The notes under the pieces: model-generated | What the model saw: the letters and a program-made list of their open reading frames with translations, nothing else | The model's database searches: none | What the model was told of the DNA's origin: nothing | Shown here: positions 1 to 64,000 of the stretch, piece after piece | How positions within the stretch are numbered: position 1 is the stretch's first letter | Layout of the letters: each line of letters begins with the position of its first letter | Assembly (NCBI RefSeq): GCF_014191255.1 | Contig: NZ_JACHWH010000017.1 | Span: forward strand, 1-64,000 | Length of the DNA: 64,000 nt | Direction: 5' to 3' | DNA from: Amycolatopsis bartoniae | GTDB lineage: Bacteria; Actinomycetota; Actinomycetes; Mycobacteriales; Pseudonocardiaceae | Program-made: the position numbers and the translations under genes

Positions 1-738
1 GTAGCCGCTTGCGCGGGCCAGCCGCGCCGACGTCCACGGCACCCACGTCGCCGCGACCTTCGTGGTGGGCAAACCCTTGAGCAGCCGCGAATCCTCGGCC
101 TGGGTGGGAAACGCCGAGGGTTCGAGGACGGGGGCGTGCCAGGCGCCGCACACCACGGCAATGGTGTGGTCGTTGCCGCGCATCGCGGCCCGCAGCACCC
201 GGCGCATCGCGGCCTCGCGCCGCTGGGTGCGCAGATCCGGTTCGTGGCCCTCGCGCAGCGTGCGCATCGCGTCGAGCACGGCGTCGAACCGTTCCAGCGT
301 GGGATAGCGCAGCTCGACCGCGTCCTCCCACCAGCGCTCCGGGTCGTCGAACCCGGCCGCCTCGGCGAGCGTCCGGATCGGGTCGAGCGGCGGCCCGGCG
401 TCCGGATCGTCCTCGTCGTCCAGCACGAGCGCCACGTTCGCCGGCAGGTCGAGAAACCGGACCTCGCGGCCGTGCTCCTGCGCCCAGCGCAGCGCCACCC
501 ACTCCGGGGAGAACACCGCCATCGGGTAGAAGTGCGCCGTCGCCGGCTTGTCCACCGCGTACACCAGCCCGGCGACCGGCGGCCGCATGCCTTCCAGCGC
601 GGCCTGCGGCGCCACCGAGTCCAGCTCCGGCGGCCCCTCGATCAGCACCACCGCCGGGTCGAGCTGCGCCAGCGCGGCCGCGACCGCACGGGCCGAACCG
701 GGCCCGTGGTGCCGGATGCCGAGAACGTGAACCCTCAC
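1..738 (-). CDS. DUF5682 family protein (C-terminal part cut by window edge)
   Basis: Only the first 246 codons are inside the window. The reading starts at a GTG that overlaps the TGA of the upstream ATPase gene by 4 bases (GTGA), so the two are translationally coupled. The N-terminus reads VRVHVLGIRHHGPGSARAV and is followed by LIEGPPEL, the conserved opening of DUF5682 proteins, which are found beside MoxR ATPases, DUF5691 and SWIM proteins in actinobacteria. The biochemical role of the family is not established. No signal peptide or membrane segment is visible in this part. Family assignment comes from recalled motif and neighbourhood; function is unknown. Confidence 0.75.
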   Translation of the reverse strand, partial: MRVHVLGIRHHGPGSARAVAAALAQLDPAVVLIEGPPELDSVAPQAALEGMRPPVAGLVYAVDKPATAHFYPMAVFSPEWVALRWAQEHGREVRFLDLPANVALVLDDEDDPDAGPPLDPIRTLAEAAGFDDPERWWEDAVELRYPTLERFDAVLDAMRTLREGHEPDLRTQRREAAMRRVLRAAMRGNDHTIAVVCGAWHAPVLEPSAFPTQAEDSRLLKGLPTTKVAATWVPWTSARLARASGY

Positions 739-1814
739 ACCAGTTCTCGGCAAGCGCGGTAGAGGTCCGCCCACGGCCGGCGCTCGCGGACGACGGTCTC
801 CAGGTACTCCTGCCACACGATCCGGTCCTGCACCGGGTCCTTGACCACCGCGCCGTGCAGCCCGGCCGCCACGTCGTCGGCCCGCACCACGCCGTCGCCG
901 AAGTGCGCGGCCAGCGCGATCCCGTTCGTCACCACCGAGATCGCCTCCGCGGTGGACAGCGTGCCGGACGGGGACTTGAGCTTCGTGCGGCCGTCCCCGG
1001 TGACGCCGGAGCGCAGCTCGCGGAACACCGTGACGACGCGGCGGATCTCGTCGAGGTCCTCCAGATCGGCGGGCAGGCTCAGCGACCGGCCGAGCTGCTG
1101 CACCCGCAGCCGCACGATCTCCACCTCGCTCTCGGCGTCGTCGGGCAGCGGCAGGACCACCACGTTGAACCGGCGCTTGAGGGCGGCGGACAGGTCGTTG
1201 ACGCCGCGGTCGCGGTCGTTGGCGGTCGCGATGACGTTGAACCCGGCGCGCGCCTGGACCTCGCTGTCCAGCTCGGGAATCGGCAGCGTCTTCTCGGACA
1301 GGATCGTGATCAGCGCGTCCTGCACGTCCGACGGGATGCGCGTCAGCTCCTCGATCCGCGCGATGCCGCCGGTCTCCATGGCGCGCAGGACCGGGCTCGC
1401 GACCAGCGCCCGCTCCGACGGGCCCTCCGCGAGCAGCCGCGCGTAGTTCCAGCCGTAGCGGATGGCCTCCTCGGCGGTGCCGGACGTGCCCTGCACCAGC
1501 TGCGTCGAGTCGCCGGAGATCGCGGCGGCCAGGTGCTCGGACAACCACGTCTTCGCCGTGCCCGGCACGCCCAGCAGGAGCAGCGCGCGGTCGGTGGCCA
1601 GCGTGGCGATCGCGACCTCGACGAGGCGGCGCGAGCCGAGGTACTTCGCCGAGATGGGCGTGCCGTCCGGGGCCTCACCGCCCAGGACGTATGTGGCGAC
1701 CGCCCACGGCGACAGCTTCCAGCTGGGTGGTTTCGGCCGTTCGTCGCCCTTGGCCAGCGCCGCCAGCTCGTCGGCGTACTGCTGCTCGGCGTGTGCCCTC
1801 AGCACGTCGGTCAT
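735..1814 (-). CDS. MoxR-type AAA+ ATPase
   Basis: A 359-residue AAA+ ATPase of the MoxR/dynein-related type. Walker A is GVPGTAKT at residues 82-89. The Walker B region is IARIEEL at about 151-157, followed by the MoxR-like stretch PSDVQDALITILSEKTLPIP and a sensor-like VIATAND. Such ATPases remodel or load partner proteins, often VWA-domain proteins. The ATG start overlaps the stop of DUF5691 by 4 bases (ATGA), and its own stop overlaps the GTG of DUF5682, so it sits mid-operon. The open frame continues far upstream of this ATG, but that extension is the low-complexity shadow of the DUF5691 gene. The substrate is unknown. Confidence 0.9.
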   Translation of the reverse strand: MTDVLRAHAEQQYADELAALAKGDERPKPPSWKLSPWAVATYVLGGEAPDGTPISAKYLGSRRLVEVAIATLATDRALLLLGVPGTAKTWLSEHLAAAISGDSTQLVQGTSGTAEEAIRYGWNYARLLAEGPSERALVASPVLRAMETGGIARIEELTRIPSDVQDALITILSEKTLPIPELDSEVQARAGFNVIATANDRDRGVNDLSAALKRRFNVVVLPLPDDAESEVEIVRLRVQQLGRSLSLPADLEDLDEIRRVVTVFRELRSGVTGDGRTKLKSPSGTLSTAEAISVVTNGIALAAHFGDGVVRADDVAAGLHGAVVKDPVQDRIVWQEYLETVVRERRPWADLYRACRELV

Positions 1815-3208
1815 GAGAACTCCTGCAGGATCGTTGCGCGGATGGTCAGTGCGTGGGCCACGCCCCGCAGGGCGCGGTGGGCGACCTTGCGGGTGGGGGC
1901 GAGGCTGGTGAGCCACGCCTCGACGCTGCCGAGCGTGGCGGGGTGCAGGTGCTCGGCGAGCGCGCCGGAGGCGAGCCGCAGCACGTCGTCCTTCTTGGCC
2001 GCCCACAGCCGGTCGACGAGCTCCTCGGAGAACCGGGCGGCCCACGGGCCGGGCGCGGCGGCGAGCAGGTGCCCGAACCGGGTGTCCACCTTCTGCTCCC
2101 GGCTGAGCACGTCGGCGGCCGCCTCGGGCGTGAGCGCGGCGACCAGCTCGGGAGTGGGCTGGTGGCGGGCGAGCGCGACGAGCCACTCCTGGTCGCGCTG
2201 GCGCAGTGCGGCCCTGGTCCAGCCGGTGAGCACCGCCTTGTCCGCCTTCCCGATCTGCCGGGTGTCCCAAGTGGACAGTGGGGTGGCGGCGAGGAGCTGG
2301 ATCAGCCACGACGTGGCGCGGCCCTGCCCGGGCTCGCGGGTGTCGGTGATCCCGTCGCGGCGGGCCGCCTCGTCGGGCTCGCCGGGCAGGTCGAACGTGG
2401 CGTCCCGCTGCCACAGGGCCCGGGCGCGTTCGGCCATGCGCCGTGCCCGGGCGGAGGCGGGCAGGGAGTCGAGCAGCGCGGCCGCGGCGGCGCGCACGGA
2501 GGCGGCCCTGTCGTCGAGCGCCCGTTCCAGCAACGGTTCGTCGTCCTTCGACAGTCCGATGTGGAGGGTGTCGAGGAGCGCGGCGCGCAGGGCCGCGGGT
2601 TCCTTCGCCCAGGTGTCCTCGACGAGGGCGCGGGCGGCCGCCGGGTCGGTGGCACGCAGCTCGCCCAGCAGCGCCAGCCGCTCGGCGCGGGTGCCGGTGG
2701 CGAACCGCCCGGCCACGTCCCGCGGCCTGGTGGCCCAGTGCCACGACGGGTTGTGCCCGGCCAGCCAGGCGCCACGCGGGCCGAGCACCTCCTTGACCAC
2801 GGCGCGCTCGTCCGGGTTGGCGGTGCCGAACCGCAACAGGTCGGGCAGCAGCCGGAAAGGCGGGCGGCGGCCGCTGTCGCGCGCCGCGGCGAACCAGTGC
2901 GCGGCGAGCCGCTCGGCGCTGCCCTCGACGCGGCGGGCGAGCAGGAGCTCCAGCAGCTGGGTGGCGGCCGCGGTGCACTCGGGACGCTCGTCGGGATCGG
3001 CAGGCCTCGGCGGGGTGCCCCGCCACGCGGGCGGGATCCAGCCCGCCCGCCGGTAGCCCGCGGCGAGCGCGGCCGCGGACAGGACCGCGGCTTCGGCGGT
3101 GGCGGCTTCCACCCGGTCGGCGCCTTCGATCGTCAGCTGGTCGAGGCGGAAGGGGCGGCGGCCGGTGCCCACGAGCGCGGTGGCCAGCAGGTGGTCCCAG
3201 TCGGTCAT
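1811..3208 (-). CDS. DUF5691 family protein
   Basis: A 465-residue soluble protein opening MTDWDHLLATALVGTGRRPF, the typical start of DUF5691 proteins. The body is alanine/arginine-rich and looks all-helical with HEAT-like pairs; examples are the segments around residues 180-260, where short helices such as ALRAALLDTLHIGLS alternate. It lies between the SWIM protein and the MoxR ATPase and is coupled to the latter by a 4-base overlap. A scaffold or adaptor role is plausible from the helical-repeat look, but this is inference. No catalytic motif was seen. The 120 bases between it and the SWIM gene hold no convincing additional gene. Confidence 0.75.
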   Translation of the reverse strand: MTDWDHLLATALVGTGRRPFRLDQLTIEGADRVEAATAEAAVLSAAALAAGYRRAGWIPPAWRGTPPRPADPDERPECTAAATQLLELLLARRVEGSAERLAAHWFAAARDSGRRPPFRLLPDLLRFGTANPDERAVVKEVLGPRGAWLAGHNPSWHWATRPRDVAGRFATGTRAERLALLGELRATDPAAARALVEDTWAKEPAALRAALLDTLHIGLSKDDEPLLERALDDRAASVRAAAAALLDSLPASARARRMAERARALWQRDATFDLPGEPDEAARRDGITDTREPGQGRATSWLIQLLAATPLSTWDTRQIGKADKAVLTGWTRAALRQRDQEWLVALARHQPTPELVAALTPEAAADVLSREQKVDTRFGHLLAAAPGPWAARFSEELVDRLWAAKKDDVLRLASGALAEHLHPATLGSVEAWLTSLAPTRKVAHRALRGVAHALTIRATILQEFS

Positions 3209-3328
3209 GCGGCCCTACCTTCAAGGACGCGGCAAGCCGCGACGGCGTCATCGGCCAGCATGGCGTTGAATGATTCGGACCTGCAAGCAGTCCTCATGCG
3301 ACCTCCTCACCGAAGGCAGCAAGCTCGC

Positions 3329-4636
3329 TCACAGCGCCACCAGCCGGTCGTCGACCGCCACGCTCAGCGGGCGCAGGCGCTCGTCGAGCCACTCCCCGAA
3401 CACCGACACCGGACGGCCGCCGGACAGCGCGAGCAGCGGCCACAGGTCCGTGCCCGGCGCCAGGGTCAGCGCGGCGCCGTCGGCGTCGACGAGCAGCGGC
3501 GGCTCCCCGGGCACGACCGTCACCCCCGCCAGCGCCAGCGGAACCTGGCGCAGCCACGGGTTTCCGGCCAGCCAGCGCGCGGCCTGCGCCAGGGCGGCGG
3601 AGACACCGGTGGCGTGCGGCAGCCCGTCGCCCTGGGTGATTTTGTGCTCCTCCCCGGTGAGCAGCGCCCGCCGCGGCGGGCTGCCCGGGTACCGCGCCAG
3701 CTCACCGTCCACAACGGACCCGAGCACGTGCGCGACCCGCAGCGCCTGCCCGGCGGCCGCGAAGTCCAGCAGCACCACCGTTTCGCCGGTGCGCTCGCCG
3801 TGCAGCCACGTGCGCTGGGACAGCAGCCGGTCGTCCTCCTCGCGGCTCAGCCCGACCACCTGCCACCGGTCGGCGACCCGGTCGCCGATCTCGTCGCGAC
3901 GGCGCGGCCAGCCGAGCACCGCGCGCAGGTCGCCCATCGCCGCCTCGTCCAGCTCCGCGCGCCGCCGCCACGCGCGGACCGCGAGGTACCAGCGGCCCAG
4001 CTCGCCCAGCAGGTGCTCCGCCCAGTCCGGCCGGGCGTGCACGTCGCCCCCCATCGCGCGGACGCGCTCGGCGAGCCCGGGCAGCTGCGCGTCGACCAGC
4101 CGCGCGGCCGCGGTGTCCCAGAACGACGGCGGCTGGCCGCGGGCGGCGGCGAGCCCCTGCCGGACGAGGTCGTGCAGCCACCGCTCGAAGTCGTCGAGCC
4201 CGGCCGACATCAGCGCCTCGCGCTCCGCCTGCCGCTTCGCCTGCGCCTCGGGATCGGGCTCGCCCTCGGCCGCCGCCTTCCGGCCCGCCCGCTGGGCGGC
4301 CCAGTCCGCGGCGAAGGGCTCGGCCGACTCCAGGTCCGCCACCGCCCCGTCGTGCGCGGCCCACAGCAGCAGGAGCGCGAGCCCGTGCTTGCAGGGGAAC
4401 TTGCGGCTGGGGCACGTGCAGCGGAACGCGGGCCCGGTGAGGTCGACGGTCACCTGGTACGGCTCACGGGCGCTGCCCTGGCACTTGCCCCAGACCAGCG
4501 TAGCGGTGCTGCCGAGGTCGGACCACGTGCGCGGGTTCGCCAGGCCGCGCGCGGCCTTGCCGGAGGAGGCGTCGGGCGCGAGCGCGAGCACCTGCGCCAC
4601 CGTCCACCGCGATCCCACACCCGTGTCCCTTCTCAC
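3329..4636 (-). CDS. SWIM zinc-finger protein
   Basis: A 435-residue protein with a SWIM zinc-finger, CxC-x6-CxH, using Cys73, Cys75, Cys82 and His84 (FRCTCPSRKFPCKHGLALLL). SWIM domains bind DNA or proteins. The rest is rich in charged helices with no recognised enzyme motif. The start is GTG, read as MRRDTGVGSRW; the next plausible starts lie inside the conserved region. It is the first gene of the SWIM/DUF5691/MoxR/DUF5682 operon and diverges from the carboxylase gene. A candidate -10 lies about 17 bases upstream of the start. The molecular role of this operon is not established. Confidence 0.85.
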   Translation of the reverse strand: MRRDTGVGSRWTVAQVLALAPDASSGKAARGLANPRTWSDLGSTATLVWGKCQGSAREPYQVTVDLTGPAFRCTCPSRKFPCKHGLALLLLWAAHDGAVADLESAEPFAADWAAQRAGRKAAAEGEPDPEAQAKRQAEREALMSAGLDDFERWLHDLVRQGLAAARGQPPSFWDTAAARLVDAQLPGLAERVRAMGGDVHARPDWAEHLLGELGRWYLAVRAWRRRAELDEAAMGDLRAVLGWPRRRDEIGDRVADRWQVVGLSREEDDRLLSQRTWLHGERTGETVVLLDFAAAGQALRVAHVLGSVVDGELARYPGSPPRRALLTGEEHKITQGDGLPHATGVSAALAQAARWLAGNPWLRQVPLALAGVTVVPGEPPLLVDADGAALTLAPGTDLWPLLALSGGRPVSVFGEWLDERLRPLSVAVDDRLVAL

Positions 4637-4652
4637 CGCCGCGCGTCAGGCG

Positions 4653-4658
4653 AGCCTA
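4653..4658 (-). promoter_or_regulatory. Candidate -10 element of the SWIM operon
   Basis: On the minus strand this reads TAGGCT, a common actinobacterial -10 form, 16-22 bases upstream of the GTG start of the SWIM gene. No good -35 is seen at 17-18 bases, so the call rests on the -10 and its position alone. Confidence 0.3.
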
Positions 4659-4863
4659 GCGGGGGGCACCGACAGTCCCGCGCACTTGGCCACCTCCCAC
4701 AACGGCGGCCGCCGGGGGCTCCGGGACCCGGAACCGGGCCCGCAGTGACCAGCCTCTCATCCGCCTTGCCCTGGGGGACGCGGCAAAGTGGCCGGTCAGC
4801 CTCCCCCTTTGGAGGGTTCCCACAAAAAACGCGCCCAGGCACGCTACGTCCCCGCCCATCACC

Positions 4864-4875
4864 TACCGGCCGGTA
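4864..4875. promoter_or_regulatory. TetR-like operator palindrome upstream of the carboxylase
   Basis: TACCGGCCGGTA is a perfect 12-bp palindrome about 70 bases upstream of the carboxylase start, in the 307-base divergent gap 4637-4943. Its form (ACCGGCCGGT core) resembles TetR-family operators. A second inverted repeat, GCGGCC-AAGG-GGCCGC at 4893-4908, lies between it and the gene and may form a leader hairpin. No regulator gene is adjacent. The rest of the gap holds no gene that I can support. Confidence 0.45.
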
Positions 4876-4943
4876 AGCGGGATGCTGGGGAAGCGGCCAA
4901 GGGGCCGCGTTCGTCTGTCGCCGAGTTTGTGAGGCTCGTTCCG

Positions 4944-10412
<5,469 letters not shown>

Positions 10413-10420
10413 CGGCACCG

Positions 10421-10457
10421 AAAAGGCCGGGAGTCCATTGTGGATTCCCGGCCTTTT
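10421..10457 (+). terminator. Hairpin terminator after the carboxylase, possibly bidirectional
   Basis: AAAAGGCCGGGAGTCCA, loop TTG, then TGGATTCCCGGCCTTTT: a 17-bp stem with one G-T pair, a run of A on one side and T on the other, 8 bases after the carboxylase stop. The symmetric A/T ends and the convergent MFS gene suggest that it serves both strands. Confidence 0.85.
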
Positions 10458-10491
10458 CGTTCGTATTGCCGCCGCACCTCCGGCTGAGCTC

Positions 10492-11847
10492 TCAGACCCC
10501 CGCCGTGGTGGTGGCCGCCGTGGCGTCGAGCCTCGACTGGCGGGTGCGGGGGCCGAAGATCCCCAGCACGATCGCGCCCACCAGCCAGGTGCCCGCGATG
10601 AAGTAGAACACGCTCTGGTACCCGCTGCCGTTGTACAGCGCGGCGACGATCAGGGGGCCCGCGGCGTTTGACAGGCGGCCGAGACCGTAGGACACGCCCG
10701 TGCCGAGGGACCGGCCGCGGGTGTCGAACAGCTCCGGCGAGTACGCGTACCCCAGCGCCGTGTAGCCGCGCTCGAACAGGTTCACCAGGAACCCGAACAC
10801 CACGATCAGCACCGGCGCGAACGTGAGCCCGTAGAGCAGACCACACAGTGCGATCACCGTGCCGAAGCCGACCAGGCACCACTTGCGCTCGAACCGGTCG
10901 GTGACCACCGCCGCCAGGTACGACCCCAGCGGCGCGCCGACCGTGGTGAGCGCGACGTAGAACACCGACTTCTCGACGCTGAAACCCTCCTTGGCCAGCA
11001 GCGTCGGCGCCCACGTCGAGTAGCCGAAGAACCCGATCGTCTGCGTCACCCACACGACGGTGAGCAGCAGCGTGGGGAACAGGTACTTCTTCTGCAGCAG
11101 CATCCGCAGCGGGGCCTTGCCCGCGGGCGCCTCCTCGATCGGCGGCGCGGGCTCGGGCAGCGGGCCCTTCTCCGCGGCGACCCGCGCCTCGATCTCCCGC
11201 AGCACCGCGTCGGCCTTCTCGTGCTCACCGCGGCTTTCGTACCAGCGTGGCGACTCCTTCAGCTGCCGCGTGAACAGCACGAGCAGCACCCCGAGCGCGC
11301 CCCACAGGTACACCAGCCGCCACGTCCAGCTGGTGAGGTCGACCACCGCGCTCGCGATCAGGTTGGTGACCGGCGTGCCGCAGATGCCGATCACGATCGC
11401 GTACGCCTGGTACTTGCCGCGCGTCGCGGCCGGGTACAGCTCGTTGACGTAGATGACCGCCACGACCGTCATCGCCGACAGGCCCGCGGAGGTCAGGACG
11501 CGGAACACGCCCAGCGACCAGAGGTCCCACGAGAACACGGCCGCGAGCGAGAAGAACCCGAACCACACCGTGGTCCACATCAGGGCCCGCTTGCGGCCGA
11601 ACCGGTCGGCGAGCGTGCTCGCGACCACCGAGCCGAAGAACATCCCCACGAACGACAGCGAGGTCACGTACGCGACCTGGTTGACTGTCACGCCCCACAG
11701 CTTGATCAGCTTGGGCGCGGTGGTGGAGAAGCTGTTGATGTCGGCGAACTCGAAGAAGTACGCGAACGACACCGCGAGCAGGGTCAGCTTGTGGAACCGG
11801 GAGATCGGCAGTCTGTTCAGCCGGTTCAGTGAGTTGGCGTGCTGCAT
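10492..11847 (-). CDS. MFS transporter, probable aromatic-acid uptake
   Basis: A 451-residue integral membrane protein with the layout of a 12-helix major facilitator. The loop 2-3 signature DRFGRKRALMW follows helix 2. A second hallmark, ELYPAATRGKY, lies after helix 4, and the central cytoplasmic loop is charged (about residues 195-245). It is the third gene of the ligJ-ligI operon, starting 31 bases after the ligI stop with GAAGGG before the ATG. Position suggests uptake of an aromatic or dicarboxylate substrate that feeds LigI/LigJ. The substrate is inferred only from context, since the sequence shows general MFS features. Confidence 0.75.
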   Translation of the reverse strand: MQHANSLNRLNRLPISRFHKLTLLAVSFAYFFEFADINSFSTTAPKLIKLWGVTVNQVAYVTSLSFVGMFFGSVVASTLADRFGRKRALMWTTVWFGFFSLAAVFSWDLWSLGVFRVLTSAGLSAMTVVAVIYVNELYPAATRGKYQAYAIVIGICGTPVTNLIASAVVDLTSWTWRLVYLWGALGVLLVLFTRQLKESPRWYESRGEHEKADAVLREIEARVAAEKGPLPEPAPPIEEAPAGKAPLRMLLQKKYLFPTLLLTVVWVTQTIGFFGYSTWAPTLLAKEGFSVEKSVFYVALTTVGAPLGSYLAAVVTDRFERKWCLVGFGTVIALCGLLYGLTFAPVLIVVFGFLVNLFERGYTALGYAYSPELFDTRGRSLGTGVSYGLGRLSNAAGPLIVAALYNGSGYQSVFYFIAGTWLVGAIVLGIFGPRTRQSRLDATAATTTAGV

Positions 11848-11878
11848 TGCATGCCCTTCGTGAGGGGAGTGGAGGCGT

Positions 11879-12799
11879 TCAGGCGGTTTCGCCGGGCCAG
11901 TAGAGGCGCATCGGGTTGTCGACCAGCAGCTTGCGCTGCTCTTCCGCGGTGACGGCGATCTGCGGGACGTAGTCGACCAGCAGCCCGTCGTCGGGCATGT
12001 GGCTCTTGAGGTTCGGGTGCGGCCAGTCGCTGCCCCAGAGCACCCGGTCGGGGAACTCCTCGACGACGCGGCGGGCGAACGGCACGACGTCGGTGTACGC
12101 GTGCTGCTCGCCGTCCAGCGCGGGCGGCCCGCTCACCGTCAGGCGCTCGGGGCAACTGACCTTCACCCACACGTCGTTGTTCGCGACGAACCGCAGGAAC
12201 CCGCCGAACTCCGGGCCGTCCACGGGTTTCGTGACGTCGGGCCGTCCCATGTGGTCGATCACGAGCGGCGCGGGCAGCGCGCCGAAGAAGTCCGCCAGCT
12301 CGGGCAGGTCGGCGGCCTCGAAGTAGAGCACGATGTGCCAGCCGAGCGGGGCGATCTTCTTCGCGATCGTGCGCAGCGCGTCGTGCGGCGCGGCGTCGAC
12401 GAGCCGGCGCACGAAGTTGAACCGGACGCCGCGCACCCCCGCCTCGTCGAGCCTGCGCAGCTCCGCGTCGCTGACGTCGGGCCGGACGGTCGCGACGCCG
12501 CGTGCGCGGCCGCCCGCCGCCTGGACGGCGTCGAGCATCGCGGAGTTGTCCGCGCCGTGACAGGTGGCCTGCACGATCACGGTGCGGGTGACGCCGAGGT
12601 GGTCGCGCAGCGCGAACAGCTGGTCCTTGCTCGCGTCGCAGGGGGTGTACTTGCGCTCCGGCGCGAACGGGAACTCGGCCTGCGGGCCGAAGACGTGGCA
12701 GTGCGCGTCGACGGTGCCCGCGGGCAGGGTGAACCGCGGCTTCGACGGGTTCGGGTACCAGTCCAGCCAGCCGGGTGTCTTGGGGGCGAGCGTGCTCAT
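11879..12799 (-). CDS. ligI: 2-pyrone-4,6-dicarboxylate lactonase (LigI-like)
   Basis: A 306-residue amidohydrolase-superfamily protein. Metal and catalytic motifs are DAHCHVFGP (His33, His35), IDHMGRPD (His183) and WGSDWPHPN (Asp258), the spacing expected of LigI. The C-terminus reads NPMRLYWPG, also typical. LigI opens 2-pyrone-4,6-dicarboxylate to 4-oxalomesaconate in the protocatechuate 4,5-cleavage and related gallate pathways. The ATG at 12799 is preferred over the upstream TTG because GAAGGAC lies just before it. It follows ligJ after 17 bases. An alternative would be another TIM-barrel lactonase, but the neighbouring LigJ supports this call. Confidence 0.85.
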   Translation of the reverse strand: MSTLAPKTPGWLDWYPNPSKPRFTLPAGTVDAHCHVFGPQAEFPFAPERKYTPCDASKDQLFALRDHLGVTRTVIVQATCHGADNSAMLDAVQAAGGRARGVATVRPDVSDAELRRLDEAGVRGVRFNFVRRLVDAAPHDALRTIAKKIAPLGWHIVLYFEAADLPELADFFGALPAPLVIDHMGRPDVTKPVDGPEFGGFLRFVANNDVWVKVSCPERLTVSGPPALDGEQHAYTDVVPFARRVVEEFPDRVLWGSDWPHPNLKSHMPDDGLLVDYVPQIAVTAEEQRKLLVDNPMRLYWPGETA

Positions 12800-12816
12800 G
12801 GGGTCCTTCGGGGTGT

Positions 12817-13848
12817 TCAACGGCCCTGGCGCTTCAGCAGGGCGTCCAGTCGCGGGTAGACGGTGCGGGCGTTGGTTTCCCGGATCGCGGCCCAGTCATC
12901 CGTGGTGAGCTTCTCCGACGCTTCGGCGTAGCGGCGGGTGTCGTCGAAGTAGTGGCCGGTGCGCGGGTCGACGCTGCGGACGGCGCCGATCATCTCCGAG
13001 GCGAAGAGGATGTTGCGGGCCGGGATGACGTCGAACAGCAGGTCCGAGCCGGGCTGGTGGTACACGCAGGTGTCGAAGAAGACGTTGTTCAGTACGTGCT
13101 CTTCCAGCTCCGGCTTGCCCAGCGCCATGGCGAGACCCCGGAAGCGGCCCCAGTGGTAGGGCACCGCGCCGCCGCCGTGCGGGATGACCAGCTTCAGCGT
13201 GGGGAAGTCGGTGAACAGGTCGCCCTGCACCAGCTGCATGAACACGGTGGTGTCGGCGTTGAGGTAGTGCGCGCCGGTGGTGTGGAACGCGGGGTTGACG
13301 CTGGTGCTGACGTGCACCATGGCCGGGACGTCGTACTCGACCATCTTCTCGTAGAGGGGGTACCACGAGCGGTCGGTCAGCGGCGGGGCCGTCCAGTGGC
13401 CGCCGCTGGGGTCGGGGTTGAGGTTCAGCGCGACGGCGCCGTACTCCTCCACGCAGCGGGTCAGCTCCGGGATGCAGGTGGCCGGGTCGACGCCGGGGGA
13501 CTGGGGGAGCATCGCGGCCGGGGCGAAGCGCTCCGGGTAGAGCGTGCTGATGCGGTAGCACAGCTCGTTGCAGATCGACGCCCACTCCGACGACGTCTCG
13601 AAGCCGCCGACGTGGTGGGCCATGAACGACGCGCGGGGGGAGAAGATGGTGAGGTCGATGCCCCGCTCGTCCATCAGGCGCAGCTGGTTCGCCTCGATCG
13701 TCTCGCGCAGCTCGTCGTCGCTGATGCGCAGGTCGGCGCGCACGGGCGCGGCGGCGGTGTCGTCCGACAGGGCGGCGACCTGCTGCTTGCGCCAGGCTTC
13801 GAGCGCGGGCGGGGCGGTGGTGTAGTGACCGTGGCAGTCGATGATCAA
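12817..13848 (-). CDS. ligJ: 4-oxalomesaconate hydratase (LigJ-like)
   Basis: A 343-residue amidohydrolase-fold protein beginning LIIDCHGHYTTAPPALEAW, essentially the LigJ N-terminus (metal ligands His6 and His8). It continues with PHGGGAVPYHWGR and FASEMIGAVRSVDP. LigJ is a zinc-dependent hydratase that adds water to 4-oxalomesaconate, giving 4-carboxy-4-hydroxy-2-oxoadipate, which an aldolase would then cleave. The TTG at 13848 is chosen because homologues start at this point and AGAGGA lies just upstream; the longer frame adds only a basic, unconserved stretch. First gene of the ligJ-ligI-MFS operon. Neither the ring-cleavage dioxygenase nor the aldolase is in the window. Confidence 0.85.
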   Translation of the reverse strand: MIIDCHGHYTTAPPALEAWRKQQVAALSDDTAAAPVRADLRISDDELRETIEANQLRLMDERGIDLTIFSPRASFMAHHVGGFETSSEWASICNELCYRISTLYPERFAPAAMLPQSPGVDPATCIPELTRCVEEYGAVALNLNPDPSGGHWTAPPLTDRSWYPLYEKMVEYDVPAMVHVSTSVNPAFHTTGAHYLNADTTVFMQLVQGDLFTDFPTLKLVIPHGGGAVPYHWGRFRGLAMALGKPELEEHVLNNVFFDTCVYHQPGSDLLFDVIPARNILFASEMIGAVRSVDPRTGHYFDDTRRYAEASEKLTTDDWAAIRETNARTVYPRLDALLKRQGR

Positions 13849-13927
13849 GGCTGGTCCTCTTCGTGCTGGATGGGGGCGATGCGCGCACGGGACCCGCACC
13901 GTCGCTCTCCCTTACCGTCTCCAGCGC

Positions 13928-13956
13928 ACAGTAATCGTCGAAGAAATTGTTGACAA
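13928..13956 (-). promoter_or_regulatory. Sigma70-type promoter of the ligJ operon
   Basis: On the minus strand, -35 TTGTCA (13951-13956) and -10 TACTGT (13928-13933) are separated by exactly 17 bases, about 80 bases upstream of the ligJ start. Both hexamers are close to consensus and lie in a locally AT-richer stretch. Confidence 0.65.
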
Positions 13957-13957
13957 T
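13946..13957. promoter_or_regulatory. Operator-like palindrome over the ligJ -35
   Basis: ATTGTTGACAAT has perfect ATTGT/ACAAT arms around a 2-base centre, the shape of GntR-family (FCD subgroup) operators. It covers the -35 of the ligJ promoter, so a bound protein would block RNA polymerase. No regulator gene is adjacent. Confidence 0.55.
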
Positions 13958-13960
13958 ATC

Positions 13961-13976
13961 TACGACAGAAGTCGTA
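13961..13976. promoter_or_regulatory. Second inverted repeat upstream of the ligJ promoter
   Basis: TACGAC-AGAA-GTCGTA, 6-bp perfect arms and a 4-base centre, sits 4 bases upstream of the operator-like palindrome. It could be an activator site for ligJ or belong to the divergent nuclease-like gene. Confidence 0.35.
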
Positions 13977-14021
13977 CGGCCACGGAGAGTGAGATCAGCC
14001 CCCTGGTGGGAGGCTTGGGAC

Positions 14022-14585
14022 GTGGAAGATGACCCGGTCGAGCGGTACACGCGGCTGTTGCGGACGTTGCCGAAGCCGCGGGAGCCGCCGATGGTGGGTG
14101 CGACGCTATTCGAGCTCGCCGCGCAGGAGTACCGGCTGAGCCGGCCCGGCGCGAGCCTGGTGGAGTTCGACCAGGCCGGTGCGACCTACCTGTTCGACCT
14201 CGCGAGCGAGGAGGACCAGGAAGAGCGCACGGTGGCCGCCTGGGCGGTTTCGCCGGCCGGAGCAAGGGCTCGCGACACTGCCTACCAGCGGATGTATCCG
14301 ATGCCGCCGACACCGGACGAGGCGCCGGTCGACCGGGGTCACCTGGTGCCGCACCGGTCGGGCGGGCTGTTCGGGCCGAACATCTTCCGGCAGGATCGCG
14401 CGCTGAACCGTGGCTGGTCGCCCGAGGGGCGGGCGTACCGCACCCTCGAACGTCTGGCCGCGGTACCCGGTGCGTTCTTCTTCGGCCGCCTGCTCTACGA
14501 CGACGAGACCTCCTATCCCACGCACATCGAACTGGTGGTGTTGCGCGGCGATGATCTCCGCGCGGCCCGGTTCCGGAACCGCTGA
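14022..14585 (+). CDS. Small protein with a DRGH nuclease-like motif
   Basis: A 187-residue soluble protein. Residues 104-107 read DRGH, followed by GPNIF (Asn120) and ALNRGW (Asn129). This arrangement recalls the DRGH-plus-Asn active site of beta-beta-alpha-metal (DNA/RNA non-specific) endonucleases, but the overall fold cannot be confirmed by eye. The GTG at 14022 is preferred because GGGAGG lies about 10 bases upstream; the open frame extends to an ATG at 13947, which falls inside the ligJ promoter palindrome. No signal peptide, secretion domain or immunity gene is evident. It is a monocistronic gene between the lig operon and bioY. Function is uncertain. Confidence 0.5.
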   Translation: MEDDPVERYTRLLRTLPKPREPPMVGATLFELAAQEYRLSRPGASLVEFDQAGATYLFDLASEEDQEERTVAAWAVSPAGARARDTAYQRMYPMPPTPDEAPVDRGHLVPHRSGGLFGPNIFRQDRALNRGWSPEGRAYRTLERLAAVPGAFFFGRLLYDDETSYPTHIELVVLRGDDLRAARFRNR

Positions 14586-14709
14586 CACACCTCCACCCAC
14601 CACCGCCGAGGTGAGCGGCGCCGCATCCGTCCGGGGGTGCCGCCTGGGAGAATGGTCGACCGGCAGGCGGGGCCGGCCCGCTTCCGTCGTTTCCGTCCCA
14701 GGAGAGCGA

Positions 14710-15315
14710 ATGTCCAGTCCCATCAGCGAGACCACGCCGCCGCGGGGTGGCCTGCTGCCGCGCGACCTCGCGCTCATCGCCCTGTTCGCGGCGCTCATCG
14801 CGGTGCTCGGGCTGCCCGGCAGCTTCGCCCTGTTCGGCGCCGCCGTGCCGATCACCGCGCAGAGCCTCGGCGTGATGCTCGCCGGCAGCGTCCTCGGCGC
14901 CCGGCGCGGCACGCTCGCCGTGCTGACGTTCCTCGTGCTCGTCGCCGCCGGGCTGCCGTTGCTCCCGGGCGGCCGCGGCGGCGTCGCGGTGTTCGCCGGG
15001 GCCTCCGCGGGCTACCTGGTCGGCTGGCTGCTCGGCGCGTTCGTCACGGGCTGGCTGGTCACGAAGGTGACCCGGCGGCGGAAACTGCCGTGGCTGATCG
15101 TGGCGAACGTGCTCGGCGGCATCGTGGCGATCTACCTCATCGGCATCCCGGTCACCGCGTGGCGCGTCGGCAGCGGCCTGGTCGCCACCGTCGTCTCGGC
15201 CGTGCAGTACCTGCCGGGCGACGCGATCAAGGTCGTCGTCAGCGCCCTGATCACCGCCGCCGTGTACCGGGCGTACCCGGTGCCGGAGGCGGGCAGGCGG
15301 CGGGGCGAGGAATGA
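14710..15315 (+). CDS. bioY: Biotin ECF transporter S component BioY
   Basis: A 201-residue hydrophobic protein with about six membrane helices, typical of BioY. Diagnostic stretches are ALFGAAVPITAQSLGVMLAG near the N-terminus and GRGGVAVFAGASAGYLVGWL in the middle. BioY is the biotin-binding membrane subunit of the energy-coupling-factor transporter. GGAGAG lies 3 bases upstream of the ATG. The stop overlaps the bioM start (ATGA). Imported biotin would serve biotin enzymes such as the large carboxylase encoded about 4.3 kb upstream, although the two are not co-transcribed. The 124 bases before the gene show no clear operator. Confidence 0.93.
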   Translation: MSSPISETTPPRGGLLPRDLALIALFAALIAVLGLPGSFALFGAAVPITAQSLGVMLAGSVLGARRGTLAVLTFLVLVAAGLPLLPGGRGGVAVFAGASAGYLVGWLLGAFVTGWLVTKVTRRRKLPWLIVANVLGGIVAIYLIGIPVTAWRVGSGLVATVVSAVQYLPGDAIKVVVSALITAAVYRAYPVPEAGRRRGEE

Positions 15316-16010
15316 TCACCGTCGCCGGTGTCTCCCACTCCTACGGCGACCGTCCCGTGCTGCACGAGATCGACCTGGAGCTGGGCGAGCACCGGATCGG
15401 CATCATCGGCGCCAACGGGTCCGGCAAGTCCACCCTGGCCCGGATGTTCAACGGGCTGGTGCTGCCGAAACGGGGCCGGGTGCTGGTCGACGGGCTGGAC
15501 ACGCGCAAGGACGGGCGCCGGGTCCGGCAGCGGGTCGGGTTCGTGTTCTCCGACGCCGACACGCAGATCATCATGCCCACGGTGGCCGAGGACGTCGCGA
15601 TCGGACTGTCCCGCCGGAACCTGCCGAAGGCCGAGATCGCCCGCCGCGTCGACGAGGTGCTGGCGCGTCACGGGCTCGCGGAGCACCGCGACCACCCGGC
15701 GCACCTGCTCTCCGGTGGCCAGAAGCAGATGCTCGCGCTCGCGTCGGTGCTGGTGACCGAGCCGGACATCCTGGTCTGCGACGAGCCCACCACGCTGCTG
15801 GACCTGCGCAACGTCCGCACCGTGGTGCGCGCGCTCGAAGCGCTGCCGCAGCAGGTCGTCCTGCTCACCCACCACCTGGAGATGCTGCACGGCTTCGACC
15901 GGGTGCTGGTGCTGGACGCGGGCCGGGTCGTCTTCGACGGCGCCCCGCGCCCGGCCATCGAGCACTACCAGGCCCTGCTGGACGACGAGCTCGCGGGCGA
16001 CGCGCGGTGA
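15312..16010 (+). CDS. bioM: Biotin ECF transporter ATPase BioM
   Basis: A 232-residue ABC ATPase of the CbiO/EcfA type. Walker A is GANGSGKST, the Q-loop region follows at VGFVFSDADTQIIMP, the signature is LLSGGQKQ, Walker B is ILVCDEPTT, and the switch histidine is in LLTHHLEML. It powers biotin uptake together with BioN and BioY. The start overlaps the bioY stop (ATGA) and the stop overlaps the bioN start (GTGA), so the three genes form one translationally coupled operon. Only one ATPase gene is present, as in other dedicated bioMNY loci. Confidence 0.93.
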   Translation: MITVAGVSHSYGDRPVLHEIDLELGEHRIGIIGANGSGKSTLARMFNGLVLPKRGRVLVDGLDTRKDGRRVRQRVGFVFSDADTQIIMPTVAEDVAIGLSRRNLPKAEIARRVDEVLARHGLAEHRDHPAHLLSGGQKQMLALASVLVTEPDILVCDEPTTLLDLRNVRTVVRALEALPQQVVLLTHHLEMLHGFDRVLVLDAGRVVFDGAPRPAIEHYQALLDDELAGDAR

Positions 16011-16624
16011 CCGTCGGCCTGTACCTGCCCGGCGGCTCCTGGCTGCACCGCACCCCGGCCGGCCCGAAACTGCTGGGGCTGCTGCTGGCGATCACGGGCG
16101 TGCTGCTGACCTCGGTGCCGGCCGGCATCGCCGCCGAGCTGGCGGTGACCGCGGCCCTGTACCCGGCGGCGCGCGTGCCGTGGCGGATCCTGTGGCAGCA
16201 CACCCGGGTGCTGCTGCCGTTCCTGGTGCTGGTCGCCGGGTTCCAGCTGCTGACCGCGGGCTGGGAACGCGCCGTGGTCATCGGCGGGCAGCTGCTGGTC
16301 TCGGTGCTGCTCGCCGGGCTCGTCACCGTCACCACCCGCGTGAGCGCCATGCTCGCGCTGTTCGAGAAGCTCGCCCGCCCGCTGGACCGGGTGGGGGTCA
16401 GCTCGCAGCGCATCGCGCTGACGCTGGCGCTGACGATGCGCTGCATCCCGATGGTCGCGCAGGCGTGGCAGGCGTCCAGCGACGCCTACCGCGCACGCGG
16501 CCTGCGCCGCGGCTCGTGGCGCGTGGTCGTCCCGGTGATCGTCCGCCTGCTGCGCTCGGCCGAGTCCCTCGGTGACGCGATCACCGCCCGCGGTGTCGAC
16601 GACGACGGGGTCCGGCGCGGGTGA
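16007..16624 (+). CDS. bioN: Biotin ECF transporter T component BioN
   Basis: A 205-residue membrane protein of the CbiQ/EcfT family. Helices are visible at KLLGLLLAITGVLLTSVP, in the IAAELAVTAALYPAARV region and at VVIGGQLLVSVLLAGLV. The coupling-helix motifs with alanine-arginine-glycine are present as DAYRARGLRR and DAITARGVD, which contact the ATPase. It is the transmembrane coupling subunit of the biotin transporter. The GTG start overlaps the bioM stop. A GC-only hairpin lies just after the stop. Confidence 0.92.
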   Translation: MTVGLYLPGGSWLHRTPAGPKLLGLLLAITGVLLTSVPAGIAAELAVTAALYPAARVPWRILWQHTRVLLPFLVLVAGFQLLTAGWERAVVIGGQLLVSVLLAGLVTVTTRVSAMLALFEKLARPLDRVGVSSQRIALTLALTMRCIPMVAQAWQASSDAYRARGLRRGSWRVVVPVIVRLLRSAESLGDAITARGVDDDGVRRG

Positions 16625-16630
16625 GCGGTG

Positions 16631-16653
16631 GCAGCGCGAGGTGCTCGCGCAGC
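16631..16653 (+). terminator. GC hairpin after bioN
   Basis: GCGCGAG-GTG-CTCGCGC, a perfect 7-bp GC-rich stem with a 3-base loop and a further GC/GC pair outside a mismatch, 6 bases after the bioN stop. There is no T-run, which is common for actinobacterial terminators. Confidence 0.5.
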
Positions 16654-17010
16654 GCCGGTGTTCACATCGTGGGACCTTTCCGGCGCGCCGTTCCGGAACT
16701 GTCCGGATTCGTTCACCGCAATTTCCGAATCGGCATCGCGGGTGCGCAAGAATAGTGCCTCTTTTCCGGTCTCGCCACTCGTCGTCCGATGGCTGGAATT
16801 GACCTCTGGCCAGCGGATTTCTCCTCGTTTCAATGCTTTCTGAACGCAAGGAAACACCGCCCCGGGTTTAGTCCTTTCGGCGGTATCGACGGCCGGTTCC
16901 GGCGGGCAACGTTAGGGCTCTCTTGGCGCGGATGAGTGCCCGGTGACCCGGGTGCCGTCGGTAAGTGAGCAATTCCCGTTGCAGGTCCAGCGAGTCTGGA
17001 AGGCTGATCC
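16654..17010 (+). promoter_or_regulatory. Intergenic region carrying the presumed promoter of the NRPS operon
   Basis: About 357 bases without a supportable gene, visibly less GC-rich than the flanks. It is the only sizeable gap upstream of the five-gene biosynthetic operon, so the promoter must lie here. I see a possible -35 TTGACC near 16798 but no convincing -10 at the right distance. The inverted repeat CCCGG-TGAC-CCGGG near 16938 may be regulatory. GGAAGG at 16998-17003 is the ribosome binding site for the next gene. Confidence 0.4.
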
Positions 17011-18369
17011 TTGTCCTCGTCAGCAACGGACTTTCGCCTTGCCGTACTGCCCGGAGGATGGGCTCGTGGCGAGAGCGAGAGCACCGATCACTGGCCCGAG
17101 TTCCTCCGGCAGGAACTCCTTTCGTTGATCCGGCGGTTCCCGGTCCCCGGTGCACAGCTGGCCGTGCGGCACCGCGGCACGCTCGTCGCCGCCGAAGCCG
17201 GGCTGGAGCACCACCCGCTCCGCCGGCCCATGCGCACCACCTCGACCGTTCCCGTCGGCTCCATCACCAAGGCCGTCACCGCGACGCTGGCCATGGTCCT
17301 CGTGGCCGAGGGCGACCTCGACCTGGACGCGCCGGTCGCGGACCTGGTCCCCGGACTGCGCGGCACCGCCGTGGGCGCGTCGGTGACCCCGCGCATGATG
17401 CTGCGGCACACCGGGGGACTCCCGTCGGACCCGGGCGAGCACTGCGCGCATCCCCGCGACCTGCTCGCCGAGCTGCGCCACGCGGTGCCGGTCTGCGCCC
17501 CCGGAACCGCGTTCTCCTACTCCAACGTCGGCTACGCGCTCCTCGGCATGATCGTCGAAGAGGTCACGGGCCTGTCGTGGCGGGAGGCCGTGGACGGCAT
17601 CGTGCTGCGCCCGCTGGGCGTGGACGCGGCGTTCGTCGGCGGTCCCGGCCCCGCGCCCACCGCGGCGGGGCACGCTGGCGTGCCAGGAGCCGGGCCGCGG
17701 GTCGTCGAGCAGGTGCTGCCGCCGGTGCTCGCCCCCGTGGGCGGGCTCGCGCTGAGCGCCCGCGACCTGGTCGCCTTCGGGGAGGCCCACCTGGGCAAAC
17801 CGGGGCTGCTCGACGTCGTCACGGCCGCGGAGATGCACACCGCGGGCGACGCCGAACCGTTCGGGCTCGCCGACGCGTGGGCGCTGGGACTGGCGTGCTT
17901 CCGCGGGTGGAACACCGAATGGCTCGGCCACGACGGCACCGCCGACGGCACCTCCTGCCACCTGCGCATCGACAAGACCGGCCAGACCGTCGTCGCGCTG
18001 ACCACCAACGCCGCCGGGGGCGCCGCGCTGTGGCGCGCGCTGCAGGCGGACCTGCGGAAGCTCGGCCTGCACCTGCCGGACTACCGGGCGCACGGCCAGC
18101 GCGCGCAGCGGGTTCCGGTGCCGGACGACTGCTTCGGCGCCTACCGCAACGGGGCACTGGAGTACGTCGTGGCACGCGGCGACGGCGAGGTGTGCCTCAC
18201 CGTCGACGGCGAAGTCCACCACGACCTCGTGCTCTACGACTGCGGCACGCTCTCCGTGCCCGACCCGGTCACCGGCAGGCACACCGACTGCGGCCGGATC
18301 GTCCGCGATCCCGGCACCGGCGAGGTGACGGCACTGCAGATCGGCGGCCGGCTGGCCCGGCGCGCCTGA
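17011..18369 (+). CDS. PBP-type thioesterase/peptide cyclase (SurE-like, stand-alone)
   Basis: A 452-residue serine hydrolase of the penicillin-binding-protein/class C beta-lactamase fold. The SxxK motif is SITK (Ser84, Lys87), the second motif is YSN (Tyr170, Asn172), and HDG (His307, Gly309) stands for the third. The last 90 residues look like the beta-rich lipocalin-type tail of this group. No signal peptide is present, so it acts in the cytosol. Length, motifs and place as first gene of an NRPS operon whose last module lacks a thioesterase match SurE, Ulm16, PenA and DsaJ. Those enzymes release peptides with a D C-terminal residue as head-to-tail macrocycles. The TTG start has GGAAGG 7 bases upstream. 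A generic beta-lactamase-like hydrolase is the alternative, but context argues against it. Confidence 0.82.
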
Positions 18370-18452
18370 GCACTTCCCGCACGGACATCCCTTTCCGCTC
18401 GCTCGGCTGGGCGCGGCGGTCTCCGACGCGCGCCCGAAAGGTTCGACGACCC

Positions 18453-20238
18453 ATGACACTCCAGGACACCGACAGACGCCCGCGTCCGGCGGCGGGCGAA
18501 AGCCCCTCACTGGCGGACCTGTTCACCCGGCAGGCGGCACGGACCCCGCACGCCGTCGCGGTCACCGGGGACACCACGGCACTGACCTACCGGGAGCTGG
18601 ACCTGCGCGCCAACCGGCTCGCGCACCGGTTGCTGCGCCTCGGGGTGCGGCCCGAGGACCGGGTCGGGCTGCTACTGGCACGTTCGGCCGAGCTCGTCGT
18701 CGCCGAGCTGGCGATCGTCAAGGCCGGTGGCGGGTACGTCCCGCTCGACGACCGCGCACCCGCCGGGCGGCTGCGTCACCTGCTGGCCGAGGCCGGGGTC
18801 CGGGTGCTGGTCAGCGACCGGGACCTGGCGGTGCCGGACGTCACCCGGCTGACGGCGGGCGATCCCGTGGACGAGCCGTCGACGACACCCGCGGTGCCGA
18901 TCTTCGGTGACCAGCTGGCGTACGTGATGTACACGTCGGGCTCGACCGGGGCACCGAAGGGCGTCGCGGTGCGTCACCGCGATGTCGCCGCGCTGGCGAC
19001 GGACCCACGCTTCGCCGGGCCGGCGCACCGCCGCGTGCTGCTGCACTCGGCCACGGCGTTCGACGCCTCGACGTACGAGCTCTGGGTGCCGCTGCTGCGC
19101 GGCGGCACCGTGGTGGTCGCGCCACCGGGTGAGCTCGGGGTCGCCGAGCTGCGTGAGGTGATCCGGAACCACCACGTGACGGCGCTGTGGCTGACCGCGG
19201 GGCTGTTCCGGGTGGTCGCGCAGGAGGCGCCGGGCTGCTTCCGCGGCGCCGCGGAGGTCTGGACCGGGGGAGACGTCGTACCGCCCGCGGCCGTCCGCCG
19301 GGTGCTGGAGTACTGCCCCGGCCTGGCCGTCGTCGACGGCTACGGGCCAACCGAGACCACGACGTTCGCCAGCACGCACCGCGTCGAGTCGCTCGCGGAC
19401 GTGCCGGACCCGCTGCCGATCGGGCGGGAGCTGGCCGGGATGTGGGCGCACGTGCTCGACGCGGCGCTGGACCCGGTGCCCGACGGTGAGCCGGGGGAGC
19501 TGCACCTCGCGGGCGCCGGGCTCTCGCGCGGGTACTGGGGACGGCCCGGGCTGACCGCGGACCGGTTCGTCGCCGATCCGGCCGGCCCGGCCGGGGAACG
19601 CATGTACCGCACCGGGGATGTCGTGCGCCGCAATGCCGCGGGTGAGCTGGAGTTCCTCGGCCGCCTCGACGACCAGGTCAAGATCCGGGGTTTCCGCGTG
19701 GAGCCCGGGGAGGTCGAGGCGGTGCTGCGCCGGCACCCGCGGGTGTCCGACGCCGTGGTGGTGACGCGCGAGGACCAGCCGGGCGTCAAGCGGCTGGTGG
19801 CCTACGCGGTCACCGCGCTGAGCCCGGCGGAGCTGCGGGACCTGGCCACCGCCGCGCTGCCCGGCTACCTCGTGCCGTCGGCCTTCGTGGTCGTCAACCG
19901 GTTTCCCTTGAACGCCAACGGCAAGGTCGACCGGCACGCGCTGCCCCGGCCGCCGGAGGAACACGAGCACGTCGAACCACGCACGGAGACCGAACGGCGG
20001 ATCGCGGAGATCTGGGCCGGTGTGCTGGGCGTCGAGCGGGTGGGCGCCGAGGACGACTTCTTCCGTCTCGGCGGGGACTCCATCCTCGGCGTGCAGGCGC
20101 TTTTCCGGCTGCGCAAGGCTTTCGGCGCGGATCTTTCGCCCAGGACGGTGTTCGACGCGCCGACGCCCGCGAAGCTCGCCCGGGTGATCGACGGGGAGCC
20201 GGAAGCCCCTCCCGCGGCGCCGATCCCCCGGGCCTCCG
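18453..20238 (+). other. NRPS module 1: A1(Val)-T1
   Basis: Initiation module with no condensation domain. Positions aligned by eye to the PheA template give the ten-residue code DAYWWGGTFK, a known valine code. T1 carries LGGDSI (Ser543). There is no E domain, so L-Val should become the peptide N-terminus with a free amine. Confidence 0.85.
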
Positions 20239-23200
20239 AGACGACAGTGCCGCTTTCCCCGGCGCAGCAACGACTGTGGTTCCTCGACGAACTGTCCGGC
20301 CGCGCCGCCGCCGAGTACAACACCGGCGTCGGGCTGCGCCTCTCCGGCCCGCTCGACCTCGACCGTCTCGCCGGCGCGCTCGGCGAGCTCCAGGCGCGGC
20401 ACGACTCACTGCGGACCGTCTTCGACGTCGTTGACGGGCAGGCGGTGCAGCGCACCACCGGCACCCCACCGATTCTCCTGCGATCAGTGTCTGGAGTGGA
20501 CGATCTCGACGACGAGATCGCGCGGGAGCTGGCCCGCCCCTTCGAACTGCGGCGGGGACCACTGACCCGCGCGACGGTGTTCCAGGTGGACACCGAGGAA
20601 CACCTGCTCGTGGTGTGCCAGCACCACATCGTCACCGACGGCCGGTCGGTGGCCGTGCTCACCGGCGAGCTGATGGCCCTCTACGCCGGAGAAGACCTGC
20701 CCGCCCTTCCCCTGCGGTACACGGACTTCGCCGTCTGGCACCGCGAGCACACGGGGGACGCGGAACTGCGGCCGCACCTGGAGTACTGGCGGCAGAAGCT
20801 CGGCGGCCTCGAACCGCTCGCGCTGCCGACCGACCGCCCGCGACCGCCGCGGCGCACCACCGCCGGTGCGGTGCACCGGCACCGCCTGCCGGAACCGCTG
20901 CCCGGCAGGCTCACCGAACTCGGCCACCGGCACGGCGCCACGCTGTTCATGACACTGACGGCCGCGGTCGGCGTCCTGCTGGCGCGCCACGCCGGGCAGG
21001 ACGACATCGCGCTCGGCACGGCGGTTTCCGGGCGCGACCGGGCCGAGCTGGCGGACCTGACCGGCTTCTTCGTCAACACCGTCGTGCTGCGCTCGCGGAT
21101 ACCGGACGAGCAGCCGTTCGCCGGGTTCCTCGACGGTTTCCGGGAGACCGTGCTGGAGGCGTTCGCCCACGCCGCGGCGCCGTTCGACCGCGTTGTCGAC
21201 GCGGTGCGGCCGCCACGCGACCCGTCCCGCACGCCGCTGGTCCAGGCCGTCGTCGTACTGCAGAACCCGTTGGTGCGCCCGCGGGAGGCCGCCGGGCTGC
21301 GGGTGTCCGAACAGGACCTGCCGCGCCCGTCCGCCCGGTTCGACCTGGTGGTGGAGTTCTGGCCGCGGGAGGGCACCTTCGAGGTCGCCGTCGAGTACAA
21401 CACCGACCTGTTCGACGTGACCACCGTCGAACGCCTTACGCGGCAGCTCGAAGTGCTGCTCACCGGCATCGCCGACGACCCCGCGACGAGCCTCGGCGAC
21501 CTGCCGCTGCTCACCGCGGAGGACCGGCGTTTCGTGCTTCAGGAAAGCGCTTCCAGCATCCGTCCGAACGCGACAGTTCCCGCGCGCTTCGCCGAACAGG
21601 CCGCCCGCACTCCCGACGCCACCGCCGTGCGTTGCGGCGATACCACGCTGACCTACCGCGAACTGCGGGCCCGGGCCGCCGGACTCGCGGCCCGGCTGCT
21701 CGCGCTCGGCGTGCGGCCCGAGGACCGGGTCGGGATCCTGATGGACCGCTCCCCGGACCTGGTCGTCGCCGTGCTCGCGGTGCTGTGGGCCGGTGCGGCC
21801 TACCTGCCCCTGGACCTGCGGGCCCCGGCCGGGCGGATGCGGCGCCTGCTGACGGGCTCGACGTTGTTGCTCACCGACGCGCGCTGGCAGACCGTGGCGG
21901 AGGACGTGCATCCGAACGCGGTGGTGGTGACGGACTTCGCCGCAGAGGCGCCGCCGGTGCGCCTCGATCCGGAGAACCTGGCGTACGTCGAGTACACCTC
22001 CGGCTCCACGGGCGAGCCGAAGGGCGTCGCCGTCCAGCACAGTGACGTCGTCGCACTGGCGTCGGACAGCCGTTTCGAGGGACACCGGCGGGTGCTGCTG
22101 CACAGCCCGCTGGCCTTCGACGCGTCCACCTACGAGCTGTGGGTGCCGCTGCTCAACGGCGGCGAGGTGGTCGTCGCCCCGCCCGGGGACCTCGACCCCG
22201 ACCGGCTGCGCGAGCTGATCACCCGGCACGGCGTGACCTCGCTCTGGCTCACCGCGGGCCTGTTCCGGCTGGTGGCGCAGGAGGCGCCCGAATGCTTGGC
22301 GGGGGTCCGGGAGGTCTGGACCGGGGGCGACGTGGTGCCGGCCGCCGCGGTGCGCCGGGTCCTCGACCGCTGTCCCGGGCTGGTGGTGGTCGACGGCTAC
22401 GGGCCGACCGAGACCACGACGTTCGCGACCTGCCACCGGATGGCGGCCGAGGTGCCGGAGAACGTGCCCATCGGCACGCCGCTCGACGGGATGCGCGCCT
22501 TCGTCCTGGACGCCCGGCTGCGGCCGGTGCCGCCGGGCGCGGTGGGGGAGCTGTACCTGGCGGGCGCGGGCCTCGCGCGCGGCTACTGGGACCGTCCCGG
22601 CGCCACGGCCGAACGGTTCCTGGCGAACCCGTTCGGCGAAGGCCGCATGTACCGGACCGGGGATCTCGTGCGGTGGCGTTCCGGCGGCACGCTCGAGTTC
22701 GCCGGCCGCGCCGACGACCAGGTCAAGATCCGCGGTTTCCGCGTGGAACCGGCCGAGGTCGAGGCCGCGCTCACCGCGCACCCCGCGGTGGCCGAGGCCG
22801 TCGTGCTGGCCCGCACGGACTCCGGGCACAAGCGGCTGGTGGCCTACGTCGTCGCGGAACCGGGCGCGGTGGCCGACCCGGCCGCGCTCCGGGCGTCGCT
22901 GGCCGGGGTGCTGCCCGACTACCTCGTGCCCGCGGCGGTCATCGTGCTGCCGTCTTTGCCGTTGAGCGCCAACGGAAAGGTCGACCGGCATGCGCTGCCG
23001 CAACCGCGGTTCGACGCCCCGGCCCGCCGGACGGCCCCGCGCACCGACGCCGAACGCGTGCTCGCCGGGATCTGGGCGGACGTGCTGGGCCTGCCCGGGG
23101 TCGGGGCCGAGGACAACTTCTTCGAGCTCGGCGGCGACTCGATCCTCAGCATCCAGGTCGCCGCCCGCGCCCGCCGCGCCGGGCTGGATCTCAGCACCGG

Positions 23201-26200
23201 CGACCTGTTCGAGCGCCAGACGATCGCCTCGCTCGCCGCCGGTGCCGCCGTGGCCCAGGAGAGGGCCGCCGCAGGGCCGGTGTCCGGGGAAGCGCCGCTC
23301 ACGCCGATCCAGCACTGGTTCTTCGCCACGCACACCCGTCCCGAGCGGTTCGACCAGACGCTGTCGGTCCAGCTGGCCGACGACGTGGACGAGGACGCGC
23401 TGCGTGCCGCGCTGGCCACGCTCGTGGAGCACCACGACGCGCTGCGGATGCGGTACGAGCGCAGGGACGGCGAGTGGCGGCAGGAGAACGCGCCCGTCGG
23501 TCCGGTTGTCCTCGATGGACAAGCGGACCTCGCGCACGGTCCGCTCCTGCGAGCACGATTGTCCGAAAAGGATGGACGCAGAACGCTCGAAATGGCGGCG
23601 CACCACCTCGTCGTGGACGGCGTGTCATGGCGGATCCTGCTGGAGGACCTGGAAGTGGCCTACCGGCGGGAGGCACTGCAGCCCCGGACGACGTCCTTCC
23701 TCGACTGGTCCCGCCGCCTGAGCGAATGCGCCGCGGCGGGCAGGTTCGACGACGAGCTGGAGCACTGGCGAGCGGTCACCGGCCACGCCTTGATCCCCGT
23801 GGACGGGAACGGCGCGAACACCGTCGGTGCGACCCGTACGGTCACCGCGCGGCTGAGTCCGGAAGAAACGAACGCGCTCCTGCGTGACGTGCCCGGCGTG
23901 TACCGGACGCAGGTCAACGACGTGCTGCTCACCGCCCTCGGCCGGGTCCTGTCCGACTGGACGGGCCACGAGCGCGTGCTGGTGGACCTCGAAGGCCACG
24001 GGCGCGAGGACCTGTTCGACGGCGTCGACACCTCGCGTACGGTGGGCTGGTTCACCAGTCTCTTCCCGGTGGCGCTGGAAGTTCCGCGCGAGTGGGGCCT
24101 GGCACTGAAGGCGGTCAAGGAGACGCTGCGGGCGGTGCCCCGGCGCGGGGTGGGTTACGGCGCGCTGCGCTACCTCACCGGCACGGCACCCGAGCTGTCC
24201 CCGGCGGTCAGCTTCAACTACCTCGGCCGGTTCGACGCTCCCGCAAGCCGCCTGTACGCGGGGCCGCCGAGCGAGCTGGCGCTGGACGCCGACCCGGCGG
24301 AGACCCGGCCGCACCTGCTCGACGTCGTCGGCCGGATCGAGGACGGCGCGCTGGAGTTCGGCTGGTTCTTCGCCGACGGCGTGCACCACGAGAGCACGGT
24401 CACCGCGCTTGCCGGCGCGATGCTCGACGCGCTGCGCGGCATCCTCCACCACTGCGCCGAACCGGGCGCGGGCGGCCGGACACCCTCGGACTTCCCGCTG
24501 GCGACGCTCACCCAGTCCCAAGTGGACACCATCGTCGGGAACGGGCGGAACGTTGAGGACATCTACCCGCTGACGCCGATGCAGACCGGCATGGTCTTCC
24601 ACGGCCTCGCTGAGCGGGACAGCCGCCTGTACTTCGAGCAGCTGAGCTTCGTGGTCGAAGGCGTCGAGGACATTCGGGCGTTCGCCGAAGCCTGGCAACG
24701 CGTGGTCGACCGGACTCCGGTGCTGCGGACCCGCATCGTGTGGGAGGGCGTGTCCGAGCCGCTCCAGGTCGTCGAACGGCACGTGACGCTTCCGATCAGC
24801 CTCTCCGAGGAACCGGACGACGAAGAAACCTTCCGGCTCGATCGCGCACCCTTGCTGCGGCTCAGGCTGGTCGGCCTGCCGGACTCGTGCTTCCGTGTCG
24901 TGTGGACGTTCCACCACGTCCTCCTCGACGGCTGGAGCGTCTTCCAGGTCCTGTCCGACGTCGCCGCGCTCACGCGGGGTGACGCGGTGCCCGAACGGCG
25001 GCCCTTCCGCGACTACTTGGCCTGGCTGGCGCGGCAGGACGACGGCCTCGCCGAGGCGCACTGGCGGGCGGAGCTGGCGGGACTGTCCGCACCGACCCCG
25101 TTGCCGTATGACCGGGTGCCTGCTCACAGCCACCGCTCCGCCTCCGCCGAGCGCGTCACGACAGAGCTGGACGAGGCGGACTCGCAGCGGCTGTACGAGT
25201 TCGCGAAACGTCACCGCCTGACGGTGAACGCCGTGGTGCAGGGCGCGTGGGCGTTGCTGCTGTCCCGGTACAGCGGAGATCGCGAAGTCTGCTTCGGAGC
25301 GACGGTTTCCGGTCGCCCACCGGAACTGTCCGGAGTGGACGAGATCCCGGGCATCTTCATCAACACCGTCCCGGTGCGGGTGCCGGTCGGCGGCGCGGAG
25401 GTGGCCGGCTGGTTGCGGCAGCTGCAGGCCGGGCAGGTGGGGTCGCGGCGGTTCGGGCACCTGCCGCTGACGCGGCTGCAGGGCTGGAGCGGGGTGCCCG
25501 CCGGAACGAACCTGTTCGACAGCATTGTGGTGTTCGAGAACTACCCGGTCGGCGAGCTCGGCGGCGGCATGCGGGTGCGGGACCTGGAGGCGGCGGAACG
25601 GACGAACTATCCGCTGCACCTCCTGGCGTACCCGGGCCGCACGGTGTCGTTCGTGCTCGGCTACGACCCGGACCTCTTCGACGCGCCGACCGCCGAGCGG
25701 CTCGCCGCGCACTTCGGCGTCCTCCTGCGCGGGCTGACCGAAAACGGGCCGGTGTCGGGCGTGCCGATGCTCACCCCCGCCGAGGAGGACCTCGTCCTGC
25801 GGAAGTGGAACGAGACGAGCACCGAGCTGCCCCGGGCCGCGCTGCCGGACCTGTTCGGCGCCCAGGTCCGCCGCACCCCGGACGCGGTCGCACTGGTCAC
25901 CGACGGCGAGTCGGTCACCTACGCGGAGCTCGACGTCCGCGCCAACCGGCTCGCACACCTGGTGCTGCGGCACGGAATTCGCGCCGAGGAACGAGTCGCG
26001 GTGCTGATGGACCGGTCGATCGATCTCGTCGTCGCGGAGCTGGCGATCGTCAAGGCCGGCGGCGCGTATCTGCCGCTGGATCTGCGGGCGCCGGAATCCC
26101 GGTTGAAGTCCCTGATCGCCGGAGCCGGGGCGCGAATCCTCGTCACCGACCACGCATGGCGAGACGTTGCGCGAACCGTCCACCACGGACTCGTCGTGGA

Positions 26201-29200
26201 GGTGGCCGCAGAGGGACCGGACACCGCCCCGGACGTGCGGGTCGATCCCGACCAGCTGGCCTACGTCACCTACACGTCGGGTTCGACGGGGACACCGAAG
26301 GGCGTGGCGGTGCGGCAGCGGGACGTGGTGGCGCTGGCGTGGGAGCACCGGTTCAGCGCGCACGACCGGATTCTGTTGCATTCGCCGCACTCGTTCGATG
26401 CCAACACCTACGAGATGTGGGTGCCGTTGCTGTCCGGCGGCTGTGTGGTCGTGGCCCCGCCCGGGGAACTGGCCGTCGACACGGTCGCCCGGATGATCGC
26501 CGAATACGGCGTCACGGGAGCGTTCGTCACCTCCGGGTTGTTCCGCCTGGTCTCCCAGGAGGCCCCGGAAGCGTTCACCGGGCTGCGGGAGGTGTGGACG
26601 GGCGGCGACGCGGTGCCCGCCACGGCGTTGCGCCGGGTGCTCGAAGCGTGCCCGGGTATCGCGGTGGCCGACGTGTACGGGCCGACGGAGACGACAACCT
26701 TCGCCACGGTGCGGGTGATGACCGACGAGGTGCCGGAGGTGGTGCCGATCGGGGCGCCGCTGGACAACGTGCGCGCCTACGTCCTCGACGACACCCTGCG
26801 CCTGGTGCCGCCCGGTGTGCCCGGCGAACTGCACCTCGCGGGCGAGGGCCTCGCACGCGGCTACCTGAACAGCCCGGGGCTCACCGCCGACCGGTTCGTC
26901 GCCGACCCCTTCGAGCCGGGGGAGCGCATGTACCGCACGGGCGACGTCGTGCGGTGGAACGCCGAAGGACAGCTGGAGTTCGTCGGCCGGGTGGACGAGC
27001 AGGTCAAGATCCGCGGCTTCCGCGTCGAACTGAGCGAGGTCGAGGCGGCGCTCGGCCAGTACTGCACGCAGGCGGCCGTGGTCGCGCGTGAGGACGACGG
27101 CGTGAAACGGCTCGTCGCCTACGTGGTGGGCGGGGCCGACCCGGCCCAGCTGCGGGAGGCACTGAGCCGGGACCTGCCCGACTATCTGGTGCCCGCGGCC
27201 TTCGTCGCCCTCGACCGGCTGCCGCTCACGGTCAACGGCAAGGTCGACCGGCAGTCCCTGCCCGCGCCCGAGTTCGGCACCCGCGAGTACGTGGCACCGC
27301 GGCCCGGACCGGAGACGGTGCTCGCGGAGATCTGGGCCGAGGTGCTCGGCGTGCCCGAGGTCGGTGCCGAGGACGACTTCTTCGCCCTCGGCGGGGACTC
27401 GATCCTCAGCATCCAGGTCGTCTCCCGCGCCCGGCGGGCGGGACTGGACCTGACACCCGGCGACCTGTTCACCCATCCCACCGTCGCCGAGCTGGCCGCC
27501 GCGACGAGGACCACCGAGCCGGCGCCGGAGCGGGGACCGGTCAGCGGCGAGGTGCCGCTCACCCCGATCCAGCGCTGGTTCTTCGAGACGCAGACCCGGG
27601 AACCGGACCACTTCACGCAGCGGATGCGGGTGCGGCTGCCCGGTCCGGCCGACCCGGCGGCCCTGCGCACCGCGCTGGCCGCCCTCGTCGCACACCACGA
27701 CGCCCTGCGGATGCGGTTCACGCCCACCGCCGACGGGTGGCGGCAGGAGAACGCCGCCGAGGAGCGGGCCGACCTGCTGCGGGCACCGCTGGACCTCACG
27801 AACGGGCCGTTGCTGCACGCCGAACTGTCCACTGAGGACGAGTTGACATTGACCGTGCACCACCTCGTCGTGGACGGCGTGTCGTGGCGGATCCTGCTGG
27901 AGGACTTCGACAAGGCGTACTCCCAGGCGCTGCGCGGAGAACCGGTGGACCTCGGCCCGCGCACCACGTCGTTCCAGGACTGGGCACGCAGGTTGGTCGC
28001 CCACACCGCCGAAGGCGGGTTCGACGACGAGCTGGATCACTGGCGGGCCACCACCGGGCACGTGGGCATCCCCACCGACGGGGACGGGCCGAACATCGTG
28101 GAGTCGCTGCGCTCGGTCACCGTACGGCTGACCCGCGAGGAGACCGCCGCCCTGTTGAGGGAAGTGCCGGACGCCTACCGCACGCAGGTCAACGACGTGC
28201 TGCTGACTGCGCTCGGCCGCGTGCTGCGCGACTGGACGGGCCACGAGCGGGTGCTGGTGGACCTCGAAGGGCACGGGCGCGAGGAGCTGTTCGACGGGGT
28301 CGACCTCTCCCGCACCATCGGCTGGTTCACCAGCGTCTTCCCCGTCTCGCTCGCGGTGCCCGGCGACTGGGGAGACGCGCTCAAGGCGGTCAAGGAACAG
28401 GTGCGCGCGGTGCCCCGGCGCGGCGTCGGCTACAGCGCGCTGCGCTACCTCGCGGGAACCGCACCCGAGATCACGCCGCAGGTCGCCCTGAACTACCTGG
28501 GGCGCTTCGAGTCCGGCGGCCTGGAGTCGGACGACAGCCCGCTCTCGGCCCGCGCGCACCTGCTGGACGTCGTCGGCCGCGTTGAGGACGACGAGCTGGA
28601 ACTGACCTGGTACTACGCCGAAGGCGTGCACCGGGAGGCCACCGTCGCCGCGTTGGCCGAGGCACTGGCCGGTGTGCTCCGGGAGATCATCGAGCACTGC
28701 GCCCGCCCGGAGTCGTGGGGCCGCACCCCGTCGGACTTCCCGCTCGCCCGGCTCGACCAGGACACTGTGGACAGTCTGGCCGACCCGGTGGTGGAGGACA
28801 TCTACCCGCTCACGCCGATGCAGTCCGGCATGGTCTTCCACTCGCTGTCGCAGGGCGAGGAACGCGTGTACTTCCAGCAGGTCGCGTTCACCCTCGACGG
28901 CGTCACCGATCCCGGGGCGCTCGCGGCGGCCTGGCAGCGGGTGGTCGACCGCACGCCGGTGCTGCGCAGCCGGATCGTGTGGGAAGGCGTGCCGGAACCC
29001 GTGCAGGTGGTGCGGCGCGACGTCGTCGTGCCGGTGACCCAGCACGACTGGCGTTCGCTGCCGGAGGACGAGCAGGACGCCGCGTGGCGCGAGGTCCTCG
29101 ACCGCGACCGGGCCGCCGGGCTCGACCTCACGGCCACGCCGTTGCTGCGCCTGGTGTTCGCCCGGCTGTCCGGCACCGAGGTGCGTGTGCTGTGGACGTT

Positions 29201-32200
29201 CCACCACGTGCTGCTCGACGGCTGGAGCGTGTTCGCCGTGCTGTCCGACGTCTTCGCCGCCCACGCCGGGCAGGCGCCACCGCGGCGCAGGCCGTTCCGC
29301 GACTACGCGGCCTGGTTGGCGCGGCAGGACGACCGGCAGGCCGAACGGCACTGGCGGACCGTGCTCGGCGACCTCACCGCCCCCGCGCGGCTGCCGTTCG
29401 ACCGCCCGCCCGCGCAGGCGCACACCAGCCGGTCGGCGGACTGGCTGACCGTGGAGCTGGACGAGCGCGAGACCGCGCGGCTGCGTGACAGCGCGCGTGC
29501 CTCGGGCCTGACGCTCAACACGCTGCTGCAAGGCGCGTGGGCGGTCCTGCTCGCGCGGTCCACCGGAGAGCGGGACATCTGCTTCGGCACCACGGTTTCC
29601 GGGCGTCCGGCGGACCTGCCCGGCGCCGACGACATCGCGGGCATCTTCATCAACACCCTGCCCGTGCGCGTTTCCGTGGACGACTCCCGTTCGCGCGGCG
29701 AGTGGCTGCGGGAGTTGCAGGCCGGGCAGGTGGAGTCGCGGCGGTTCGGGCACCTGCCGCTGACGCGGCTGCAGGGCTGGAGCGGTGTGCCGTCCGGAAC
29801 GAACCTGTTCGACAGCATCGTGGTGTTCGAGAACTATCCGATCAACGACGAAGCCGCCACCGCCCACGGCCTGCGGCTGCGGGCGCTCGACGCGGTCGAG
29901 ACGACGAACTACCCGCTCAGCGTGGTCGCGTCACCGGGGGAGCGGCTGTCGGTCGACGTCGGCTACGACCCGGACCTGTTCGACGGGACCACCGCCCGCC
30001 GGATCGCCAGGCAGCTCACCGACGTGCTGCGGAGCCTCGGCGAGGAGCCCGCCCGGCCGCTCGGGGAGATCGACCTGCTCACCGCCGCCGAGCGGCACCA
30101 GGTGCTCACCGAGTGGAACGACACCGCCTCGCCGGTACCGGACGGCACGCTCGCCGAGCTGTTCGCCGACCAGGTGCGGCGGACTCCGGACGCGCCCGCG
30201 GTGGTCGCCGACGGCGTCCGGCTGAGCTACGCCGAGCTCGACGCCCGCGCCGAGCAGCTGGCGCGGCGGCTGGACCTCGACGCCGAGGACCTGGTCGCGG
30301 TGCTGATGGACCGCTCGCCCGACCTGCTCGTCGCGGAGCTGGCAATCGTCAAGGCCGGCGGGGCGTACCTGCCGCTGGACCTGCGGGCGCCGGAACCCCG
30401 GTTGAAGACCCTGCTGGCCGGAACCCGCGCGCTGATCACCGACCGGAAGTGGGAGCCCGTCGCCCGGCGGGTCCACAGTGGACCGATCCTGCTGGCCGAC
30501 GGTCCTTCCGCGCCCACCCGGCCGTTCCCCGCGGTGCACCGCGACAACCTGGCGTACGTCATGTACACGTCGGGTTCGACGGGGACGCCGAAGGGCGTGG
30601 CGGTGCGGCAACGCGATGTGGTGGCGCTGGCGCACGAGCGCCGGTTCCACGCCCACGACCGAATCCTGCTGCACTCGCCGCATTCGTTCGACGCCAACAC
30701 CTACGAGATGTGGGTGCCGTTGCTGTCCGGCGGCTGCGTGGTCGTGGCCCCGCCCGGCGAACTCGACGTGGAGACCCTCGCGCGGGTGATCGCGGAACAC
30801 CGGGTCACCGCGGCCTTCCTCACCACGGGCCTGTTCCGGCTGGTGTCCCAGGAGAACCCGGCGGCGTTCACCGGCCTGCGAGAGGTCTGGACCGGTGGCG
30901 ACGCCGTGCCCGCGACGGCGTTGCGCCGGGTACTGGAGGCGTGCCCGGGTATCGCGGTGGCCGACGTGTACGGGCCGACGGAGACGACGACCTTCGCGAC
31001 CGTGCGGGTGATGACCGGTGAGGTGCCGGAGGTGGTGCCGATCGGGGCGCCGCTGGACAACATGCGCGCCTACGTCCTCGACACTGCGCTGCGGCTGGTC
31101 CCGCCGGGGGTGCCGGGAGAGCTGCACCTCGCCGGGGAAGGGCTGGCCCGGGGTTACCTGAACAGCCCGGGGCTGACCGCTGACCGGTTCGTCGCCGACC
31201 CCTTCGAGCCGGGGGAGCGCATGTACCGCACGGGCGACCTCGTGCGGTGGAACCCCGAGGGACAGTTGGAGTTCGTCGGCCGCGTCGACGAGCAGGTCAA
31301 GATCCGCGGCTTCCGCATCGAGCCCAGCGAGATCGAGGCAGCACTCGGGCAGTACTGCACGCAGGCGGCCGTGGTCGCGCGTGAGGACGATGGCGTCAAA
31401 CGGCTCGTCGCCTACGTGGTCGGCGGTGCCGAACCGGCGCAGCTGCGGGAAGCGCTGAGCCGGGACCTGCCCGACTATCTGGTGCCCGCCGCGTTTGTGC
31501 CGCTCGACCGGTTTCCGCTCACGGTCAACGGCAAGCTCGACCAGGCCGCGCTACCCGCACCGGACTTCACGCGGGTCACCGGCGAGCTGACCCCGCCGCG
31601 CACCGACGCCGAGCGCACGCTGGCCGCGATCTGGACCGACGTGCTCGGCGTGCCCGAGGTCGGCACCGAGTCCGACTTCTTCGCCCTCGGCGGGGACTCG
31701 ATCGTCAGCATCCAGGTCGTCTCCCGCGCCCGCCAGGCGGGGCTGCACCTGCTGCCGCGGGACCTGTTCCGCCATCCCACGCTCGGCCCGCTCGCCGCGG
31801 CGGCCGAGGGGCCGGCCGGCCCGCTCGCCGAGCAGGGCCCGGTGACCGGACCGGTGCCGCTGACCCCCATCCAGCGCTGGTTCTTCACCGATCCGCCCCG
31901 GCGGTTCGACCAGTCGGTGCTGGTGGAGCTGGCCGAGGACGTCGACGAGGACGCCCTGCGGGCCGCGCTGGCCGCGGTGCTGGCACACCACGACGCCCTG
32001 CGGATGCGCTTCGACGACTCCGGCGGCGAGTGGACCCAGGACAACGCGCCCGTCACGCCGGTGGACGTCCTGGGCAACCGCGACTTCGACCTGCGCACCG
32101 GCCCGCTGCTGGCCGCGACCCTGTCCGGCACGCGGCTGCGCCTGACCGCGCACCACCTCGTCGTCGACGGGGTGTCGTGGCGGATCCTGTTGGAGGACCT

Positions 32201-35200
32201 CGAAACCGCGTACCGGGGCGGCGATCTCGGGCCGAAGACGACGTCGTTCCGGTCGTGGGCGCTGCGGCTCGCCGACCACACCGCGGCCGGCGGGTTCGAC
32301 GACGAGCTGCCGCACTGGCGAGCCGTGCCGCGCCCGGCCCCGCTTCCGCTGGATCGCCAAGGCGACAACACGATCGGCTCGACGGAGGAGGTCACCGTCC
32401 GGCTCGACCCCGGGCGGACGAAGGCACTGCTGCAGGACGTGCCGGAGGTCTACCGGACGCAGGTCAACGACGTGCTGCTCGCCGCGCTCGGCCGGGTGCT
32501 CGGCGACTGGACGGGCCACGAGCAGGTGGTGGTCGACCTCGAAGGCCACGGGCGCGAGGACCTGTTCGACGACGTGGACACCTCCCGCACGGTGGGCTGG
32601 TTCACCAGCGTGTTCCCGGTGGCGCTGGAGGTGCCGCGGGAGTGGGGCGCCGCGCTGAAGTCCGTCAAGGAACGGCTGCGCGCCATCCCGCGGCGCGGCG
32701 TGGGCTACGGCGCCCTGCGCTACCTCGCCGGCTCGGTGCCCGGCCTCGACTCGCCGGTGAGCTTCAACTACCTGGGCCGCTTCGACTGGCAGCTCGGCGG
32801 GCTCTACCGGGCCAACCACGGCCTCGATGCCGATGTGGACCCGGCCGCGGCCCGGCCGCACGTCCTCGACGTCGTCGCCAGGGTCGAGCAGGAGGCGCTG
32901 GAGATCTCCTGGTCGTACTCGGCGAACCTGCACGATCGGTCCACTGTGGAGCGTCTCGCCGTGGCGTTCCTCGACGCGCTCGGCGAGATCCTGCACCACT
33001 GCGCCGAGCCGGGCGCGGGCGGCCGGACGCCGTCGGACTTCCCGCTCGTGCGCCTGGACCAGTCGCAAGTGGACCGGTTGGCGGGCGACGGCCGCGGCGT
33101 GGAGGACCTCTACCCGCTCACGCCCATGCAGGGCGGGATGGTGTTCCACGGTCTGTCCCAGGCCGACCGGGGCCTGTACTTCGAGCAGGCCACGTTCGTG
33201 CTCGACGGCGTCACCGATCCGGCGGAGCTGGGCCGCGCGTGGCAGCGGGTGCTCGACCGGACCCCGGTCCTGCGCACCGCCTTCGTGTGGGACGGCGTGC
33301 CGGAACCGGTGCAGGTCGTGCACCGCGACGTCGCCCTGCCGGTCCGCCACCTCGACTGGACCGGCCTCGGCGACGCCGAGCGGGCCGCGCACCTGCGGCA
33401 GCTGCTGGCCGAGGACCGGGCGCGGGGCCTGGACCTCACCGTCGCGCCGCTGATGCGCGTCGCACTGGCCCGGCTCTCGGCGACCGAGGTCCAGGTGCTG
33501 TGGACCTTCCACCACGTGCTGCTCGACGGCTGGAGCGTGTTCGGGGTCCTGGCCGACCTGTGCGCCGCGCAGGCCGGCGGCCCGCTGCCCGAGCGCCGCC
33601 CCTTCCGCGACTACCTGGCCTGGCTCGACGGGCGCGACGAAGCCGAGGCCGAACGGTTCTGGCGGCGCACCCTCGACGGGTTCGCCGACCCGGTCCCGCT
33701 GCCGTACGACCGGGCGCCGGCGGAGAACCACACGACGTGCTCCGCGACTTGGCTGCCGTGCTCGCTCGGCGAGGAGGAGACCGCCCGGCTGGAGGAGTTC
33801 GCCCGGCGGCACGGGCTCACGCTCAACGTCGTGCTCCAGGGCGCGTGGGCGCTGCTGCTGTCGGTCTACAGTGGACGCCGCGATGTGGTGTTCGGCGCGA
33901 CCGTCTCGGGCAGGCCCGCCGAACTGCCCGGAGTCGACGAGATCCTCGGCATCTTCATCAACACCCTGCCGGTGCGGGTGCGCCTCGACCGGACCGCGCG
34001 CGTCGCCCGCTGGCTCAAGACCCTGCAGGAAGCGCAGGCCGAGGCACGCGGGTTCGACTTCGTCCCGCTCGCGCGGCTGCAGACGTGGACGGACGTCCCG
34101 GGCGGGGTGAACCTGTTCGACAGCCTGGTGGTGTTCGAGAACTACCCGATCCGCGACGAGGCGGCGGCCGGGCACGGGCTGCGGATCCGCGACCTCGCGG
34201 CGGCCGAGACCACCAACTTCCCGGTCACCGTCGTCGCCTCGCCGGGCCGCCGCCTGTCGGTCGAGGTCGGCTACGACCCGGAGCTGTTCGAGCCCGCCAC
34301 GGTCGAAGCGCTGGCCGCGCGCCTGCTTCGCCTGCTGGCCGAGCTGTCCGCGGACGGCGAACGGCCGCTGGGCGAGGTGCCGCTGCTCAGCGACACCGAA
34401 CGGCGGCAGCTACGGGACTGGCAGACCACCGCCCCCGAACCGGCGGCGCGGTCGCTGCCCGGGCTGTTCGCCGAACGGGTCCGGGCGCAGCCGGACGCGG
34501 TCGCGGTGGTGGCCGGGCACGAGCGGGTGAGCTACGCCGAGCTAAACCGGCGGGCGAACCGCCTGGCCGCCCGGCTGCTGGCGCTCGGGCTGCGGCCGGA
34601 GGACCGGGTCGGCCTCGCGCTCGAACGCTCCGCCGCCGTGGTGGTGGCCGAGCTGGCCGTCGCGAAGGCCGGCGGGGTCTCCGTGCCGCTGGACACCCGG
34701 GCGCCGGTGGGCCGGCTGCGCCTGCTCCTGGCGGGCGTCCCGTTCGCGATCACCGACGAGACCTGGCTGAGCACGCTCGAACAAATCCACAGTGGACGGA
34801 TACTCACCGAGTCCCGGGTGCGGGGCGAACCGCCACGCGACCCCGGGGTGCGGGTGGACCCCGACCAGCTGGCCTACGTCATGTACACGTCGGGCTCCAC
34901 GGGCGTGCCGAAGGGCGTGGCGGTCCGGCACCGCGACGTCGCCGCGCTCGCGGCCGACAGCCGGTTCGCCGGCGGCGCGCACGAACGGGTGCTGCTGCAC
35001 TCGCCGCTCGCGTTCGACGCCACCACCTACGAGGTCTGGGTTCCGCTGCTGGGCGGCGGCCGGGTGGTCGTCGCGCCGCCGGGAGACGTGGACGCCGCGC
35101 TCGTGCGCCAGGCCGTCACCGGCGAGGGCGTGACCGCGCTCTGGCTCACCGCCGGCCTGTTCCGGGTGCTCGCCCAGGAGTCGCCGGACTGCTTCGCGGG

Positions 35201-36221
35201 TCTGCGTGAGCTGTGGACCGGCGGTGACGTGGTGCCCGCCGACGCCGTGCGGCGCGTGCTGCGCAGCTGTCCCGGGCTGCGGGTCGTGGACGGCTACGGC
35301 CCGACCGAGACGACCACCTTCGCCACGTCGCGGCCGATGGCGGATCCGGACGCCGTGCCCGCCGTGGTGCCGATCGGCCGCCCGCTCGACGGCGTCCGCG
35401 TCCAGGTGCTCGGCCCGGACCTGGCCCCGGTGCCGCCCGGCGTGGCCGGGGAGCTGTGCCTCGCCGGCGCCGGGCTCGCCCGCGGCTACTCCGGCGCGCC
35501 CGGGCTGACCGCGGAACGGTTCGTCGCCGATCCCTGCCGGCCAGGGGAACGCCTGTACCGCACCGGCGACCTCGCGGCGTGGACGGCCGACGGCGAGGTG
35601 CGGTTCCTCGGCCGCCTCGACGAGCAGGTCAAGCTGCGTGGTTTCCGGATCGAACCGGGCGAGGTCGAGGCGGCGCTGGCCGCGCACCCGCGGGTGGCGC
35701 AGGCGGCCGTCGTGGTCCGCGAGGACCAGCCCGGCGCGAAACTGCTCGCCGCCTACCTGGTGGCGGACGGGCAGGCACCCGGCGCGGACGAGCTGAAAGC
35801 GTTCCTCAGCCGTACCCTGCCGGACTACCTCGTGCCGTCCGCGTACGTGGTGCTCGACCGGTTGCCCTTGAGCGGCAATGGAAAGCTCGACCGGCAGGCG
35901 TTGCCCGCGCCCGGCCTCACCGCCGCGCGCCCGGCCTACGCCGAGCCGCGGACCGACACCGAGCGCACCGTCGCGCGCATCTGGGCCGACGTGCTCGGAG
36001 TCGCGCGGGTTGGTGTCGACGACGACTTCTTCGACCTGGGCGGCGACTCCCTCCGCGGCGTCCAGATCGCGTCCCAGGCGAGCGCGGTGTTCGACATCCG
36101 GCTCACCCCGCGGGACGTGCTGACCGCCCGGACCGTGGCCACCTTCGCCGAAACCGTCGAGGAGACGATCCTGCGTGATCTCGAGCTCCTCGCCGCCGGT
36201 GACCCGAACGCAGAACTGTGA
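18453..36221 (+). CDS. Nonribosomal peptide synthetase, modules 1-5 (A-T, CATE, CATE, CATE, CAT)
   Basis: A 5922-residue NRPS starting directly with an adenylation domain. Landmarks (A core Asp / T serine / C or E HH): A1 204, T1 543; C2 724, A2 1223, T2 1563, E2 1717; C3 2154, A3 2649, T3 2983, E3 3136; C4 3584, A4 4080, T4 4416, E4 4567; C5 5020, A5 5522, T5 5866. C2 reads HHIVTDG (LCL type), while C3, C4 and C5, each after an E domain, read HHVLLDGWS (DCL type), so stereochemistry and domain types agree. Codes give Val, D-Val, D-Ile-like, D-Ile-like, Val. GAAAGG precedes the ATG at 18453. The open frame runs back to 16965, but that part overlaps the cyclase gene in another frame and has no NRPS sequence. 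The stop overlaps the first possible start of the second NRPS. The acidic C-terminal tail may dock with it. Confidence 0.95.
20239..24549 (+). other. NRPS module 2: C2-A2(Val)-T2-E2
   Basis: C2 is LCL-type. The A2 code is again DAYWWGGTFK (Val). T2 is [12 protein letters not shown]2 has an intact [10 protein letters not shown] at residues 1717 onward. Predicted residue: D-Val. Confidence 0.85.
24550..28790 (+). other. NRPS module 3: C3-A3(Ile-like)-T3-E3
   Basis: C3 is DCL-type (HHVLLDGWS). The A3 code is DAYFWGVTFK, of the large branched aliphatic group and closest to Ile codes such as DAFFLGVTFK. E3 is intact ([10 protein letters not shown]). Predicted residue: D-allo-Ile if L-Ile is loaded; Val cannot be excluded. 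Confidence 0.75.
28791..33098 (+). other. NRPS module 4: C4-A4(Ile-like)-T4-E4
   Basis: Close relative of module 3 with the identical code DAYFWGVTFK, a DCL-type C domain and an intact E4. Predicted residue: D-allo-Ile. Patches of near-identical DNA are shared with module 3 at an offset of about 4293 bases. Confidence 0.75.
33099..36221 (+). other. NRPS module 5: C5-A5(Val)-T5
   Basis: C5 is DCL-type (HHVLLDGWS). The A5 code is DAYWWGGTFK (Val). T5 is [11 protein letters not shown], without an E domain. Predicted residue: L-Val. The C-terminal tail after T5 is short and acidic ([16 protein letters not shown]), a possible docking helix. Confidence 0.85.
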
Positions 36222-36232
36222 GGACCTCCGTC

Positions 36233-51138
<14,906 letters not shown>

Positions 51139-51142
<4 letters not shown>

Positions 51143-52389
51143 CCACGTTGCTTTCGCGCAACCGCGACTACCGCCTGCTGTGGGGCGGGCAGGTGTTCTC
51201 CGAGACCGGGTTCAGCACGTCCATGATCGCGTTCCCGCTGCTGGTGCTGGCCGTCACCGGGTCGGCGGCGCAGTCCGGCCTGGTGCTCGGCGCCGTCGCG
51301 GTGGCCCAGCTGGTGGCCGGGCTGCCCGCCGGGGCGCTGGTGGACCGCTGGAACCGCAAGCGGATCATGCTGGTCTGCGAGGCGGTGCAGGCGCTCGCGG
51401 CGGCCTCCCTGCTCGCCGCGTTGTGGTGGGGCGTGGCGAGCGTGCTGCAACTGGTCGCCGTCGCCGCGGTGATGGGCCTGTGCCGCGCGCTGTTCGAACC
51501 CGCCGAAGAAGCCAGCCTGCCGCGCCTGGTCACCGTCGAACAGGTGCCCTCGGCGGTGGCGATGAACGCGGCGCGGTCCAACGCCGGCCAGCTGTCGGGC
51601 ACCGCGCTCGGCGGGTTCCTCTTCGCGCTCGGCCGGGCGATACCGTTCGTCTTCGACGTGCTCACCCACGTGGTGGCGTTCTTCGCGCTGCTGTTCGTCC
51701 GGCTGCCGGTGGCGGTGACCGAACGGGCCCCCGCCCGGCACCTGGGCCGCGAGATCCTCGCCGGGCTGCGGTGGGTGTGGCACCAGCCGCAGGTGCGGGT
51801 CACCGCGCTGTGCGCGATCAGCCTGAACCTGTTCTTCAGCGCCTACTACCTGGTGATCATCGTGCTCGCGGCCACGCGCGGCGTGCCCTCGGGCGAGATC
51901 GGCGTGATGGCGGCCATGCTCGGCGGCGGAGGCATCCTCGGCGCGCTGGCGGCGCCGTACCTGCACCGCAGGTTCAGCCCGTACACGCTGATCATCGGCG
52001 TGTTCTGGGCGCTGACCGTGCTCACCCCGCTCGCCGTGTTCGTCAGGAGTGGCTACCTGATGGGCGTGCTGTTCGCGGCGATGGCGTTCCTGCCGCCCGC
52101 GGCCAACACGACGATCAGCACCTACCAGCTGCTGCTCACCCCGGACGGGATGCGTGGCAGGCTCGGCGGAGTCCTCGGCGTCGCCGGCGGGGTGGCGGCC
52201 GCGGCCGGACCCGCGCTCGGCGGCTGGCTGGTCGACGCGCTGCCCGGCACCACCGCCGTGCTGGTGTGCGCCGGGGCGATCACGGTCGTCACCCTGCTGG
52301 CGACCTGCCACCCCGTGCTCCGCCGCTTCCCCCGGACCCTCGAACCCGAACCGGAGTTCGCCGACAGGAAAGGAAATCCCGATGGATGA
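51139..52389 (+). CDS. MFS exporter of the NRPS cluster
   Basis: A 416-residue major facilitator with about 12 helices, of the EntS/MFS_3 type common beside NRPS genes. The start [20 protein letters not shown] and the loop [15 protein letters not shown] after helix 2 are characteristic. Its ATG overlaps the NRPS 2 stop (ATGA) and its end overlaps the MbtH start by 8 bases, so it is co-translated with the synthetase. Most likely it exports the finished peptide and may give self-protection; direction and substrate are inferred from family and context. Confidence 0.85.
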
Positions 52390-52588
52390 GGACGGCACCT
52401 TCCAGGTACTGGTCAACGACGAGGAGCAGTACTCGCTGTGGCCCGCGGACAAGGAGGTCCCGGCGGGCTGGCGGCCCGACGGCACGCGCGGCACGCGGCA
52501 GGAGTGCATGGACCACGTCGACCGGGTGTGGACCGACATGCGCCCGCGGAGCCTCCGGGAGCGGATGGCAGCCGAGCACCAGGGCTGA
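52382..52588 (+). CDS. MbtH-like protein
   Basis: A 68-residue protein with the full MbtH signature: NDEEQYSLWP, VPAGW, then the conserved C-terminal block ECMDHVDRVWTDMRP. MbtH proteins bind adenylation domains and are needed for their folding or activity, so this one should serve the nine A domains encoded just upstream. AGGAAAGG precedes the ATG, which lies inside the end of the exporter gene. It is the last gene of the operon. It is too short to be anything but a stand-alone MbtH. Confidence 0.95.
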   Translation: MDEDGTFQVLVNDEEQYSLWPADKEVPAGWRPDGTRGTRQECMDHVDRVWTDMRPRSLRERMAAEHQG

Positions 52589-52613
52589 GTTCGCGGACCG
52601 GCTGGGGGTGGGT

Positions 52614-52639
52614 GGCTTCGGTGCTTGGTCCCTGAAGCC
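52614..52639. terminator. Weak hairpin between the NRPS operon and GH31 gene
   Basis: GGCTTC, a 14-base loop, GAAGCC, lies in the 57-base gap between the convergent MbtH and GH31 genes. The stem is short and has no T-run; it is the only candidate for the end of the 35-kb operon. Confidence 0.25.
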
Positions 52640-52645
52640 ATTCGC

Positions 52646-54643
52646 TCACCGGAGCCGCACGTCAGCCCCGGCGCGCAGGAACACCGGGATGTGCTCGCGC
52701 ACCACCGGGACGCTCACGGTCTCCCCGCCACCGTGAGTGGTTCCGGTCCACGCGTCGACCCACTCCGCGCCCGCCGGCAGGTACACCTCCCGCGCGGTCG
52801 CCCCGGGCGCGAGGACCGGGGCCACCAGGATGTCCGGCCCCAGCAGGAACTCGTCGTCGACCTCCCACGCGCGCGCGTCGGCGGGGAACTGGAGGAACAC
52901 CGGCCGCAGCGGGGGCAGGCCCTGCTCGTGCGCGGCGCGCAGCTGCGTCATCAGGTACGGGCGCAGCCGCTCGCGCAGGCGCAGGCAGTTGGCGATCAGC
53001 TCGTAGGCCTCCTCGCCGTAGGACCACACCTCGTTCGGCCCGCCCTCCATCTCCGGGCCGAACGGGGTGCGCGGGTCGCGGTAGCCGTGCAGCCGGAACA
53101 GCGGGCAGAACACGCCGTACTGGAACCAGCGCACCATCAGCTCGCGGTACTCCGGCGAGCCGGGGTCGCCGCCGTGGAAACCGCCGATGTCCGTGGTCCA
53201 CCACGGAATTCCGGACAGCGCCACGTTCAGCCCCGCCCGCACCTGCGCCCGCAGCGACTCCCACGTCGCCGGGATGTCACCGGACCACAGCGCGGCGCCG
53301 TAGCGCTGGCTGCCCGCCCACGCCGACCGGCACAGCAGCACCACCTCGTCGTCGCCCTCGCCGTGCAGGCCCTCGGCGAACGCGCGCGCGTGCGCCATCG
53401 GGTAGAGGTTGAACACCTCCGAGCCGGGCCCGGCGTGAAAGCGCAGGTTCTGCGGATGCCCGGGCTGGATCTCCGGCTCGCACGCGTCGAGCCACCACAC
53501 GCGCACACCCTTGTCGTAGTAGTTCCGCTTCACCGTGCGCCACAGGAACTCCCGCGCCGCGGGGTTGGTGGGGTCGTAGAACGCGACGGGCAGCTTCGTG
53601 TCGAACCCCTTGTCCTTCCACGGCGCGTGGAACGGCACGCCCTGTTCGGTGCCCGCGAGCAGGCCCTCGTTCAGCAGGTGCGGGTAGTTCTCCGACAGCG
53701 GGCTCACCGACGGCCAGACCGACACCATCAGCTTGACGCCCAGCTCGTCCAGCTCGGCGATCATGGCGTCCGGGTCGGGCCACTCCGCCGGGTCGAACCG
53801 CCAGTCGCCCAGGTGGGTCCAGTGGAAGAAGTCCGTGACGATGACCGACAGCGGCAGGCCGCGCCGCTTGTGCTCGCGTGCGACGGCGAGCAACTCTTCC
53901 TGCGTGCGGTAACGCAACTTCGACTGCCAGAACCCGGCGGCCCACTCGGGCAGCATCGGCGCGTGCCCGGTGGCGTCGGCGTAGCGGGACAGGATGCCCG
54001 CCGGGGTGGCGGCCGCGGTGACCCAGTAGTCGATCTGGCGCGCGCTGTCGGCCACCCAGCGCGTGCCGTTCTCCGCCAGCTCCACCCGGCCGACGGCGGG
54101 CAGATTCCACAAGAAGCCGTAGCCGCGGCTGGAGAGCAGGAACGGGATCGACACCTCCGCGTTGCGCTGCACCAGGTCCAGGACCAGGCCCTTCTGGTCC
54201 AGCCGTCCGTGCGTGTGCTGCCCGAGACCGTAGAGCCGCTCGCCCTCGTACGCCGCGAACCGCTGCTCCAGGCGCGCGTAACCGTTGCCCGTGGCGGAGA
54301 ACAGGCGCGCGCCGGGCCACCAGAAGTGCGCCCGCTCCTCGGCGAGCAGCTCCTCGCCGCTGCAGGTGCGCACGAACCGCAGGAGCGCGGAGTCGCCCGT
54401 GTCGGACTCGGCGATCTCCACGATCGCCGTGAGGCCGCCGTTCACCAGCCGCCCCTCCCGCTCCTCGGTGGTGACGGTGACGTCGGTGGGCTTGGGCGGG
54501 ACGAGCGCGCCCGGCACGTCGTCGAGGATGGTGTGCTGCCCGGCACGCACGCGCACGCTGTCGGGGCCCCACGGCTCGACGCGCAGCACCTCGTGCTGCA
54601 CGGTCACTTCGAGCACCCGGCCGTCCTCACGAATGGTGATCAC
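52646..54643 (-). CDS. Glycoside hydrolase family 31 (alpha-xylosidase/alpha-glucosidase type)
   Basis: A 665-residue cytosolic GH31 enzyme. The catalytic segment VWWLDACEPEI places the nucleophile at Asp386. Other family marks are VIVTDFFHWTHLGDWRFDP and WWTTDIGGFHGGDP; the start region carries the N-terminal beta-sandwich. GH31 enzymes hydrolyse alpha-glucosides or alpha-xylosides; which of these cannot be settled by eye. The GTG at 54643 is chosen because GAGAGGA lies 8 bases upstream; the longer frame adds 35 unconserved residues. It is the last gene of the LacI-SBP-permease run, separated from the permease by 186 bases that show no clear promoter or terminator. Confidence 0.85.
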   Translation of the reverse strand: MITIREDGRVLEVTVQHEVLRVEPWGPDSVRVRAGQHTILDDVPGALVPPKPTDVTVTTEEREGRLVNGGLTAIVEIAESDTGDSALLRFVRTCSGEELLAEERAHFWWPGARLFSATGNGYARLEQRFAAYEGERLYGLGQHTHGRLDQKGLVLDLVQRNAEVSIPFLLSSRGYGFLWNLPAVGRVELAENGTRWVADSARQIDYWVTAAATPAGILSRYADATGHAPMLPEWAAGFWQSKLRYRTQEELLAVAREHKRRGLPLSVIVTDFFHWTHLGDWRFDPAEWPDPDAMIAELDELGVKLMVSVWPSVSPLSENYPHLLNEGLLAGTEQGVPFHAPWKDKGFDTKLPVAFYDPTNPAAREFLWRTVKRNYYDKGVRVWWLDACEPEIQPGHPQNLRFHAGPGSEVFNLYPMAHARAFAEGLHGEGDDEVVLLCRSAWAGSQRYGAALWSGDIPATWESLRAQVRAGLNVALSGIPWWTTDIGGFHGGDPGSPEYRELMVRWFQYGVFCPLFRLHGYRDPRTPFGPEMEGGPNEVWSYGEEAYELIANCLRLRERLRPYLMTQLRAAHEQGLPPLRPVFLQFPADARAWEVDDEFLLGPDILVAPVLAPGATAREVYLPAGAEWVDAWTGTTHGGGETVSVPVVREHIPVFLRAGADVRLR

Positions 54644-54829
54644 GCTTGAATTCCTCTCTACGTACGGGTGGGCCGTCAGCTCGCACCGCTGCGGGTTCTG
54701 AGGTGGCTCCTGGCGAGGACAGCGCCGACGTGGTGAACCGGCGTTCATGAGGAGGCGATCCCACAGCCAGGGGCCGCCTCAGGTTCCGCTACTCGCACCG
54801 GCAAGCAGGCTGATTCCAGTGGTCATTTC

Positions 54830-55633
54830 CTAGTCCTTGACCGCGCCGCTGGTCATACCGGCGACGACGTAACGCTGGGCGAGCACGAGGAGAATCGCCG
54901 CGGGGATCGAGGCGAGCACCGCCGTGGCGAGCACGCTGTTCCAGTCCGCGGTGTTGTTGCCGACGAAGCGGTAGATGCCGACCGTGACCGGCTGGAACGA
55001 CTGGCCCGTGGTCAGGGTGACCGCGAACAGGAAGTCCGCCCACGCGAACAGGAACGAGAACAGCCCGGCGGTGATCATCGCGTTGCGGCTCAGCGGCACG
55101 ATGATCGCGGTGAACGTCCGCCAGTACCCGGCGCCCTCGACGCGCGCCGCCTCGGTCAGCTCCTTCGGGATCGCGAGCATGAACGCCCGCAGCACCAGCA
55201 CCGCGAACGGGACCGTCGCGGTCGCGTCCGCCAGCACCAGCCCGACGTAGCTGTCGATCAGCCCCAGGCTGGAGAACACCGCGTACAGCGAGTTCGCCAT
55301 CACGATGCCGGGGATCATCTGCACGATCAGCAGCGCGAACACGACCGCGGGCCGCGCGCGCATCCGCAGCTGCGCCAGCGCGTACGCCGCGGGCATGGCG
55401 ATCGCGAGCGACACCACCACCGTGCCGAGCGCGACGATCAGGCTCGACACCAGGTGCGGGCCCTGCGACGCGAGCGCCTGCCGGTAGCCGGAGAGGGTGC
55501 CGGAGAACGGGAACAGCTCGGGGGAGGGCCGCAACAGCGCGCCGCTGGGCTGGAACGAGGCGTTGACCATCCAGTACAACGGAAACAGCAGCACGACGAC
55601 GATCAGCACGCCCAACACGGTCCGGCTCCTCAT
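54830..55633 (-). CDS. Carbohydrate ABC transporter permease (MalG type)
   Basis: A 267-residue inner-membrane protein with about six helices. The EAA loop reads EAARVEGAGYWRTFTAIIVPL and contacts the ATPase. It is the second permease of a CUT1-type sugar importer. Its ATG overlaps the stop of the first permease (ATGA). No ATPase gene is present, which is normal for actinobacterial CUT1 systems that share a common MsiK-like ATPase. Confidence 0.9.
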   Translation of the reverse strand: MRSRTVLGVLIVVVLLFPLYWMVNASFQPSGALLRPSPELFPFSGTLSGYRQALASQGPHLVSSLIVALGTVVVSLAIAMPAAYALAQLRMRARPAVVFALLIVQMIPGIVMANSLYAVFSSLGLIDSYVGLVLADATATVPFAVLVLRAFMLAIPKELTEAARVEGAGYWRTFTAIIVPLSRNAMITAGLFSFLFAWADFLFAVTLTTGQSFQPVTVGIYRFVGNNTADWNSVLATAVLASIPAAILLVLAQRYVVAGMTSGAVKD

Positions 55634-56571
55634 GCCGCCACCTCAGCCAGGCTTTCCCGCGCCGAACGCAGGTAGAGCAGGCCGAACGCCGTCGCCACGA
55701 GGATGAGGATGTTGCCCACCGCCGCGCCCTGGCCGAACGAGAAGCTGGAGAACGACAGGCTGTAGGACCACGTGGTGAGCGTCTGGGTCGCGTTCGCCGG
55801 TCCGCCGCCGGTCATCACCATGATCACGTCGAAGACCTTGACGGTGTAGACCAGCCCGAGCATCAGTACCACGCCGGTGACCGGCCGCAGCAGGGGCCAC
55901 GTGACGTACCGGAAGCGCTGCCACGCGTTCGCCCCGTCCAGCGCGGCCGCCTCGTACAGCGAATCCGGAATCGCCCGCAGCCCGCCGTGCAGCAGCACGA
56001 GGTTGAACGGCACGCCGATCCAGATGTTGGTCAGGATCACCGCGGGCAGCGCCCAGCTCGTGCTCGTCAGCCACGGCACGCCGGGCAGGTGCACGGCGCG
56101 CAGCGCGGCGTTGAGGATGCCGTGGTCCTGGTCGAACATCCACCGCCACACCGCGCCGCTCACCACCAGCGGCAGCAGCCACGGCAGCAGGAGCAGCGCG
56201 CGCAGCACGTTCCCGCCGGGGAAGCGGCGGTTGAAGAACAACGCGAGCGCGAGCCCGATGCCGAACTGGAAGACGATGGAGCCCACGGTGAACAGCACGG
56301 TGTTGAGCACCGCCGTGCCGAACAGCGGGTTGCGCAGCACCGCCGCGTAGTTCGCGAAGCCGGTGAACGGCGCTTCGCCGGTGTAGAACGACTTCACGGT
56401 GAACTCGCGCAGGCTCATCGACACGTTGTTCACCAGCGGATACCCGAAGAACACGACGAGGTAGACCAGTGCGGGGGCGAGGAACCCGAGTGCGGCCCAG
56501 TGCGGGCGCCGCCGCCGGCGGGAACGGGGCGGGGCCGCCGAGACGGCCCCGCCCGTGGCCACCCAGGTCAC
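55630..56571 (-). CDS. Carbohydrate ABC transporter permease (MalF type)
   Basis: A 313-residue membrane protein with a basic N-terminal stretch (PPRSRRRRRPHW) before the first helix and the EAA loop EAAALDGANAWQRFRYVTWPL. The C-terminal half has VFDVIMVMTGGGPANATQTL, typical of the MalF/UgpA group. The GTG start overlaps the stop of the binding-protein gene by 4 bases (GTGA). It forms the channel with the MalG-type partner encoded next. A much longer frame in this register continues across the binding-protein gene but is a shadow. Confidence 0.9.
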   Translation of the reverse strand: MTWVATGGAVSAAPPRSRRRRRPHWAALGFLAPALVYLVVFFGYPLVNNVSMSLREFTVKSFYTGEAPFTGFANYAAVLRNPLFGTAVLNTVLFTVGSIVFQFGIGLALALFFNRRFPGGNVLRALLLLPWLLPLVVSGAVWRWMFDQDHGILNAALRAVHLPGVPWLTSTSWALPAVILTNIWIGVPFNLVLLHGGLRAIPDSLYEAAALDGANAWQRFRYVTWPLLRPVTGVVLMLGLVYTVKVFDVIMVMTGGGPANATQTLTTWSYSLSFSSFSFGQGAAVGNILILVATAFGLLYLRSARESLAEVAA

Positions 56572-57797
56572 GACCCGGCCGCCTGCTGCGCCTCCTGCAG
56601 CGCCTGCGCCGGGCTCTTCTGCCCGGCCAGCGCGGCCTGGATCGCGTTGCCGAGCGCGGTGGACAACGGCTGGTACTTGTCGCCCAGCTCGGCCGTCCGC
56701 GAACGCGCGGTGGCGACCTCGTCGGCGAACGACTTCATCGCCGGGTACTGCTGCACGTACTTCGCGGCGACGTCCTGTTTCGCCGGCACCAGCGAGTGGT
56801 CCTTGTCCCACTGCAGCATGTTCTGCTCCGACAGCAGGCAGTTCAGCACCTTGCCCGCGGCGGCCTGCGCGTCGCCGCTCGTCACCGGGATCGTGCCGAT
56901 CTCCCCACCGAGCGCGACGACGGGCTTGCCCCCGGCCTGCGGCACCGGGATCGGCACGATGCCGTAGTGCAGCGCGGTGTCGGCGTCGAGCTTGTTGAGG
57001 TTCCACGAGCCGTTGATCATCATCGCCGCGTTGCCCGCGGCGAACTGGTCGGCCACGTCGTTCTGGTTCCAGTTCAGCACGGACTTCGACGCCGAGCCCG
57101 CCGACACCAGGTCGGTCACGAACTGCAGCGCCTGCACCGCCTGCGGGGAGTCCACCTTGGACAGATCGGCCCCGTTGCTCCAGAAGAACGGCAGGTACTG
57201 CCACGTGCCTTCCTCGGACGGGATGGCGGAGAACGCGAGCCCGTACTTGCCGTCCTTCGTCAGCTTCGCGGCGGCCGCCTTCAGTTCGTCCCAAGTGGAC
57301 GGTGGCTGCACGCCGGCCGCGGCGAGGAGGTCCTTGTTGTAGAACAGGGCCAGTCCGTTGACGCCGGGCGCGAGCCCGTACACCTTCCCCTGATAGGTCC
57401 CGGCCTTGACGATGCTGTCGTAGTAGCCGTCGGTGCTGATGCCGTAGTCGGTCACCGGCGTGAGCGCCCCGGTGGCGGCCACCTGCTGCACCGTCGGGTT
57501 GTCGGTGAACAGCAGGTTCGGCAGCGTGCGGGACGCGGCGCCCTGCAGCACCTTCGGCAGCAGCTGGCTGGTCGGCACGCTCTGGCGGTCGATCTTGACC
57601 CCGGTCTGCTGCGCGCAGCTGTCGAGGTTGCGCTGCCAGGCGGCCGAGCCCTCCTGGTCGGTGTAGTAGTCGAGCTCGGTGATCGACGTGGCCGAGCCGG
57701 ACGGGGACCCGCCGCCCGGGCTCGGGGTGCAGGCCGCGGCGAGCAGCACGACGGCCGTCGTGAGGACGACGCGGTGGCACCACTTCGGTGTGGGCAT
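56568..57797 (-). CDS. Sugar ABC transporter solute-binding lipoprotein
   Basis: A 409-residue extracellular binding protein. The signal peptide ends at a lipobox-like LLAAAC with the lipidated cysteine at residue 23, followed by a Gly/Ser-rich linker. The mature part follows the family-1 sugar-binding pattern, with ALFYNKDLLAAAGV, PPSTWDELKAAAAKL and AAMMINGSWNL. It captures an oligosaccharide for the two permeases. AAGGAG lies just before the ATG. Only 8 bases separate it from the LacI stop, so it is co-transcribed with its likely regulator. The ligand is not readable; the GH92/GH31/GH3 neighbours suggest a plant or fungal glycan fragment. Confidence 0.92.
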   Translation of the reverse strand: MPTPKWCHRVVLTTAVVLLAAACTPSPGGGSPSGSATSITELDYYTDQEGSAAWQRNLDSCAQQTGVKIDRQSVPTSQLLPKVLQGAASRTLPNLLFTDNPTVQQVAATGALTPVTDYGISTDGYYDSIVKAGTYQGKVYGLAPGVNGLALFYNKDLLAAAGVQPPSTWDELKAAAAKLTKDGKYGLAFSAIPSEEGTWQYLPFFWSNGADLSKVDSPQAVQALQFVTDLVSAGSASKSVLNWNQNDVADQFAAGNAAMMINGSWNLNKLDADTALHYGIVPIPVPQAGGKPVVALGGEIGTIPVTSGDAQAAAGKVLNCLLSEQNMLQWDKDHSLVPAKQDVAAKYVQQYPAMKSFADEVATARSRTAELGDKYQPLSTALGNAIQAALAGQKSPAQALQEAQQAAGS

Positions 57798-57805
57798 GGT
57801 TCTCC

Positions 57806-58813
57806 TTACCGGGGTGGGGGAGCGGTGCTTTCGCGGCGGGTGAGCCGCGGCGACAGCAGGCGGGTCTCCGGGGTGGCCTCGCCGCCGAGCTGGGACATGG
57901 TCATCGCGACGGCGAGCTCGCCGATCTCGTCGGCGGGGATCGTGATGGTGGTGAGCGTGACGGCGTGGTTGCCGGCCATGGAGTCCGGGCACACCGCGAG
58001 CACCGACACGTCCTCGGGCACGCGCAGCCCGCGCTGGCGCAGGTCCGACAGCACCGGCCCGAGCACGGCCTCGTTCTGCACCACCAGCGCGGTCAGGTCC
58101 GGGTTCTCGGCGAACAGCTCGTCCAGGCAAGCGCGGGTCTGCTCGTAGGAGTGGCCGCACGGCCGGGCGCCCGCGCGGAGCCCGGCGTCGGCCGCCGCCT
58201 GGTGGAACCCGCGCAGGAACCGGTCGGCGAAGCTCGTGCCGCGTTCGTAGACCGCCGGTGACGGCCCGACGAGCCCGGCCGAGGCGTGGCCCAGTTCCGC
58301 GAGGTGGCGCACGGCGACCGCACCGGCGGCCTGGAAGTCGAGGTCGACGCAGCTCAGGCCGGTCGCGTGGTCGGGCGTACCGATGAGCACCACCGGGCGG
58401 TCCAGCGCGAGCAGCATCGGCACCCGCGGGTCGGCGGACTCGACGTCCATCACCAGCAGCGCGTCCGCCAGCGCCGAGCCGACCACGCGCTTGAGCCCGT
58501 CCGCGCCCTCGTCCTTGGTCAGCAGCAGGACGTCGTGGTCGTGCCGGCGGGCGGCGGTGGTGACGGCGGCGACGAACTGCATGACCACCGCGACGTTGAG
58601 GTCGGTGCGCAGCGGGATCACCAGCGCGAGCACCTGCGTCTTGCTGCTGGCCAGCGCCCGCGCCCCGGCGTGGGGGTGGTAGCCGAGCCTGCGGATGCTC
58701 TGCTCGACCAGCCTGCGGGTCTCGGCGGAGATGGACCGTTTGCCCGACAGGACGTAGGAAACCGTGCTGGGCGCGACCCCGGCCGCACGAGCGACGTCGT
58801 TGATCGTCACCAT
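57806..58813 (-). CDS. LacI-family transcriptional regulator
   Basis: A 335-residue LacI/GalR repressor. The N-terminal HTH reads TINDVARAAGVAPSTVSYVL with the hinge region PHAGARALAS, and a periplasmic-binding-protein-like effector domain follows. The ATG at 58813 is chosen because GAAGGAG lies just upstream and the HTH begins at residue 3; the open frame extends 24 codons further through the operator. It heads the sugar transport operon and diverges from the GH3 gene. Two similar palindromes lie in the divergent region, one before each gene, so it probably represses both until a sugar binds. Confidence 0.92.
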   Translation of the reverse strand: MVTINDVARAAGVAPSTVSYVLSGKRSISAETRRLVEQSIRRLGYHPHAGARALASSKTQVLALVIPLRTDLNVAVVMQFVAAVTTAARRHDHDVLLLTKDEGADGLKRVVGSALADALLVMDVESADPRVPMLLALDRPVVLIGTPDHATGLSCVDLDFQAAGAVAVRHLAELGHASAGLVGPSPAVYERGTSFADRFLRGFHQAAADAGLRAGARPCGHSYEQTRACLDELFAENPDLTALVVQNEAVLGPVLSDLRQRGLRVPEDVSVLAVCPDSMAGNHAVTLTTITIPADEIGELAVAMTMSQLGGEATPETRLLSPRLTRRESTAPPPR

Positions 58814-58829
58814 CGCGGCTCCTTCACCG

Positions 58830-58851
58830 GCTGTCGAAGCGTATCGACAGC
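58830..58851. promoter_or_regulatory. LacI-type operator in the regulator leader
   Basis: GCTGTCGA, 6-base centre AGCGTA, TCGACAGC: perfect 8-bp arms. The inner 14-mer TCGAAGCGTATCGA (58834-58847) has the central CG of LacI-family sites and matches the GH3 operator at 11 of 14 positions. It lies about 20 bases upstream of the LacI ATG, which suggests autoregulation. Confidence 0.7.
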
Positions 58852-58970
58852 GGCCGAAGGTAGAGAGCCCTTTCCCGGCTGTCAAGACCGCTTTCCCGCG
58901 GCGGTTCCGTCGAATTCGTCGAACCCCCAGTTCGCGGGCTCGTCCCTGGTCAGCAGGCCGGAACCGGCCC

Positions 58971-59000
58971 TTGACCGGCGCGGCGCGGGGCTGGGATAGT
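58971..59000 (+). promoter_or_regulatory. Candidate promoter of the GH3 gene
   Basis: -35 TTGACC (58971-58976) and -10 GATAGT (58995-59000) are 18 bases apart. The palindromic LacI-type operator begins 27 bases further downstream, within the expected transcript leader. Confidence 0.45.
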
Positions 59001-59026
59001 CGCTGCTCGCTCCGCCTCGATCCCGA

Positions 59027-59040
59027 TCGAATCGATTCGA
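59027..59040. promoter_or_regulatory. LacI-type operator upstream of the GH3 gene
   Basis: TCGAATCGATTCGA is a perfect 14-bp palindrome containing the LacI-family core AAnCGnTT. It ends 15 bases before the GH3 ATG, where a bound repressor could block elongation or initiation. Confidence 0.75.
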
Positions 59041-59055
59041 CTGGAGGGCCGGCCG

Positions 59056-61989
59056 ATGACGTTCAGCCTTTCCCGCAGGCGCCTGCTCCAGGCCACCGCG
59101 GCCGCCATTCCCGTCGCGGCGGTGGCGCCGCGCACCGGGACGAGCTCTCCGTTCCGCGACCCGGACCTGCCGCTGGCACCACGGCTGGCCGACCTGCTGT
59201 CCCGGCTGACGCTGGACGAGAAGATCTCCCTGTTGCACCAGTACCAGCCCGCCATTCCGCGCCTGGGCATCGGCCGGTTCAAGACCGGCACCGAAGCGCT
59301 GCACGGGGTGGCCTGGACCACCGACATCGACAACGGCGGCGCGGTCGTCACCGCGAAGGGCACCACGTTCCCGCAGGCCATCGGGCTCGGCAACACCTGG
59401 GATCCCGCACTGCTGCGGCGGATCGGCACGGTCGTCGGCACCGAGGCCCGCGGCTACCACTCACAGAACTCCGCGCTGTGGAGCCTCAACCTGTGGGCGC
59501 CGGTGGTGAACCTGCTGCGCGACCCACGCTGGGGCCGCAACGAGGAGGGCTACTCCGAGGACCCGTACCTCACCGGCCGGCTGTCCACCGCGTACTGCCA
59601 GGGCCTGCGTGGCGACGACCCGCGGTACCTGCTGGCTGCCCCGACGCTCAAGCACTACCTGGCCTACAACAACGAGGTCGACCGGACGACGAGCAACTCC
59701 TCGGTGCCGCCGGAGATCCTGCACGACTACGACCAGCAGGCGTTCCGGCCCGCGCTCGCCGCCGGTGCCGCCACCGGCGTGATGCCGTCCTACAACCTCG
59801 TCAACGGCCGCCCGAACACCGTCAGCCCGGACCTGGACGCCACCGTGCGGTCCTGGTCGCGTGAGGACCTGATGATCGTCAGCGACGCCGGTGCGCCCAG
59901 CAACCTGACGGACTCCGAGAAGTACTACGCGACCAAACCCGAGGCCGTCGCTGCGGCGTTGAAGGCCGGGCTGGACAGCTTCACCGACAACGACACGAAT
60001 TCGAACATCATCCTCGCCGCGGTGCACACCGCGCTCGATCAGGGCCTGCTGGCGGAGTCCGATGTGGACGATGCCGTGCGGCACATCCTGTCGATCCGGT
60101 TCCGGCTCGGAGAGTTCGACCCGCCCGGGCGGAACCCGTACGCGGGCATCACGTCGTCCGTCATCGACTCGCCGGAGCACCGGGCACTCGCCCGCCAGGC
60201 CGCGCAGGAACAGATCGTGCTGCTGCGCAACGACAACGGCGTGCTGCCACTGGCGGTGAGTCAGAAGATCGCCGTCGTCGGCCCGCTCACCGCGACGCTC
60301 TACACCGACTGGTACGGCGGTTCACTGCCCTACGGGATCACGCCGTTGCAGGGCATTTCCGACCGTGTCGCGGCGGTGACCACGTCCGAGGGCGTGGACC
60401 GGATCGCCTTGCGGGACAACGCGAGCGGCCGCTACTTGACCGCGTCCTCGTCGCCCGACGGCGGTCCTTTGGTCGCGAGCGGCACCAGCGCGGGGCCCGG
60501 GCAGGCGATGGACGTCTTCGACTGGGGCGCGGGCAAGCTGACGCTGCGGACCGTCGCCAACGGCAAGTACCTGTCCTTCGGGCCGGGCCGCACGCTGGTC
60601 AACAACGCCGCGCAGCCGAACGGCTGGTACGTCCAGCAGCAGCTCAAGCTCACCGCGCAGCCGGACGGCTACGTCCTGGAGTACGCCGGCAACGACGTGA
60701 CGGAGTCGTGGTTCGGCACGCAGAAGTACGCCGTGGTCGGCAGCGATGGCACGGTCGCGTTCTCCGCGTCCACTGTGGACACTGCCAGCCGGTTCACCCG
60801 TGAGGTGCTCGTCAGCGGGGTGGACGCCGCGGTCGAGGCAGCCCGAGCCGCCGACGCGGCGGTGGTCGTGGTGGGCAGCATGCCGTTCATCAACGGCCGC
60901 GAGGCCAACGACCGCACCAGCACCGCCCTCGCCGGCGCCCAGCAGGCCCTGGTCGCGGCCGTGCAGCAGGCGAACCCGAAGACCGTCGTGGTGGTCGAGA
61001 ACAGCTATCCCACCACCGGCTGGCAGTCGGTGCGTGTGCCCGCGATCCTGTGGACCACCCACGCGGGCCAGGAAACCGGGCGAGCGCTGGCCGACGTGCT
61101 GTTCGGCGACGTGAACCCGGGCGGGCGGCTGACGCAGACCTGGTATGCCTCCGACGACCAGCTGCCGAGCATCCTGGACTACGACATCGCCCGGACCGGC
61201 ATGACCTACCTCTACCACGAGGGCGAGGTGCTCTACCCCTTCGGCTACGGCCTGAGCTACACGTCCTTCCGCTACCACGACCTCCGCGTCGGGCCGTCGT
61301 CGGTGACGGTGAACGTGACCAACACCGGCACCCGCGCCGGGGACGACGTCGTGCAGCTCTACGTCCGCCACCGCGAGTCCCGCATCCGGCAGCCGCTCAA
61401 GCAACTGCGGGGTTTCGAGCGCGTGAGCCTGCGGCCGGGGGAGACGAAGCGGGTCACGTTCTCCCTGCGGCCGGAAGACCTGGCCTTCTGGGACGTGACC
61501 CGCGAACGGTTCGTCGTGGAGGCGGGCGGCTACGACGTCCTGATCGGGCACAACGCTCGTGACATCGCGTTGTCGGCGCCGCTGTTCGTGCCGGGGGAGA
61601 GGATTCCGCCGCGGAACGTCGCGACGACCACTCCCGCGCAGAACTTCGACGACTACTCGGGCGCCACCCTGACCGACTACTCGAAGGCGGCGGGCACCTC
61701 GGTGGCGGTGACCTCCGGCAGCTGGCTCGCCTACCGCGATGCCGCCCTTTCCACCGCACAGCGCCGTTTCACCCTGTCCGCGTCCAAAGAGGACGCCGGA
61801 GTCACCCGTGCCACGGTACGGCTGGACTCCCCGTCGGGCCGGATCCTGGGCACGCTCAGCATCGCGAGCACGGGTGACCACTACCGGTACGCCGACTTCG
61901 CGGCCGAACTGGCGCCGCCGACGGGCAGGCACGACCTGTACCTGACCTTCGACGGCGCCGCGAACGTGTCGTCGTTCCGGCTGGCGTGA
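59056..61989 (+). CDS. Secreted glycoside hydrolase family 3 with inserted and C-terminal carbohydrate-binding regions
   Basis: A 977-residue protein with a Tat-type signal (SRRRLLQ then a hydrophobic alanine-rich stretch). The GH3 N-domain contains LKHYLAYNNE and LMIVSDAGA, placing the nucleophile at Asp277. The second GH3 domain is interrupted at about 448-577 by a beta-trefoil-like segment (SGRYLTASSS, GKYLSFGPG). A fibronectin-III-like domain follows (about 740-845, VTVNVTNTGTRAGDDVVQLYV), then a CBM6-like region (about 862-977). Likely an exported beta-glucosidase/beta-xylosidase. It has its own promoter and a LacI-type operator, and ends 1 base before the convergent GH92 gene. Substrate specificity cannot be read from the sequence. 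Confidence 0.9.
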   Translation: MTFSLSRRRLLQATAAAIPVAAVAPRTGTSSPFRDPDLPLAPRLADLLSRLTLDEKISLLHQYQPAIPRLGIGRFKTGTEALHGVAWTTDIDNGGAVVTAKGTTFPQAIGLGNTWDPALLRRIGTVVGTEARGYHSQNSALWSLNLWAPVVNLLRDPRWGRNEEGYSEDPYLTGRLSTAYCQGLRGDDPRYLLAAPTLKHYLAYNNEVDRTTSNSSVPPEILHDYDQQAFRPALAAGAATGVMPSYNLVNGRPNTVSPDLDATVRSWSREDLMIVSDAGAPSNLTDSEKYYATKPEAVAAALKAGLDSFTDNDTNSNIILAAVHTALDQGLLAESDVDDAVRHILSIRFRLGEFDPPGRNPYAGITSSVIDSPEHRALARQAAQEQIVLLRNDNGVLPLAVSQKIAVVGPLTATLYTDWYGGSLPYGITPLQGISDRVAAVTTSEGVDRIALRDNASGRYLTASSSPDGGPLVASGTSAGPGQAMDVFDWGAGKLTLRTVANGKYLSFGPGRTLVNNAAQPNGWYVQQQLKLTAQPDGYVLEYAGNDVTESWFGTQKYAVVGSDGTVAFSASTVDTASRFTREVLVSGVDAAVEAARAADAAVVVVGSMPFINGREANDRTSTALAGAQQALVAAVQQANPKTVVVVENSYPTTGWQSVRVPAILWTTHAGQETGRALADVLFGDVNPGGRLTQTWYASDDQLPSILDYDIARTGMTYLYHEGEVLYPFGYGLSYTSFRYHDLRVGPSSVTVNVTNTGTRAGDDVVQLYVRHRESRIRQPLKQLRGFERVSLRPGETKRVTFSLRPEDLAFWDVTRERFVVEAGGYDVLIGHNARDIALSAPLFVPGERIPPRNVATTTPAQNFDDYSGATLTDYSKAAGTSVAVTSGSWLAYRDAALSTAQRRFTLSASKEDAGVTRATVRLDSPSGRILGTLSIASTGDHYRYADFAAELAPPTGRHDLYLTFDGAANVSSFRLA

Positions 61990-61990
61990 C

Positions 61991-64000
61991 TCACATACCC
62001 GGCGGTACCGAACGCGTGCCCCAGCTGGTGGGCTCGTCGCTCAGACCGAACCGGATCGTGCCCGCGCGCAGCAGGTCTGCGTGGGAGATCCAGCTGCGGT
62101 CGTAGCTGTGCGCTCCGATTCGGACGTCCTTGGTGTACTGCGCCTTCGCCGCGCTCGCGCCGGGCGCCTCGATCTCGATCTTCCGCCCGTGCTCCGGCCG
62201 GATCTCGACCTTCTCGAACATCGGCGTGCTCAGCAGGTAGGTGCCCGAACCCGGCTGCGCCTCGAAGATTCCGGTCATGCCGAACACGAGCCAGGACGAG
62301 ATCGTGCCGAGGTCGTCGTTGCCCGGCATCCCGTACGGCGTGTCCGTGAACAACGTCCGCGCCGCCCGCAGCACGGCCGAGGTCTTCCACGGCGCGCCCG
62401 TCCAGGCGTACATCCACGGCGAGTGCAGGTCGGGCTCGTTGTTGGGGTTGAAGGCGAAGTTGTTGTGGTAGTCGTACGCCCCGTGCACCCACGACTCCGC
62501 GGCCGCCTTCGCCGGGTCGCTGAGCACCAGCGGCAGGTCGAAGAACGTGTCGAGCCGCTGTTCCGCCTGTGCCGGGCCGCCCATCAGGCTCAGCAGCTTC
62601 GCCGGATCCTGCTGGGCGAGCCACTGGTACTGCCACGGCGTGCCCTCGTGGAAGCCCACCGACTGCGCGGGGTCGGCGCTGCCGACCGGAGTGCCGTCGG
62701 CGGCACGTGCCCGCGGGAAGCCGGTGAAGCCGTGCGACTGCACGCTGGTGTCCCACAGGTTCGCGAAGTTGTCACAGCGGGCGTGGAGCGTCTTCGCCTT
62801 GTCCCAGTAGCCCAGGCCCTGCGCCATCGTGGAGAGCGAGCAGTCGGCGAGGGCGTACTCCAGCGTCGCCGAACCGGCCTGGCGGGTGTCGCCGAAGGTG
62901 TAGCCCGGCACGTCCTGATAGCCGATCCACCCGTTCCGCACGTACGTCGGGTTGCCGTCGCGGCCGCGGAAGATCGACTGGTCGGCCGGGACCTCGGTGG
63001 CGTTGCGCCACAACGCGTCGAACAGTTGGCGCGCGGTGCGGTCGTCGAGCAGGCCGCGGCGGTAGTTGTCGACCACCCACGGCGTCACCGGGTCGCCGCT
63101 CATCACGTTGGTCTCGCCGTTGGCCAGCGCCCAGCGCGGCACCCAGCCGCCGTCCTGGTAGATCTTCAGGATCGACTTCGTCATGTCCGCGGCCTTGTCC
63201 GGATGCAGCAACGCGACGAGCTGGTTCTGCGAACGGTAGGTGTCCCACAGCGAGAACATCTGGTAGTAGGTGTCGCGGCTGCGGTGCACCTGGTCGTCGA
63301 ACCCGCGGTAGGCACCGTCCACATCGGACCCGACCGACGGGTGCAGCAGGGACCGGTAGAGCGCGCTGTAGTAGGTGCGCTGGTCGGCGGTGGTGCCGCC
63401 CGCGACGCGCATCCGGTTCAGCTCGCCGAGCCAGGTGTCGTGCGCCTGTTGCTTCGCTTTGTCGAAGGACTTCGGCTGCTCGGCGGTGCGGTTGAGCCGC
63501 GCGCCGTCGATCGAGGTGTACGACAGCCCGACGGAGGCGCCGACCTGCTTGCCCGCAGCCGGGTCGAAGCTGAGCCACGCCCCGGTGCGCTGGCTGCCGA
63601 GGGAGGCGTCGCGCTGGTTCGGGGTGAGCTTGTTGTCGGTCCAGGTGCCGAAGCTCGTGAACTTGCGGTCGAACTTGGCGCTGAAGAAGATCTTGTAGCG
63701 CTCCTTCTGCGTCTCCCAGCAGAAGTTCCCGCCCTGCAGCCAGCCCTCGACGGTGTCGTCGCCGACCACGTGCACGTCGCCGGCGTAGGTGTAGCCGTTG
63801 CTCTCGCCGACCTCGATGAGGACGTTCTCGCTGGTGGCCGTGTCCGGGTAGGTGTAGCGGTGCTGCCCGGTCCGCTGGGTCGCGGTCAGCTCGGCGTCGA
63901 TGCCGTTGTCGAGCTTCACGCCGTAGTAGCCGGGCGCGCGGGTTTCGTTGGCGTGGCTGAACTTCGCGCCGTACTGCGCCGGGTCGGAGCTGGTGACGGC
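61991..64000 (-). CDS. Glycoside hydrolase family 92 alpha-mannosidase (N-terminus beyond window)
   Basis: The last 669 or so residues of a GH92 enzyme; the reading frame stays open through the window edge (YGAKFSHANETRAPGYYGVK), so the start lies outside. Family marks are AELTATQRTGQHRYTYP, FSLWDTYRSQNQL, GFHEGTPWQYQW, YDYHNNFAFNPNNEPDL and GNDDLGTISSWLVFGMTGIF. GH92 members are calcium-dependent exo-alpha-mannosidases acting on N-glycans or yeast mannan. The gene converges on GH3 with a single base between the stops. Together with the GH3, GH31 and sugar importer genes it forms a glycan-degradation locus. Confidence 0.9.
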   Translation of the reverse strand, partial: AVTSSDPAQYGAKFSHANETRAPGYYGVKLDNGIDAELTATQRTGQHRYTYPDTATSENVLIEVGESNGYTYAGDVHVVGDDTVEGWLQGGNFCWETQKERYKIFFSAKFDRKFTSFGTWTDNKLTPNQRDASLGSQRTGAWLSFDPAAGKQVGASVGLSYTSIDGARLNRTAEQPKSFDKAKQQAHDTWLGELNRMRVAGGTTADQRTYYSALYRSLLHPSVGSDVDGAYRGFDDQVHRSRDTYYQMFSLWDTYRSQNQLVALLHPDKAADMTKSILKIYQDGGWVPRWALANGETNVMSGDPVTPWVVDNYRRGLLDDRTARQLFDALWRNATEVPADQSIFRGRDGNPTYVRNGWIGYQDVPGYTFGDTRQAGSATLEYALADCSLSTMAQGLGYWDKAKTLHARCDNFANLWDTSVQSHGFTGFPRARAADGTPVGSADPAQSVGFHEGTPWQYQWLAQQDPAKLLSLMGGPAQAEQRLDTFFDLPLVLSDPAKAAAESWVHGAYDYHNNFAFNPNNEPDLHSPWMYAWTGAPWKTSAVLRAARTLFTDTPYGMPGNDDLGTISSWLVFGMTGIFEAQPGSGTYLLSTPMFEKVEIRPEHGRKIEIEAPGASAAKAQYTKDVRIGAHSYDRSWISHADLLRAGTIRFGLSDEPTSWGTRSVPPGM

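What the first reader, a model, noticed from the sequence alone, without database searches (positions are those of the whole stretch)
17011..52588. Compact five-gene operon for a predicted cationic cyclic nonapeptide
Seen: PBP-type hydrolase, two NRPSs with nine modules, exporter and MbtH, nearly all overlapping or closely spaced. Codes read by eye give L-Val, D-Val, D-allo-Ile, D-allo-Ile, L-Val, basic, D-allo-Thr, basic, D-Asn. Every C-domain type agrees with the presence or absence of the upstream E domain, an internal check on the stereochemistry. Known: SurE-type cyclases close such chains head to tail. Inference: an amphipathic, doubly cationic cyclic nonapeptide. I do not recall a described product with this sequence, but I could not search.
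Basis: partly seen in the sequence, partly recalled or inferred. Interest (0 to 1): 0.85.

Follow-up and report, generated by a model that had tools for sequence, protein, structure and literature searches.

The report
Operon for a cationic cyclic nonapeptide
A high-GC bacterium carries a five-gene assembly line that is predicted to build a small ring-shaped peptide of nine amino acids, two of them positively charged; the type of pathway is known, I found no described product, and related bacteria carry the same line with one or two building blocks exchanged.

Summary
Window 17011-52588 (+) is a compact five-gene operon: a PBP-type (SurE-like) stand-alone cyclase, two NRPSs with nine modules, an MFS exporter and an MbtH-like protein. 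One caution: modules 3 and 4 (DAYFWGVTFK) may load Val instead of Ile. Two basic residues are supported; Arg, Lys and Orn are not separated.

Best reading: head-to-tail cyclo(L-Val, D-Val, D-allo-Ile/Val, D-allo-Ile/Val, L-Val, L-basic, D-allo-Thr, L-basic, D-Asn), closed between D-Asn9 and L-Val1.

Beyond the finding: 18 of 48 related loci that I fetched have the same nine-module order, with cyclase and MFS in 18 of 18 and MbtH in 16 (the other two stretches end before it). The hydrophobic half is nearly frozen. Residue 9 varies, and residue 7 changed from Thr to Asn in two of the 18, apparently by copying the module 9 A core into module 7 (97-100% identical along most of the copied stretch in one).

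So this is a new member of a known kind, SurE-type cyclic peptides; its interest is the orphan family with visible natural A-core exchange. My ten searches found no such product in print.

The parts
17011..18369 (+). PBP-type (SurE-like) stand-alone peptide cyclase, 452 aa; Ser84-x-x-Lys87, YSN (Asn172) and GHDG (His307) motifs
   Evidence: Pfam Beta-lactamase 4.2e-53; PDB best matches Ulm16 8fek 4.8e-58 and SurE 6ksu 5.4e-58, the latter over residues 38-451; motif alignment with SurE and 18 relatives; residue numbers
18453..36221 (+). NRPS1, 5922 aa, modules 1-5: A-T, C-A-T-E, C-A-T-E, C-A-T-E, C-A-T
18453..20237 (+). module 1 (A-T, no C domain): DAYWWGGTFK, predicted L-Val
   Evidence: boundary from Pfam C2 start
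20238..24491 (+). module 2 (LCL-A-T-E): DAYWWGGTFK, predicted D-Val
24552..28739 (+). module 3 (DCL-A-T-E): DAYFWGVTFK, predicted D-allo-Ile or D-Val
28791..33017 (+). module 4 (DCL-A-T-E): DAYFWGVTFK, predicted D-allo-Ile or D-Val
33102..36218 (+). module 5 (DCL-A-T): DAYWWGGTFK, predicted L-Val
36218..51142 (+). NRPS2, 4974 aa, modules 6-9: C-A-T, C-A-T-E, C-A-T, C-A-T-E; no terminal TE
36359..39346 (+). module 6 (LCL-A-T): DTEDMGYVDK, predicted L-basic (Arg, Lys or Orn type)
   Evidence: PMC10522769 passages; G131 code at the same position
39347..43699 (+). module 7 (LCL-A-T-E): DFWNVGMVHK, predicted D-allo-Thr
   Evidence: same code listed as Thr in PMC9113097
43784..46870 (+). module 8 (DCL-A-T): DTEDLGYVDK, predicted L-basic
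46871..51139 (+). module 9 (LCL-A-T-E): DLTKVGEVGK, predicted D-Asn, the ring-closing residue; E motif HHLVIDT, EGHGR present
   Evidence: Asn code recalled
51139..52389 (+). MFS exporter, 416 aa
   Evidence: Pfam MFS_1 9.3e-33; NCBIfam below cut-off to H+ antiporter and EntS models
52382..52588 (+). MbtH-like protein, 68 aa
   Evidence: Pfam MbtH 4.5e-24

Best explanation
The five genes are one transcription unit for a nonribosomal head-to-tail cyclic nonapeptide. NRPS1 starts on L-Val with a free amine (module 1 has no C domain) and builds L-Val, D-Val, D-allo-Ile/Val, D-allo-Ile/Val, L-Val. NRPS2 adds L-basic, D-allo-Thr, L-basic, D-Asn. The MbtH-like protein assists the A domains. The chain ends on an E-containing module without a TE domain, so the stand-alone PBP-type cyclase takes it onto its Ser84 and closes the ring between the D-Asn9 carboxyl and the L-Val1 amine. 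The MFS protein exports the product. Shown: genes, domains, codes, stereo pattern, conservation of the set. Inferred: joint transcription, substrates, cyclisation, export. Not known: activity; a membrane- or envelope-directed antibacterial role is a guess from the amphipathic, doubly cationic make-up.
For: Gene order and overlaps. The PBP protein matches the solved cyclases Ulm16 and SurE best (4.8e-58, 5.4e-58), the next match being 1.7e-25. Start with L and end with D is the rule for PBP-type TEs (PMC11735501 passages). E/C logic holds for all eight C domains here and for 142 of 143 in 18 relatives. The same nine-module order sits behind the homologous cyclase in 18 of 48 fetched loci. In these 18 the cyclase is just upstream and the MFS just downstream in 18 of 18 (two MFS cut by the end of the stretch), and MbtH is there in 16 of 18, the other two stretches ending before it. 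Of 13 flanking window proteins, only one has a strong match in any of the 18 stretches, so the conserved unit looks like these five genes. Basic residues: acids in the pocket; Glu at code position 3 binds the cationic side chain in PosA (PMC10522769 passages); independent Arg/Orn/Lys code at positions 6 and 8 of G131.
Against: No product, transcript or enzyme assay. DAYFWGVTFK is tabulated as Val in PMC9113097, so residues 3 and 4 may be D-Val. At A6 and A8 the stretch after FDTSWE is shorter than in A1: an ungapped reading gives E at position 239, the MAFFT columns give W. E9 has HHLVIDT where the other four E domains have HHLV(V/M)DG; the nine same-order relatives have HHLV(I/V)DA there, so it looks tolerated. 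No promoter-like or terminator-like site was found at either end, but the scan does not cover all promoter types. The flank test is partial: beyond MbtH more than 8 kb was seen in only 4 of the 18 (G015, G183, G032, G054), and in G032 the acyl-CoA carboxylase-like gene of the window's left flank lies about 3 kb past MbtH (77% identity over 1824 residues). Tailoring genes elsewhere in the genome were not looked for.
Confidence: 0.78

Rival explanations
1. Same pathway, but the final molecule is further changed: residues 6 and 8 are loaded or modified as capreomycidine, enduracididine, N-hydroxyarginine or Orn through enzymes encoded elsewhere, so it is not a plain Arg/Lys nonapeptide.
For: SurE-type pathways do use modified basic residues: N5-hydroxyarginine in pentaminomycins and D-capreomycidine in cyclofaulknamycin. 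The A6/A8 code does not separate them.
Against: No tailoring gene among the five, and the 18 same-order relatives were found to share only these five next to each other (flanks seen in part).
Confidence: 0.2
2. The product is released as a linear or partly hydrolysed nonapeptide, because the PBP-type protein acts mainly as a hydrolase on this chain.
For: PBP-type TEs can hydrolyse (PenA on a tetrapeptide, cyclisation to hydrolysis 1:2.7, PMC11735501 passages).
Against: Closest solved homologues are cyclases; L-start and D-end match the ring-closing rule; motif residues are present.
Confidence: 0.08
3. A siderophore-type peptide: MFS exporter of EntS type plus MbtH, with hydroxy-Orn at the basic positions.
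For: The MFS protein has a sub-threshold match to the enterobactin exporter EntS; MbtH is common in siderophore clusters (recalled).
Against: No ornithine N-oxygenase or iron uptake gene among the window genes annotated; the 18 relatives were found to share only the five genes.
Confidence: 0.04
4. The cluster is silent or decaying and makes nothing.
For: None of the other 18 genomes searched in its genus has a close cyclase homologue, so the operon is isolated in its genus.
Against: Two giant reading frames of 5922 and 4974 codons are intact and nine T domains keep GGDS; order is conserved against relatives at 50-68% cyclase identity.
Confidence: 0.06

Closest known systems
Surugamide pathway and its cyclase SurE (PDB 6KSU)
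   Same: Stand-alone PBP-type cyclase with two domains; acts in trans; L-residue at the start, D-residue at the end; ring closed head to tail (PMC11735501 passages).
   Different: Surugamides are octa- and decapeptides; here nine residues, two basic ones in a B-x-B-x end, D-Asn as ring-closing residue.
Ulleungmycin cyclase Ulm16 (PDB 8FEK)
   Same: Best PDB match of the window's cyclase (4.8e-58); same release logic.
   Different: Ulleungmycin is a cyclic hexapeptide (recalled).
Cyclofaulknamycin (flk) cluster with FlkO
   Same: PBP-type cyclase, MbtH, an Arg-type residue; code DLAESGAVDK recurs in the window's relative G131 at positions 6 and 8.
   Different: Six modules and an arginine hydroxylase gene (vioC homologue) in the cluster; D-allo-Thr as native last residue. 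The window operon has no tailoring gene.
Pentaminomycin / BE-18257 (PenA)
   Same: PBP-type cyclase, Arg-derived residue, L-start and D-end.
   Different: Pentapeptides; two NRPSs make two different products (abstract in the listing); here two NRPSs make one chain.
Xinghamide A, a cyclic nonapeptide of Streptomyces
   Same: Cyclic nonapeptide with three Val and one Thr.
   Different: Phe, Thr, Glu, 3 Val, 3 Pro, all L, no basic residue (PMC10608500 passages).

Membership tests
PBP-type thioesterase (SurE family) | Sequence relation to solved PBP-type cyclases over both domains | tested here: met
   SurE 6ksu 5.4e-58 over query residues 38-451 of 452; Ulm16 8fek 4.8e-58 in two pieces
PBP-type thioesterase (SurE family) | Catalytic Ser, His, Asn, Lys | tested here: met
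   GSITK, FSYSN, WLGHDG align with SurE GSVTK, FSYSN, WYGHDG. Which Asn is the catalytic one was not checked; the Asn of FSYSN is Ser in G015, G183 and G131 and Thr in G019
PBP-type thioesterase (SurE family) | Acts in trans on an NRPS that lacks a terminal TE | tested here: met
   Separate gene directly upstream; NRPS2 ends in an E domain, no TE
PBP-type thioesterase (SurE family) | Substrate starts with an L- and ends with a D-residue | tested here: met
   Module 1 without E, module 9 with E; configuration itself not measured
PBP-type thioesterase (SurE family) | Head-to-tail macrolactam formation | not testable with these tools
   needs enzyme assay or product
Known characterised SurE-type product | Same module order and product described | tested here: inconclusive
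   10 paper searches showed none in the rows listed; MIBiG and subscription papers not searched
NRPS siderophore | Ornithine N-oxygenase or catechol genes with iron uptake genes | tested here: not met
   none among the window genes annotated; the rest of the genome was not searched for them

The most novel reading that the evidence does not exclude
The window shows one member of an undescribed family of doubly cationic, PBP-TE-cyclised nonapeptides that evolves as a natural combinatorial scaffold: the hydrophobic half (Val, D-Val, D-Ile/Val, D-Ile/Val, Val) and the two basic residues stay nearly fixed, while residues 7 and 9, the ring-closing one included, are exchanged by recombination of A-domain cores, with the cyclase tolerating the change.
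Probability: 0.55. Interest if true: 0.6.

Novelty: new member of a known kind. Interest (0 to 1): 0.42.

Why it matters
SurE-type cyclases are sought as tools for peptide ring closure (PMC11735501 passages). This family offers a set of cyclases whose natural substrates differ mainly at the ring-closing residue, and cationic amphipathic rings are a plausible source of antibacterial activity. The A-core copies (module 9 into module 7) are worked examples of the kind of swap that NRPS engineering tries to imitate. That recombination shapes NRPS genes is already known (PMC8097286, seen in the search listing only).

Tried and rejected
Cyclase pocket versus last residue: I tested whether the residue after SurE Gly235 follows the module 9 code (numbering assumes a 20-residue tag on 6KSU, recalled). 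Of 42 lines with a readable last code, Gly was in 9 of 12 Asn lines and 0 of 30 other lines (8 of 50 rows dropped for no or unreadable last code: SurE, G131, G019, G719, G080, G002, G055, G029). The Fisher p of 5e-7 ignores ancestry; the Gly cases fall into two groups of relatives, and three Asn lines (G693, G717, G224) have Ala. I do not claim co-evolution.

Clean operon borders: a first comparison (7 flanking proteins, 18 loci of which nine same-order ones, rows of four queries under 40% identity dropped) suggested that nothing flanking is shared. A fuller one (13 flanking proteins, 18 same-order relatives, no identity filter, E <= 1e-5) found one strong match, the carboxylase gene near the operon in G032, besides weak hits at 24-32% in G032, G717 and G693. 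I softened the claim.

Exact substrate of the DAL..GAV.K modules in relatives: the letter at 278 differed between my alignments of the same domain, so I assign nothing beyond 'not Asn'.

The A6/A8 code in print: exact codes gave one paper, which holds only DAYFWGVTFK; shorter strings gave nothing usable. Calibration against pathways of known product by a SurE search of 246 class genomes gave 4 genomes, none identified. Plasmids: one Streptomyces nigrescens hit at 42%, not followed. Host name: kinship labels are anonymous; a family like Pseudonocardiaceae is my guess only. No structure prediction was run.
Full report
OBSERVATION. The window lies at G000:C17:1-64000 of a 7.76 Mb, 23-contig genome; G+C is 69-75% in 4-kb steps. 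Five genes run on the + strand: PBP-type hydrolase 17011-18369, NRPS1 18453-36221, NRPS2 36218-51142, MFS 51139-52389, MbtH 52382-52588. Three of the four junctions overlap (GTGA, ATGA, 8 bases); the fourth is a gap of 83 bases. The TTG start of the hydrolase has GGAAGG a few bases upstream, but the same-order relatives listed align only from about residue 24-39 on, so the exact start is uncertain.

DOMAINS AND STEREO LOGIC. Pfam finds Condensation, AMP-binding and PP-binding domains and no thioesterase in modules 1-4 and in NRPS2 (module 5 not in that scan). C and E positions are, nine LGGDS carrier motifs. E domains sit in modules 2, 3, 4, 7 and 9. C domains after an E carry HHVLLDG (C3, C4, C5, C8); the others carry HHIVTDG (C2, C6, C7, C9). 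In 18 relatives, types called with HMMs trained on the window agree with the upstream E domain in 142 of 143 C domains; the exception is in G131. Many of these relatives share the architecture, so the 143 are not independent.

SUBSTRATES. A1, A2, A5 DAYWWGGTFK and A7 DFWNVGMVHK are listed as Val and Thr in PMC9113097 (passages). A9 DLTKVGEVGK is Asn-type by recalled codes. A6 DTEDMGYVDK and A8 DTEDLGYVDK have three acids beyond the amine-binding Asp if read ungapped; an alignment that opens a gap reads W instead of E at 239. In PosA a Glu at that code position binds the side-chain amine of Orn or Lys (PMC10522769 passages). Stronger is G131: its modules 6 and 8 carry DLAESGAVDK (the last letter of the second copy reads P in the alignment), listed as Arg, Orn, Lys in PMC8399532, whose product holds capreomycidine. 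So positions 6 and 8 are basic by two different codes; Arg, Lys and Orn are not separated.

CYCLASE. PDB best matches are Ulm16 (4.8e-58) and SurE (5.4e-58); the next, IS11, is at 1.7e-25. Ser84-x-x-Lys87, FSYSN and WLGHDG align with SurE. PBP-type TEs close rings between an N-terminal L- and a C-terminal D-residue (PMC11735501 passages). Module 1 (no C, no E) and module 9 (E) fit. E9 of the window has HHLVIDT and EGHGR; the nine same-order relatives have Ala in place of the last Gly; EGHGR was printed for six of them and ELPGR (perhaps an earlier chance match of my pattern) for G054, G085 and G157.

DISTRIBUTION. Cyclase homologues at E <= 1e-40: 100 of 297 genomes of the same family, own genome included. 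At E <= 1e-100 in a class sample: 1 of 394, the own genome. In the own genus only the own genome of 19 has a close homologue; two others match at 4.6e-31 and 6.9e-31. In genus g16: 25 of 80 at E <= 1e-105. I read 48 relative loci, G224 counting twice: 18 among the strongest hits, 20 further ones and 10 of the 25. The same nine-module order is present in 18 of 48: 16 exactly by script, plus G157 (an extra NRPS frame in the flank) and G693 (NRPS2 in two frames). G719 agrees as far as its contig goes; G080, G002 and G029 are cut by contig ends. Of the 18, 17 lie in genus g16 and one (G032) in g32. The isolation of the operon in its own genus suggests transfer or repeated loss; this was not tested further.

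BORDERS. In the 18, cyclase and MFS are next to the NRPSs in 18 of 18, MbtH in 16 of 18 (G223 and G214 stretches end before it). Of 13 flanking window proteins, one has a strong match in the 18 stretches: the 1874-residue carboxylase-like protein (window 4788-10412), at 77% over 1824 residues in G032, about 3 kb beyond MbtH and in the opposite direction. In the window it lies 6.6 kb upstream, in the same direction. So window and G032 may share a chromosomal neighbourhood with the operon turned round; other hits are weak (24-32%). Beyond MbtH, more than 8 kb was seen in only 4 of 18.

VARIATION. In the 18, A1 and A2 are DAYWWGGTFK, A3 DAYFWGVTFK and A6 DT(E/W)DMGYVDK in every case; A4 is DAYFWGVTFK or DAYFWGGTFK; A8 departs from DT(E/W)D(M/L)GYVDK only in G223 and G272. 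Module 9 is Asn-type in 6 of 18 (G015, G183, G032, G722, G693, G717) and different in 12. Module 7 is Thr-type in 16 of 18 and Asn-type in G032 and G722. Against the window, A9 of G054, G085, G157, G223, G214 and G272 is 49-52% identical while C9, T9 and E9 are 62-71%. In G032, module 7 is 92-100% identical to its own module 9 over nine 40-residue steps of the A core (97-100% in eight of them), while its E domain is nearer to the window's module 7; in G722 module 7 is 75-90% identical to its own module 9 over the A core and only 25-62% to its sister G183 in the pocket part, but mostly 80-97% outside (whole A7 versus own A9 89% and 78%). G717 and G693 have an Asn A9 whose core is nearest to the other Asn lines (72-78%), while C7, A7, E7 and E9 are nearest to lines with the other residue; C9 hardly discriminates (76 versus 75%). 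So A cores are exchanged and copied between modules. That recombination drives NRPS evolution is known (PMC8097286, search listing only).

WIDER GROUP. Other relatives behind homologous cyclases have nine modules in another order (G123, G224, G245, G051, G276: Ile/Val, D-Val, D-Thr, Val, D-Val or D-Ile, basic, D-x, basic, D-Asn) or eight modules with up to three basic-type codes (e.g. G240, G295, G172, G215, G195). These readings rest on codes only.

KNOWN OR NEW. Papers seen: passages of PMC11735501, PMC9113097, PMC7565604, PMC11253843, PMC10522769, PMC12662965 and PMC8399532; outline with abstract, and passages, of PMC10608500; PMC7827011 and PMC8097286 in listings only. Ten searches showed no product with this sequence among the rows listed. 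Xinghamide A is unrelated. The library lacks most subscription journals and MIBiG could not be searched, so the product may be in print elsewhere.

VERDICT. It is a new member of a known kind; the added value is the orphan family and its A-core exchange.

Noticed in passing
G032 and G722 loci (L022-L024; L062-L063), NRPS2 module 7: A core of module 7 looks replaced by a copy of the same line's module 9 A core (Thr to Asn), apparently twice independently.
   Followed up: yes
window 4788-10412 and G032 stretch L022-L024: A single 1874-residue protein with biotin carboxylase, biotin carrier, ACC_central and carboxyl transferase stretches lies 6.6 kb upstream of the operon here; a 77% identical one lies about 3 kb past the operon in G032, turned round. 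A shared neighbourhood with an inversion, or a preferred site, is possible.
   Followed up: partly
G015 and G183 loci (L016, L019), cyclase: The YSN motif of the cyclase reads YSS here, although the window and most relatives aligned have YSN; G131 has YSS and G019 YST.
   Followed up: no
window 14637-16624: ECF-type transporter directly upstream of the operon: ATPase 14637-16010 and CbiQ-like permease 16007-16624, overlapping; the substrate component may be 13947-14585 (no Pfam match).
   Followed up: partly
window 52646-63919: Carbohydrate-use island: GH31, sugar ABC permeases (one of 717 aa with the permease domain at its end), LacI regulator, GH3 with CBM6, GH92.
   Followed up: no
G000:C18:52633-76914 and G000:C1:795429-815056: Two further large NRPS loci in the same genome, seen as Condensation-domain hits.
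   Followed up: no
G240, G295, G172, G215, G195, G278, G088 and others (L042-L045, L052-L053, L092-L093, L102-L103, L108-L109, L118-L119): Eight-module relatives with up to three basic-type codes behind a homologous cyclase, a further group of predicted cationic cyclic octapeptides.
   Followed up: partly
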